A DNA stretch of 64,000 nt from Actinernus sp. WN-2022 (Eukaryota; Cnidaria; Anthozoa; Actiniaria; Actinernidae), in assembly GCA_030867875.1 (NCBI GenBank), contig JAOWCC010000553.1:583001-647000 (forward strand). The letters are read 5' to 3'. The notes beneath the pieces are model-generated. The model made no database searches. It saw only the letters and a program-made list of their open reading frames with translations, and had not been told where the DNA came from. Position numbers and translations under genes: made by a program. This document shows positions 1 through 64,000 of this stretch, piece by piece (position 1 is the first letter of the stretch; each line of letters starts with the position of its first letter).

Positions 1-50
1 AGTGCTTGCCAAAATGTAGTGGTTCTTAATTAGAATAACAATTGTGTCAA

Positions 51-120
51 GTTCACGTTAGCTCAGTTGGTAGAGTGCAGGCCTTGCAACCCAACGTTTC
101 GGGTTCGATTCCGGTGCCAC
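51..120 (+). repeat. tRNA-like sequence (SINE head or tRNA pseudogene)
   Basis: An A box (TAGCTCAGTTGG, 59-70) and a B box (GGTTCGATTCC, 102-112) both match the polymerase III internal promoter consensus at normal tRNA spacing. The acceptor ends do not pair and the T stem has mismatches, so a functional tRNA is unlikely. A tRNA-derived SINE head or tRNA pseudogene is the better reading. Confidence 0.5.
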
Positions 121-537
121 ATGCCTGCTTCAGTATTTCACTTCTTCTTTCCAATATATAGACTTCTTTCCCAGAAGTGACATCACCGGAAATGGCATCA
201 AATGACGCCAAGGGATGACTGAGTAATTCGATTCCCAGTTCCGGCCCTGAGTACTTGAATTGCACCCTAAACTACATTGTAGAGCTCATAAATTGAAAAC
301 TATCAAGGAATGCCAGATTATTACCAAGCATAAAAGACATATATTTTTCCATATTATTTGGAATCACATTAATTTCATGCTGTGCTTTTCTTCACCATTT
401 TTATTTATGTATTTATTCTTTTTGACAATTTCACCAATTTCTTGCATGATAAAATGACTATCATACCCACATAGATTGTGAAAAATTACAGGTACACTGT
501 ATTTTATCAGTAAGTTTGAAGTTAAAGCGCTGGTGCA
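121..537. other. no gene seen
   Basis: AT-rich sequence without a convincing ORF, splice pair or repeat boundary. Short ORFs here lack motifs and overlap the SINE-like head. Confidence 0.5.
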
Positions 538-845
538 AATCCTGGACAGGATCCTGGGCAGGAACCTAGAGGATCCTATTCAGGATCGTACATACATGTA
601 GGATCCTGTACAAGATCTTAAATAAGATCCTGCAGGATCCTAGCTGTAGGATCCTTGCAAGATCCTGTACAGGATCCTACAGGATTCTGTAGGATCCTAT
701 TCATGATAATGTAGGATCCTGTGCAATTCCTGTAGGATCCTGCGCAATTCCTGTAGGATCCTGGGCTATTCCTGTGTAAGATCCTGGGCAATTCCTGTGT
801 AGGATCCTGTGCAATTCCTGTAGGATCCTGGGCTATTCATGTGGG
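538..845. repeat. tandem/dispersed AGGATCCT array 1
   Basis: Degenerate tandem repeat in which the palindromic core AGGATCCT alternates with short spacers such as TGTGCAATTCCTGT. Unit length is irregular, about 10-28 bp. The same core makes the larger array at 7640-8330. Confidence 0.85.
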
Positions 846-1080
846 AGTAATTGTTTTAAAACTCTATGTACATGTATAGTTTAATAGAAACATGCATGTA
901 AGTGAGTTACATGTATCATTCCAATCGCCAGACAGTAAAATACTCCTATTTCTATAAATAAGTTAAAACTATTCATTTACAAACTGTACATATACGTGCA
1001 TGTAGTTCGAGTTACATGTATATATACAATTATACACATGTGTAATCCAATTCAAAAATGTCATATTCTACTAGTCTAAT

Positions 1081-1943
1081 GCTGCGGTCAGACTCGCGCT
1101 AAAGCCGTGCTTGCTTGGACCATTTATGTTTATCTAGCACATTCCTAGCACGTTAGCGAATGTGACCGACCAAGCACGGCAGCTTCTGCTTGCTTGAATA
1201 TCTATGCCTAGGTAAACAAAACTACAAAAAGGCCGAAGCGTAGCTCAAGCCTGGTCTGTACCTCGCTTGGATTGTGCTAGGTAAATATAACTAATTGGAT
1301 TTCGTTGCTCAACCAATAAAAATGCGCTGCATTGACAGCTACATTTCAGAAGCGGTCATTATGAAATATTGTATTCTCTGGTTTCTGAATTTGTGCGGCA
1401 GGACGAGTATAGTTGCATCAATTCAATATACTAGTGTCTAGAAATTTCTCGAACCCCAAATCCTTTGGATCCAGCTGCTATGATGAGCCAGATGGCTAGC
1501 GGGAATACTCAGGGCTAGCCACTTTCGTTCATGAATATATATATTTCGGGCATGTAAACATAGCATGTGTAGTATTGCTACTGTCGCGGTCTGAAGGGTT
1601 TGCAGTAACAATATGTTCCGGTTATTTTGCTGGAGGAGAAAAGCAATCTTCTCCTTCTACGATTGATCGCACTTCATCTTCTTAAGTAACGTAATCGGTT
1701 GAACATAAGATAAATGATGTTAACATCCATTGTGTTCAAGCGAAAATTCCATTCAGAGTACAGAGTAACAGTAATTAATCCAAACACTCGTTCTGACAGG
1801 ATTCTGTTAACACCTTCAAACTACAGCAAGCGCTGACTTTTAATCTGACCGTGACATGCTTGTCTCAAATTCCAGCATTTGCTAGAGTGACGTCATAAGC
1901 AAGCACGCTGAACACCAAGCTCTAGCGTGAGTCTGACCGCAGT
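1081..1943. mobile_element. non-autonomous DNA transposon with inverted ends
   Basis: The ends are imperfect inverted repeats: CTGCGGTCAGACTCGCGCT at the left, and the reverse complement of CTGCGGTCAGACTCACGCT at the right. Similarity extends inward to a shared GTGCTTGCTT. The roughly 860-bp interior has no ORF. No target duplication is clear, so the superfamily is undetermined. Confidence 0.65.
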
Positions 1944-2374
1944 ATAAGAGTCTTGATGGTTCCAATAAGTTAACTAAATTAGTCTGACTATTTACTAATC
2001 AAAGTTAATGTCACCTAAATTAGAGGGTATATAAGACCTCATCTCTAAAAACCTTACATTTTATTGGACTCCCTTTGGGCCACACGATAAAGAAGTTATT
2101 GCTTAGTGAATCAAAATTACAGAGTTGAGACTTAATATGTAACAAAAACTGCATCTCATGGAAAATGTAGGAATTCCATCACCTTAACTGGCCTTCTGAG
2201 TGAGTGACTTTTGAGATGAAATTTGAGCTTTTGAATCTGACTAGATAGATTCTTAAAATATGCTCATATTGCTGTCAAAAATAAATTTTAACTGATTGAT
2301 TTATAATACCTGCATTTATAAGTACAGACAATTGGTTTTATGTGAAAAATAATATTTATACTAAAGGTTAGAGT
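1944..2374. other. no gene seen
   Basis: AT-rich intergenic sequence between two inverted-repeat elements. No ORF with recognisable content. Confidence 0.5.
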
Positions 2375-2378
2375 TTAA

Positions 2379-2744
2379 AGGGGTTGTGTCATGGTGGTCA
2401 CGAGAGGCAGTTGTAATGATCTCCTTAACAATCTCCTGACAGGTTTTTAGCATGAAAGGATTAAGTTGGAGCAAGAATTTCAGGGAAAAAAAAAAAAGAC
2501 TTAAAACATGAACAATTTTTTGTGAAAAATATTAGATTTTGGAGAAAATCTAAAAACCACTGGATGTACATTTTATGTACTTGGACTGGACACAGTTATT
2601 TTCAGTGATTTTGAAATGAACTGAGGAACCTTGTGCATAGATGTATGTGGAGTGGTTAAAATGAAAGCAAAAATGACAAACAAATTGTATGTAAAGAGAA
2701 TGACTATAGTTTTTATACAGGTGTAACACCTTAACATAGCCCCT
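2379..2744. mobile_element. TTAA-flanked MITE
   Basis: TTAA occurs immediately outside both ends (2375-2378 and 2745-2748). The termini AGGGG and CCCCT begin an imperfect inverted repeat of about 23 bp (AGGGGTTGTGTCATGGTG against AGGGGCTATGTTAAGGTG). There is no coding capacity. TTAA target duplication is typical of piggyBac and Kolobok derivatives. Confidence 0.6.
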
Positions 2745-3029
2745 TTAAAACCTAGCTTAGGTTTAGGCAAAAAGTAACAGAGTTAATGAATGTTCCATGC
2801 CATTCTATAAAGACTTTATTTTTATTTTACGAGGGTGAGCACTAAATAGTGTATAACATGTACTAATAAACGTGTGGCCCTCAATCTAAGAATATAAGAA
2901 TTATATAAATATATATATAATTTATATAAATCAACAAGAGCATCTAAAAATTGATTAAAAACAAAACAAAAACTAGGGATATCTATAAATGAATACTACA
3001 CCTTCGATTTAAAAAAGCTAGAGATACCG

Positions 3030-3711
3030 TAAACACCCGTAGATAAGCTGCACCTTTTCACCCAAAATTTTCGTTCAAAATCGGGGGTGTGGCTTATCTA
3101 TGGGAACACCTAGAAAGGAGACCCAACATTAACATATATTTACATATCATTAACCTGTATGAAGCTTTTATTATGCGACGGTGCATACAAATTTTTTTTA
3201 CAATCTGGTTCAAATCGCATCCGATCGTGTAATATAGCAATTTAAGCATAATCATTGAAAAAAACATGCAGTTTGAAAGAATTAAAGCAAAAACTCTTCT
3301 AAGACCCACTTTAGACCTAATGTATTAGAATTTCGTGAATATTTAAACGTGATTAAGCTTATTTACCTTTCAAAACACGCTGATTCGCAGCGCTTGTCAA
3401 AGCAGGCATCTAAACAACCAGGCATTCTTCGCAATTTTACAGGTGGGAGATTGGCACTAGTTAATGAAAATCCAAGATGGTGGACCTCAGACCTACTCCT
3501 GCAAGTATAGTTTCGCCAGAAAACCTTTCTTGCTCTAGCGATTAAAGGAAAGCGTAAGAAGTTTGGCATCAAGTACGAGCGTTTATGAACTCGGACAAAA
3601 GATTTTCTAATTATTTTTTGTATTTTTCAAAAAATGTTTTTTTCCTAAATTCAAGCTTCAAAACTTGGGGTTGCGGTTTATCTATGGGTGCGGCTTATAC
3701 ACGGGTGTTTA
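3030..3711. mobile_element. inverted-repeat element, copy 1 of a dispersed family
   Basis: Ends are inverted repeats reading TAAACACCCGTAGATAAGC at the left and, on the complement, TAAACACCCGTGTATAAGC at the right. Bases 3110-3555 recur in opposite orientation at 37571-38027 with an estimated 85-90% identity, confirming a dispersed repeat. Small ORFs inside are not supported. Confidence 0.7.
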
Positions 3712-3737
3712 AGGTAGTTGATCTATTTAAAAATGAG

Positions 3738-4715
3738 CTAAAGATAGCTGATCTTTGAAATATAGTTTACGGAGCGCACTTTTAAAAGCTTTAAAAGTTG
3801 GCTGCTTTTTTACACCAAGTGTTAAATTGTTCCACAGTTGTACGGCCGTTACATTAAAGGATCTGCCTCCTTCCGTTACATGTTTATACCTGGGACAATT
3901 AAAGTTATAGTTGCAATACCGAGTATTTCTTGCATGGACGTCACATGACTGTTCGATTTAAGGCTTTCCATCAGATACTCTGGAACACTGTGCATAGTTC
4001 GTTTATAAACTAGAGAACATGTAGCTATTTTGGCCTCGTTGTAAAACGGCAACCATTGCAATTTATTGAATATCAATACAGAAGATGATCTCGGCTCTGC
4101 ATCAAGTATTACTCTTGCAGCTCTCTTCTGTAATCTTAGGATTCTCGTTAAATTTTCCTTACTGCAATTATGCCATACTACATTAACGTAATTCATAATA
4201 CTGTAGGTCTAACCATTGCATTGTAATATAATATTCGCTATTTGAATGGTACACAAGACTTTATCTTGTTTAGGACTCCGATTCTCTGTTATAGCTTAAT
4301 TTTTACACAGTTTGTCGACATGACAAGAGAAAGTCAGCTCACTGTCGACTTCTAAGCCGAGTAACCGCGCCGACTCAACCTGTTCGAGAATATTGCCATT
4401 TGCTGTAGCTAAACCAAGCTGTTTGTCTTCGTGGGAGCTATCTTCGTAGCCAAATGCTTGCCAGTAATTAAGAGAGTCTTGGTTTCTTTTTTCATTCATA
4501 GACAATTTGTTGGTATTTGCCCAGTTTTCCACATCATGCCATGCTCTACTTAACGAGCTCTGTAGGTTACGAATGGCACATACATCAGCTGAGGAGGTCA
4601 ACGTCATGTCGTCAGCGTATAGATCAACATCCACATCCGTAGATTGAATATGAAGAGGGAGATTGTTGATAAACACGATGAATAGCAGCGATTCCAGAAC
4701 GCTCCCTTGAGGCAT
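3738..4715 (-). pseudogene. decayed non-LTR reverse transcriptase
   Basis: The upstream piece (4296-4715) holds the RT motif PQGSVL followed by LYADD, the catalytic YADD box. The second piece (3876-4196, other frame) matches the usual LINE C-terminal region (RLQKRAARVILD, LQWLP). Reading continues past this ORF to about 3738 with a typical tail (LWNNL, then FKSALRKLYF). The pieces are separated by frameshifts, and everything before the QGSVL region is missing, so this is a 5'-truncated dead copy. The clade is uncertain; CR1/L2-like or Jockey-like is likely. It belongs to a different family from the LINEs at 25313 and 61706. Confidence 0.8.
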
Positions 4716-4779
4716 TCTAACTTTTTGTTTATTACATATAGCTATAGGTTTTACAAACTATACAGTTTTAATAACAGAT

Positions 4780-4855
4780 GTAAAGCTATGTAAAGCGCCT
4801 TTGGACGTTTTGGATTAAGGCGCTATATATAAATGTAGAATTATTATTATTATTA
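4780..4855 (+). repeat. 3' tail of a LINE or SINE
   Basis: GTAAAGCGCCTTTGG, AAGGCGCTATATATAAATG and a run of ATT triplets form the usual 3' terminus of many animal CR1/L2-type LINEs and their SINEs. The sense is plus. The upstream part of the element is not recognisable. Confidence 0.6.
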
Positions 4856-4934
4856 ACAAATGATTCTGATCTTCACTCACTACTTGGCAGTCAACTTTTC
4901 CCTGATTAGCATTCATTGTTGGTGATTTCAAGAA

Positions 4935-5057
4935 TTAACCCTTTAGCCCCAAGGGTGATCAAAGGGAAGCAAGCAGATCATGAGTATTTGGAGTTGATAA
5001 AAATGTATAGTATAGAGAAAAGAATATGGATGTCACTTTTGGGGCTGAAAGGGTTAA
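4935..5057. mobile_element. 123-bp MITE
   Basis: Inverted ends TTAACCCTTTAGCCCC and GGGGCTGAAAGGGTTAA enclose about 90 bp. Similar TTAACCCTTT ends occur at 58789 and 63494, and GGCTGAAAGGGTTAA recurs near 60846-60860, so the termini belong to a local family. Confidence 0.7.
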
Positions 5058-5642
5058 AAACTTTGGTCCTCCTTCATCTTTAATCCAAAGCCTGTAAAAA
5101 CAATTAACCACAATAAGAATTACGATTTTAGATGAGTACTGTGGTGTATAAAGTCCCGTGCGGTTTGCCAACCGGAAACTGGAAAGCAACAAATATTTTT
5201 CTACATATCCCACTGTCATTCCAAAAAGGTAAAATGTTTGAATTACTAGTACAGTGAATCTCAATAAAGTCCATCTTGACTCTTGAAGAAATTTCGATTA
5301 CAATCTGCATAAACTACACTTGACCTCTTGGAAGCTTTCATAAATAGTTTCTTCAAATATATCTTGGAATATATTCAAGTACACTGACTACAGGGCTCCA
5401 ACTACATTTATATAGGCTATAGATAGCAACTTTTAGTGTGTTCGGTTCGTTAATTTGTTCATGTTGCTCATAAACTTCCACTCACCTAGTACTGCACAGA
5501 GTTCTTCAGGAATTCATCTCTTACACTGAAAAATAAAAAACCTTAACCGGTCAGTAGACAAGATCTTACCCACCTGGAACTAGGGTTCTCAAGAAAAACT
5601 TCTCAAGAAAATGGTGAGGTAAAACAAATTTGAGAGATTTTC
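5058..5642. other. no gene seen
   Basis: Several overlapping short ORFs occur on the minus strand around 5128-5310, without motifs or splice context. Treated as noncoding. Confidence 0.5.
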
Positions 5643-5716
5643 TGGAACTCGAATCCCACTGCCGCCTACTCGTAAGGCAAACGTCGCAACCACTACACTA
5701 AACGACCATCGTCGCT
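5643..5716 (-). repeat. tRNA-like SINE head
   Basis: On the minus strand, TAGTGTAGTGG is A-box-like and GATTCGAGTTCC is B-box-like at tRNA spacing, with a plausible anticodon arm between them. The acceptor stem is not formed, so a SINE head or tRNA pseudogene is favoured over a working tRNA. Confidence 0.45.
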
Positions 5717-6146
5717 CAAATGCTGTCAAATTTGTACATTTTAGAACCACTGCTAATTTATGTTAGTTTATATGGTCAATTCATGAATTAATTAAGTGAG
5801 CGATTCCTCTTCTTAGGAACTCTATATTTGAAATGTGCAACTGCTACCAAATATGGATATAGACTTGGTTCTAGGCCACTCGGTTGAAGCACAGGTAGCC
5901 CAAGCCAAATCGTTTATAGAATTGCATGCCTCAAACCAAAAATAAACACAACAGTGATGAACAGGAATAACTTCGTAACACAGGTAATATTTCATGACTT
6001 TATTTCCTGTTTTAATTACTACAGTTTCAGATTTTTTCTAAAAAAATCCCATACATTCCTTAATCATTAGCTTGGACTGCCTGTGGTTAAAGTGGAACAT
6101 TGTGTCTTCCATGTTTTTAATCGAATTTCTCAATGAAAGCACACTT
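5717..6146. other. no gene seen
   Basis: AT-rich sequence between a SINE-like head and a TTAA-flanked element, without supported coding or repeat structure. Confidence 0.5.
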
Positions 6147-6150
6147 TTAA

Positions 6151-7293
6151 AGACCCTTTAGCACGCCCCGTGATACTTTGCGCGAAACCCGTGTTTTTGT
6201 TTTGATTTCGTGTTCACTGACTGTGACGAGCGCCTATAAACTCAACAAGTAACTCAACAACCGTCGTCAAAATTCTATGGACCTCTATGAAACTTTATAT
6301 GAACGGAAATAATGCCTAGTTTAAGAAAGCCCTAAAATCGATTCAGCGTTTAAAGCTGAGACTTATTCATTAATCAATGGAAGAGAACTTGATGCAGGAC
6401 GTTATTTAATTATTCAGCGCGTTCTAGGATTTTAAAACTGATGCACGAACACTTATTTCATATCAGATTATAAAGCACAAACAGTTCGATTATTGACCAA
6501 ATACACATCTAACTAATAATCTAGATGAGGAATAAGTCAAGCAACAACATACAGCAATGGAAAATCAGTAGCAGCAATAACTTTATTTGTTCGCTGAGGA
6601 GAATATTATAATAGTGTGTACTGACCGATCGCTAACAAAGTATTTGCGTTGACTTGACTTCGGTTTGAACACTTACAAGCTACTAAATATCGGAATTAGT
6701 AACATGGATACAACGGAGGAACGGCAAGGTATTCATTGAGTTTATCCACTGATATACACGCAACTAGAAAACTGAACCACAAATATCATACCGTTGGAGA
6801 ATCGACAGTCCTTTGAACAGCCAGAGTCATCCGCTCGGCATCCGCTAAGCCGCCGGCTATTTACAAATGTACTCAGAAATGCAAGAATGCAGAGTGAGTA
6901 CTCTCCAAACTCACCGCAGTTGCTTGTGTTTCCCTAACTGGAAGATAGGAGAATTATCGGCGAATGATCTTCTTACCTTCGTTTTAGGAAGGAAGACAGA
7001 CCGTGACAATGTTCTCGGCGGTTCTTCGCTGGCGCCATCTCGGATTTGCTAGGCCGTTGGATGTCACAAAATCTGTCAAGCAAATTTTGGTTCAATATTT
7101 AAAAGAATGCCCTAAATAAGTTCTTAAGAAGAGTATTCATCGTATGTGCGTATATAATAGTAACTATCAGCGGTAACAACGACGATGCAAGCAGATTCTT
7201 TACATGTAGACATTGCCGGTCACAGAACTGAATTTCGTGGTCCACGAAAATACTTGTTTCGCGCAAAGCATCACGGGGCGTGCTAAAGGGTCT
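6151..7293. mobile_element. 1.14-kb non-autonomous TTAA-flanked transposon
   Basis: TTAA lies outside both ends (6147-6150, 7294-7297). The ends form an inverted repeat of about 40 bp beginning AGACCCTTTAGCACGCCCCG and continuing through TTTGCGCGAAAC with few mismatches. The interior has only short unsupported ORFs. The layout suggests a piggyBac- or Kolobok-type derivative. Confidence 0.8.
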
Positions 7294-7297
7294 TTAA

Positions 7298-7639
7298 GGG
7301 GCTGGATGAACATATTTTGCTTAAAAATTAAACAATGGGAATTGTCTTTTTGGACAAGCCAGCCAAATCGGTGAGTAATATCAAATCTTTAGTCTAAAAC
7401 AACCAGGAGAAGATCGTTAATGTTGGAGTTTTTTATTCTCTCAACAACAATTAACATCAGGAACCGGTCATTAATTACAGGGGGAGGGGGGCTGGCTGGT
7501 GGAAAAAGGGGGTGGGTCCCCAATTTTCATGCAGAAAATTAGAGGGCCATAGTAAGCTAGAGGGGAAATTATTGGGGGGGGGGGGGGGTCATCAAAAAAT
7601 GAGCATGACATTTTTCAGTTAATTCTTATAAGGATTCTG
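7298..7639. other. no gene; G-rich tracts
   Basis: Contains poly-G and GGGGGAGGGGGG tracts near 7480-7590. Similar G-rich stretches follow CATTCATTATTTATG at 42700 and 63500. No coding sequence. Confidence 0.4.
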
Positions 7640-8330
7640 TTCCTAGAATGATTATAGAATTTTTTAAGAATTTCCTGTCATAGGATTCAATTCCTATAGG
7701 ATGCTACTCGGGTTCTTATTCCTATTATGTAGGATCCTATTCAATTAGGTGCTGCATTTTCCTATATGTATGTAGGATCCTGTTTTAGGATCCTATTCAA
7801 GATGCTGTTCCTATGTAGGATCCTATTCAGGATCCTATATAGGATCCTATGTAGAATCCTTTTCAGGATCATATTCAAGATGCTGTTCCTATGTAGGATC
7901 CTACTCAGGATCCTGACAGTATAGGACCCTATGTAGGATCCTTTTCAGGATCCTATTCAAGATGCCATTCCTATGTAGGATCCTTTTCAGGATCCTATTC
8001 AAGATGAGGTTCCTATCTAGGATCCTACTCAGGATTCTACTCAGGATCCTGTATACATGTAGGATCCTACATAGGATCCTTTTCAGGTTCATATTTATTC
8101 AAGATCCTGTTCCTACATAAGATTCAGGATTATGTTCCTATGTAAGATCCTATTCGGGATCCTATTCCTACATTAAGGATCCTATTCAGGATTATGTTCT
8201 TATGTAGGATCCTATTCAGGATCTTATTCCTACATAGGATCCTATTCAGGAGCACGTAGGATCCTGTTCCTGTTCAGGATCCTGCTCAGGATCCTGTCCC
8301 TGTGTAGGATCCTACAGGATCCTACAATAT
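7640..8330. repeat. AGGATCCT array 2
   Basis: About 690 bp of degenerate repeats of the palindromic core AGGATCCT joined by TATTC, TATGT or TTTTC spacers, with CAAGATGCTGTTCCTATGT recurring as a longer unit. The 63-aa ORF on the minus strand is a by-product of the repeat. The array abuts the decayed PolB fragment and appears to replace the rest of that gene. Confidence 0.9.
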
Positions 8331-8337
8331 CCCTTGT

Positions 8338-9500
8338 CCAGGATATGCACCAAGGATATTACAATCTTGATGAGCTCACTCAGATCTCCTGTATTTACCA
8401 GTAATATGACAATGATCTCTTACTCTGACATCATTTTCTGTATACTTTTTATTACAAACATGAAATTTATCAGCTGTTTTAAAATCTTTTCTATCCTCTT
8501 TTGTTATTATCATGTCTTTGTTAAAATGTCTTTTTTCTTAATCTTATTACAGTATTTGACTTCTTCTAAAATATTTTCCATAAATTTGTAAACAGCCTTT
8601 TCGCCTCTAAAGTCTCTATTGGTTTGCTATATGTATCATCATAGCAACAGACAACCTTATAACCATAACCACAATCTATGTGTTTTTGATAGGCTTCAGT
8701 ATATGATTTATCATAATTGTTTGCTTTACAGCCATCTATCTTTTCAGTAATTGCTTCAAAATCTGCATAAATGACAAAGGGAACATTTAACTGTTTATGG
8801 AAATTGTTAAACTTTAGTATATTCTCACCTTTTTTAGACATTTTTATTGCTTGTGTTCCATTTACTTGAATGCAATTTTCTTTATGAGCAATCAATACTT
8901 TTTCAGAGCTGAATGCATTGTAAACAATATATACAAAAATGCTTTGTTGGTGTGATTTCGTCTGTTTATGCATAAATTTATTGAAATCAGTAATTGAAAC
9001 ATAATGCTTACTTTTATCTTCTGTAATCAATAACAAATCCGTATGCTGATCAAACTTTTCTTTAGATACGTAGATGGGATATGGTTGTTTATCCTCATAA
9101 CCGAACACGTTTATATTAATACCGTTTAGCGTTTCAACTTTGTTGTACTGTTTTTGTGATATTGGAATTCAACGCTTGAATGCTTTAACATTTCAAGATA
9201 TAATTGTTTGTCAGATTTCTTAATCCTCTGACGATTCTTATCTTGTGGATTCAAATGTCGAATATGACACCATCTAAAGCATTCATTATATTTTTATGCT
9301 GTGTTTTGAAGTTCAATAGGTAATTGTATGTTCAGTGTATGAATTAATTTCCCTTCTAGGGTTCATATTTAACTATATTAATATAGTGCTTATCGACTGA
9401 TTCTACAGTCCATCCAGAGCCTTCAGATATCCACTGAGCAATTTGATTTAAGATCTGCTGTTTAGACATTTTTAACCTTTCGTTAATATCATTTCATTAA
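8338..9500 (-). pseudogene. older PolB relic, exonuclease part
   Basis: This is a decayed type-B DNA polymerase of a Polinton-like family. An open 180-aa stretch (8566-9108) ends in the exonuclease I motif VIYADFEAI. Reading continues in shifted frames to about 8338, where DVRVRDHCHITGKYR resembles a His/Cys zinc-binding insertion known in these polymerases. Upstream, 9360-9480 reads MSKQQILNQIAQWISEG before stop codons break it. Polymerase motifs A-C are absent; the AGGATCCT array takes their place. Its N-terminal part continues at 21758-22335 on the same strand, so the 12.1-kb element and a MITE split one gene. Family assignment comes from the motif and from recognising the sequence family; a search was not possible. 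Confidence 0.8.
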
Positions 9501-9506
9501 TAATAA

Positions 9507-9636
9507 TTGAAGGGCTGTGTGCAAAAAGGGCATAAGTGACTCTTGATCACATTCTAAATTCTCCCTTAGAAAACAAAGAAATTAAAGGAGAATTTAAAAT
9601 CTGATCAGGAAACACTTTTTGCACACAGCCCTTCAA
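9507..9636. mobile_element. 130-bp hairpin MITE, copy A
   Basis: Near-perfect inverted ends TTGAAGGGCTGTGTGCAAAA and its complement enclose a second inverted pair (GATCACATTCTAAATTCTCC against the complement). The whole folds as a long hairpin. A second copy lies at 58172-58314. It interrupts the older PolB relic at the same junction as the 12.1-kb element. Confidence 0.85.
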
Positions 9637-9703
9637 TTTGAGTAGTATAGTCGGAGTCAGAATTATACCCGTTTTTTCTTGTACAACAAAAATCTAACAC
9701 AGT

Positions 9704-10029
9704 GTTCAATATTTTGCACATTTAGCATTTATGACACCCCCTTAGAGCTTTTGCTCGCTATATTACCCCTTTTTAGCCCCAAAACATCTATTTGACGCCG
9801 AATTGCCTCACAAGGTATTTGTTCACCCCCATGTTCGACGTGGGGTTGCAGAGTTGTTGCTTTCGGTCATTTTTCATAATACCCGCTAATTCAGCGTTCA
9901 ATATTTCCTACACCCATTTAGCCATTTATGACACCACCTTCGATCTTTTTGTTAGCTATATTACCCCTTTTAGCCCACAAAACGTCTATTTGACACCGAA
10001 TTGCAGCACGAAAGGTATTATTTACCCCT
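9704..10029 (+). repeat. subterminal direct repeat pair, left arm
   Basis: Two diverged copies of a unit of about 130 bp (9704-9830 and 9896-10029) share TTCAATATTT, ATTTATGACACC, GCTATATTACCCCTTTT and CTATTTGAC with CCGAATTGC. They lie just inside the terminus, where binding sites for replication or integration proteins would be expected; that role is inference. Confidence 0.75.
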
Positions 10030-10189
10030 AGTTTAGATATGGTGGCACGGCGTTTTTTTTTTTTCAAGGCGGTCATCTTTTGCCAGGACTTCTAACTCAC
10101 ATCCCCCATTTCTTTTTGTCAACGAATGCCACAAGATCAACCCACCGTAGGATATGGTCACATGAATACCGGAGAAAATTTACATTCCC

Positions 10190-10524
10190 CCCAATCTATT
10201 AGAGCCTGATGAATATATACGAATATGCAGCCGCATGGATAAAACCACTTGTATATGGTTGATGCTTGGGAAGGATTACGAGTGTAAAAGAAAGCGATAC
10301 AATACGGAATACTGTGCCCAACACAATTATCAGATAAGGAAGGGAAGCAGATCGCCAATACCCTGTTCGAACTGCGGGATTGGGTGTCGTACTAGTTGTG
10401 GACTTTGCTCGAGGTGTGGACAGAAAACGAGCCAACGCCTCAAAGATAAAAAACGTTATACCAAGGTTCGCTTTGCAAAGGTGTTATTGGAATTGAAAAA
10501 GAACTACCCCCCAATCGATTAGAG
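10190..10524 (+). repeat. short direct repeat flanking the small ORF, left arm
   Basis: CCCCCCAATCTATTAGAG (about 10188-10205) and CCCCCCAATCGATTAGAG (about 10506-10523) bracket the 95-aa ORF; the second copy overlaps that ORF's last codons and stop. Possible roles are a duplicated gene-end or gene-start signal. The mirror pair is in the right arm. Confidence 0.6.
10235..10522 (+). CDS. small Cys-rich protein (left arm)
   Basis: This 95-aa ORF begins MDKTTC and contains about a dozen cysteines, concentrated in CSNCGIGCRTSCGLCSRCG, which resembles a zinc-ribbon or zinc-knuckle cluster. The rest is basic and the C-terminus is KKNYPPID. It lies 65 bp upstream of the PolB start on the same strand, so it may be co-expressed. 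I do not recognise the family. An accessory replication role, such as DNA binding or a terminal-protein partner, is only a possibility. The copy in the other arm encodes the identical protein. Because both arms are nearly identical throughout, that identity alone does not prove selection. The start is the first ATG; an upstream exon cannot be excluded. Confidence 0.55.
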   Translation: MDKTTCIWLMLGKDYECKRKRYNTEYCAQHNYQIRKGSRSPIPCSNCGIGCRTSCGLCSRCGQKTSQRLKDKKRYTKVRFAKVLLELKKNYPPID

Positions 10525-10587
10525 TAAGATATGACTTTCCACCGAACATTTAGAGCTATCCAACCATATGAGTATTGACAACGGAAA

Positions 10588-13500
10588 ATGGTTACCCTCC
10601 AAGAACTACGCAGGACGGCAAAACAGTTTGGAATTCTAGGTTTCTCTAAGTTGCGAAAACACGAACTCATTCATGCAATAGATTCAGCTTTGGCTAGCGA
10701 AGAACGTAGTAGGTATGGAAGACACATCGAGACAGGTAGGTTTCCAGCTCTTCGAGGAGATCCAGAAAATCCACACAAACGTGCTCAACGTTCGCGAGAA
10801 CTCAAACAACTTAGGGAGGATGCAATAGCAAGTCTACGTGCTAAAACTGTTGCAGCCCAGATGGAAGCTAAACCTCAAATGCGTGTACCACATCTGCGAC
10901 GAATAGGACGGCGACTCCGACAAGATCCTCGCAGCGAATCACTACCACGCAGCATCATTCGAGAGGCAGCTACTATTCTCGATGAGAGAGATGGTACGCT
11001 TGAGGGAGAAGAAAAAGGCAGACGTACGATCCGGTGGCGATTTTTCAAAGGTGTAGCGGGAGATTTGACACATAGGATCATGGAGAAATTGACTGCAAAC
11101 GTCGAAACCAGTTTCTATCTACGCTACAGCTATGTCTATCGCATTCGCAACGTCAAGGATGGGCGCGTAATGATATTTTCCAAGACAGGTTCAGGATCTC
11201 CATGGATAAATATTCTAGGCGATGCGGCGGGATGGATAAACAACAAGGAGATTGCCAGATTGAATCCCGATAACATAGAGCGACCCGACACTCAGTGGGT
11301 ATTCGTACGTTGGATCCACGTGGATATCAAAGTCATAATCGATCGTCAACCTTTGTTGTGTACCGGCCCACTACCACAATGGCTTAGACATAGGAAGGGG
11401 ATGTTTTCCCTCGACAAATACTACGACAATCTATGCCTTTGGCGATGCCTTGCTATATACAAAGGATCTTGTGTAGACAAGTGCAATACCGCAGCTCGAA
11501 AACTAGCCCAAGAGTTCTATCAATTGGTAGCTCCTATACGAGATACCCCCAAAACTTCACTAGACCAGTTGGATAAGATCGAGTTGCACTTTGGGATAGG
11601 CATTTGCGTGTACGAACCTACGGAGGATGGAGCTTGGCATCTGACACGACATGAAGCTCACTACAAACATACGATGACGATTGGTATATACGAGGGACAC
11701 GCCTTCTATATCAAGAAAGTTTGGCAACTCGGAGATCTCTACATCTGTAATGATTGCAAACAACGATTCACGAAAGCCTCAAATCTTCAACGTCATGCAG
11801 ATCGTTGTAGTCGTGGTGAAACGAAGATAGTTTGTGCAGGAGAAAAAATCATAGCCCCACAATCTGCATTCGAAAAAGCATTCTGGCCAGTGAACAACGC
11901 TAGCAAGAAAGCCCTACGTTGGTTGAAACGCGAATCGGAAAGAATCGAACGACATATTCATCACGCAGCTTGTGGTCATGGTGGAGAACACCTGATAGAA
12001 GGAGCACTCGTCGATGGCTATGAACCTACTTCCAAAACAATCTTTCAATTTCATGGGTGCTACTTTCACGGATGCCCAAAATGTACGAAAGACAAATCAT
12101 GGGGTAAGAATTTATATCGTAAAACTTGTGCAAGAACATCAAAGCTACGATTGGCCGGATATACAGTGGTGGAGGCTTGGGAATGCTCGACGAAGAAGCC
12201 CAACGAACCAATTCCAACTCCGATTCAAACCGCTTATCCACACGCGATAGTATATGATTTCGAAGCCTATCTCGATACGACGAAAGGAAGACAACCAACA
12301 GACCATCTAATCATCGAAAACGTACATGTTCCTATATCAGTATCGATTGCCGACACATACGATCGAACACCAACTTTTATCTGTCGATTCGATCCAAAAG
12401 AACTCATAACCGCCTTTGTCGAAGAACTTCAACGAAGAGCGAAAGTAATCCAAGAAGTTGTCATCGAACAGTTTTGTCCTAAGACACATGAATTCTCTTT
12501 CGACACCCTACCAAAAGAACAACAAATGAAAATCAATGAATGGGCAAATCAAGTTCCCGTATTAGGATTCAACTCCGGGCGATACGATTTGAATTTGATC
12601 AGAAACGATTTCGTGGAATCCATTGCTGACACATGCAAGAAAGTCAGAGTAGCAAAGAAAGCCAACACCACTATGTTTCTCTTAACCCCAGAATTTCGTT
12701 TCCTCGATGTGATGAATTATCTTGGACCAGGTACTTCCTATGAACGTTGGATCACTGCATATGGATGCGAGTTTCAAAAGAGTTTCTTCCCATACGAGTG
12801 GTTTGATTCTCCAGACAAATTGGATCACATCGGATTGCCTGATTATCGAGAGTGGGGATCAAAGCTAAAAGGGCAACACCTACTATCTAGGGAAGAGTTC
12901 GATGATTGTAAGCGTACCTTCCACGATAAGGGAATGAAGATCTTTGCAGACTGGCTACGATACTATAACAACTTGGATGTAATTCCATTCCTAGAGGCTC
13001 TCGAGAAGATGCGCAATTTCTACCACGAAAAAGATGTAGACATACTAAAAGACGCAGTATCCATTCCAGGAGTCTCACTACAGTTCCTACTTCGAGGTAG
13101 TGTAGAACGTGGTGCTAAGTTGTATGCCCCATGCGAGGAGGCTTATCATATGCTCAAAGGTGCAATCGTTGGTGGTCCAAGTATAATATTCACTAGACGT
13201 CATGAAGCAGGAATAACTAAGATTCGTAGTCATCAGGGTGGAACCAAAAAGTGTCGCAAGATTCTTGGATACGATGCCAATGCTCTATATCTTTCTACTA
13301 TGGCACGCGAAATGCCTTGTGGGAAAGAAAAGGTTGTGCACTATGAAGAACCAGATCAAGCCGCCAAAGAACTTGTCGAACGTCTACGTAATGGAACGTG
13401 GTTTGGATATGCAGAGGTAGATATCGAGATACCTAAAAAGCTATGGAAGAAATTCGAGGAGATGCCACCCTTCTTCTACAATAGAGAAATTCCAGATGAA

Positions 13501-14559
13501 GCAATCCCATCACAAATGTCATCCTGCCTTGAGAAGACTGGTCGAAAGAGATCTAATACCAAGAAGTTAGTTGGATGTCTCGCCGGAAAAAAGTGGTTAC
13601 TCTATGCTCCTCTACTACATTGGTATCTTGATCATGGAGCGATTATAACTGCGGGCTATCGCACAATAGACTATGAACCAAAAAAAGTATTTGAATGGTT
13701 TGTCGACCAAGTCACCGAAGCACGAAGGACAGGAGATGTAGACAAAGGTAAAGCCCTACTTGCAGATGTATTCAAGTTACTTGGAAATAGCGCCTATGGA
13801 AAGTTGATCGAAGATTTGGGACGCCAAACAAATGTCACCTATACCAAGGATGAGAAGGTCGTTGACAAAGCGTTGCGTAGTGTTTGGTTTTCGGACTTAG
13901 AGGAAATTGGTGACGCATATGAACTCGAGAGTAGAAAGAATCAGATCCAAATCAAACGACCTTTCCAAGTAGGTATCGCTGTATATCAATTCGCCAAGCT
14001 TCGTATGCTCGAATTCTACTACGACTTCCTCGACAAGTATGTCGCTAGGAAAGATTTCGAATACATACAGATGGATACTGATAGCGCGTACATTGCAATT
14101 TCGGGAAACAGCATTGACGAAGTTGTACGATCAGAACTGCGAGAGGATTTCGCCACCCACAGAAATGATTGGTTAGCTTGGGACAAATGGAGCGGTCGCA
14201 CACCAGGACTCTTCAAACTTAAACTCGAAGGACAACGAGCTATTGCACTATGTTCCAAAGCTTGGTATGTTGATGGAGGCGATACTCGCAAATATTCCAC
14301 CAAAGGGATGTCGAAGAGGCACAACGAAATTACGTGGGATCGATTCGATGAAGCCTTATGTGGTAGTATCGATAAAGCAGAAAATCGAGGATTTCGTTTA
14401 CTACCAGAAGGTATGGCAACCTACACACAACATAAACTTGGGCTTTCAGCCTACTACGATAAAAGGCGAGTACTTCCAGATGGAATCCACACCGAGCCCA
14501 TAGAATACAGCCTTCGAAAGGACTACCTTCACGATCGATACGCTCCCGAAGATATTTGA
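10588..14559 (+). CDS. protein-primed-type DNA polymerase B, left-arm copy
   Basis: A 1323-aa family-B DNA polymerase. Exonuclease motifs: D557-F-E559, N662 with D667, and Y793xxxD797. Polymerase motifs: A at D896-ANALY901, B at K1063xxxN1067S with Y1070G, and C at D1163-T-D-S1166. The spacing between Exo III and A (about 100 aa) and between A and B (about 160 aa) leaves room for the TPR1 and TPR2 insertions of protein-primed enzymes. The N-terminal half has a C283/H371 pair in DNLCLWRCLA and EGHAFYIKKV, possibly a degenerate OTU-like fold, a C2HC finger (C387, C390, H403, C407), and a Cys/His region FHGCYFHGCPKC (488-499) followed by VVEAWEC (527-533), typical of large eukaryotic selfish PolBs. 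The predicted role is copying the element itself. All catalytic residues are present and there are no frameshifts. The start is the first ATG, 65 bp after the small ORF. Confidence 0.93.
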   Translation: MVTLQELRRTAKQFGILGFSKLRKHELIHAIDSALASEERSRYGRHIETGRFPALRGDPENPHKRAQRSRELKQLREDAIASLRAKTVAAQMEAKPQMRVPHLRRIGRRLRQDPRSESLPRSIIREAATILDERDGTLEGEEKGRRTIRWRFFKGVAGDLTHRIMEKLTANVETSFYLRYSYVYRIRNVKDGRVMIFSKTGSGSPWINILGDAAGWINNKEIARLNPDNIERPDTQWVFVRWIHVDIKVIIDRQPLLCTGPLPQWLRHRKGMFSLDKYYDNLCLWRCLAIYKGSCVDKCNTAARKLAQEFYQLVAPIRDTPKTSLDQLDKIELHFGIGICVYEPTEDGAWHLTRHEAHYKHTMTIGIYEGHAFYIKKVWQLGDLYICNDCKQRFTKASNLQRHADRCSRGETKIVCAGEKIIAPQSAFEKAFWPVNNASKKALRWLKRESERIERHIHHAACGHGGEHLIEGALVDGYEPTSKTIFQFHGCYFHGCPKCTKDKSWGKNLYRKTCARTSKLRLAGYTVVEAWECSTKKPNEPIPTPIQTAYPHAIVYDFEAYLDTTKGRQPTDHLIIENVHVPISVSIADTYDRTPTFICRFDPKELITAFVEELQRRAKVIQEVVIEQFCPKTHEFSFDTLPKEQQMKINEWANQVPVLGFNSGRYDLNLIRNDFVESIADTCKKVRVAKKANTTMFLLTPEFRFLDVMNYLGPGTSYERWITAYGCEFQKSFFPYEWFDSPDKLDHIGLPDYREWGSKLKGQHLLSREEFDDCKRTFHDKGMKIFADWLRYYNNLDVIPFLEALEKMRNFYHEKDVDILKDAVSIPGVSLQFLLRGSVERGAKLYAPCEEAYHMLKGAIVGGPSIIFTRRHEAGITKIRSHQGGTKKCRKILGYDANALYLSTMAREMPCGKEKVVHYEEPDQAAKELVERLRNGTWFGYAEVDIEIPKKLWKKFEEMPPFFYNREIPDEAIPSQMSSCLEKTGRKRSNTKKLVGCLAGKKWLLYAPLLHWYLDHGAIITAGYRTIDYEPKKVFEWFVDQVTEARRTGDVDKGKALLADVFKLLGNSAYGKLIEDLGRQTNVTYTKDEKVVDKALRSVWFSDLEEIGDAYELESRKNQIQIKRPFQVGIAVYQFAKLRMLEFYYDFLDKYVARKDFEYIQMDTDSAYIAISGNSIDEVVRSELREDFATHRNDWLAWDKWSGRTPGLFKLKLEGQRAIALCSKAWYVDGGDTRKYSTKGMSKRHNEITWDRFDEALCGSIDKAENRGFRLLPEGMATYTQHKLGLSAYYDKRRVLPDGIHTEPIEYSLRKDYLHDRYAPEDI

Positions 14560-14570
14560 GATATCGTAAC

Positions 14571-15383
14571 GAAAGCAAAGCAACAAGCAAAGCAAAGCAG
14601 CAGACAAAAGCAAAGCAACGAGCAAAGCAAAGCAACGAACGAAAGCAAAGCAACGAGCAAAGCAAAGCAGCAGACAAAAGCAAAGCAAAGCAACGAACGA
14701 AAGCAAAGCAACGAACGAAAGCAAAGCAACGAACGAAAGCAAAGCAACAGGCAAAGCAAAGCAACGAACGAAAAGCAAAAGCAACGAGCAAAGCAACGAG
14801 CAAAGCAAAACAACAAACAAAGCAAAGCAACGAACGAAAAGCAAAACAACGAACGAAAAGCAAAACAACGAACAAGAGCAAAGCAACGAACGAAAGCAAA
14901 GCAACGAACGAAAGCAAAGCAACGAACGAAAGCAAAGCAACGAACGAAAGCAAAGCAACGAAAGCAAAGCAACGAGCAAAGCAAAGCAGCAGACAAAAGC
15001 AAAGCAAAGCAACGAACGAAAGCAAAGCAACGAACGAAAGCAAAGCAACGAACAGGAGCGAAGCAACAGACAAAATCAAAGCAACGAACGAAAGCAAAGC
15101 AACGAGCAAAGCAAAGCAGCAGACAAAAGCAAAGCAAAGCAACGAACGAAAGCAAAGCAACGAACGAAAGCAAAGCAACGAACGAAAGCAAAGCAACGAA
15201 CAGGAGCGAAGCAACAGGCAAAGCAAAGCAACGAACGAAAGCAAAGCAACGAGCAAAGCAAAGCAACGAACAGGAGCAAAGCAACGAACGGAAGCAAAGC
15301 AACGAACGAAAGCAAAGCAACGAGCAAAGCGACGAGCAAAGCAAAGCAACGAACAGGAGCAAAGCAACGAACGAAAGCGAAAA
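14571..15383 (+). repeat. T-depleted tandem array, left arm
   Basis: About 810 bp built from variants of an 18-bp unit, chiefly GCAAAGCAACGAACGAAA, GCAAAGCAGCAGACAAAA, GCAAAGCAACGAACAGGA and shorter GCAAAGCAACGAGCAAA forms. The plus strand has essentially one T in the body (near 15071). It starts about 12 bp after the PolB stop. All stop codons contain T on this strand and A on the other, so ORFs stay open in every frame without being genes. Confidence 0.95.
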
Positions 15384-15636
15384 TAAGTGCCAACGCATAG
15401 ACACCGACTAAAAGAAAGAAAACAACTACCGACGTATTGGCGCCAATCAATAGATAGGAAAACGAATACCAACACACAGACGCCACAAAGAAAAAGAAAT
15501 CGGAAAACCATAGGATTTCCAAGATCGCAGGGCACCTACATACGTACAAGGGCCACCACAAGAACCCAACAAAGTCCACCACAAGAACCCAACAAGGTCA
15601 CCACAAGAATCCAACGAGGTCCACCACGAGGTCCAG
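15384..15636. other. unique central spacer of the palindrome
   Basis: The only non-mirrored part of the element. It contains a perfect 12-bp palindrome, ATTGGCGCCAAT (15435-15446), and near its right end three to four copies of a 22-23-bp unit, CCACCACAAGAACCCAACAA (about 15550-15636). No credible ORF. It may mark the junction at which the dimer formed. Confidence 0.8.
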
Positions 15637-16824
15637 CTTTGCTCCTGTTCGTTGCTTTGCTTTGCTCGTCGCTTTGCTCGTTGCTTTGCTTTCGTTCGTT
15701 GTTTTGCGTTTCGTTCGTTGCTTTGCTTTGCTTTTGTCTGCTGCTTTGCTTTGCTCGTTGCTTTGCTTTCGTTCGTTGCTTTTGTCTGTTGCTTCGCTCC
15801 TGTTCGTTGCTTTGCTTTCGTTCGTTGCTTTGCTTTCGTTCGTTGCTTTGCTTTGCTTTGCTTTTGTCTGCTGCTTTGCTTTGCTCTTGTTCGTTGTTTT
15901 GCTTTTCGTTCGTTGTTTTGCTTTTCGTTCGTTGTTTTGCTTTTCGTTCGTTGCTTTGCTTTGTTTGTTGTTTTGCTTTGCTCGTTGCTTTGCTCGTTGC
16001 TTTTGCTTTTCGTTCGTTGCTTTGCTTTGCCTGTTGCTTTGCTTTCGTTCGTTGCTTTGCTTTGCTTTCGTTGCTTTGCTTTGCTTGTTGCTTTGCTTTG
16101 CCTGTTGCTTCGCTCCTGTTCGTTGCTTTGCTTTCGTTCGTTGCTTTGCTTTCGTTCGTTGCTTTGCTTTGCTTTTGTCTGCTGCTTTGCTTTGCTCGTT
16201 GCTTTGCTTTCGTTCGTTGCTTTGCTTTGCTCGTTGCTTTGCTTTTGTCTGCTGCTTTTCTTTGCCCGTTGCTTTGCTTTCGTTCGTTGTTTTGCTTTTG
16301 TCTGCTGCTTTGCTCGTTGCTTTTGCTTTTCGTTCGTTGCTTTGCTTTGCCTGTTGCTTTGCTTTCGTTCGTTGCTTTGCTCGTTGCTTTGCTTTCGTTC
16401 GTTGCTTTGCTTTTGTCTGCTGCTTTGCTTTGCTCGTTGCTTTGCTCGTTGCTTTTGCTTTTCGTTCGTTGCTTTGCTTTGCCTGTTGCTTTGCTTTCGT
16501 TCGTTGCTTTGCTTTCTTTAGTTGCTTTGCTCGTTGCTTTTGCTTTTCGTTCGTTGCTTTGCTTTGCCTGTTGCTTCGCTCCTGTTCGTTGCTTTGCTTT
16601 CGTTCGTTGCTTTGCTTTCGTTCGTTGCTTTGCTTTGCTTTTGTCTGCTGCTTTGCTTTGCTCGTTGCTTTGCTCGTTGCTTTGCTTTCGTTCGTTGCTT
16701 TGCTTTTGTCTGTTGCTTCGCTCCTGTTCGTTGCTTTGCTTTCGTTCGTTGCTTTGCTTTCGTTCGTTGCTTTGCTTTGCTTTTGTCTGCTGCTTTGCTT
16801 TGCTCGTTGCTTTGCTTTCGTTAC
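15637..16824 (-). repeat. T-depleted tandem array, right arm (inverted)
   Basis: The inverted counterpart of the left array, about 1190 bp, built on TTTCGTTCGTTGCTTTGC in plus orientation and almost free of A. It is about 375 bp longer than the left array and its order of variants differs, so the two arrays have changed copy number independently. The long ORFs crossing it are compositional. Confidence 0.95.
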
Positions 16825-16830
16825 GATATC

Positions 16831-19800
16831 TCAAATATCTTCGGGAGCGTATCGATCGTGAAGGTAGTCGTTTCGAAGGCTGTATTCTATGGGCTCGGTG
16901 TGGATTCCATCTGGAAGTACTCGCCTTTTATCGTAGTAGGCTGAAAGCCCAAGTTTATGTTGTGTGTAGGTTGCCATACCTTCTGGTAGTAAACGAAATC
17001 CTCGATTTTCTGCTTTATCGATACTACCACATAAGGCTTCATCGAATCGATCCCACGTAATTTCGTTGTGCCTCTTCGACATCCCTTTGGTGGAATATTT
17101 GCGAGTATCGCCTCCATCAACATACCAAGCTTTGGAACATAGTGCAATAGCTCGTTGTCCTTCGAGTTCAAGTTTGAAGAGTCCTGGTGTGCGACCGCTC
17201 CATTTGTCCCAAGCTAACCAATCATTTCTGTGGGTGGCGAAATCCTCTCGCAGTTCTGATCGTACAACTTCGTCAATGCTGTTTTCCGAAATTGCAATGT
17301 ACGCGCTATCAGTATCCATCTGTATGTATTCGAAATCTTTCCTAGCGACATACTTGTCGAGGAAGTCGTAGTAGGATTCGAGCATTCGAAGCTTGGCGAG
17401 TTGATATACAGCGATACCTACTTGGAAAGGTCGTTTGATTTGGATCTGATTCTTTCTACTCTCGAGTTCATATGCGTCACCAATTTCCTCTAAGTCCGAA
17501 AACCAAACACTACGCAACGCTTTGTCAACGACCTTCTCATCCTTGGTATAGGTGACATTTGTTTGGCGTCCCAAATCTTCGATCAACTTTCCATAGGCGC
17601 TATTTCCAAGTAACTTGAATACATCTGCAAGTAGGGCTTTACCTTTGTCTACATCTCCTGTCCTTCGTGCTTCGGTGACTTGGTCGACAAACCATTCAAA
17701 TACTTTTTTTGGTTCATAGTCTATTGTGCGATAGCCCGCAGTTATAATCGCTCCATGATCAAGATACCAATGTAGTAGAGGAGCATAGAGTAACCACTTT
17801 TTTCCGGCGAGACATCCAACTAACTTCTTGGTATTAGATCTCTTTCGACCAGTCTTCTCAAGGTAGGATGACATTTGTGATGGGATTGCTTCATCTGGAA
17901 TTTCTCTATTGTAGAAGAAGGGTGGCATCTCCTCGAATTTCTTCCATAGCTTTTTAGGTATCTCGATATCTACCTCTGCATATCCAAACCACGTTCCATT
18001 ACGTAGACGTTCGACAAGTTCTTTGGCGGCTTGATCTGGTTCTTCATAGTGCACAACCTTTTCTTTCCCACAAGGCATTTCGAGTGCCATAGTAGAAAGA
18101 TATAGAGCATTGGCATCGTATCCAAGAATCTTGCGACACTTTTTGGTTCCACCCTGATGACTACGAATCTTAGTTATTCCTGCTTCATGACGTCTAGTGA
18201 ATATTATACTTGGACCACCAACGATTGCACCTTTGAGCATATGATAAGCCTCCTCGCATGGGGCATACAACTTAGCACCACGTTCTACACTACCTCGAAG
18301 TAGGAACTGTAGTGAGACTCCTGGAATGGATACTGCGTCTTTTAGTATGTCTACATCTTTTTCGTGGTAGAAATTGCGCATCTTCTCGAGAGCCTCTAGG
18401 AATGGAATTACATCCAAGTTGTTATAGTATCGTAGCCAGTCTGCAAAGATCTTCATTCCCTTATCGTGGAAGGTACGCTTACAATCATCGAACTCTTCCC
18501 TAGATAGTAGGTGTTGCCCTTTTAGCTTTGATCCCCACTCTCGATAATCAGGCAATCCGATGTGATCCAATTTGTCTGGAGAATCAAACCACTCGTATGG
18601 GAAGAAACTCTTTTGTAACTCGCATCCATATGCAGTGATCCAACGTTCATAGGAAGTACCTGGTCCAAGATAATTCATCACATCGAGGAAACGAAATTCT
18701 GGGGTTAAGAGAAACATAGTGGTGTTGGCTTTCTTTGCTACTCTGACTTTCTTGCATGTGTCAGCAATGGATTCCACGAAATAGTTTCTGATCAAATTCA
18801 AATCGTATCGCCCGGAGTTGAATCCTAATACAGGAACTTGATTTGCCCATTCATTGATTTTCATTTGTTGTTCTTTTGGTAGGGTGTCGAAAGAGAATTC
18901 ATGTGTCTTAGGACAAAACTGTTCGATGACAACTTCTTGGATTACTTTCGCTCTTCGTTGAAGTTCTTCGACAAAGGCGGTTATGAGTTCTTTTGGATCG
19001 AATCGACAGATAAAAGTTGGTGTTCGATCGTATGTGTCGGCAATCGATACTGATATAGGAACATGTACGTTTTCGATGGTTAGATGGTCTGTTGGTTGTC
19101 TTCCTTTCGTCGTATCGAGATAGGCTTCGAAATCATATACTATCGCGTGTGGATAAGCGGTTTGAATCGGAGTTGGAATTGGTTCGTTGGGCTTCTTCGT
19201 CGAGCATTCCCAAGCCTCCACCACTGTATATCCGGCCAATCGTAGCTTTGATGTTCTTGCACAAGTTTTACGATATAAATTCTTACCCCATGATTTGTCT
19301 TTCGTACATTTTGGGCATCCGTGAAAGTAGCACCCATGAAATTGAAAGATTGTTTTGGAAGTAGGTTCATAGCCATCGACGAGTGCTCCTTCTATCAGGT
19401 GTTCTCCACCATGACCACAAGCTGCGTGATGAATATGTCGTTCGATTCTTTCCGATTCGCGTTTCAACCAACGTAGGGCTTTCTTGCTAGCGTTGTTCAC
19501 TGGGCAGAATGCTTTTTCGAATGCAGATTGTGGGGCTATGATTTTTTCTCCTGCACAAACTATCTTCGTTTCACCACGACTACAACGATCTGCATGACGT
19601 TGAAGATTTGAGGCTTTCGTGAATCGTTGTTTGCAATCATTACAGATGAAGAGATCTCCGAGTTGCCAAACTTTCTTGATATAGAAGGCGTGTCCCTCGT
19701 ATATACCAATCGTCATCGTATGTTTGTAGTGAGCTGCATGTCGTGTCAGATGCCAAGCTCCATCCTCCGTAGGTTCGTACACGCAAATGCCTATCCCAAA

Positions 19801-20802
19801 GTGCAACTCGATCTTATCCAACTGGTCTAGTGAAGTTTTGGGGGTATCTCGTATAGGAGCTACCAATTGATAGAACTCTTGGGCTAGTTTTCGAGCTGCG
19901 GTATTGCACTTGTCTACACGAGATCCTTTGTATATAGCAAGGCATCGCCAAAGGCATAGATTGTCGTAGTATTTGTCGAGGGAAAACATCCCCTTCCTAT
20001 GTCCAAGCCATTGTGGTAGTGGGCCGGTACCCAACAAAGGTTGACGATCGATTATGACTTTGATATCCACGTGGATCCAACGTACGAATACCCACTGAGT
20101 GTCGGGTCGCTCTATGTTATCGGGATTCAATCTGGCAATCTCCTTGTTGTTTATCCATCCCGCCGCATCGCCTAGAATATTTATCCATGGAGATCCTGAA
20201 CCTGTCTTGGAAAATATCATTACGCGCCCATCCTTGACGTTGCGAATGCGATAGACATAGCTGTAGCGTAGATAGAAACTGGTTTCGACGTTTGCAGTCA
20301 ATTTCTCCATGATCCTATGTGTCAAATCTCCCGCTACACCTTTGAAAAATCGCCACCGGATCGTACGTCTGCCTTTTTCTTCTCCCTCAAGCGTACCATC
20401 TCTCTCATCGAGAATAGTAGCTGCCTCTCGAATGATGCTGCGTGGTAGTGATTCGCTGCGAGGATCTTGTCGGAGTCGCCGTCCTATTCGTCGCAGATGT
20501 GGTACACGCATTTGAGGTTTAGCTTCCATCTGGGCTGCAACAGTTTTAGCACGTAGACTTGCTATTGCATCCTCCCTAAGTTGTTTGAGTTCTCGCGAAC
20601 GTTGAGCACGTTTGTGTGGATTTTCTGGATCTCCTCGAAGAGCTGGAAACCTACCTGTCGCGATGTGTCTTCCATACCTACTACGTTCTTCGCTAGCCAA
20701 AGCTGAATCTATTGCATGAATGAGTTCGTGTTTTCGCAACTTAGAGAAACCTAGAATTCCAAACTGTTTTGCCGTCCTGCGTAGTTCTTGGAGGGTAACC
20801 AT
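16831..20802 (-). CDS. protein-primed-type DNA polymerase B, right-arm copy
   Basis: This 1323-aa polymerase mirrors the left-arm copy, with the same exonuclease and polymerase motifs and no stop or indel. Comparing the two genes by eye I find 19 substitutions in 3969 coding bases: 17 change an amino acid and 2 are silent (P657 and R1139). Changes include R/L, W/C, C/Y, G/E and K/E, but none falls on a catalytic residue listed for the left copy. The nearest to a motif is D/Y shortly after Exo II (RNDFVES against RNYFVES). The excess of replacement changes is about what neutral drift would give, so there is no sign of purifying selection since the arms parted. It faces the left copy tail to tail across the arrays. 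Confidence 0.93.
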   Translation of the reverse strand: MVTLQELRRTAKQFGILGFSKLRKHELIHAIDSALASEERSRYGRHIATGRFPALRGDPENPHKRAQRSRELKQLREDAIASLRAKTVAAQMEAKPQMRVPHLRRIGRRLRQDPRSESLPRSIIREAATILDERDGTLEGEEKGRRTIRWRFFKGVAGDLTHRIMEKLTANVETSFYLRYSYVYRIRNVKDGRVMIFSKTGSGSPWINILGDAAGWINNKEIARLNPDNIERPDTQWVFVRWIHVDIKVIIDRQPLLGTGPLPQWLGHRKGMFSLDKYYDNLCLWRCLAIYKGSRVDKCNTAARKLAQEFYQLVAPIRDTPKTSLDQLDKIELHFGIGICVYEPTEDGAWHLTRHAAHYKHTMTIGIYEGHAFYIKKVWQLGDLFICNDCKQRFTKASNLQRHADRCSRGETKIVCAGEKIIAPQSAFEKAFCPVNNASKKALRWLKRESERIERHIHHAACGHGGEHLIEGALVDGYEPTSKTIFQFHGCYFHGCPKCTKDKSWGKNLYRKTCARTSKLRLAGYTVVEAWECSTKKPNEPIPTPIQTAYPHAIVYDFEAYLDTTKGRQPTDHLTIENVHVPISVSIADTYDRTPTFICRFDPKELITAFVEELQRRAKVIQEVVIEQFCPKTHEFSFDTLPKEQQMKINEWANQVPVLGFNSGRYDLNLIRNYFVESIADTCKKVRVAKKANTTMFLLTPEFRFLDVMNYLGPGTSYERWITAYGCELQKSFFPYEWFDSPDKLDHIGLPDYREWGSKLKGQHLLSREEFDDCKRTFHDKGMKIFADWLRYYNNLDVIPFLEALEKMRNFYHEKDVDILKDAVSIPGVSLQFLLRGSVERGAKLYAPCEEAYHMLKGAIVGGPSIIFTRRHEAGITKIRSHQGGTKKCRKILGYDANALYLSTMALEMPCGKEKVVHYEEPDQAAKELVERLRNGTWFGYAEVDIEIPKKLWKKFEEMPPFFYNREIPDEAIPSQMSSYLEKTGRKRSNTKKLVGCLAGKKWLLYAPLLHWYLDHGAIITAGYRTIDYEPKKVFEWFVDQVTEARRTGDVDKGKALLADVFKLLGNSAYGKLIEDLGRQTNVTYTKDEKVVDKALRSVWFSDLEEIGDAYELESRKNQIQIKRPFQVGIAVYQLAKLRMLESYYDFLDKYVARKDFEYIQMDTDSAYIAISENSIDEVVRSELREDFATHRNDWLAWDKWSGRTPGLFKLELEGQRAIALCSKAWYVDGGDTRKYSTKGMSKRHNEITWDRFDEALCGSIDKAENRGFRLLPEGMATYTQHKLGLSAYYDKRRVLPDGIHTEPIEYSLRNDYLHDRYAPEDI

Positions 20803-20867
20803 TTTCCGTTGTCAATACTCATATGGTTGGATAGCTCTAAATGTTCGGTGGAAAGTCATATCTTACT

Positions 20868-21155
20868 CTAATCGATTGGGGGGTAGTTCTTTTTCAATTC
20901 CAATAACACCTTTGCAAAGCGAACCTTGGTATAACGTTTTTTATCTTTGAGGCGTTGGCTCGTTTTCTGTCCACACCTCGAGCAAAGTCCACAACTAGTA
21001 CGACACCCAATCCCGCAGTTCGAACAGGGTATTGGCGATCTGCTTCCCTTCCTTATCTGATAATTGTGTTGGGCACAGTATTCCGTATTGTATCGCTTTC
21101 TTTTACACTCGTAATCCTTCCCAAGCATCAACCATATACAAGTGGTTTTATCCAT
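20868..21155 (-). CDS. small Cys-rich protein (right arm)
   Basis: The mirror copy of the 95-aa Cys-rich ORF, identical in protein sequence, 65 bp upstream of the right-arm PolB start on the minus strand. Cysteines cluster in CSNCGIGC and CGLCSRCG, consistent with one or two zinc-binding knuckles. Function unknown; a replication accessory or regulatory protein is possible from position only. Confidence 0.55.
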   Translation of the reverse strand: MDKTTCIWLMLGKDYECKRKRYNTEYCAQHNYQIRKGSRSPIPCSNCGIGCRTSCGLCSRCGQKTSQRLKDKKRYTKVRFAKVLLELKKNYPPID

Positions 21156-21361
21156 GCGGCTGCATATTCGTATATATTCATCAGGCTCTAATAGATTGGG
21201 GGGAATGTAAATTTTCTCCGGTATTCATGTGACCATATCCTACGGTGGGTTGATCTTGTGGCATTCATTGACAAAAAGAAATGGGGGATGTGAGTTAGAA
21301 GTCCTGGCAAAAGATGACCGCCTTGAAAAAAAAAAAAACGCCGTGCCACCATATCTAAACT

Positions 21362-21687
21362 AGGGGTAAATAATACCTTTCGTGCTGCAATTCGGTGTCA
21401 AATAGACGTTTTGTGGGCTAAAAGGGGTAATATAGCTAACAAAAAGATCGAAGGTGGTGTCATAAATGGCTAAATGGGTGTAGGAAATATTGAACGCTGA
21501 ATTAGCGGGTATTATGAAAAATGACCGAAAGCAACAACTCTGCAACCCCACGTCGAACATGGGGGTGAACAAATACCTTGTGAGGCAATTCGGCGTCAAA
21601 TAGATGTTTTGGGGCTAAAAAGGGGTAATATAGCGAGCAAAAGCTCTAAGGGGGTGTCATAAATGCTAAATGTGCAAAATATTGAAC
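21362..21687 (-). repeat. subterminal direct repeat pair, right arm
   Basis: Mirror of the left-arm pair (units about 21561-21687 and 21362-21495), with the same conserved blocks. Confidence 0.75.
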
Positions 21688-21757
21688 ACTGTGTTAGATT
21701 TTTGTTGTACAAGAAAAAACGGGTATAATTCTGACTCCGACTATACTACTATTTGAG

Positions 21758-22335
21758 TTTTACTGTTAAAATAAGCTGTCTTATGTGTTGTTCTATATCT
21801 TCATCTAACTGTTTCAATGAATTTAAAGCCTTTTGTTTCACTCAGTATGGGTTTAAAATGGTTTCAATGCCTTTTCTTGTATTGGTTTTAATTGTATTAA
21901 AGGGTCTTTATCATTTTTAATTATAATTTCATATGACTTAGTAGAACCCTTAAGAGCTTTTCTCGTTTGCTCTATCTTAGTTCTTGGTGCCAGAATTGGC
22001 TTTTCATATATGTTTTTAATAGTCCTTGGTGCTGGAATTGGTTTGTAATCATTCCTAAATTCGAGAGATGGCCATTCTATGATGTGTTCTTCATAGGCTT
22101 TCACCAATGATCTCTTTTATGCTTTTACGGGGCGTAGGAATAGGCTTCCTATGTGGTGTAGATATTGGTTCGTAATCATCTACTATTTCCACTTTTGGTT
22201 TTGGCTTACTATTCTGTTTTAATAACAGTTTAATTAGCTGAGACTTACTCAGTTTTTTCAATTGGGATTTCTCCATATTATTAGGATATATATTAGTTTT
22301 CATCTTCTCCATATAATTATATATGTCATACATGT
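21758..22335 (-). pseudogene. older PolB relic, N-terminal part
   Basis: Two overlapping frames (22091-22333 and 21853-22107) read as one decayed coding region. It starts MYDIYNYMEKMK, has a lysine-rich KSQLKKLSKSQLIKLLLK segment, and repeats a PIPTPRKS / PIPAPRT / PILAPRTK proline motif, then ALKGSTKSYEI. Further frame shifts lead to TAYFNSKTQI, which ends at the boundary of the 12.1-kb element. This proline-repeat region precedes the exonuclease domain in a Polinton-like PolB family known from cnidarians and other invertebrates. The order matches the fragment at 8338-9500. Family assignment is from recognition of the pattern. Confidence 0.75.
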
Positions 22336-23425
22336 TTATGTGTGGAAATAATGGCTTAAAGAAATATTATAACTATACGTTTTAAGTATAATTATATGCA
22401 TTTAAATGTACCACTTTCTTTCAGTGAAATATTTAGGTCTACCTATCGATCTTATAGTCCGGCAGATTGGTGAAAAAATATGGAAGGATTGTGGGATTTA
22501 TGGTAAAAGCACCAAATTTTGCACAGAGATAGGGAATGAACTATTTAACAATATTGGCTATGGGCCCACTTGGGGTCTATCCCATAATTCTGTTTACAGC
22601 GCATTTAAGGGCGCTCTACTGACATTCAGCATGAAAACGAGGCTGTATGTTTTGTTTGCATAAAACAGTCACAGTTTTGAAAATGAGTAGGGAAAATCAT
22701 CAATAATGTTGGAAACAAAGTAAAATTTGTCGTTCTCAGAAGAAAACGGGCATTAAGTCTATCACGTGACTTGTTTTATGTCAAATGTTTCTTATCAATT
22801 GTTTTGTATTTTTTGACATTACTCGTTGCTTAAAAGAAACGTTTTATATATTGCTTAGACTTTTAATTAATTGAAAGTAGAATGAATAAAAGTGAAATGA
22901 ATTTTATGTTAACTTTAAATTTATATGCCATTAAAAACATGTTTTCTAGTTTTGGGTTGCCTGTGTACATTTTGCCAGGTTACCTATTCGATTCATACAC
23001 CTGCTGTTCTCAAAGTTGTGGTTTATATTTTATCAAAACTTAGTTTGAATTTCTCCATTTCATTGTTCTACAATACTCATTTAAAGTATACTACAATGGT
23101 AAGTAGACATATATCTAACTATTAAATCATTTTAGTCTGATTTCGTATTATATAAACAAGAATATATAATATATACCAACGTACACTCGATCTCCAAAAA
23201 AATTGAGAGTGATCGAATATATATTTATATTTATATATTTATGTAAGTGTATCCATGTGATTTTGGTCATTGTATCCATGTTATTTGGGTATTCCGCAGA
23301 GATTCAAAAGAGAAAACCACTAAAAACTGTTCAGTAAACGGGAAATATTGTATATATTATTACAGTTTTAGTCAGCATTTAAACATTTTATCATTATTGT
23401 TTTCTTTGACAATGCAGTTTGGCGA

Positions 23426-25312
23426 ATGATGATGTTTCTATGGCCTCTTGTAATACTTGTATATAACATAACAGCAAACCAAACTATGATGGCTCAGCAG
23501 AGCAGTTCATGCTTGGACTGGACTAGATGTATATTGTGCCAAGAAATCACAGCAGAACCGCTTCAGTGTCCAGGTAACCTAGGAAGATCTGACATCGAGA
23601 GTGGGACAGGATACCATACACAGGCAAAAAATATTCTACAATTTAAAGAGCTTGGAAGTTTGCCAATACAGATAGATATTACAAAGTTAGATGAAGGAGG
23701 AGGAATTGCAACAACGCTTATACAACGAAATGCAAAATGGCACAAAACCTGCAAATACAAATTCAGCAATCTGAAATTGCAAAGAGCAAACAAACGAAGA
23801 AGTCAAGAAGAGCCAGCTGATATTCCATGTTCCAAATTCACAAGGTTAAGCTGTGATGGTACTACTTCCAAAGCCAAAAATAGTTGCTTCTTCTGTGGTG
23901 GTACACAGGAAACTCTTCATCAAGCTTCAACCTTCGATATAGATGCAAGAGTTAAGGAATGCGCGCTCCAGTTACAAGACAGGGTGCTACTTGCAAACCT
24001 AAGCTCAGGAGATATGATTTCACAAGAAGCGGTATATCATGCGAAATGCTTGGTATCACTTTATAACAAAGCAGGGAGAATACATCAGGATACTGGAAAC
24101 AGAGAAGAAAAGATAAATCAGGGTATCGCCTTGGCACAGTTAGTTGCATACATAGAGGAAACGCGTTCTGAGTCGTCCGTAGATAGTGTTCCTGTGTTTC
24201 GGCTGGCAGAGCTCACCCATATGTATTCCGTCCGTCTTCAACAGCTTGGAGATGATATATCTGGCCCAATTCACTCTACTGATTTAAAGGATAGGATTTT
24301 GGCTAATGTTCCAGGTCTCCAGGCTCACAAGCAAGGACGAGACATTCTGCTGGCTTTCGATGATGATATCGGCATGGCTTTAAAACAGGCATGTGCTCGT
24401 GATTTTGATGAAGAAGCAATGACCCTGGTTAAGGCTACCAATATAATTCGTCGGGACATGTTGAACTTGAAGACCAAGTTTAACGGGACATTTGAGAACA
24501 ATTGTCAACAAACATCTGTCCCACAGTCTTTAAAAACATTGGTAGGAATGATTTTAGGGGGAGCAGATATCAAGAGCCAATCCAGCGACAACATTGAAAG
24601 TCAAACTACGCTAAGTATATCCCAACTGATGCTTTTCAATGCTAGTAAACGATGTCGCAGCAGTGGAACAACAAGAACTTCACATTACCACTCTAGAGAT
24701 CGCGAGCCACCAATGCCCATTTACTTAGGTCTTATGACCCATGCAGAAACAAGAAAGCGTACGCTTGTTGATAAACTCTACAATCTGGGATTGTCAATAT
24801 CATATGACCGAGTGTTGGAGCTTTCCACAGACTTGGAAAACAGCATGTGCAGCCTCTTTGAATCTGAAGGAGTTGTATGTCCGCCAAAGCTTAATAAAGG
24901 GGTATTCACAACCGGAGCTGTGGACAATATTGATCACAACCCGAGTTCAGTTACTGCTCAAGGTGCTTCCCATGGAACAGGCATATCGCTGTTTCAACAT
25001 CCAACCAATGATGCCCCTGGTGAAAAACGTGATGTTGTTGGCATTGACAATCAAGCTTCGAGGACCAAGCGTCTTGCTCAACTTCCATATTATTACCCAT
25101 GCGTAGAACCAGTAATTCTCCCCAAGAAAGAACCAGCAGTTCCTGTACTCCAATGCCCTTTTGCTAGTAGTTGCCCTGACATGCTGCATGCTTTTAGTGT
25201 ATAATACAAATGGCTTGACCACGTCAGAGATAAGCTTTACCAAGAACTATCGGAAGATACTTTTGATATGTCATGGGCAGCTTTTCACGCAAGCCAGCTA
25301 CCGCCAAATCAG
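23426..25312 (+). pseudogene. Academ-like transposase gene, 5' part
   Basis: A 592-codon ORF followed by an in-frame TAA (25202-25204), after which the same frame stays open (YKWLDHVRDKLYQELSED, then SWAAFHASQLPPNQ) until the LINE at 25313. The N-terminal region has Cys/His clusters suggesting zinc binding: CILCQE with LQCP, WHKTCKYKF, CFFCGG and YHAKC. The rest is mostly helical without a motif I can name. It resembles the N-terminal half of a widespread uncharacterised invertebrate transposon protein. An earlier or later start is possible: MAQQSSS lies about 20 residues in, and TTTGACAATGCAG just upstream could be a splice acceptor. It is dead in this copy. Confidence 0.75.
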
Positions 25313-25387
25313 TCAGCGGTCAGCGGAGCAAGATGGCGGCTTTTTTTCTGAGCTCCATTCAGCCTAGTATTTCCTGCCCATATTTCC

Positions 25388-26257
25388 TTGTCTAGTAATG
25401 TTTTGTGTCGTCCTTCTATTATGGCCAAGAGTAATTTAACTATCGAGAGAATTGAAGAGCTACTGGACCGAAAGCTCCAGCCCTTGAGAAGCAAGATTGA
25501 AAAGCTCCAGCCACTGATGAACAAGATCGATGAATTAAACGCGACTGTGAAAGGAATGGAGAATTCGCTCACTTTTCTAAGCAACAAATACGACGAGCTG
25601 CTTATGAACGTCAAAAGATTAGAAGGGGAGACGAAAGAGGCTGCAAAAGAATCTGCAAGATTGAAAGCCGAAGTACTTAAGACATCAAATGAACTTATCA
25701 ACCTCAAGGATGAAAATAACAACTTGGAACAGTACTCGCGTCGAGACAGTCTAGAGATTCGAGGAATCCCTTACCAGTGCGGAGAAATTACGAACGATAT
25801 TGTCATGAATCTTGGAAGACTGATTGGAGTAGAGTTGAAAGAAGATGACATTTCTATAAGCCATCGCCTATCTGGTACAAGGCCATTGTCAAGCCGCGAG
25901 CAAGACAGCCGGGATCCTGCTATTATAGTAAAATTCGTCCGCCGAGGAACAAGAGACAGATTCTATAAAGCCAAAAGGGAGCTTCGAGACAAAACCACAA
26001 AAGATCTTGGATTCATAAGAATCGCCGAACAAAAGGTCTTCATCTCAGAAAGCTTAACACAGAAGAACAAAGCGTTATTTAAAACCTGCCTTAAAGCCAA
26101 ATATGACCTGAACTTCAAGTTTATCTGGACCTCTGCTGGGAAGATCCTGCTTCGTAAAGATAATAGTAGTCCTGCAAGACTTATATCCAGTAATAAGGAT
26201 CTGAAGAGGCTGATTGAAATTGAAACTCCCAATGTCCCAGATGAAGATGGTGAGTGA
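25388..26257 (+). CDS. LINE ORF1 protein
   Basis: A 289-aa nucleic-acid-binding chaperone-type protein. Residues about 15-120 are charged heptads predicted to form a coiled coil (LQPLRSKIEKLQPLMNKI and following). Then YSRRDSLEIRGIP and DISISHRL mark the RRM-like domain of the L1 ORF1 / transposase-22 type, and IRIAEQKVFISESLT opens the C-terminal domain. In this family such proteins trimerise and coat the LINE RNA. The ATG at 25388 (MSSNVLCR) is the longest choice; MAKSNLTIERIEELL at 25421 is an equally likely start. It lies 199 bp upstream of ORF2. Confidence 0.85.
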   Translation: MSSNVLCRPSIMAKSNLTIERIEELLDRKLQPLRSKIEKLQPLMNKIDELNATVKGMENSLTFLSNKYDELLMNVKRLEGETKEAAKESARLKAEVLKTSNELINLKDENNNLEQYSRRDSLEIRGIPYQCGEITNDIVMNLGRLIGVELKEDDISISHRLSGTRPLSSREQDSRDPAIIVKFVRRGTRDRFYKAKRELRDKTTKDLGFIRIAEQKVFISESLTQKNKALFKTCLKAKYDLNFKFIWTSAGKILLRKDNSSPARLISSNKDLKRLIEIETPNVPDEDGE

Positions 26258-26456
26258 AACCCGAACAGCCACAAATTACCTTAACCCTAAACCATCACTT
26301 GGGTCAAATAAACTCAAGCCCTCAGTGCCTCTAACGGAGCTGCAGATTAGTGAACAGTCATATGCAAATTGCTCCTATTCCAACTCATTACTTGATCTAA
26401 ATTATGGACATATTAAAGTAAGAGTATGATATTTATTAACTCTACCCTAAATACTC

Positions 26457-29400
26457 ATGACAAAATGTCCTAAATGTAGAAAGAAAGTTCTTGAGCACTG
26501 CAAAGCAATCCAGTGTGATCATTGCCATAACTGGTATCACTTAAAATGTTCACAATTGTCAAGTAAGATGTATGACTATTTTTCATTCACCGGTGATCTC
26601 TGGTTATGTGCAAATTGTAAAAATGAGGTTTTTCCTTTCCAAAATTTAACAAATTCTGAGCTCCTAGATCTTTCCTTTAATTCCAATACTAGATGTCTTT
26701 GCTCTGCTCAAATGGCTAAAACTAAGCTAGACTTATTACCTAGATTTGATATTCTAGAATCTGTTAGCAATGTGCCTCACCTTTCTGATTTGGATGCCGA
26801 CCAACACGTTCCTTCGCAAACTAATTTTAAGTATTACTCAATACATGACTTCCATAATGATAAAGAAATTAATAACTGCTTTGCAAATAACCCTTTTTCG
26901 GTTTTACATTGTAACATTAGAAGTCTTGCTGCAAACCATGATAATTTTATTTGCATGTTAACAGAATTAAATCACTCTTTCTCTGTTATTGGCTTAAGTG
27001 AAACAAAAATTAAGACAGATCATGAACAGTTACTTAACACACAAATTCCAGGTTATGAATTTATTTCTCAACCAAGTCTCTCTAATGCTGGAGGAGTTGG
27101 ATTTTTCGTCCATGGACATCACAAATTCACTGTTAGAAAAGATTTATCAACCTCTAAGGAAGAGTATGAATCACTGTGGATTGAAATTCAAAATCAAACA
27201 GACCGTAATATAATTTGTGGTGTCATTTATAGACATCCCAATAGTACTAATCTTGATACATTTATGAATTATCTAAATCCAATCATTGATAAAATCAGTA
27301 AAGAAAACAAGTATTGTACTATTATGGGTGATTTCAACATTAATTTACTGAATTTTGAAACTCATTCAGCAACAGATGATTTTATTAATACTCTAGGGTC
27401 ATATTTCTTTTTTCCCCAAATTCTACAACCAACAAGATTAACTGATCATTCAGCCACCCTTATTGATAATATATTCTTTAATTCAGCTGAACATCTCACA
27501 ATGAGTGGAAATATCTTACATGACCTCACTGACCATCTTCCTAACTTTTTGATTATTAATAAACTCTCCAATCTTCCAAGTAATATCAAAATATACAAGA
27601 GAGATTATTCACACTTTAATGAATCTGTATTAATTGAAGAAGTTAAGGCTGTTGATTGGAGTTCACAGCTGCCAGAGACTAATGATGTTAATGAAATATT
27701 TGACTCGTTTCATTCTAAAATATCATACATCATTGATAAACACATCCCGGTAAGACAGCTAAGTAAGAAAAAAATTAAACAAATGGCTAAACCATGGATC
27801 ACCCCTGCTGTTAGAGTGTCTATGAATATAAAGAATAATCTGTTTAAGAAGTACCTTAAAACTGGCTCAGCATATTATCATTCTAAATATAAATCTTATA
27901 GAAACAAATTAAATCACCTACTAAGGATTAGCAAAAAATCATACTATAATAATTACTTCAATAACAATAGTAATAATATAAAAAATATATGGAAAGGAAT
28001 CAAACAGATCATAACGCTTAAACCCAGAATAAGTCATATACCAGCAAAGATTGTCAAAGATAATGTCGAACTAGTTGATACTAAATCTATTGCAAATGCT
28101 TTTAATGAATTCTTTGCTAACATAGGTAACGAGCTAGCCAATCTTATTCCACCAATAAATAAATCACCACTTAATTATCTAGCTCCTCAAAAACCTAACT
28201 GTTTTTATCTTTTTCCAACTACATCTGAAGAAATTGAGGAAGTAATTACTACCTTAAATCCAAATAAAGCAAGTGGACCCTTTAGTATCTCAACAAAAGT
28301 GCTGAAACTTTTGAAAAAGTTTCTATCAAAGCCATTAGAAATTTTATTCAATTGTTCTTTTGACACTGGTCTCGTTCCTGATAACTTCAAACTCGCCAGA
28401 GTAATTCCTGTTTATAAAAAAGGATCACAAACCAATCTTAGCAACTATCGTCCTATTTCATTGCTATCTATATTCAACATAATCTTAGAAAAGCTGATGT
28501 TTAAGAGATTAATGAATTATATTGATAAACAAAATATCTTATATACCAAACAGTTTGGCTTTCGTCAAAAGCATTCTACAGTTCAAGCAATTTTATCAAT
28601 TACTGATAAAATACAAAAATCTATTGAAGATGGTTGTTACTCTTGTGGAATCTTTTTAGATTTTAGTAAAGCCTTTGACACCGTAAATCATGAGATTCTA
28701 ATAATGAAACTTGAACACTATGGCTTTAGAGGAATTACAAAAGACTGGTTTTGCTCCTACCTCAAAGACAGAAAACAAATTGTGTCAATTGGAAATGTTG
28801 TGTCAGATTATAAACAAATTTCCTGTGGGGTCCCACAAGGATCGGTCCTTGGACCACTCTTGTTTCTTCTATATATCAATGATTTTAATAAATCTTCTAA
28901 CATATTTGATTTTCATCTATTTGCTGACGACTCTAATTTATTTTATGCCAATAAGAATTTATCAACACTTGAATTAACTGTTAATAAAGAACTACAAGAA
29001 GTTTACAATTGGCTGTGTGTTAATAAACTGTCTTTAAATATCACTAAATCTAATTTTGTTATTTTTCACCCGCCACAAAAAAAGTTAAATTACATAGTTA
29101 ACTTGATAATCGATAAACAGTCACTAAAGAATGAAAAAAATATAAAATATTTAGGTATAATGATAGACTCGCATTTAAATTGGAAATCTCAAGTTAATTA
29201 CATAACAAAGAAAATTAAAAGAAGTATTGGTATATTATCTAAAATTCGATACTTTGTCAATTTAAACATTCTTATCAACCTATATTATTCTTTAATTTAT
29301 CCATTTTTGATCTATGGAATAGTTGCTTGGGGAAATACATATATCTCAACTCTAAATCCAATTATTATAATACAAAAAAGAGCCATGAGAATCATAACCT

Positions 29401-29750
29401 TTTCCAATTATAAAGACCACTCTAAACCCCTTTTCAAAACCTTAAATATCATTAAACTTCTTGACCTTGTATTTTTACATAATGCATTATTTATGTATGA
29501 CTTTAAATCAGGTAATCTGCCTCTGGCATTCAATAACTTTTTTATTCCAGTCAACAAAATACACAAATATAATACAAGACTTGCTTCTAGGTCCTCCTAC
29601 TCTCTTCCTTCAATAAGAACAAATTATGGAAAATTTAATATTAGATTTCAAGGTGCAAAAATATGGAACTCTATTAATAACGATACAAAATCTCTTAAGA
29701 GATTAACTTTCAAAAAGAAACTTAAACTTAACATTATTAATACATATTAA
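26457..29750 (+). CDS. LINE ORF2: PHD finger, endonuclease, reverse transcriptase
   Basis: A 1097-aa protein. Residues about 4-60 form a PHD-type zinc finger (CPKCRKKV, CDHCHNWYHLKC, WLCANC). An apurinic-type endonuclease follows at about 145-370 (LHCNIRSL, GLSETKI, IYRHPN, MGDFNINLL, LTDHLPNF). The reverse transcriptase occupies about 600-880, with D735 in FLDFSKAFDTVNH, SCGVPQGSVLGPLLF and the catalytic FADD box at 822-825. A C-terminal region carries conserved IYGIVAWGN and QKRAMRI. This order is typical of the CR1/Jockey group. All catalytic motifs are present with no stop, so the copy looks competent. It performs target-primed reverse transcription in the nucleus. Confidence 0.95.
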   Translation: MTKCPKCRKKVLEHCKAIQCDHCHNWYHLKCSQLSSKMYDYFSFTGDLWLCANCKNEVFPFQNLTNSELLDLSFNSNTRCLCSAQMAKTKLDLLPRFDILESVSNVPHLSDLDADQHVPSQTNFKYYSIHDFHNDKEINNCFANNPFSVLHCNIRSLAANHDNFICMLTELNHSFSVIGLSETKIKTDHEQLLNTQIPGYEFISQPSLSNAGGVGFFVHGHHKFTVRKDLSTSKEEYESLWIEIQNQTDRNIICGVIYRHPNSTNLDTFMNYLNPIIDKISKENKYCTIMGDFNINLLNFETHSATDDFINTLGSYFFFPQILQPTRLTDHSATLIDNIFFNSAEHLTMSGNILHDLTDHLPNFLIINKLSNLPSNIKIYKRDYSHFNESVLIEEVKAVDWSSQLPETNDVNEIFDSFHSKISYIIDKHIPVRQLSKKKIKQMAKPWITPAVRVSMNIKNNLFKKYLKTGSAYYHSKYKSYRNKLNHLLRISKKSYYNNYFNNNSNNIKNIWKGIKQIITLKPRISHIPAKIVKDNVELVDTKSIANAFNEFFANIGNELANLIPPINKSPLNYLAPQKPNCFYLFPTTSEEIEEVITTLNPNKASGPFSISTKVLKLLKKFLSKPLEILFNCSFDTGLVPDNFKLARVIPVYKKGSQTNLSNYRPISLLSIFNIILEKLMFKRLMNYIDKQNILYTKQFGFRQKHSTVQAILSITDKIQKSIEDGCYSCGIFLDFSKAFDTVNHEILIMKLEHYGFRGITKDWFCSYLKDRKQIVSIGNVVSDYKQISCGVPQGSVLGPLLFLLYINDFNKSSNIFDFHLFADDSNLFYANKNLSTLELTVNKELQEVYNWLCVNKLSLNITKSNFVIFHPPQKKLNYIVNLIIDKQSLKNEKNIKYLGIMIDSHLNWKSQVNYITKKIKRSIGILSKIRYFVNLNILINLYYSLIYPFLIYGIVAWGNTYISTLNPIIIIQKRAMRIITFSNYKDHSKPLFKTLNIIKLLDLVFLHNALFMYDFKSGNLPLAFNNFFIPVNKIHKYNTRLASRSSYSLPSIRTNYGKFNIRFQGAKIWNSINNDTKSLKRLTFKKKLKLNIINTY

Positions 29751-30016
29751 CTCTCCTCTCTCTCTCATCCTCTCTCAAGTATATATTTACTCTATTTTTA
29801 TAAAGAAATATTTTTTCCAACTACTTGTTTCTTTGTGCCCTTGTTCGCTTTGACCATAAATCTTGTATGTAAAATAATTAGCTGCCTGACTTGTCTAGCC
29901 CTATATGGTTATTTCAGGTAGCTAGTACCAGATTTCCAGAATATCTCTTTCTTTCTTATGTTTACTTATGTAAATTTGCTATTTCATGGTACAAATAAAG
30001 CGTTGTTGTTGTTGTT

Positions 30017-32768
30017 AATCAGGAATTGCGGCCGGTAGATGTGAGTGCGTTGTTGCCGCTATTCCAAGAGGAAGCACATTCAGCAGCTATGATCCGTCAT
30101 GCTATTGATGTCACAGGACAAGCAGTAAACTTTCTAAATCCGGGACAAGTTCCAGTTCTAGCTTGTGACCAGCCACTTTATGCCTTAGCCAAGAAAATTC
30201 AGTGGAACTGGCCATCAATTTATGGAGAGAAGAAACTGGTAGTGATGCTTGGTGGTTTCCATACTGAGCTTGCTGCACATAAGGCAATCGGGAGTTGGAT
30301 CGAGAATAGTGGATGGACCAATGCTTTGTTTCACGCTGGCGTGACAACCCCAGGTACAGCCGATTCATTTCTAAAGGCTTCACGTGTCACGTACCAGACA
30401 CGCTCACCAAGTTACGGCTAGTGCTCTGCACATCCTTATGGACAGAGCATATAGCATATACTGTGAAACTGTGCCAGAAGGAATAGAGTCTCTGCTGTTT
30501 AACGACTGGCGCAAGCTAGCAGAATCTCAAAGTCCACAATTCCAATATTGGTCGCTAACACTCAAATTTCAGTTAACTATACTGATATTTGTAAGATCTC
30601 TAAGAGAAGGAAACTTTCAACTCTACAAAGATGCTTGCAAATCATTGGTGCCATGGTTTTTTGCATTAGACAAAACCAATTATGCAAGATGGCTCCCAGT
30701 GCACATTCGTGATTTGGAAGCTCTTGATACTGAGCTTCCAACAGTAGCTGGGGAGTTTCGAAAGGGCCACTTCGTTGTGAAGAAAACGCACCGCATGTTT
30801 TCCTCCATTCCCATTGACCAAGCACACGAACAGAATAATAAGATAGTGAAAGGGGATGGAGGAGCCATCGGTCTCACAGAGAGTTCCACGCAGTTACTGC
30901 GATGGATGGTCGCTGGTCCAGAAATGTCAAGAATCATCAATGATTTTGAGCTGTCACAGGAACTACTACGGCAATCTCAAAATGAACAAGGAAATCTACT
31001 TCAACCGGATTTCCGTCACCATGAGCAAATGAAAGGAACACAGAGCACATTCCAAAATCAAGTTACTGCATTGTGTAGCACATTTGAAGAAATGGGAAAT
31101 CCTTTTTTAGAGCAGAGCGGAGATTTGTTAGTACTAGATAGCCGTGACATAATTGGTCCCCATGTTATTGAAACAGTAAGAACTGTCGAGCAAGTTGGAA
31201 GGGAGAAGTACCAGGAGTTTGTTACAAAGAGGATTCAAGATGGAACAACATCTCTCTTTGATACAATAAAAAGAAACAAGTTACCACTGTTCAGCGAACC
31301 TCCTATCGCTAAAGAGAAATACAAGAACAAGCTCCAAATTGCATCACTAAAGAACAATTGCTCTCTATTTTCAAGACTTTATGTTTCTTGTCAAGTCAGG
31401 GATGGCAACTTGGACGACTTCTTTTGCCATGAGAACCAGAGTGTCCCACCTTCACTATCACAATATGGGAAACTTCGATCTGGCACTAAAGCAGATTTGT
31501 TATCATGTCTTGAGAAGATCTGTCCTGTGCAAGCAGAAAAACCATCTGTCGAGGCTTTGCTACTAGATGGTGCAGTTATTATTAACATGTTAAAGCCTGG
31601 TGCTTCAAAGACATTTGAAGAATACAGTAAATACGTATTTTTACCATATATAAGATCTCAGCTCATCAATGTTCAAAGAGTAGATGTAGTGTGGGATAGA
31701 TATCTTCCCGATAGTCTTAAAGTCACAGCACGGAGCAAGAGAGGGAAAGGTGTTCGTAGACGTGACACTAGAATTCCAGGAAACTGGCCAGCCTTCCTGA
31801 GAATAGACGAAAACAAGAAAGAGCTTTTCCTCTATCTGGCAGACCAAGTAGTAACAATCGGACCCGAGTATGGAGAGGTGATGTCTACTAAAGATGAGTC
31901 AGTTGTACTCAACAGTAGAAGAGAGCACATCGCAGATTTGATGCCATGCAAGCACGAAGAGGCCGATACTAGGCTTATACTGCATGCTGCTGATGCTGCA
32001 AAATGTGGCTACAGTAAAGTAACTGTGCGCACTGTAGATACAGATGTGGTAGTTATTGCAGTAGCTGCATTCCAGCAGACTTCCTTATCAGAGCTTTGGA
32101 TAGCATTTGGGGTCGGCAAACACCTTAGATATATACCAGTGCATGCCATCTCTTGTAGCATTGGGGAAGAAAAGTCACAAGCTCTTCTCGCCTTCCATGC
32201 TTTCACTGGTTGTGATCAAACGTCATTCTTTGCACACAGAGGCAAGAAAACAGCCTGGGAAGCGTGGAATACGTTTAAAGAAATCACAGCAGTTTTCAAG
32301 AATTTGAGTAGCGCTCCGACATTGTCAGCTGTTTGTGACATGATGCCTATCCTGGAGCGATACGTTGTAGTCATGTACGACCGTACAAGCACTTGTACAA
32401 GTGTTAATGATGCACGGAAAGACCTGTTTACAAGAAAGGGACGAGAGTTAGAGGCCATTCCCCCAACAGGCGACGCCCTACTTCAGCACGCAAAAAGATC
32501 AATGTACCAGGCTGGCCACTGCTGGGGCAATTCCTTGGTTCCATCTTATCAGCTCCCGTGCCCAAGTGAGTGGGGGTGGACAAGAAGTGGTAATCAACCA
32601 TGGGAGTCCTTATGGATGACAGTTCCCCAGGCTTCACAAATCTGTCAAGAACTATTAAAGTGCGGGTGCAAAAGCGACAAAGGCTGCACCGGACGGTGTA
32701 AATGTGTTCGCGCTGAACTGCCATGCACAGCACTGTGTAATTGTAGTGGTCTTTGTGAGCGGGAATGA
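30017..32768 (+). pseudogene. Academ-like transposase gene, 3' part with nuclease region
   Basis: Continues the gene broken by the LINE. The first part (to 30421) and the 794-aa ORF from 30384 are in different frames; a small indel near 30385-30400 explains the switch, because SRTRHAHQVTASAL follows naturally from DSFLKAS. Motifs include HEEADTR (about residue 523 of the 794-aa ORF), RTVDTDVVVIAV (about 550) and FHAFTGCDQTSFF (about 600), an acidic pattern consistent with an XPG/FEN1- or PIN-like nuclease. A C-terminal Cys cluster (CGCKSDKGCTGRCKC, then CTALCNCSGLC) resembles a CXC zinc region. Such a nuclease would cut the transposon ends. This copy is inactive: one nonsense codon, one frameshift and a LINE insertion. 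Confidence 0.8.
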
Positions 32769-33306
32769 GAAACGGAAGTTACTACTGATGATTATTTAGA
32801 CACATGTGCAAGTATGTCACGTGAGTCATATTAAACTCAAACCAGTTAGGAATGTTGCTTTCAACGTACTTCACACCTAATATGAGTAGTCTATATTTAT
32901 TAAATATATTTAGTAAATACAATGAAATGACTTAATTGATTATGCTAGAGTTTAAACCGATTCTATATCTTTCACATAATTGGTCACGTGACGTGTCATG
33001 TGACTATGCACTTGATCTATTAACGATACTGTATGTAATGCTTTTCAAGCAATTGCTTCTTGAAATTATTTTTTTAGGTTTACTGTCCAAACTATGATCA
33101 ATTTTAATGAATTTTTCACCCAGCCTCGTTTTCATGTTGAATGTCAGTAGAGCGCCCTTAAATGCGCTGTAAACAGAATTATGGGATTGATCCCAAGTGG
33201 GCCCATAGCCAATATTGTTAAATAGTTCATTCCCTATCTTTGTGCAAAATTTGGTGCTTTTACCATAAATCCCACAATCTTTTCACCAATCTGCCGGACT
33301 ATAACA

Positions 33307-33590
33307 GTGTATGTTAGTTGAAGCTCTCTTGGATCTCATTACATGTATTAAACGAAAGCTTGCCGAAAATAACTTTGTTTCTGCATGAATACGGGTATCG
33401 CTGGTGTTTCAACTTGGTAATAGAATTAAGTTACTAACTTGGTGTTCAAGATTGTTTATATTTAAAAGGTGAGTTTCACTTATTCACCTATATTACAGAG
33501 TGGATACAAGTTAGATTTGGCTAAATTATTTCCCTCAGTCTTTAATTCTAAATTGTGCCAGCTTTTCCTCAACCCCGTTCTCACACAAAA
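33307..33590 (+). repeat. local direct duplication, copy 1
   Basis: CAGTGTATGTTAGTTGAAGCTC through ACTTGGTGTTCAAGATTG to CCTCAGTCTTTAATTC recurs at 34968-35276 with small indels. Copy 1 starts exactly at the right end of the Academ-like element. Confidence 0.75.
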
Positions 33591-34967
33591 AAAATTGTGG
33601 ACAAAATCATATATTCCATTCACTTGAACACTTTATGTGTTCTAAAATACGCTATCATGAGTGCAGCAAGAGGGATGGAGCTATGCATGTGAAATGATTA
33701 TTTGGATCAATTTACTGACAACTTGAGTTTCACATAAGTGACCGAACAAATCTTGCACTGAGTTCTATACTTCAGATAGTGACATGGGCCGTATGTCTGT
33801 CTGGCAATATAGAATTGCAAAACAAGAAAGTCCCCATTTAGATTGGGAGGGTTTTTAGGGAATGGCTTCTCAGAACCGAGAGCGCTATTTTCTCATGTTG
33901 AACGCAAATAGTTATTTTGGCTTCGTGCGTGTTTGATAAACGATATAACATACATTACAGAACACATTTAACAGTTCATTCACCATTGACTGGTGTATGT
34001 GGTTCGAGTCTGGGGCTTTTGATTTGTTGAAAAAAAAACATTCTCCAAGAAACAGTTGTAATTATTCTTGTCAACGAAAGGTTATCATCTAATATAGTAC
34101 AATTTTCGCTTGTGCTGTTTCTTTGTTAATCTCGGTCGAGAATGATACATACATGTACATGTATATATACAATGTAATATATTGTTTCCTCATTTTTTCA
34201 TACAAAACTTTATCGGTTCAAACGATGAGGCATCATCACTTTACTTTGTGGAAGAATGATCAAAAGATATGTGATGTGTCCATATTGACTGAGTATGTAG
34301 AGCATATACAATGTATGAGTATGGCTACTGTTTTATTAATCACTTCAATAATATGAGCACCACTTGGCGAAACACAAAATTACGACAATTACAAGGATCA
34401 ATAACGGTTCATACACGCGAGAGATCATGACTGATTCGACTTAGCTTGTGTCCACAAGTTCCTTGGTCGCTATTACAATGCATTCAGTCTCAATCCTAAC
34501 CTCACGGTTCCTAAAGGAAAATTACACGAAAAGTTAAGCTTAAACATAGTTCTAATATTGCTCTAATATGAATTGTACTCACGAAAAGCGTTGAGATCCT
34601 AGGTCTAAAAACAAACGGGGAAAACGCTTCCAACACGCTACACGGCCTCGTGTCTCCCCAGAATCCTGTCTCTCAATCGAAAACTAATCGATAATTTATC
34701 GTTACGAAAATACGCCGACGCAGCGGCGAAGGAGGAATAAAACAACAAAGCTAAACATTTGTCCTCAACAATGAGAACCTAAGAAAATAAGTTTTCCCTT
34801 AGATAGTATTAAAATGACACGTATAAAACTGATGGTATCAACTGACAGGTCTGTATGAGTTTGAAATGTGAGTTCATCCCGTAAATTTACTCTGATCACG
34901 TGAAGCCATGTGCTTTCCGTAGCACACATTTCTCTGCTTTTATATGACATTTATTGATATAAACTAA
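33591..34967. other. no gene seen
   Basis: About 1.4 kb between two duplicated segments. Only short unsupported ORFs. Confidence 0.5.
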
Positions 34968-35276
34968 CAGTGTATGTTAATTGAAGCTCTCTTGGATCTC
35001 ATTGTTAATGAAAGCTTCCCGAAAATAACTTTGTGTCTGAACCCGGGTATCGCTGGTGTCTCAGTTTGGTATAATATAACTGACAAATGTATTCTATAAT
35101 TTGTTTTAGACATTGACTTGGTCAGAACTCGCTGCACCCAAATCATATACACTTCGTTACTACTTGGTGTTCAAGATTGTTTATAAAGGTGAGTTTCACA
35201 TAATTATTCACTTATATTACAGATTCGATCGTGACAAGATAGATTTGGTGGATTCTTTCCCTGGCAGTCTTTAATC
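34968..35276 (+). repeat. local direct duplication, copy 2
   Basis: Second copy of the segment at 33307. Its continuation (AAATTGTGC, then CCAGCCTTTCC) resumes after the palindromic element at 35680, so that element inserted later. Confidence 0.75.
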
Positions 35277-35280
35277 TTAA

Positions 35281-35675
35281 CGGGAACCTCGGTTGAAAAA
35301 CAATGTTTGCTCTCAAGTGTTTGTTATGGATGCCTGAGTCTGTTTCTGTGTCTCCAGTAAATTGTACACTAGATGTCATTTATGCACCGATTTTCCTGTC
35401 GATAAAACTCATTTGAATTTCCTGCGCGCCGCCATCTTGGATATCATGACGTCACAGTGTTGCCCTATTGTCGCATAACAAAAGAGCTATTGTTTTCTGA
35501 CAATAAGGCAACACTGTGACGTCATAAAATTCAAGATGGTGGCGCGCAGGAAATTCAAATGAGTTTTATCGACAGGAAAATTGTTGCATAAATGACATCT
35601 AGTGTACAATTTACTGGAGACAAACACAGAAACAGACACTTGAGAGCAAACATTGTTTTTCAGCCGAGGTTCCCT
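35281..35675. mobile_element. 395-bp palindromic TTAA-flanked MITE
   Basis: Almost the whole element is one inverted repeat, from CGGGAACCTCGGTTGAAAAA at the left to its near-complement at the right, centred near 35478. TTAA flanks both ends (35277-35280, 35676-35679). Each arm contains TGACGTCA and a GCGCGC stretch. TTAA insertion suggests a piggyBac-related origin. Confidence 0.9.
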
Positions 35676-35679
35676 TTAA

Positions 35680-36578
35680 ATTGTGCGGCCAGCCTTTCCC
35701 CAACATCATATTGCAATTGGCTGGTGCTAGTCGCCATTCACGTATATCTTGAACAGGGTTCAGTCCCATCCACACATTTGCATGAAACTGAATATCCCTG
35801 ACCTTTTTTTCTGACTTTTCATTGGCCAAGAAGAACTTTTCACTAACCCGTCCAGCACAGTTGCTCGTATTTTTTCAAAATATACAATTGCTATTTTGAG
35901 ATCAGAAATATTGAACGAAAAAGCTCAAAACAGCCCAAAGAAGTAACAATGTGAAGCCTGGAAATAAAAATTCCCTCACTGTACTTTTCAAGGACGTTTT
36001 ATTGAAATTTGAGATTTCCCTGACAAATGCCTTGAAAAGAAAAATGTTTTTCCCTGACTTTTCATTGGCTTGTTCAAAGAAAACATTGAAAGTTCGAGGG
36101 TTCAGTTGTTTTTAACTCTTCTCGCTCAGTTTCGGTAAGTGCTTTTTGTGCTAATTATTTACTGATTTGAATCAGTAAAAATATTGACTGTATTAGGCCT
36201 TCACACGTCACAAAGTTACAAACAACATTACTGAACAGACTCATCAATCAATTGCTGTGAAGGAACTGCTATAAAACAGCAGTTAGTACAATGTATATTG
36301 TATTAGATCTATTATGTTAAAACAGGATGAATACAGTCGATTAACAGCAATGATGCCTGGGATACTTTATAATAACTCTTAGCTTGTTCCAATTTTTGCA
36401 GGTGTATATGACACACTCGATGCTGTACACTGATTATCAACTACACTTTTTGCAGTTGGTCGTAATGCAAATGATCGATCGTAGTATTGAATTGAAAGAG
36501 AATGTTACAATGTAGGTGTTTAGCGAAATTCAATGTGAAATGTGAAAAAGGGTAATTTTCTTATTATTTTTATTTCAG
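35680..36578. other. upstream region of the death-domain gene
   Basis: No ORF of note. TTTTCCCTGACTTTTCATTGGC-like sequence occurs twice (about 35800 and 36050). A pyrimidine tract and CAG directly precede the ATG at 36580, suggesting an intron in the 5' untranslated region. Confidence 0.4.
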
Positions 36579-36579
36579 T

Positions 36580-38928
36580 ATGGAAAGAAAAAAGACTGAT
36601 ACCCAACCATTAGGCAAAGAAAGCAGCGATGGTAAGACATTCATTGATGTGTTTATTGTCATGCTTCAGACTATATGGTCCTTTCTAAAAAGACCCTATT
36701 GCGTCCGTGTAGGGAAAGGGAGAGTTATATATCGGGCATCCAAATGTGTTAGGATTTTGTTACTCTGTACATGCATCAGTGTAGAACTCTACGGCTTGTA
36801 TATTTTTTCTTGCTCATTCTCTTCCTTTTTATATTTTCACTACATTTCCTCCTATCTAATAGTTTGAATTACCACTCACAGCACTATAGTTTAATGGTTA
36901 TTTGTATTCAGCAGTTGATGGCGACCTCAGGTGGCGAGAAGGTGAGCCCACGGACGACCAACTCCAGGATTTGGCTGCCTACTTGCCTGACTGGAAACGT
37001 GTGGGCTCAAAACTTGGGGTTGACCGCAACAGAATCAGACTGATTGATCAAGATCATATCAATTACAGTAATATCCAGGAAAAAGCAAATGAAATGTTAT
37101 GTTTCTGGAAAGAGTCTGGGCCAAATCGATCGTACAAAGTTCTTGGTGAAGCGCTACTAGAACTAGAGAAATACAAGCTTGCTGAGCAGTTCTGTTGGGG
37201 TAAGTAAAATATACTGTCTTGTTGTACAGCTGAATAACATTAGACAACCAACAGTCATAAATTACTTTAACTTTATGAGAAAAAGGTTTCAGGATTTAAT
37301 CCGTACAACATAAATAAAATATATAGTAAACAACTTTATTTACATATTGTAGTTTTCTAGCTGACCGTAGGGTCTACTAATCAGGGACACGGATTCCTCG
37401 GTTGTAGCAAAACTGGGAACTTCATCAGATTGTCATAAATACATAATCGCAACTTTAATTCGATCGAATATGGTTCAACTTGCCTTGCCATTTCTTGTGT
37501 ATATTTTAATCTGCAGTCTTTAAATCACTCCAGAATTCTTCCGTTTTTATTCCCCCATTAACTAACAATAATTCCAAGGAACCTCTTTCCTTTAATCGCT
37601 AGAGCAAGAAAGGTTTTCTGGCGAAACTATACTTGCACGAGTAGGTCTGAGGTCCGCCATCTTGGATATTCATTAACTAGTGCCAATCTCCCACGTGTAA
37701 AATTGCGAAGAATGCCTGGTTGTTTAGATGCCTGCTTTGACAAGCGCTGTGAATCAGCATGTTTTGGAAGGTAAATAAGCTTAATCACGTTTAAATATTC
37801 ACGAAATTCTAATATATTAGGTCTAAGGTAGTTCTTAGAAGAGTTTTTGCTTTAATTATTTCCAGTTGCGTGTTTTTTCAATGATTATGCTTAAATTGCT
37901 ACAGTTGTGTATATTACACAATCGGATGCGATTTGAACCTGAGTGTAATATATGCACCGTCGCATAATAAAAGCTTCATACAGGTTCATGATATGTAAAT
38001 ATATGTTAATGTTGGGTCTCCTTTCTAGGTGTTCTGAGGTGTCGTTCTGAGGTGGCTAAGTGATTCACCTAGTCACCTCGGAACAACTATATGTAACCAA
38101 CACTTATTTCACCTCATAAAATTTACTGTACCATTTTAAGAAACATGAATTTAAAGTCGGCATGTTTTCCATTTTGCTTTTCAGCAGGTCAAGGTAGTCA
38201 TGAAGATAGAGGTGAACTAAGTGGAGGAATTCTGGACATTGAACAAGGTAAGAACAAAAATTTACCAAAAGTATTTTAACTGTAATACGCAAGGTTGGAG
38301 GGTAGGCCATTCCAGCTGCTGAGCATCCATCAATCAACCATGGTCGAGTGAGCAACTGAACGTCATCCATATCCTGATTGACAGATCAATCAACTGTGGT
38401 TCACCATAGTCAGCCGATTGATTGATTGTCATCCCATTCTACGGTTCATGCAACCAGGGACCAAGGACAACAGCGACCGACTGCGATTGTCTGAGGATGA
38501 CTGTGATCAACAGCAATCGTCATAACACTGTTTCGTTAATTGCTGGTTAATGCTCATTTGAGAATGACATACTGTAACTCATAACATGAACATTTGAGAA
38601 CAGCACAATTCAGAACATGAACATTATTTTGAGAATGATGCTGTTACCGGGATTGATTAGCTTTCCTCTCGAGTAAATTTCCCCTCCCTCCCTCCCCTTT
38701 TCTCTTGTCCACTTATGTGTGACCCAGTGTACTGGGCTGGTTGGTTGCCTGGCAACCAAGCTCTCAAACACTGACCCTAACTTACAGCCTGGTCACTGAA
38801 TCTCCAATACACTTCAACAGGAGCAGGACATTTAATATTATGTTATAGATTATTTCTTATCGTGTGATTGTGACTGAAATACATTTACAGATGTCCCTTG
38901 GGTCAAAGCCATCCATAAGTGTATATAA
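36580..38928 (+). CDS. death-domain protein, four exons
   Basis: The model joins exons 36580-36631, 36912-37199, 38185-38247 and 38891-38928. Every junction is phase 1 with canonical GT/AG (GGTAAGA, GGTAAGT and GGTAAGA donors; TTCAG, TTCAG and TACAG acceptors). The total is 441 nt, 146 aa plus stop. Exon 2 encodes a nearly whole death domain: QLQDLAAYLPDWKRVGSKLG, IRLIDQDH, EKANEMLCFWKES and YKVLGEALLELEKYKLAEQF match the six-helix pattern, including the Trp after the first helices. Death domains mediate homotypic assembly in apoptosis and innate immune signalling. The short N-terminus (MERKKTDTQPLG) and acidic tail have no other domain. Exon 4 (VPWVKAIHKCI) is the least certain; the gene may instead continue downstream. 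This is the only clear host gene here. Confidence 0.72.
37200..37570. other. intron 2 of the death-domain gene, 5' part
   Basis: No coding or repeat feature before the dispersed element begins at about 37571. Confidence 0.4.
37571..38027 (-). mobile_element. dispersed inverted-repeat element, copy 2 (partial)
   Basis: Opposite-strand copy of bases about 3110-3555, inserted in intron 2 of the death-domain gene. It lacks the ACACCCGTAGATAAGC termini, so it is incomplete. Confidence 0.8.
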
Positions 38929-39716
38929 TTTTATTAGCACTAGTCCACAGAAAGGTATCTATAGTGTGTGTATAGATATATTTTTGGACTCCAGCAATCT
39001 TTTTGAGATTGACCACAACAGGTTTGTTATTTTAACTACCATCTGATAATTTTATCTGGAAATTATCTCAGGTATTTTATATTCAATGGTAAACATTGGT
39101 GATATTAATAGAGGTTTAATAGTAGTTGGCTAAACATTTAATATGGCTGTGTATTTTTACCAGTCATTCATATACATGTATTGGTGACCGGCCATATCAT
39201 ACATAATATTATATTATATATAATTAGATAAGTATACATATACATATAGGTACATACATATACACTCGTTTGCAGAAACGTTGTGGTACACAAATAATTA
39301 TATATATGATTATATCTAATTTATTCAGACATATCTAATGAGATGCAGGTGGTAGTGTTGTCTAAAAATGGTGCAATGCACTGAGACCTCGTAGCAAATG
39401 CATATAACAAACTCTCAAAACTCTCTTGAACCCTGCATAATAGATAAAAAGCTGGAAAGAGCAGCTACGGGGTACACAGAATCTTATATTTTCCTGTGGT
39501 GGAAGATGTCTGCATTTCGACAAGCTGTGGAAAGTATCTTGCAAGATATAAAACCCACCAAGAATTTGGATACTTTGGAGAAAGAAACCTCAAATACTGG
39601 ATTAGAGAAACAGCTTGGCGATGCATACCACATGGCATTAAATGGGTGTGCTTTATTGGGTTGACACAAATAACTGGGTTAAGCAATTGCAGAAGAGCGA
39701 CAACAGGCTTTCTGTT
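38929..39716. other. no supported gene
   Basis: Overlapping ORFs of 60-90 aa occur at 39362-39738 on both strands. None shows a domain or splice sites consistent with the upstream gene. Confidence 0.4.
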
Positions 39717-39886
39717 TGGGAAACCATGCTATATTTGAATGAAGAAAGAATGGGGCGAGGACAAAAGGGAAGTAGGGGGAGGTGAGGAGAAGGGAAAAAG
39801 AGGAGGGTTCCCTTCTCCCCTCCCCCCTAGTTCCCTTTTTGTCCTCACTCCATGCTTCCCTCGTTCAAATGTAGCATGGTTTCCCA
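39717..39886. mobile_element. 170-bp foldback element
   Basis: Arms of about 75-80 bp, from GGGAAACCATGCTA inward through GGACAAAAGGGAA to their near-complement. The arms are purine-rich (GGGGGAGGTGAGGAGAAGGG). Confidence 0.8.
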
Positions 39887-40252
39887 TATAGAATATTTTT
39901 TATGCCTGCATTTCAGGCTGCAACAAGATTAATGCGCAGCTAAAGAATCAAAACTAAGCAAGCCTTTAGCATGTATAGTCCATTAAAAATTCCTTCTGAA
40001 GCTAATTGTAGAAGGCAAATGTTCAACTGATATTTCCTCTTAATTTTAAGGGCCTCACAAATCAGAGAAAGAAGAAGAAATAAATGAGACAATAGCAAAT
40101 TTTGTCAATTACACGGCACTGCCTTAATAACCAGCCATATAAATACTGTATTCACTCGAGGATAAGCCGCACTTGCAGATAAGCCGCACTTGCAGATAAG
40201 CCGCACCCCGAGTTTACAAGCTTGAGTTTAGGAAAAAAAGGTTTTGGAAGAA

Positions 40253-40735
40253 TATCAAACAATACAATACATTTTACTTAAACACGATAAAAGATTAAAG
40301 CATTGCCGCTTGTGGAGTCGTGTATAATACTAAAATAAACTAGTTAACTATATACAAATTTCACATTAAAATGCTGACTATATATAATGTTGTTAAAAAC
40401 TAACTATTTTGAATTACACTGATACATGTATATTGGTAAAAATCAAAATTTGTTATGACCATATCATTGTTATTAATCATCTATTTTTAAAACTAATAAT
40501 TCAGTAATATATATATAATAATCGTTCTTGTGAGAGGCAGTTTGCGGTGATTCAGCTCCAAAATCTAAATTATGCAGGGCCTGTGATTTACTAGCCTCCT
40601 CCACAGCCGTGTCCAGTGTTCAGAGGTGGAAGGGGGACTGAACACTGGACACGACTGTGGAGGAGGCTAGTGATTTACTAGCCATACTGATTACTGGTAA
40701 AGTTCTTTACATTTGAGGTCGAGACTTTCAAACTG
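40253..40735 (-). mobile_element. 3' fragment of a LINE, same family as 61706-62911
   Basis: Shares GATAAAAGATTAAAGC, TTGCCGCTTGTGG, GTCGTGTATAATACTAAAAT and GCAGGGCCTGTGATTTAC with the 3' end of the LINE at 61706. It is truncated near GTAAAGTTCTTTACATT. An 87-bp hairpin insertion lies inside. Confidence 0.85.
40591..40670. mobile_element. 80-bp hairpin insertion with 14-bp duplication
   Basis: A near-perfect hairpin (arms CTAGCCTCCTCCACAG and its complement, loop AGGTGGAAGGGGGA). The target GTGATTTACTAGCC is present on both sides (40583-40596, 40670-40683) but once in the related LINE at 61920-61970. Confidence 0.8.
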
Positions 40736-42285
40736 GAGAAAACTCGAAAGTTGGATCTGTAATTTCAGCTCTGAAATAGTATAAACTTCATGTCAACATA
40801 CTTAGATGCATGATCTATCTTTCCATAGTATTTGTTTACCAATATTTTTTCATTCGGGTCACTTTATAGATCGAATTTTGCATATCAACCAAACCAACAA
40901 TGTGCTCACGTTCGTCCGTAGCTTAGTAACCAGGCATCTGTTGGAAGAGAGAAAACTGGACACTAGAAGTTTTGTAGACAACATGGAGTAGTTTGCTTTT
41001 TTCATTAGCTGTCCATTCATACATGTATCATGTCTAAAAGGATATCTGGAGAGGTGGAAGATCAGTTAGACCAAGAGACCATCACTTATGGTCTCTTGGT
41101 TAGACTAATTTGCTGTGAAAGTTGTTAACAGTGACGACACAGTGGGCCATTTACCGCGCAAATATAACTTGGTATTTTCTTGATCGTGGAGGAATTATAA
41201 CCATCGAAGTAACAGGCCGACAACAACACTGCAACAAGCTTTGTGGTGGAATGTGTGGTGACATTTAGTTGCTCCAGAAAAGCAAATATAAACCATGTTA
41301 AAGATCTTTTGACAAAGAAGGTTTAATGGCAAGAATATAACTTACATCAAAAGGGCTCTTCTATTCTCTTTCACTACGTTCAGCCGAATAGAAAACATTT
41401 CCCATATAAAACACAAACACGACTGGAGGGAGCCGACCAGTGACTATATAGTCAATTACAATAGCTGCTATTAATAATACATAGACACCCAGCTGAGCAA
41501 ACGCTCAAGGATCTAAGCTCGATTATTTCGATACAGAGTTCTCAAAATTTAACTTCGTTAGATATTATAACCATAGCCCAGTACAATTACGGTACAGTGC
41601 CAAGCTAGTTTTTAGATGGTAAATTGCCGGATACGAAAAACCGGGATAAAAACCTCCCAGTTGAGGAAAAACCCGGAAACGTATTATCCAAACCAGTGCA
41701 AATTCACCTCTACCTCTGGAGTCAAAAGGTAAAAATATCCTATTGATATACTTTTAAAGAACAACATTACAAATAGGAAAAAAGAACCCCGAGCAAAAAC
41801 TGAGAGAAGCTGGTTGGCGTCAAGTGGTGAGACCAATTAAGGAGTGGTTTATATGTCCTAGAGGTGACAATACCCAACATACCAGCGAAATTGTGTCACC
41901 CATGGGAAATACATTATTGAGAGCCACAAAACTTGCAATTATCAGTGCTTAGTTTCTTTTGGTTTTGTTGTGGTGTTTAGTAGTATACCTTAACTCACTT
42001 GAGCTAATAAAAAATATTTCTTTGAAAATTTTAATTTATGTAAAATTACGGAACCTCTTGTACGGATGTTCTCGCAGATAAGCTGCACCCCCGATGGTGT
42101 GGCTTATCCGTGAGTGAATATGGTAACTCTATTTTGCATTAAAAAAATATGTTCATAGGTATTTAATATAAAGTGTATGTAAAATGCATAATTATGATCT
42201 CTGGGCTCTAAATATACGGCTCATGCTTTCCCATACCATTTAAAAAATAAACCTGCGAATAACTACTAAAGGTTAATAACTAGAA

Positions 42286-42559
42286 CTAATTTAGTATTTT
42301 AAGTAGTTTGTAAGTCAAAGTGATTCGGTGATTCATTGTTTATACTGTACCAGTCATAGAACTGCTCTCTGGCTTATTTAATTCTAGAGCTTATCAGCTA
42401 ATAATACAGAATTATCCACTCACTAATTTAGTATTTTAAGTACTTTGTAAGTCAAAGTGATTCGGTGATTCATTGTTTATACTGCACCAGTCAGAGAACT
42501 GCTCTCTGGCTTATTTAATTCTAGAGCTTATCAGCTAATAATACAGAATTATCCACTCA
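42286..42559 (+). repeat. tandem duplication, 2 x 137 bp
   Basis: Two adjacent copies from CTAATTTAGTATTTTAAGTA to TTATCCACTCA differ at only a few positions. Probably recent. Confidence 0.95.
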
Positions 42560-43241
42560 CTAACTTTGGGTCCTTGTGTTGTAAATAAATAAATAAAATA
42601 AATATTTTATTTGTTATAGCAGGCTGAGTAATACAGCTTACAGCTGGTGGGGGGCCTGTTTTTACTCCTCACACACTCCCCACTACATTAAGGGACCATT
42701 CATTATTTATGTGTTTGGGGGAGGGGGGGGGGGCTGACAAGAAAGAGGGGGGGCATCAAAATTTCAAGAAACTGAGAGGGTGGGTCATTTGAAAACATAG
42801 GTATAGAAAGGGGGCTGCCAATTTTTTTATAATTTTAAGACCCCTCCAATAATGTTAAAAATATTTAATCTCATCATATTGTATATTATACAAGATACAG
42901 TTGAACAAGTCAAAAGGTGAACCTGACAAGGTAGCCTTTCCTAAATTGCTTATGACCGGTCCAGGCATTTTTATTTCAGCTATTGGATTTGTATTTCAAA
43001 TCAACATCGAATTAAGGAAACTGTGATTCTTATCATTTATTTTTATACAGCACACAGAGGCAAAGTGTGAGGGAAGTGAGTTTCGGGGGGTTGGGGCTGT
43101 GTCATTTTACCACTGTGTGCTAGGGGGTCATGATGTTTTTGTTTGGTTTGGAAGGGGGTCTAAACGTTTTGTTCATTGTTGTGATGAATCTTGCCAATTC
43201 CCAGTTCAAATTCTATTAACATTGAGATTACAATGCTTTTT
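42560..43241. other. no gene; G-rich low-complexity tracts
   Basis: GACCATTCATTATTTATGTG followed by GGGGGGAGGGGGGGGGGG near 42700 resembles the sequence at 63500 and may be the end of a dispersed element. Confidence 0.4.
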
Positions 43242-43405
43242 ACGGTAACTCTCCCTTCATGTAGCCAGACATGAATTACTACCAAATTGTATTGTGTATT
43301 GTGTTCTATTGTATTATCATGTATTTCGTTCTATTGTTTTGTATTGTGTTAATTCTATTGTATTTTGATAGCAATCCATGCATTGCCTACATGAAGGGAC
43401 CACCG
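43242..43405. mobile_element. 164-bp foldback MITE
   Basis: Ends ACGGTAACTCTCCCTTCATG and, on the complement, ACGGTGGTCCCTTCATGTAG. The interior is rich in TTCTATTGTATT repeats. Confidence 0.75.
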
Positions 43406-44236
43406 TTTTTACGTTCTATAGAAACTGAATAAATAAGGTGACTCAATCCTTTAATGCTATAGATTCTATACACATGGTCATGACTTTTTGAAAAATATTT
43501 GCATAATTCTAGGTAAAGTTTGATTAACAGCTAGTCCACAGTTTATTGGTGTAAGCCATGATATCGATGCTACTGAACGATCTCCTCACATACCGGTATA
43601 CATGTATTGGTGATGTAACCATGTGACACAACTCACTTTATAACATAACCATGATAACCCTAGTGCTCTGATTGGCTAATAGCTGTGGACTATGTGCCCA
43701 TGGGTTGCACGCTCACGTCGGATTTTACAGGACAATAAGAGAAAAACTCTAATCCAAGTGAACAGGGAATTTTGTTCAGCGACTGTCTTGGCAAATTTTG
43801 AGCTTCATTTATTTTCCGAGCCACCGTACCAGGAAAGGAAGAGTCGAGACAGCTTGCAAATTTGTACAAACGACGAACAAGATTTTAATACAAGCTTTTG
43901 CACTGAGTTTTGGATCATGAAACATTCAGAAAGGATGGACAAAAAAAGACCATGATTACTGTTCAATCTCGATATTCAGAGGTAAAGGGATAGCATTTTT
44001 GATTATTAAAAAAATCCTGACGAGTTTTATGAGCTAATTAAAAGAAACCACAATGCTTTATTTGGTAGAAACTAAATTTATAATTATATCAGTCGAGTCG
44101 AAAATCGCCAAAGAGCCAGAGGTGCATGTACATAGTGGAATAAAATGAATAAACATCATTAAAACGTTCTCTAGTGTCCTGATATTAATGCCAACTACAG
44201 AATAATGAATAAGCTCCACATTCAGTGAGTTCATTT
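43406..44236. other. no supported gene
   Basis: An 87-aa ORF at 43692-43955 has no recognisable motif or splice context. Confidence 0.4.
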
Positions 44237-46439
44237 TACAGTATTGTGCAAAAGTCTTGCAAACACGTTTCGGCGAATTTCGGGGCTTTTCGGGGCTTTA
44301 CGGCGAAAATGAACGAAAATTTTCACGAACCGAAATTTCGGCGATATTTCGACGAAAATTCGTTAAGCCTTTTGTTTAATCTGTGCGACATTTCGCAGTG
44401 CTCTGCGACAGGTTAGCACGAAAATTCGCTGCACTCTACAAAATATCGTGCGAAAATTCGTGAATATTTTCACGAACTTCGCTTCTTCGAAATTTCGATC
44501 CTTCGAAATTTCGATTCTTGCCCGTCAAAGATCAAGTTACTTTTTCCGGCTCACTCGGTCAATTCGACCAACCTGAGTAAACTTTATTCGGACTTTGACT
44601 AACTGAACTTTACGGCTCACTTTCGAACGATACAGGAGGACAACTGTAGAGTTTACTTCAGTTCAGTGAGTATAATCAGGCTAAGAATGGCTCCGCTAAG
44701 AATAGAAATCCGATGCTTTGAACCCGGTTTGAACCGAAGGGTAATAAACGAAAGGAATGCGTTACTATAAATCGCACGTCTCAACTTCGGAAGTGTTCAA
44801 TTTTGTAAACGTTATCCGTATATCCACAATAATATTCAGATCCTTCAGCCTTCCAGAGCTTTGTAAAAGTCATTACTTGGGCCAGGCCTTCGGCCGAGGC
44901 ACGAGTCAAGTTTCGCAAGTGTTTTTTATTTTTTGTGTCGCTGGTTGGCGCCGTCGACCAATCAGATTTCGACTGGTCACGTGACACGTACGTTGCGCCA
45001 GCCATGTGACATGTGAACCCAGGTTTTTCAAGATGGCGGCGAGTGGGAGTTTTGACTTAGCAAAACCTTTAATATCAGCTGTTTTTTTGTGTAAACCAAA
45101 GGTTTCTTCAAGTGCAATACCAAGATTTTTGTCTTTTCTAAAGCTGAGAGGTGTTTCACGGGCTTTGGACGGGAATTTATCACATATCCAGATCCACTCA
45201 AGGATCCACTCGTGACATAGATGGCTAAGATCTGATCAACACTAATACTAATAGGACTAAGAGTGAGACAACAGTTTGTAAATGTAAGTAGCTAAACTGA
45301 ACATGATAACTTTTATACCAATTGACTGTGGTTGTGTTGTTATTCATTGTTATTAACCTCTCGGAAAGTATAGTAGAAATGACCCGATTTCTCGCGATTT
45401 CTCAGTTCTCGATCTGACAGGGTCCTTTTAAAATATTATATGCACATGTTTTTATAAATTTGGGAACGAAAATCTAGCAGGATATGGCGTGAACTCTACC
45501 CTGGGTACCAGAGGTTCTCACTTCGCAAAGCTTAGGCATGAAGCTTTTCCACCGAGGAGCGAAGCGACGCTTGCTTCTCGACACTTTGTCCTCCCTTCGC
45601 GTCACGCAGTTTTTTGTTTGCCGACGATTGATACGAACGGGCTTCAAACTCCGGCTTTGTCTTCTTTTTATTTTGCTGAACTGCACAGAAGACCTTGAAA
45701 TTACCGTTCAATAAATTTTCCTTATTTATCCTAAAGAAAGCTTTGATTTTATATACCCTCGAAGAAGGAATTTATTTTACTTTCTTCACTTCGCCTTCTC
45801 TTTCCGTTAACAATAGGGAATGGACAATCTGAAATCTACAATGAACAAACAATGTTTACCGTCTCGTTTTTCTCGGCCAATGGAAATCGAGATACCGTGG
45901 CGCTGTAATCGTTTCGGCGGCAGAGGTTTCTTTGTATTAACATTTATTTGCACAAGTTTCAACTATTCTATTCTCTTATTCCTAAATTCTAAAGTGTATA
46001 GTTTTTACAATGGGGAGCTGGGGTGGTGCAGTGGTTCATCACCAACATTTGCTGAATTTCTTTGTGCTTGTGAATTAAGCTATTTTCTAATTTTTTTGGT
46101 AAAATCACTTTGATAAGTTATAATTTAAAAATAGGTAATTTGTCTCTACCAGCATGCTTTTGTATAATAAGTATTGGTGGTGACATCACATCATTAGTAC
46201 TAATTTGGGCTTAATTACATGTATGCACTTTAAGATAACCCTAAGGACCCACCTCATAATTGTATTTCTTATTATGCCTTATTACTCTACATTTCCATCA
46301 TCTTATGAGAAAATAATGTTGTTGTTGTTAGTAATGGCATCAAATATAGTAGCAAATGGCCCAATTCCTCAGTTCTTGGATCTGACCATTCCAGTTCAGC
46401 ATCGGCACTTTCACTTGGTCAGGACTACCAGTACTTTTA

Positions 46440-46656
46440 CAGTGCGACTACTGAAAGCAGGGCCACTTAGACAACGAGAACCAATCACATTGCAGAACGA
46501 AAACAAAGGATTACAACTTCGGTAACTTTAGCCAATCAACAGATAGCAAAGAACAATGCTACTTGACTTGGCAGAAATCTGAATATGCTTTGTTTTCGTT
46601 CTACAATGTGATTGGGTCTCATTGTCTAAGTGGCCCCACTTTCAGTAGTCGCACTG
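46440..46656. mobile_element. 217-bp TA-flanked foldback MITE
   Basis: Arms of about 65-75 bp start CAGTGCGACTACTGAAAG and include CACTTAGACAA and CCAATCACATTG. TA flanks both ends, as in Tc1/mariner MITEs. Confidence 0.85.
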
Positions 46657-47249
46657 TAAGAATTATTCGGGAATGAAAATTAAACTTGCTGTGACCCCAA
46701 TGATAGAAAAGAAGGAGTGGAAATTGCATGTTTGTTTGTGGCCTGCCATTATAAGTTTCAGTCTCCTTCAAGATGTAGAAAATGAACACTAGTGCAGTGC
46801 TCACTAATATTTGAAAATGGTGGTCTAGCTGTAGTTTACAACCCCAATCGTCTCCTCTGGTTCGTTATTGAGAATTACTCAAACATCTAGACAGATCTAG
46901 ATAGATGACTTTATTTCACACGTAGAATGACACATTCTAAATATTCACAAGGAATAGCCGAGAAACATTATTTGGAATTACTACTCAAATGTTAACCATT
47001 GCACTTCAATCAACAACACCCATACCAACCTTTTATAATTCTAAAGATCCTCACGGAACTATTATTGAAAAGAAAGTAATATTAAACTACATAATTGAAA
47101 GAAATTGTGGCTGAAATGTACATGTACAGCATGTATGTATGTGTGTTGTGTGTGTATTTTGGCTTTATCATTTCCAAACCTGACCCCCACCCCCTCCTTT
47201 CTGGGCATACATGGGGCATTTTGACATTTGTAGTGCCATTATATATAAA

Positions 47250-47990
47250 CTAGAAGTAATCATAGATTATCAAAGTGCGTTCGACATATTTTTTGGAAAG
47301 AGAAAGGACTGTGATAACAGTCTGAAAAGCTGAAAATTTTCTGCAATGATGTGGACAGTGTACGTAATCCTGATCAAAAGTGCTTGTTTTTTAACTAATG
47401 TGAAAAATTTGATGTCTTGACTTATATGTTAATATACAAGGGGATGTATCTGGGTATAAAACTGTAATTATCTTTGTGTAACATTAAATCATTGGATGCG
47501 ATGCTTATGGGGCTATATGTATACATGTGTGTTTTATATGGTCATGGCAATGATTTGAGAATTAGTAGCACATTTTGCTGTGTGGTATACAGTGTAAAGC
47601 AATACTTGAAGTTAGTGTAAAACACAAATCAACCCAGGCTATATATAGCTACATACATTTACATGCATACATGAACTTTATTTGAGTGTCAATAGTATTT
47701 AGCTGTAAAGCTAATTGGGGACACTATATTACAGGATATATAAAATACAGCATATTACAGGATATATAAAGGGATTCATATAAAGTACGCATAAATAAAT
47801 ATTACTATTCAGATGTGTATAAACTGATTTCCAGTTCCTAGAACATAAACTATATATGCATGTGTATAAAGTACAGCCCATGCAGTTCCTTCGATTCAGA
47901 TCATTCACATTATGTTTCCCGGGTATTTTTCAAGTGAGAACAAGGTTGGCTGCAAAATATTGAGCGCCATTGTTAGTTCCAGAATAATTT
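47250..47990 (+). repeat. long inverted duplication, arm 1
   Basis: Matches the complement of 54115-54812 at roughly 90% by eye. Shared blocks include GCATCGCATCCAATG (complement), TTTTGCTGTGTGGTATACAG and CATATAAGTCAAGACATCAA (complement). Confidence 0.85.
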
Positions 47991-48659
47991 ATGGTCAATG
48001 TTGGCTTTGATCGCTTTGACAATAAACGAAATATCGTCGAAATGTCGCTCGCAGGTTGGCGAAATTTCGCCTTGGCATTCGAATTTTCGCGTATCTGATC
48101 GATTCTTCGTCGAAATTTCGAACGAAAAGTTGCCCGAAATCGAAATACGTTTGCATGACTTTTGCACAATACTGTACAATGAGATAATTTTATTGCTACT
48201 TTTGGATGTGAAAGTAATTAAACTTACAATTTTAGAGAACAACAAACAAGCTTACTTAGTTCGCTTGTCTCAAGGATATCCCGTACTGGCACAAATGGCA
48301 ACAGCAACAAGCCAAAACCAGGAGATTTAGCTGACAGTTCACTCCAATCCATAGGAAAAATGACAAATTCCAAACCTCTGGTGTGCAGATCGTTTTTAAT
48401 TCTGCCGAAAGCCATTCAGTTTTCAACAGACGAATGAACCCTTTTCTTAATTTTTGCTTTACCAAAGCGATTGCTTCCAACAAAAGGAACTCGCAGTGAA
48501 TAAATGTCTTTCTCTTGCAGTTCGAGAACATTTTAGCTGGCTAGATATTCTCTTTTCCTTGAGACCAAGGTTTGAATAATACACTAATAACTATAGAAGT
48601 AGGGAAACAGAAGCAGAAGCCGTACACCCGCATGCCCGCAGTAACTCCATGCAGGAATC

Positions 48660-48835
48660 TACCTAGTCTTTTTCTTACGCGGTCATGGGTCAGGAAAAGT
48701 AAAATTTTCACCATTTCAAACAAGCGTAGAACATAGAACATAACTCTATAAACGAAATATTTATTCGCAGAAGTACTCAAAACATTTCAAAGGTTCATAG
48801 GGATATAAATTGCAAAAGGCATTTTAAGAAATGAA
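48660..48835. repeat. outer inverted repeat, left arm
   Basis: Complementary to about 50300-50475 (AAAATTTTCACCATTTC, CGCAGAAGTACTCAAA, CGGTCATGGGTCAGGAAA). The pair surrounds the 1045-bp element at 48912, suggesting an element within an element. Confidence 0.65.
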
Positions 48836-48911
48836 GAGAAACTTGATTCTTGTAGTTTCAAATCCATTACTTTTTCTTTATGCTATCATTGCTTTTAAGA
48901 AAATGACTGGG

Positions 48912-49956
48912 TAGGCTCGGTTTCAGGCGTTGGGGTGTCGTTTGTCCAAGGCCTCCCCCTACTAACGGCTGGGCGCGCGGTCAATATACCGTGTCCGTGA
49001 CGTCAGCTGATTAAAATTCATTATTATTCAATTTGCGTGTTTTGACAAGAAACGACTTTAGCGTAGGTTCTCAACTTTCAAAACACATTGGGACTCTTTA
49101 AACTAAAACTCCAAGTGTGAAATAAATTCTCAAGAACAAACGCCATTTAAAATCATTGAGAAACCAGGCTGCATTATGTGTTATTAGTACAATATTAGTG
49201 TCGCTCAAGACGAAGCCGAAATTTCAAATTTACGGGGATAAAGTTCAAATATTATCTCTGAACTATTCTGAGTTAGAGTCGAGTATTCCCGCTCAGTACT
49301 TGTGTAGAGTATGCCGTCTTGGAGACATTAACAAAATTGCACAAACTTAGTACATATAGCTCGTTAGATGCAGCGATTTTCAAGTGAATTGTGATCATGA
49401 TACTGAGAATAGGCCCGAGTCAGACGTGATTTCCTAGCTCTCTTATATAAACTCTTTTAATATGGAGTCGTCTGTCTTTTCTTCTCCGACTAAAGGCAGC
49501 ACTAATTTTCTTTGAAGTGAGAATGGCTACCAGGGTCTTGCATAGGCAAAGTTAAACTGATGAGAAATGACTGAACATTACGGGCTTCGCGACCTTCGGG
49601 CTTGGTACAAGTGACGGTTTCCCAAGTGACTTTCCAAAGCCGGTGCGTTTACTGGCAAAGTGTATTCACCCAAAACCAACTCTCTTACTGCTTCCTTGTG
49701 TGAATCCTTGAATTATTCGAATCCAAACTATCACTTCCTTTACGTTGAAATAACAGTGAGGGCCTGTTTCGCAGGCTAGTCCGGCTTTGAAAGAAAAGAT
49801 TACAATGTAAATTATGCAAATACATTCAGCGACGGGAATTTAGTGGCAAGTTTGTGATTGGCTAAAAACCAACAATGTCTCAGCTCGCGCGCCAAGCCGT
49901 GAGTGGGGAGAGGATCGCGGGCTCACCGAAACCCCCACGGCTGGAAACCGAGCCTA
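48912..49956. mobile_element. 1045-bp element with 9-bp target duplication
   Basis: Inverted ends TAGGCTCGGTTTC of about 80 bp, further sharing GGGGGTTTCG-like and GGCTTGGCGCGCG-like blocks. ATGACTGGG occurs exactly outside both ends (48903-48911, 49957-49965). A 9-bp duplication suits MuDR/MULE-type transposition. No transposase inside. Confidence 0.85.
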
Positions 49957-49965
49957 ATGACTGGG

Positions 49966-50742
49966 TCGCTTCCCAGGTAGATCCTGCATTGACGTCTCAT
50001 CGATCCTGCATCGACCCTGATACGCCAGAGAGAACTAGTATGAATAACTGAGATTCAAACCAAAGATTTACATGGGAGCCGGGCATCCAGATAATGTGGC
50101 TTATAATTGTGAGAGCAGCATTTAAGGTAATTAATTGTTTTTAGTACAACACTTTAGACTGCATGATCGTGTGCGCTAGAATCACCCGCTCTTCAATTTG
50201 CCTCGTCTTCAAGGCCCCCCCAGCTTGCGGACTATTAAGTGTGATGATTATAAAGCACAGAATATTGCTAAAGGAGAAAAATGGAAAGGAACATAAGCTT
50301 AAAGTGCACCTAACCCTTTTGCAATTTTTATACATATGAATCTTTGAAAGGGTTTGAGTACTTCTGCGAAGAAATTTTTTGCTTATATAGAATACTCTAT
50401 GTTCTATGCTTGTTAGAAATGGTGAAAATTTGACCTTTCCTGACCCATGACCGCGTTAGAAAAAGACTGGGTCGATTCTTGATCCTACGTCATATAATTC
50501 ATTCCACTTTGCAATAATTTGAATAAATATTTAGCATTTTGTCTAAAATAACTGTTTTCTTTACTAACAACTCACAGACTGTGTATATTCTCTATTTATC
50601 GATGTTGTTGTGATAGAAAGGCGCCATGGAGAATAATGCATTAATTTATGCAATTTTTTTCACATGAGAATTTGAGAATTTATATTTCATCACCAACAAA
50701 AACATTATTTGCTCTTTAATTGTCGTGGTTATGTTATAAAAG
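49966..50742. repeat. right arm of outer inverted repeat plus unassigned DNA
   Basis: Bases about 50300-50475 are the right arm matching 48660-48835. The rest shows no gene. Confidence 0.5.
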
Positions 50743-50936
50743 AAATGGTAATGCCACAGCTGTGCATCCATCGACTTACATGTATGGACGCACTTGGGAG
50801 GCTGCCTTTTAAAGCACTCTAGAAGCTAGATTCACTCTCGGCTTGGCCTCGAGTGACTCTTACCCATCTTTTGTGCTTAGCAACCTCCCGCGTGCGTCCA
50901 TAACTCGATGGACACACGCTGCACGTTTACCATTTC
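50743..50936. mobile_element. 194-bp foldback element
   Basis: Arms of about 65 bp begin GAAATGGTAA and include GTCCATCGAGTTATGGACGC-like sequence, with mismatches. Confidence 0.75.
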
Positions 50937-51142
50937 GTTAGTCTTGTCACGTCACATTGAACCAGTACTGTGGTGTATTATAGGTGAGTAAAGGGGGTTC
51001 CGACTGAAATATTAAAAATATTTTTGCTGACTCAAACAAAAAAGTTCTGATATTCATCAACAGATCTTGAGTGTATATTAAAATTCACGAGAGAATTTGC
51101 TTCAAAATTGGAGATGGCATTGAATTTATTATTTTATAACAG

Positions 51143-51225
51143 TGATTTGCAGATTCCTATTGTTCATGAGAATCTAGAACATGAGATACGAATTTCAAAG
51201 AGAGGCACTTCAGAGCTAATGCATG
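51143..51225 (+). CDS. possible isolated coding exon
   Basis: A candidate 83-nt exon lies between an acceptor (TTTTATAACAG) and a strong donor (GGTAAGAG). The one open frame reads IPIVHENLEHEIRISKRG and ends before the donor in phase 1. No neighbouring exon was found and the family is unknown. It could be chance. Confidence 0.2.
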
Positions 51226-52013
51226 GTAAGAGAAACATGTAATGATCCAGCTGTCCTGCGGACAACCATCAGGAATAATTTGGTTGTGTGAAGCCCAAAA
51301 GTGCTTGTCCAAAAGCATTAGTTGTTAGAACTGCAAACAGAAATGTGCTTGTCCTTCAGTCAAGTCATGTCAAAGTTTTCATTGTCCGAATCAAATTTTT
51401 ACTTGTCTCGGACAATCGGACATATGTTTTGGTGTATCCTGTAACGTGGTGGGATTTTACTTTGTTTACTCTGACAAAACTCTTAATTACAGTTAAACCT
51501 GCCTGGCTGTCAAGCAAAATTGCGTGTGTATGGAAATATCCAGTTCTTAGACTACAATCCGATGCAAAACTAATGATAAAATCTCAACAACGTGATGCTG
51601 CATTTCATTTTAAAATAATTTTAGGGTGATCAATGGTCATTGTTTTCACTTCCCCCTCCCCCCGATACAATGTTGGTCGGGTGTGGGTTTGATGCAAAAT
51701 TATGCATCTTAACACAACATTGCACAGGTGGGGGGAGGGGAGGCGGACAAAAACATCAATTTACTCATGCCTCACGTTTCTTCACATTGCACCCTAGTTT
51801 TCTCATTAGGTTTTGCATCGGATTGTCTGAGATACAAAAATGTTGAAATCATGTTTAAAAAGTGGAATTTTATATCTTAAGCTTTTCAGATGTGTGATGA
51901 TAAATAGAATATTTGAATGTGCATGCAGATATGTAAGTCATATAGTATATAGTATTGACATTTCTAATTGTAGTGAGTGTGTTAGAAAGTACTGATGCGC
52001 CACAGCTGGTCGC
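51226..52013. other. no supported gene
   Basis: A 113-aa ORF (51288-51629) has biased, motif-free content and is not accepted. A repeated phrase around GATGCAAAA suggests old repeat debris. Confidence 0.4.
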
Positions 52014-52366
52014 ATGATGGCGAAGCCATTTACTTCCCCTAAAACGAAAGCGTTAGTACAGTTTTTAAGGCAAAGTCGAACAATGAGTGTGAAAAAGATA
52101 TTGCGAAAAGGCAAGGTGTGCGCCGCTACAGTATATGTAGAAGTGGAAAAGAAGAGGCGAAGAAGTTAAATGTGAAACACGGCGGAAGGCCACGCAAATT
52201 GAGCGCGCGCGAGGAACGGCGGTTGCCACTACTATCAATACCACCTAGAAGTCCCGATCTCGATCCTATTGAAAACTTTTTTCACATAATTAAGACTGAT
52301 TTAGCAACACAAGCATTATATCTGAAAATAACAGTTCTATATAATATATCAACTACAAGAGCCTAA
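52014..52366 (+). pseudogene. Tc1-like transposase remnant with internal deletion
   Basis: The first frame reads MAKPFTSPKTKALVQFLRQS, the start of a Tc1-type helix-turn-helix domain. After a frameshift, HGGRPRKLSAREERRL is the GRPRKLS linker of the second HTH. Within about five residues this joins PPRSPDLDPIENFFHIIKTD, the C-terminal catalytic motif (SPDLNPIE-type) that normally lies some 200 residues further on. The DDE core between them is deleted. Dead remnant. Confidence 0.85.
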
Positions 52367-54114
52367 TGAAATAACAATAGTCAGTACATACTGAAATGTC
52401 TTATTTTTCATAGAATCCCATAGCACGACTCAAAATCGCGCGCTGATTGGGTAACGAAGCGTTTAATATTTTGTGGAATTCAACGGTTTGAAAAGCTGTA
52501 TTAAACGATGTACAGGAAGCCCGCGCGTAAATATTTTGTTTAATTTTATTATCGCGAACAGAGACAAATCATGTTAAAATTACAAACCAGGATATTCACA
52601 AAGTTAACAGTAGTCAAAGAACGGGAAAACTATGTATATTTTATTTCGTTTTTCACGAGAAATGATATGTTTTGGCCCTCGACTGAACAAGAGCGACTCT
52701 ACTCTCTAGCTAATCCGAGGAATCGACAAAAACAACTGCAACAAAAATGTGTGATTTTGAACGGAAAAGCTGGGGCTTTGTGGATTTGCTGATTTAATTC
52801 ATGTAATATTCACACAGAGAAGCTAAATAACTGAAAACAGTAAAAACAGGATGAAAAGCACGGCTACAGAACGGTACTAAAATCGTGGTACAAGGAAAAT
52901 TTTGGAAACAAGTGGTGGACTGAACACAAGTATTAAACATTCCACAGTTTAAAATCAGGCTTATTTATTGTGAGACAGAAATTGAGCATTAGCATTTGGT
53001 AGTGAATTTGCTTATAAAGTAAGAAACACTGGTTTAATACTTACAAGTTTATGCGTATACTTGTGCAGCAGCTCTTCGGTTTGCCAGGTTCAGTTTAGAT
53101 TTTCACTTATCGACAACTGGTTTCAACAGGCCGCCGGTTTTCTATAAAATCTTTCACAAACATTCACAATTTTGTCTCCAGTTAATGCACTTTCGCTTTC
53201 TTGGTAAAGATTAGATTGAAATTAAGTGTACCTAAATAAAATACAGGTGTTTTCATACATAAAAATGCAGTTTTGATGTCGGAAACCAAATTTTGTGAGC
53301 AACGACTACACTTTTAGTTGAACATCGTGTGAGTCTCAGTCTAATTACTCGGGCTGCCTGTGGCAGCACCAAGTCTTAAAATGCAAGCCGTTTTTTTTTT
53401 TTTGTTGGTTGTCGCAAAATTTCTGCGCATGCGTTAAAGGTCAAGTTCACACCAATCAGATTGCACTGTGCTGGTCACACAACACTCGCCAGGTTAATTT
53501 ATTTACATAATTTAATACAGTAAAAGCAAGATGGTGGAGACCCGGACTCCAAATTAGAGAGAAAGTTCCTCGCATCTCTCTCAAATGTAAGCACTTTAAT
53601 GTTTTATTTAACTTCACCGAAGAGAAATACATGGATATGAATATTTCAGTGTGAGTTGTGAAAAAGCTTTTTAAATACTACACGTGTGCATCGTGGTGGT
53701 TTAAGTCAAACATGGTATGTTTTGTCGGCGCGGTGACGACAGAGAACTGAGTCAAATCAACTCACCATAATTTGTAAACAACCGAGTGAATTCTGTTGGC
53801 TTGCTCGCTGTACTGGATTCTGCTTTTCGCTGTACATACAGATACCGAAACTACAAACAGTAAGATGACCTGGCTGAAGATAAACAAGGTCTGAGTTTTC
53901 TAGATACCCGTATTAAATCGGCGTATCTTGCCGGTGTGAGTTGCGACACTGTGTACATCTTGGTTCATTCAGACAGAGAGTTAATCTATACCGACACTTT
54001 GGTATGCCAAGGAACTGGAATATCAACACAGTACAAGGTGAGGGAAATTTAAAGTACTGACTTCATTGCTGTCTTCAATTAATCTAGTACAGAATTTCTA
54101 ACGGACCTGAAACA
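52367..54114. other. no supported gene
   Basis: About 1.7 kb without a convincing ORF. A 73-aa ORF at 52571-52792 has no motif. Confidence 0.4.
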
Positions 54115-54812
54115 AGGCTGATCTGGAACTTATTCTGGAACTACATGTAACAATGGCGCTCAATATTCTGCAACAACGTAATGTGAATGATCTGAATCGA
54201 AGGAACTGCATGGGGTGTACTTTATACACATGCATATATATTTTATGTTCTAGGAACTGGAATTCCGTTTATACACATCTGAATAGTAATATTTATTTAT
54301 ACGTACATGTACTTTCTATTAATCCCTTTAAATATCCTGTAATATAGTGTCCCCAATTAGCTTTACACCTAAATACTTTTGACACTCAAATAAAGTTCAT
54401 GTATGTATGTAAATGTATGTAGCTATAGCCTGAGTTGAGTTGTGTTCTACATTAACTTCAATTATTGCTTTACACTGTATACCACACAGCAAAATGTGCT
54501 ACCAATTCTCAAATCAATGCCATAACCATATAAAACACACATGTATACATATAGCCCCATAAGCATCGCATCCAATGATTTAATGTTACACAAAGATAAT
54601 TACAGTTTTATACCCAGATGCATCCCCTTGTATATTAACATATAAGTCAAGACATCAAAATTTTCACATTAGGTAAAAAACAAGCACTTTTGATCAGGAT
54701 TACGTACACTGTCCACATCATTGCAGCAATTTTCAGCTTTTCAGACTGTTACCACAGTCCTTTCTCTTTCAAAAATATGTTGAACGCACTTTGATAATCT
54801 ATGATTACTTCT
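54115..54812 (-). repeat. long inverted duplication, arm 2
   Basis: The complement of 47250-47990. The left arm carries an extra block near TGTTTCCCGGG that this arm lacks. Confidence 0.85.
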
Positions 54813-55220
54813 AGTAAATAAATAAATAAATATGAAGAGAAAGGGTACAAACTCAGTCTTATTTTCTCTAGCATAATATATTTTTACTTTTAAAAAATGC
54901 ATAAAAGCTAATATTTGCTGAGAAATACGTCCTATCTCATCCAGAATGAAAGTAATACTGATCAGTCCTGGTTACAATATGTTAACAACACCCCTCCCCC
55001 GGGCAAATGTGCAGCATTTGGCAGTTGTAGTTCATTATATATCCATTATCACTTATCGCAAGAGCATGAGTAGTGAACCAGTATTATTCTCTGGCTATAA
55101 TAATAACATTTATTTATGACAAAAACTATGCTAAAACTCCATGGACTACATTTATTCAATGTCTCAGATGTATTTTTAATAGAATTCGATTAATTTTATC
55201 TGAACAAAATTTGGCCCATC
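54813..55220. other. no gene seen
   Basis: AT-rich sequence with a short AAATA microsatellite at the start. Nothing else recognisable. Confidence 0.4.
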
Positions 55221-55460
55221 ACAGAACCAGTAAGCTCAGTGGTTAAGTGTCAGTCTGTTGTGCAGGAGGTAGTCAAAGTTCAAATCCAGGTATAAAGGAC
55301 CTTAAAATACTGACTGGGAGAACTGGTACTGCATGCCTTTGCTCTGACATCTGCAAATGGTTCTAAAAGCTTTGTGTCTTCTTGGATCACAATGTTAAAT
55401 TGTAGGCCAACACTGAGAATGCAACCAAATCTCTGGTAGTAACCACCCTCAAGTGTAGTG
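55221..55460 (+). mobile_element. tRNA-derived SINE
   Basis: The head has AGCTCAGTGGTTAAG (A box) and AGTTCAAATCC (B box). The body contains CTCTGACATCTGCAAATGG and GTCTTCTTGGATCAC followed by TAAATTGTAGGCC, a body pattern common in invertebrate tRNA-SINEs. Confidence 0.65.
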
Positions 55461-57072
55461 GAATTATATAGTTGTATAGATAATTATAGAGAGTAAATAT
55501 ATTTGTCCCCAATTATAGCAATACCATGCTAAATACATTGACTCTCTCTTCTGTTAGTAGTAGTAGTTCTAGTTCCCTTGGTGCCACTATATACATTTTA
55601 TATATTATAAATATACAGGCTAAATCCAGTAGATTACATACTACATAAAACATAATCGTGACTGCTGCCTTAAAAAAATCTTTTTTATTGTTGTTGTAAA
55701 TGGATGGGTAAATAATGCATGTATCAGCAGCTTCCATCAGGGGTGGATACATGGAAACCTTGTCAGAATTAATTGTTTGTTGCCCATTGGTGAGGGGGGG
55801 GGGGGGGGTAGGGTGGGAAGCTCACTTTGGTCCATGGATTAGGAACCAAGGGGACCAACCTTGTATTAATTTTTAGTATTTGTTGTGCCCTATACCAGGG
55901 GGTTTGATTGGGCATTTGGACAAATCCCCAGGGTACCTGACCCCTGGGGGAAGCCACTGATACATGCATAACACTGCTGTGGTAGCTGCCAGTAAATATG
56001 CAAAGCTACTGATACAGTTCAAAACTGAATGCTAAATCACTGGGAGGAAGTTAAAATGAACATTGCATGTGTTATTTTAAAGACTTGTTGTTGAGGTTGT
56101 ACTTGGCCTCTTGTTGTCATTACGAGACAAGGAGAGATAGATCGATGAGTCATTGTCAGAAATCTATTCTCTGGCATAACACTAGGCAATCTGTCAATGG
56201 TAAAACTGTTGACAGTTTGGGTCAGGTCAACTACACAGCTAAGGCATGTTTTACGACAGAATAACCTAGCTAGGAGAGTCTACTGGATTAAGATACTGTT
56301 ACATGTCTGTTAATATGGGAAAAACAGAAGAATCCTTCGTTTAGCTTGATAACCATGTTTGGACTTGGAAGCAGAATTGAGACTTTAGATGTATTTTGTG
56401 AGTCCCAAATCGCTAGTTCCCATACAGTCCATACAAGTAATACAAACACGCGTTTTTTTTGCCAACCACATTATATATGCAAATATATAAATAACGTTGT
56501 GTTTACAAACAGTAGTATCGCTACAGCAAGAACAGCAGATAAAGTTACATAGAGGCACACAAATTGACATAGCTAGCTCCATCACAGGATGGACAGGATA
56601 CAACTTATAATATGGTACAAATATAAACATACATTTGGGACAATCGGAACCTGCAGTATAACAGAACAGAAGACTAATGTGTGTTACTTGAATAAGTAGT
56701 GTTTAAATTGAAATGTCAACTTCTTTAATTTACATACGAGAAAAACAAAAATATTAAATTACATATATACTTGGGGAGCAGAGAATGAAAGTCACCGCGC
56801 TACCAGCCACTCCTAAAGACTTCTAAATTCAGCTAATAATTCTTCCCTTTGGTTATTACTAAGAGGATTTCAAATGAAAGTGTATTTCATCTTCAATCTC
56901 ATGTGGCCCGAGTGGAAGCCCAGATGGGCTCTTGTTTTAGCTTGATTCATATTCGCTCGTTAGTTTACCACGCAATGTGTTCCTGACGCGTGACGGGAAT
57001 TTCAGCAACTTTCAGACTGACTATATTCTTTATTTATTTTCGTAAATCACTAGATACAATGGGATTCAAAGA
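55461..57072. other. no supported gene
   Basis: Scattered short ORFs on both strands and a poly-G tract near 55796. No motif, splice pair or repeat boundary identified. Confidence 0.4.
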
Positions 57073-57179
57073 AAATTCATTGCCCGACTTGGGAATTCCA
57101 CGTTAAATTTCACTTGAAAAACCGATATCACACTCATCGCGAAATTTAACGTGGAATTCCCTCGTCAGGCAATGAATTT
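57073..57179. mobile_element. 107-bp hairpin MITE
   Basis: Arms of about 40 bp: AAATTCATTGCC, then GGGAATTCCACGTTAAATTT, and the complement, around a 26-base loop. Confidence 0.85.
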
Positions 57180-57518
57180 ACCTATAGTATTTAAATGGTC
57201 TACACGGTCAACCATAACAAATAAAGACTTGTCTGGTTTATTTATTGTTTCGCTGGTAGACCGTGGTAGACCGTCATGCATGACGTCATTGCAATTTGCG
57301 GTAGTTTGTTGTGCATGCCCATTGACATGCATGCACAACAAGTGACAGTTGTAACTTTTACAAACTCGTGTCCAGACCCTTTTCTCATTAGGTTTTGCAT
57401 CTGATTGTAGTGTAGTCTTTGATTTCATACTCCAGGCTATGGTTCACAAGCTGTTTTAGTCTGAACTAGGATTTAAAATTTTGCCTTAAAAGTTGTTAAG
57501 TCCAGGAAAGGGTATGAT

Positions 57519-57589
57519 CACAGGTAAACCCAATCTCTGTAAGTAAGTGTTAGTCAATATTGCCACTTACAGAGCTTGGGTTACCTGTG
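57519..57589. repeat. 71-bp foldback
   Basis: Arms CACAGGTAAACCCAATCTCT and, on the complement, CACAGGTAACCCAAGCTCTG, then GTAAGTGG. Too short to assign. Confidence 0.75.
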
Positions 57590-58171
57590 GTATGAGATTA
57601 GGGTTTTGAGACCTGTGTAGCACACTCCCACCCAAACTTCAATGCCCCTCCCCCCCCCCCCCCTACTCCAAAGGCTTTCTTGCTAGTTTGTGTCCACTTC
57701 AGAAGCAGAAAAATAAAGGAGATGTCACTTTGATTACTAATTAAGGTAATAATTAAGCAACAAAAAATAATCCAAAAATTAATAATGAGTTATAATTATT
57801 TTAAGTGTCTTGCTAATAAGGGCTTTGATTTCTAATGACACTGTATTGCATTATCTTCAAATAACCAATCCTTTTTTGTACAAGAATGGGAAGCTTGCTA
57901 TTCACCAAACTTTTTCTACGAAAGGAGTCAGTAAAAGAAAAATTATATTATTTAAAGTTTATTGATAAGCAACTATTTTTACATTTTACTCAGTGCACCT
58001 GCAGACAGCTTAGCTAATCGAGGTGGGTAGTACTATAATATTTCTTATTTACATGCAACATATATTGCAATAACTATACAAATTTTACAATAATTATACA
58101 ATTTTACAATAACTATGAATAAATAAGTAAAAATATATACAGGAAGAAATGTATTTCTCTTGTAACGGACA

Positions 58172-58314
58172 ATGGAAGGGATGTGTGCAAAAAGGGTGTA
58201 AGTGACTCTTGATCACATTCTAAATTCTCCTTCAATTTCTTTGTTTTCTAAGGGAGAATTTAGAACATGATCAAGAATCACTTAATATGCCCTTTTTGCA
58301 CACAGCCCTTCAAT
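58172..58314. mobile_element. hairpin MITE, copy B
   Basis: Same family as 9507-9636: GTGTGCAAAAAGGG, GTGACTCTTGATCACATTCT and CTTTTTGCACACAGCCCTTC are shared. Confidence 0.9.
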
Positions 58315-58788
58315 TTATGAATGTAATGAATTGGTAGTGCAAAGAAAAATAAGTTCCTATATATGGACGAGAGGACCTGGAGAGCGGTTATGATAATTAG
58401 GGTTATATATAAAATGTCAAGAGACAGAGTCAGTTCATTGTGGTTCTGGCTCATGACTTGTATACTACGTTAATTTTGAACAGGGCAAAAAGTTGCTACA
58501 TGAATGTCAAATAACTAAGCAAGTTCAAGAAATAAGGCATATTATTAATTCCAAGTACAATATGTATAATATTATCCTACGATAGTGATACATATACTTC
58601 AATGTAGGGACATGTGGATATGGTCCTATTACCAGTACATTATATATACCATATGTTATAATACCAGACACGGTGACATGTCAGTTCACTTGTCTCTTTT
58701 TTTTCAATCAATACCATGACATCAAAATATAGGTCTCCTCCTGTTTCAAAACTTGTACAAAATAATGTTCTATGGATATTTATTTGCC
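58315..58788. other. no gene seen
   Basis: AT-rich sequence directly left of the long-TIR element. No coding feature. Confidence 0.4.
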
Positions 58789-59757
58789 TTAACCCTTTCA
58801 CGCCGATATTTGATGTATTTTACTGGTTACTTACTTTGAGGATTTCAGTCTTGCTAAGTTGAAAGAGCAAGGCCCTGAGATTGCCACACAGCATAATGTA
58901 TAGACAAATGATCCTATTGAACTGCATTAGGCACAGTCATTAAAAATGAAGAATTTCATCTAAATCCTCCTTTCTTTGCATAAGTTAACGACAGTTTACA
59001 TTACTTCATTTTAGAAAATAAAAAGACTGAAATCATACTTACAGAAAAATTAGTTTTCCTCAGATTATAAATTTTCTTGCAAAAATGCATGTTTCACATC
59101 AAATATAGGCTTTCAAGTTTCCACTAACCTCACTTTCTGTCCCAGAAGACTGAAACTTCCACAGCACCAAGCCATTCAATCCGTAAGCACTTCACCACAA
59201 GCTAAATTCAACCACTCCAACCGCAAAGCATACTGGGAAATCCAATCGACTGGCGGCATAGCACTCCCATATTTTCATTCTTCAAAATATATACTAAGTC
59301 TAAAGCCATTTCGACCTACATGTAATAGCTTCATATTGTAATCGATGGCAAGTAAATGTTGTCCAATATTCCAAAAAAGCTATCATGATACAATGTAGGT
59401 GGCTCCAGCCATCCATTTATAAAGCCTATGGCAAGATGACTGAAGAGCTTGTGGTCCATCCCTATGAGCAAGACACGAGGATCTATCTCAGTCAAAACAC
59501 CACACACAGACTTGGTTCTTTGAGAAAGTGCTGATTGAAGCTCTCGTCAGACTTAATGATGTCCTCCAGCACTCTATAAATGGTGAAAAAGGCTTTAAAA
59601 AGCCTTAAATTCTCCACGGTGGGCACAAACGACCATAAAAACGGCATGAGTTCTATATTTTAAAATGTTTTCAATGCAGACGATTGAATTTTGGTAGAAG
59701 GATGTAGAATCGTAAAAGGAATATAACCTGATTTTTTAAGCTATGTTACTACCATCG

Positions 59758-60487
59758 TGACGTCACAATGACGTCATTTATCCATTTGTAATACGTTTCT
59801 TACAACTGTTCATTACCGCTAAAAACAGAATGTCGTATATTGTTAAAATCTACTCGTGATGAGAATGAAGGAATCGAAAACCCGATGTCGATTGGTTTTG
59901 GAAATCAAAAGTTATGAAAGTTTTAATTTTGTCCATTTTCCCGCCAAAATTAGGCGGAAAATAAACAACACCAAAGCATTTATGAAAATATCGCTTCATT
60001 CATTTTTTAGAGTTGTAAATATTGTTGCATGAAATTTTGTCCAATCATAAAACACATTGGTGGCTAAAATCGTATGTTTTTAGAATTTTGATTTTTTTTT
60101 GTCCATAACCGGCTTGAAATTGAAGTCATATTTTCGGCAACGTCATTATGACGTCATACTTTTTTATACATGCCCTTAAAAAAACCTTTGAGTGATTTTC
60201 GAGTTTTAATGATGAAATGCGCTAGTTTGTCACTCAAAAGTCACATTATTTTCTTTTCTTGATTTTTTAACAATAGGGAGCCTTATTTAGGTACGACTCC
60301 TGACGTCACTAAATATGACGTCATAGCAACAGTCATTCCTCTATAACGTTTGCTGTAGTTGTCGTAGAACGTTCAAATTTGCGCCAAATGAATGTGTGTC
60401 ATGAAGGCCCTTTGATGGTGTAGTCTGTTTGTAACGTTTATTAAAGGGGGAATTTCACCAAAAAAGGAGGCGTCACTTATGACGTCA
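59758..60487. promoter_or_regulatory. cluster of six TGACGTCA sites
   Basis: Perfect palindromes TGACGTCA at 59758, 59769, 60149, 60301, 60316 and 60480, with AACGTCAT half-like sites at about 60139 and 60492. This is the consensus for CREB/ATF-type bZIP factors. Regulatory use is inferred. Confidence 0.5.
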
Positions 60488-61705
60488 CAACAACGTCATC
60501 ATACTAACATAAAACACCTAAAATATGTAGTTTAATTTTGTTACCAACTCACCAACATTTCTTCAAATTGAGACTATAAGTAAAGAAATGGTGTTAAATT
60601 TAATTATTTGTCCATGCTCACTGATGCCGATTTTGACGTTCTTTATGCCCGACGTGCTCTGTATAATATTCCTCCAAACAAACTTACCGCCAGCTCCGTA
60701 GGAACACATCAACTGCTTTCAAAATGACCATCCCCAGTATTATAGGTCAGTTGAAAATTCCATGGTGACAATGACTACAATTTACTTAGTGGGAGGAGGG
60801 TTCTTTCTGGTCTAGAAATAGCTAAGAATTGGTTCTTAAAACTCATGGCTGAAAGGGTTAAAGTGCCTATGAAGTGAAAACATTGACCCTGTTTTTATTT
60901 TATTTTATTAAATTTTAGTTGTCTCGGTCATTTTGTGCAATTAAAAATAAAATTGGGAAGTGTGAACATAATTTTTTGTGTCAAAGTCGGGCATAATTGT
61001 CAAAATCACGAGACAATTGTTATGCTGTTAAATATATGCTAATCACATGCATGATGTCAGTTGGTTCACATTTATATTCACCAAGTAAAAATATGGTCCA
61101 CGGCAAGGCTTCTTTGAGAGAAAAAAAATTACAGATGCCAAGGCCCCTCAAGTAAGACCTAATTTTTATTTAGAATGAGAATTAGACAAAAAATGCACTG
61201 TATTTTGTATTATTTATGAAATATAGATGTGCAAAGTGCACAGGAATCGCATTCCATGTTTTTACACCAATGCGAGAGAAGGATTCACTTTGATGTTTAG
61301 TTTTTAAATATTTCAAATATAATTTTCCTTTTGTTGATGATCTAAGTATTATAGTTATTTACCTATAATTAAAAGAGAACAAATATAAATGTAAAAGTCA
61401 CTGGTAGACTAAATTAACCCTCTCACCCTCACAGGGTTTTAACTGATTTTTGGCTCTTTCTAGACTGCAACAAACCCCCCCCCCCCCCCCCCTAAGAAAA
61501 CTGTAGTCACTGTTACCATGAAATTTTCAACATACCTATAATATACTGGGGGCTCAAAGTTTTTTAAGGCTTTTTAAAGCCTTTTTCACCATTTATAGAG
61601 TACGTGCTGCAGGACATCATTAAGTCTGATGAGAGCTTAAATCAGCACTTTCTCAAAGAACCGAGTCTGTGCCAGTGTAATTGTGATAGAGAACGAGCTT
61701 CATTT

Positions 61706-62911
61706 CCCACTACAATACAATACAATACAATACAATACAATAACTTTTATTTAAACACGATAAAAGATTAAAGCGTTGCCGCTTGTGGGGTCGTGTATAA
61801 TACTAAAATAAACTAGTTAACTATATTCAAATTTGACATTAAGTTATTAATCATCTATTTTAAAACTAATAATTCAGTAATATTTATAATAATAGTTCTT
61901 GTGAGGGGCAGTTTGCGGTGATTCAGCTCCAAAATCTAAATTATGCAGGGCCTGTGATTTACTAGCCATACTGGTAAAGTTCTTTACATTAGAGGTCTCC
62001 GGTAAGTCTGGAGTGAGCAGGTTCCACACAATTGCCGCTCTATGTGCTATCGAATTCTTCATGTAATAGCTATTGAAACGTGGCACTATAACCCTGTTTC
62101 TGTTACGTAAATTTTGCGTGCTGTCATTCTTAACTAGAATATGGTCCATAGAAGCAGGAGTGGACTCATAGAAAATTTTATATGCTAGTGTAGCTAACCT
62201 TACTTTGTACATTGAGCATAAAGGGTCCCATTTTGCTTGCTTGAGTACGTCTACGGAAGGCATATCTCGCGTAAGGCCGTATATTAGCCTAGCAGCTCTA
62301 CAATGTAGCGATTCTAAGGCGCGGAAGCCTTCCTTATTGGTGAAACTACCCCATATCGGCAACGCATATATTACGGAAGGTAAAATTATCTTAGAATACA
62401 AATCCAAAAGCGTATAGCGCGGTAGAAACCGGCTGCGTTTTAACAAATTTAGCTTATTGGCAAATCCTTTCTTGACCTCCAGTATATGACGGGTCCATGT
62501 AAGTTTGTTATCGATGGTGACACCTAGCAGCCTTGAGTGGGTCACCCATTTTATATTGTGGTTCCCAAGAGACACGGCGTTAATCGGGCCAATGAAGCTA
62601 CCTCGATGTAAGATCATAGCCTCGCACTTTTTGGGATGAGGTATGAGGTAATTTTTCGAACTCCAATCCACGAGTTCCTTTAGCGCCTTGTTGAGCATAT
62701 TAGTGACGGAGTCCACCGACTCGCCTACACAATAGATTGTCGTATCGTCTGCATACATATAAAGAGATCCAGAGACCACTGCCTTAGGTAAGTCACTTGT
62801 GTAGAGAGTGAAGAGTGTCGGCCCCAGCACAGACACTTGAGGAATTCCCACTCGTGAATGGGCTACATGTAGGACTTCTTCTGTCACTTTAGCATGAGTA
62901 TGGGGGTCTGG
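61706..62911 (-). mobile_element. 5'-truncated LINE
   Basis: Contains the C-terminal half of an RT ORF and a 3' untranslated region ending in an (ATTGT)n tail, seen as CAATA repeats at 61706-61742. It is inserted in the right arm of the long-TIR element. A second fragment is at 40253. Confidence 0.9.
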
Positions 62912-62917
62912 AGCCAC
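61874..62917 (-). pseudogene. LINE reverse transcriptase, C-terminal half
   Basis: Open for 347 codons. IPQVSVLGPTLFTLY corresponds to the QGSVLGP motif with Q-G changed to Q-V, and MYADDTTIY is the catalytic YADD box. LLGVTIDNKLTW and SLHCRAARLIYGLTRD belong to the region following the RT palm, and the end (AIVWNLLTPDLP, NVKNF) is a standard LINE C-terminus. The endonuclease and N-terminal RT blocks are absent through 5' truncation; the first few codons may derive from flanking DNA. Jockey/CR1 group, different from the full-length LINE at 25313. Confidence 0.85.
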
Positions 62918-63494
62918 CTATCATAGCTTTTTTGGAATATTGGACAATATTTACTTGCCATCGATTTGAATATGAAGCTATTAGATCGAAATGGCTTTAG
63001 ACTTAGTATGTATTATGAAGATGGAGGAAGGGCCATGTCGCTGTTTGGTAGGATTTCCCGGCATGCTTTAATGTGGTCATTATGGATGAATTTAGCTTGT
63101 GGACAGAATGGCTTGGTTCTGGGCAAATTTAGGTGTTGGGAGACAGAAAGTGAGGTTAGTGCAAACATGAAACTCTAAATTTTATGTGAAATATGCAATT
63201 TTGTGAGAAAATTTAGAATCTGAGGAGAAACATTTTTTTCTGTAACTGTCATTTTAGTCCCTTTTTCTGAAGTGAAATAATGTCAACTATAGTTAACTTA
63301 TGCAAAGAAAGGAGGATTTAGATGAAATTATTCATTTTTAATATGCCTCGTGTAGTTCAATAGGATCATCTGTCTATACATTAAGGTGTGTGGGAATCTC
63401 AGGGCATTGCTCTTTGAACTTAGTAAGACTTAAACCCTCAAAGCAAGTAACTAGTAAAAGTGCCATATGGCACTCTTGGGAGTGAATGGGTTAA

Positions 63495-64000
63495 AGGAGT
63501 GTTCATTATTTATGACTTGGGGGGAGGGGGGTCGCATTTCATTTGCTTCTCTTGTTAAAACTTTTATGACCTGGCCCCCCTATGAGTGAAATTAAAACTT
63601 AGATGAACCCCCCTGTGAAATTTCTCAAAACTTTATTGACCCCCCTAACAAAAAAAGATGGATGTGCAAGAAAGAATGCAAACTGCATAATTATACATGT
63701 ACATGTCATCTATTTAATTTACTATTGTTTCTAGATTTATGGTATTTTCCACGATACATTACCTTTGTTTAGTAGAAAACATATATAGACATGTGCATGA
63801 TACAGACGGAGATATTTTTATTAGCTCCTTGCACAACAAATGGTACATTGGAATATAGCGCTAATAAAATATAATTAATGTAAACATTAACATTATTTTA
63901 GATGCTAAATCGATAAAATTGATGATCTTAAGATCATGCTCATGGACATACTTTGGTGCAAAACGAGCTATTTCCATATATGGGTGGATTGATGACCAAA
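63495..64000. other. no gene seen
   Basis: Begins with GTTCATTATTTATGACTTGG and a G-rich tract like that at 42700, then AT-rich sequence to the window end. Confidence 0.4.

What the first reader, a model, noticed from the sequence alone, without database searches (positions are those of the whole stretch)
9641..21750. Palindromic 12.1-kb element made of two PolB genes and nothing else recognisable
Seen: inverted arms of about 5.7 and 6.1 kb, exact matching termini starting AG, 5-bp ATTTG duplications, and an intact 1323-aa PolB in each arm, tail to tail. Known: Polintons and adintoviruses carry PolB with integrase, packaging ATPase and capsid genes; linear plasmids carry PolB with terminal repeats. 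Inferred: a PolB-only mobile replicon. Snap-back copying during protein-primed replication of a half-element would yield exactly this tail-to-tail dimer. With no integrase visible, mobilisation must be in trans or by an unknown route.
Basis: partly seen in the sequence, partly recalled or inferred. Interest (0 to 1): 0.93.

Follow-up and report, generated by a model that had tools for sequence, protein, structure and literature searches.

The report
Mirror-image Maverick lacking its integrase
A family of mobile DNA elements carries its genes twice, as a mirror image, and its two halves are much more alike within a copy than between copies, so they are probably recopied from each other whenever the element moves, while insertion is likely done by the integrase of ordinary Maverick elements that sit in the same genome with matching ends.

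Summary
The palindrome is real and not a one-off. The window copy (9641-21750) has arms 9641-15365 and 15636-21750, a 5-bp duplication ATTTG and an open 1323-aa protein-primed-type PolB in each arm. In its genome, 18 copies with both ends read (10 insertions by flanks) all have 5-bp duplications; nine of the ten carry inverted PolB genes, one a single PolB. Each fully read arm has a small conserved Cys-rich gene; four other loci add an F-box/ankyrin gene. Mavericks of the same genome (integrase, packaging ATPase, PolB) share the end motif, the 5-bp duplication and homologues of all three genes; in the seven fully read insertions no integrase was found outside one nested Maverick.

Arms of one element differ by 0.1-1.0%, different insertions by 0.6-12%. 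Two sister insertions differ at 26 two-against-two sites, and at all 26 both arms agree; four assembled copies of one insertion show no such sharing. So arms seem equalised in the mobile phase, not in the chromosome. PolB is under purifying selection between insertions (dN/dS 0.20-0.27). Best reading: an integrase-less Maverick satellite that likely regenerates its palindrome from one half by fold-back copying and is inserted in trans. Both steps are inferred.

The parts
9636..9640 (.). left 5-bp target-site duplication ATTTG
9641..15365 (+). left arm (5,725 bp)
9641..9646 (+). (AGT)2 end motif; the first 57-58 bp are 81-84% identical to Maverick ends of the same genome
   Evidence: motif described for vertebrate Mavericks in PMC8097293
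10235..10522 (+). 95-aa Cys-rich ORF, homologue of Maverick orf145 (49% over 79 aligned positions)
10588..14559 (+). PolB, 1323 aa: Rho_N, OTU-like, C2H2 (below cut-off), Vsr-like, exonuclease and phi29-like polymerase domains
14566..15365 (+). array of 18-bp units almost free of T (2 T in 800 bases); in loci E, F/G, L and M an F-box/ankyrin gene follows PolB here
15366..15635 (.). 270-bp centre, unpaired in this copy; present twice in inverted orientation in copies B, C and D
15636..21750 (-). right arm (6,115 bp)
15636..16820 (-). mirror 18-bp array (longer than the left one)
16831..20802 (-). PolB, 1323 aa, right-arm copy; 17 residues differ from the left copy
20868..21155 (-). 95-aa ORF, right-arm copy (mirror coordinates, computed from the PolB offset)
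21745..21750 (-). (ACT)2 end motif
21751..21755 (.). right 5-bp target-site duplication ATTTG

Best explanation
This is one copy of a family of palindromic Maverick derivatives in which no integrase was found, and it likely replicates with its own protein-primed-type PolB, probably rebuilds its mirror-image form from a single half in each mobile cycle by fold-back copying, and is likely inserted in trans by the integrase of ordinary Mavericks in the same genome. Shown: inverted PolB genes at nine of ten insertions; 5-bp duplication at all ten; shared end motif and gene homology with resident Mavericks; no integrase, ATPase or other tested Maverick protein besides orf145 and F-box/ankyrin in the seven fully read insertions outside one nested Maverick; arms far more alike within than between insertions; at one pair of sister insertions all shared differences are in both arms, while copies of one fixed insertion show none; purifying selection on PolB between insertions. 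Inferred: that PolB primes from the termini with an N-terminal domain as primer; that the palindromic axis acts as the turning point, so that one arm templates the other; that the Maverick integrase recognises the shared ends.
Against: No replication intermediate was seen; fold-back copying is deduced from sequence patterns only, and repair of a full-length panhandle would give the same pattern. The two-against-two test rests on one pair of sister insertions. Trans-integration rests on matching ends and duplication length, not on an assay. One of ten loci (H/I/J) has a single PolB with ~1-kb terminal repeats. Of 40 scored PolB-5' places, 8 were unpaired and 2 lay in the same orientation; these were not followed, so nine of ten may overstate how common palindromes are. 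For three of the ten loci only the ends were read. In the Maverick, orf145 and the F-box/ankyrin gene lie at the end opposite to PolB, so the palindromic arm is not simply one end of the Maverick examined. Several other PolB copies carry an internal gap, frameshift, stop or insert. Arm-arm dN/dS is low in L (0.37) and K (0.28), though on 7 and 4 changes only.
Confidence: 0.72

Rival explanations
1. The palindrome is inherited as a whole; during the mobile phase its two arms pair as a panhandle and mismatch repair or recombination equalises them, as terminal repeats of protein-primed replicons are kept equal. No half-size intermediate exists.
For: The ~0.9-kb repeats of H/I/J differ by only 1.2% and the 233-bp repeats of one Maverick are exactly equal (C235a), so a terminal-repeat equaliser seems to exist. 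The L/M pattern fits it as well.
Against: Equality over 5-6 kb per arm, and a nearly perfect axis in copies B-D, come for free from fold-back copying but need complete repair here.
Confidence: 0.3
2. Arms are kept alike by gene conversion in the chromosome after insertion, as in Y-chromosome palindromes (recalled comparison).
For: Large, nearly identical inverted arms are good substrates.
Against: Four assembled copies of one insertion keep 5 arm-specific differences and show 0 sites equalised in both arms of one copy. Arm-arm changes look close to neutral: 72.5 of 93 nonsynonymous, pooled over five loci.
Confidence: 0.05
3. Assembly artefact: a single-arm element mirrored by chimeric or fold-back reads.
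For: The window centre differs from its sister copies, so part of it may be collapsed.
Against: Arms differ by substitutions, duplications flank the outer ends, unrelated loci on several long contigs show the same form, and an empty site exists for F/G.
Confidence: 0.03
4. Each palindrome is an independent dead-end dimer thrown off by an ordinary Maverick or a single-PolB element, not a lineage of its own.
For: A single-PolB locus (H/I/J) exists.
Against: Palindromic PolBs form one clade apart from two resident Mavericks (UFBoot 100) with purifying selection between loci; L and M are sister insertions of one palindrome. H/I/J falls within that clade, so a single-PolB master of this clade is not fully excluded.
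Confidence: 0.1

Closest known systems
Polinton/Maverick elements (PMC8097293: passages and section 7 read; PMC6431247: passages)
   Same: Protein-primed-type PolB, (AGT)2//(ACT)2 ends, target duplication; the resident Mavericks also carry homologues of the 95-aa and F-box/ankyrin genes.
   Different: No integrase, ATPase or virion-module homologue found; the coding part is inside the inverted repeat; 5-bp and not the 6-bp duplication reported for vertebrate Mavericks (six of six resident Mavericks checked here also have 5 bp).
Adintoviruses (PMC11071296: passages read)
   Same: PolB with N-terminal OTU-like domain; top viral fold match of the N-terminal piece is an adintovirus 2 protein, E 2.6e-13.
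   Different: Adintoviruses carry integrase and hexon genes; no integrase found here, hexon not tested.
[quoted passage not shown]
   Same: Polinton-type PolB retained after loss of the virion module, according to that paper. Palindromic deletion forms of such plasmids are recalled, not checked.
   Different: Those replicate in yeast cytoplasm and are not known as integrated copies with target duplications (recalled).
Bidnaviruses (PMC4061559: passages read)
   Same: A Polinton PolB moved into a compact genome with terminal repeats.
   Different: Parvovirus-like helicase and capsid genes, for which there is no ORF here.
Rolling-hairpin replicons (parvoviruses, poxvirus ends; recalled)
   Same: Copying around a hairpin turns one strand into both arms.
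   Different: No Rep or resolvase gene recognised; the enzyme is a phi29-like PolB.

Membership tests
Polinton/Maverick (autonomous) | protein-primed-type family B DNA polymerase | tested here: met
   PF03175 E 4.1e-14; phi29 polymerase top fold; window PolB 79% identical to PolB of two resident Mavericks. Protein priming itself was not tested.
Polinton/Maverick (autonomous) | retroviral-type (rve) integrase | tested here: not met
   tblastn of the resident Maverick integrase finds none in the window element or the 12 other fetched copies except in the Maverick nested in M; found in both control Mavericks
Polinton/Maverick (autonomous) | packaging ATPase and virion genes | tested here: not met
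   of 12 Maverick proteins other than PolB only orf145 and F-box/ankyrin have homologues, M's nested Maverick aside. The capsid gene itself was not identified by name.
Polinton/Maverick (autonomous) | terminal inverted repeats with (AGT)2//(ACT)2 ends | tested here: met
Polinton/Maverick (autonomous) | 6-bp target-site duplication (as in vertebrate Mavericks) | tested here: not met
   5 bp in 18 of 18 copies and in 6 of 6 resident Mavericks
Adintovirus | OTU-like domain in the PolB N-terminus | tested here: met
Adintovirus | hexon and integrase genes | tested here: inconclusive
   integrase not found; hexon not tested by a hexon model
Cytoplasmic linear plasmid | free linear DNA with protein-capped ends | not testable with these tools
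   only integrated copies are in an assembly
Bidnavirus | SF3 helicase and parvovirus-like capsid gene | tested here: not met
   apart from PolB and frames within the repeat arrays, no ORF of 120 aa or more in the window element

The most novel reading that the evidence does not exclude
A transposon whose entire coding genome has become its terminal inverted repeat: it exists as a self-complementary palindrome that is rebuilt from one half at every transposition by its own protein-primed PolB, using a palindromic axis as the turning point, and it lives as an integrase-stealing satellite of Mavericks.
Probability: 0.5. Interest if true: 0.88.

Novelty: new variant of a known kind. Interest (0 to 1): 0.8.

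Why it matters
A family in which one half seems to template the other at each move gives a sequence-level record of how a Maverick-type element replicates, and makes a half-genome or hairpin intermediate directly testable. It also looks like a satellite that supplies its own polymerase and borrows an integrase, a division of labour that I did not see for Mavericks in the listings and passages of ten paper searches (open-licence full texts only). And it shows a possible route from a virus-like element to a capsid-less replicon.

Tried and rejected
Rejected: the 270-bp loop of the window copy as the original fold-back junction; three sister copies are palindromic almost to the axis. Rejected: four recent transpositions for the four copies with 100% identical 400-bp ends; they share flanks and are one insertion in several assembled copies. 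Rejected: post-insertion gene conversion. Rejected: a third palindromic arm in M; it is a nested Maverick, which also spoils the M- row of the distance table, so M arms were redone.

Led nowhere: PolB relatives in viral contigs, genome contigs and phages; homologues of the 95-aa ORF in the protein database (its Maverick homologue came from the genome). No PDB chain matched the N-terminal piece at E 0.001 or better in Foldseek. No empty site was obtained for the window insertion, nor a genome-wide PolB count (not completed). Pairs at C685:147.6 Mb and C1312:96.56 Mb: both ends were not found. One projected stop shared by both arms in E, F/G, K and L was not placed; it may be the natural end of those PolBs.
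Full report
What is there. In the window, 9641-21750 is bounded by ATTTG on both sides and by perfectly matching inverted ends that begin AGTAGTATAG. Arms align at 4957 of 4979 columns up to the 18-bp arrays (21 substitutions, one indel), and homology continues through the rearranged arrays to 15365/15636, around a 270-bp centre. Both PolB ORFs are open for 1323 codons; 17 of 19 substitutions between them change the residue, against a neutral expectation of 66% (transitions) to 83% (transversions). So since insertion the two copies show no visible constraint.

Relatives in the same genome. The window lies in an unnamed 1.39-Gb assembly. Its first 400 bp has 40 scored matches of 938 candidates. 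The window copy and twelve fetched ones make thirteen bounded copies; 13 of 13 have an exact 5-bp duplication. By flanks they are seven insertions: A-D (window and three more assembled copies; flanks 99.7-100% identical over 1.5 kb), E, F/G, H/I/J, K, L, M. Five further copies with both ends read add three insertions (TSDs TCAGT, ACACC, TCTTT); the C1312:67.49 Mb copy was grouped with its two neighbours by one flank only. That makes 18 of 18 copies and 10 of 10 insertions with 5 bp. Two more inverted pairs could not be bounded. For F/G an uninterrupted site exists on the same contig as copy G: 160 of 160 bases aligned at 98%.

Architecture. Six of the seven fully fetched loci have PolB in both arms, tail to tail. 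K has an internal deletion in one PolB. M has a Maverick nested in one arm. Copy C has an unidentified insert in one PolB. H/I/J has one PolB and terminal repeats of about 1 kb. For the three further insertions the inverted PolB pair is known only. Of 40 scored PolB-5' places (1636 candidates), 24 lie in inverted pairs, 2 belong to F/G, 4 to the H/I/J type (one of these not fetched), 2 are same-strand neighbours and 8 are unpaired; the last ten were not followed. Copies B and D have one mismatch, and C two, in the first 88 bases either side of the axis; loci E, F/G and L have centres that do not pair over 160 to about 1,050 bases in the simple comparison. The 95-aa ORF is without stop in 26 of 26 arm rows, allelic copies included. 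Arms of E, F/G and L and one arm of M also carry an F-box/ankyrin gene between PolB and axis, broken in some arms; the window copy has the array there instead.

Ordinary Mavericks. The 16-base end AGTAGTATAGTCGGAG (up to one mismatch) occurs 1500 times forward and 1494 reverse, against 5 and 11 for the reversed control; the first 100 places were listed. Many of these mark large elements with a pair of motifs at either end; the six whose ends were checked are 12.6-15.7 kb long. C22:106302-121939 encodes an F-box/ankyrin protein, orf145, a TFIIB-like protein, a Pox_A32-type ATPase (E 2.9e-11), an rve integrase (E 1.8e-10) and PolB in two frames. Six of six checked have 5-bp duplications. The best 117 of 6473 integrase candidates were scored; 117 of 117 are uninterrupted and at least 99% identical. 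The window's 95-aa ORF is 49% identical to orf145 over 79 positions, its end 81-84% to Maverick ends over 57-58 bp. Of 12 Maverick proteins other than PolB only orf145 and F-box/ankyrin have homologues in the thirteen copies, the Maverick nested in M aside; two control Mavericks together show all 12.

Mechanism. Arms of one element differ by 0.1-1.0% (L 0.20% and M 0.36% over longer or corrected alignments), the H/I/J repeats by 1.2%. L and M differ by 0.6% or 0.7-0.9%, other loci by 4.6-12% (leaving out the M- row, which is contaminated by the nested Maverick). L and M have different flanks and duplications. Among columns with all four arms present, 26 put both arms of L against both arms of M, 0 are shared by one arm of each, 18 are changes in a single arm. 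If arms were copied faithfully, shared-by-side sites should appear. The control is copies A-D of one insertion: 5 sites are arm-specific in all four, 0 are shared by both arms of one copy, 28 are other patterns. So equalisation appears to happen between insertions and not in the chromosome; the test rests on one sister pair. In a tree of 19 arms (I, J, M and a 207-residue Maverick fragment left out), palindromic PolBs and H form one clade (UFBoot 100) apart from two resident Maverick PolBs and eight outgroups. dN/dS between loci is 0.20-0.27 at dS 0.10-0.33 (12 pairs); between arms it is 2.4 (A), 1.25 (F), 0.73 (E), 0.37 (L) and 0.28 (K), the last two on 7 and 4 changes. So the lineage has depended on PolB. 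Shown are the pattern and its timing. Inferred is the route: PolB copies from an end to the palindromic axis, turns there and copies back, or a hairpin-ended half does the same; the Maverick integrase then joins the shared ends to a target with a 5-bp stagger.

Known or new. It works like a Maverick in replication and ends but fails the integrase and virion-module tests, so it is filed as an integrase-less Maverick derivative, not as an autonomous Maverick. In the listings and passages of ten searches of open full texts I saw no palindromic or integrase-less PolB-bearing Maverick. Six terms such as 'non-autonomous polinton' gave three papers, each holding only 'polinton-derived'. Subscription papers and Repbase were not searched.

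Noticed in passing
L033:201-433, L034:5606-5838: The terminal repeats of the resident Mavericks are themselves inverted (hairpin-like), with the AGTAGTATAG motif at both their outer and inner edge; 154-233 bp in the six elements checked.
   Followed up: partly
G000:C635:3737280-3764974 (L030-L032): A Maverick sits inside one arm of palindromic copy M: 11 of 12 tested Maverick proteins other than F-box/ankyrin match there, integrase and ATPase at 96-97%.
   Followed up: partly
L033:1953-2945 and 547-1224: The Maverick carries TFIIB-like (weak, PF00382 E 0.0017) and F-box/ankyrin genes.
   Followed up: no
L022:5544-6155: The single-PolB locus H/I/J has a TFIIS-type zinc-ribbon ORF after PolB (PF01096 E 1.9e-13).
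   Followed up: no
window 9507-9638: A short hairpin (TTGAAGGGCTGTGTGCAAAAAG inverted repeat, MITE-like) abuts the element's target duplication.
   Followed up: no
window 23426-32768: A LINE (ORF1-like with PF25298, and RT, PF00078) lies between a 592-aa ORF and a 794-aa ORF with a weak DUF6589 match, perhaps one gene split by the insertion.
   Followed up: no
window 4296-4715 and 61874-62917: Fragments of reverse transcriptase (PF00078).
   Followed up: no
window 14566-15365 and 15636-16820: 18-bp arrays with almost no T on one strand (2 T in 800 bases) and almost no A on the mirror; loci E, F, L and K have a milder A-rich, T-poor zone near the axis.
   Followed up: partly
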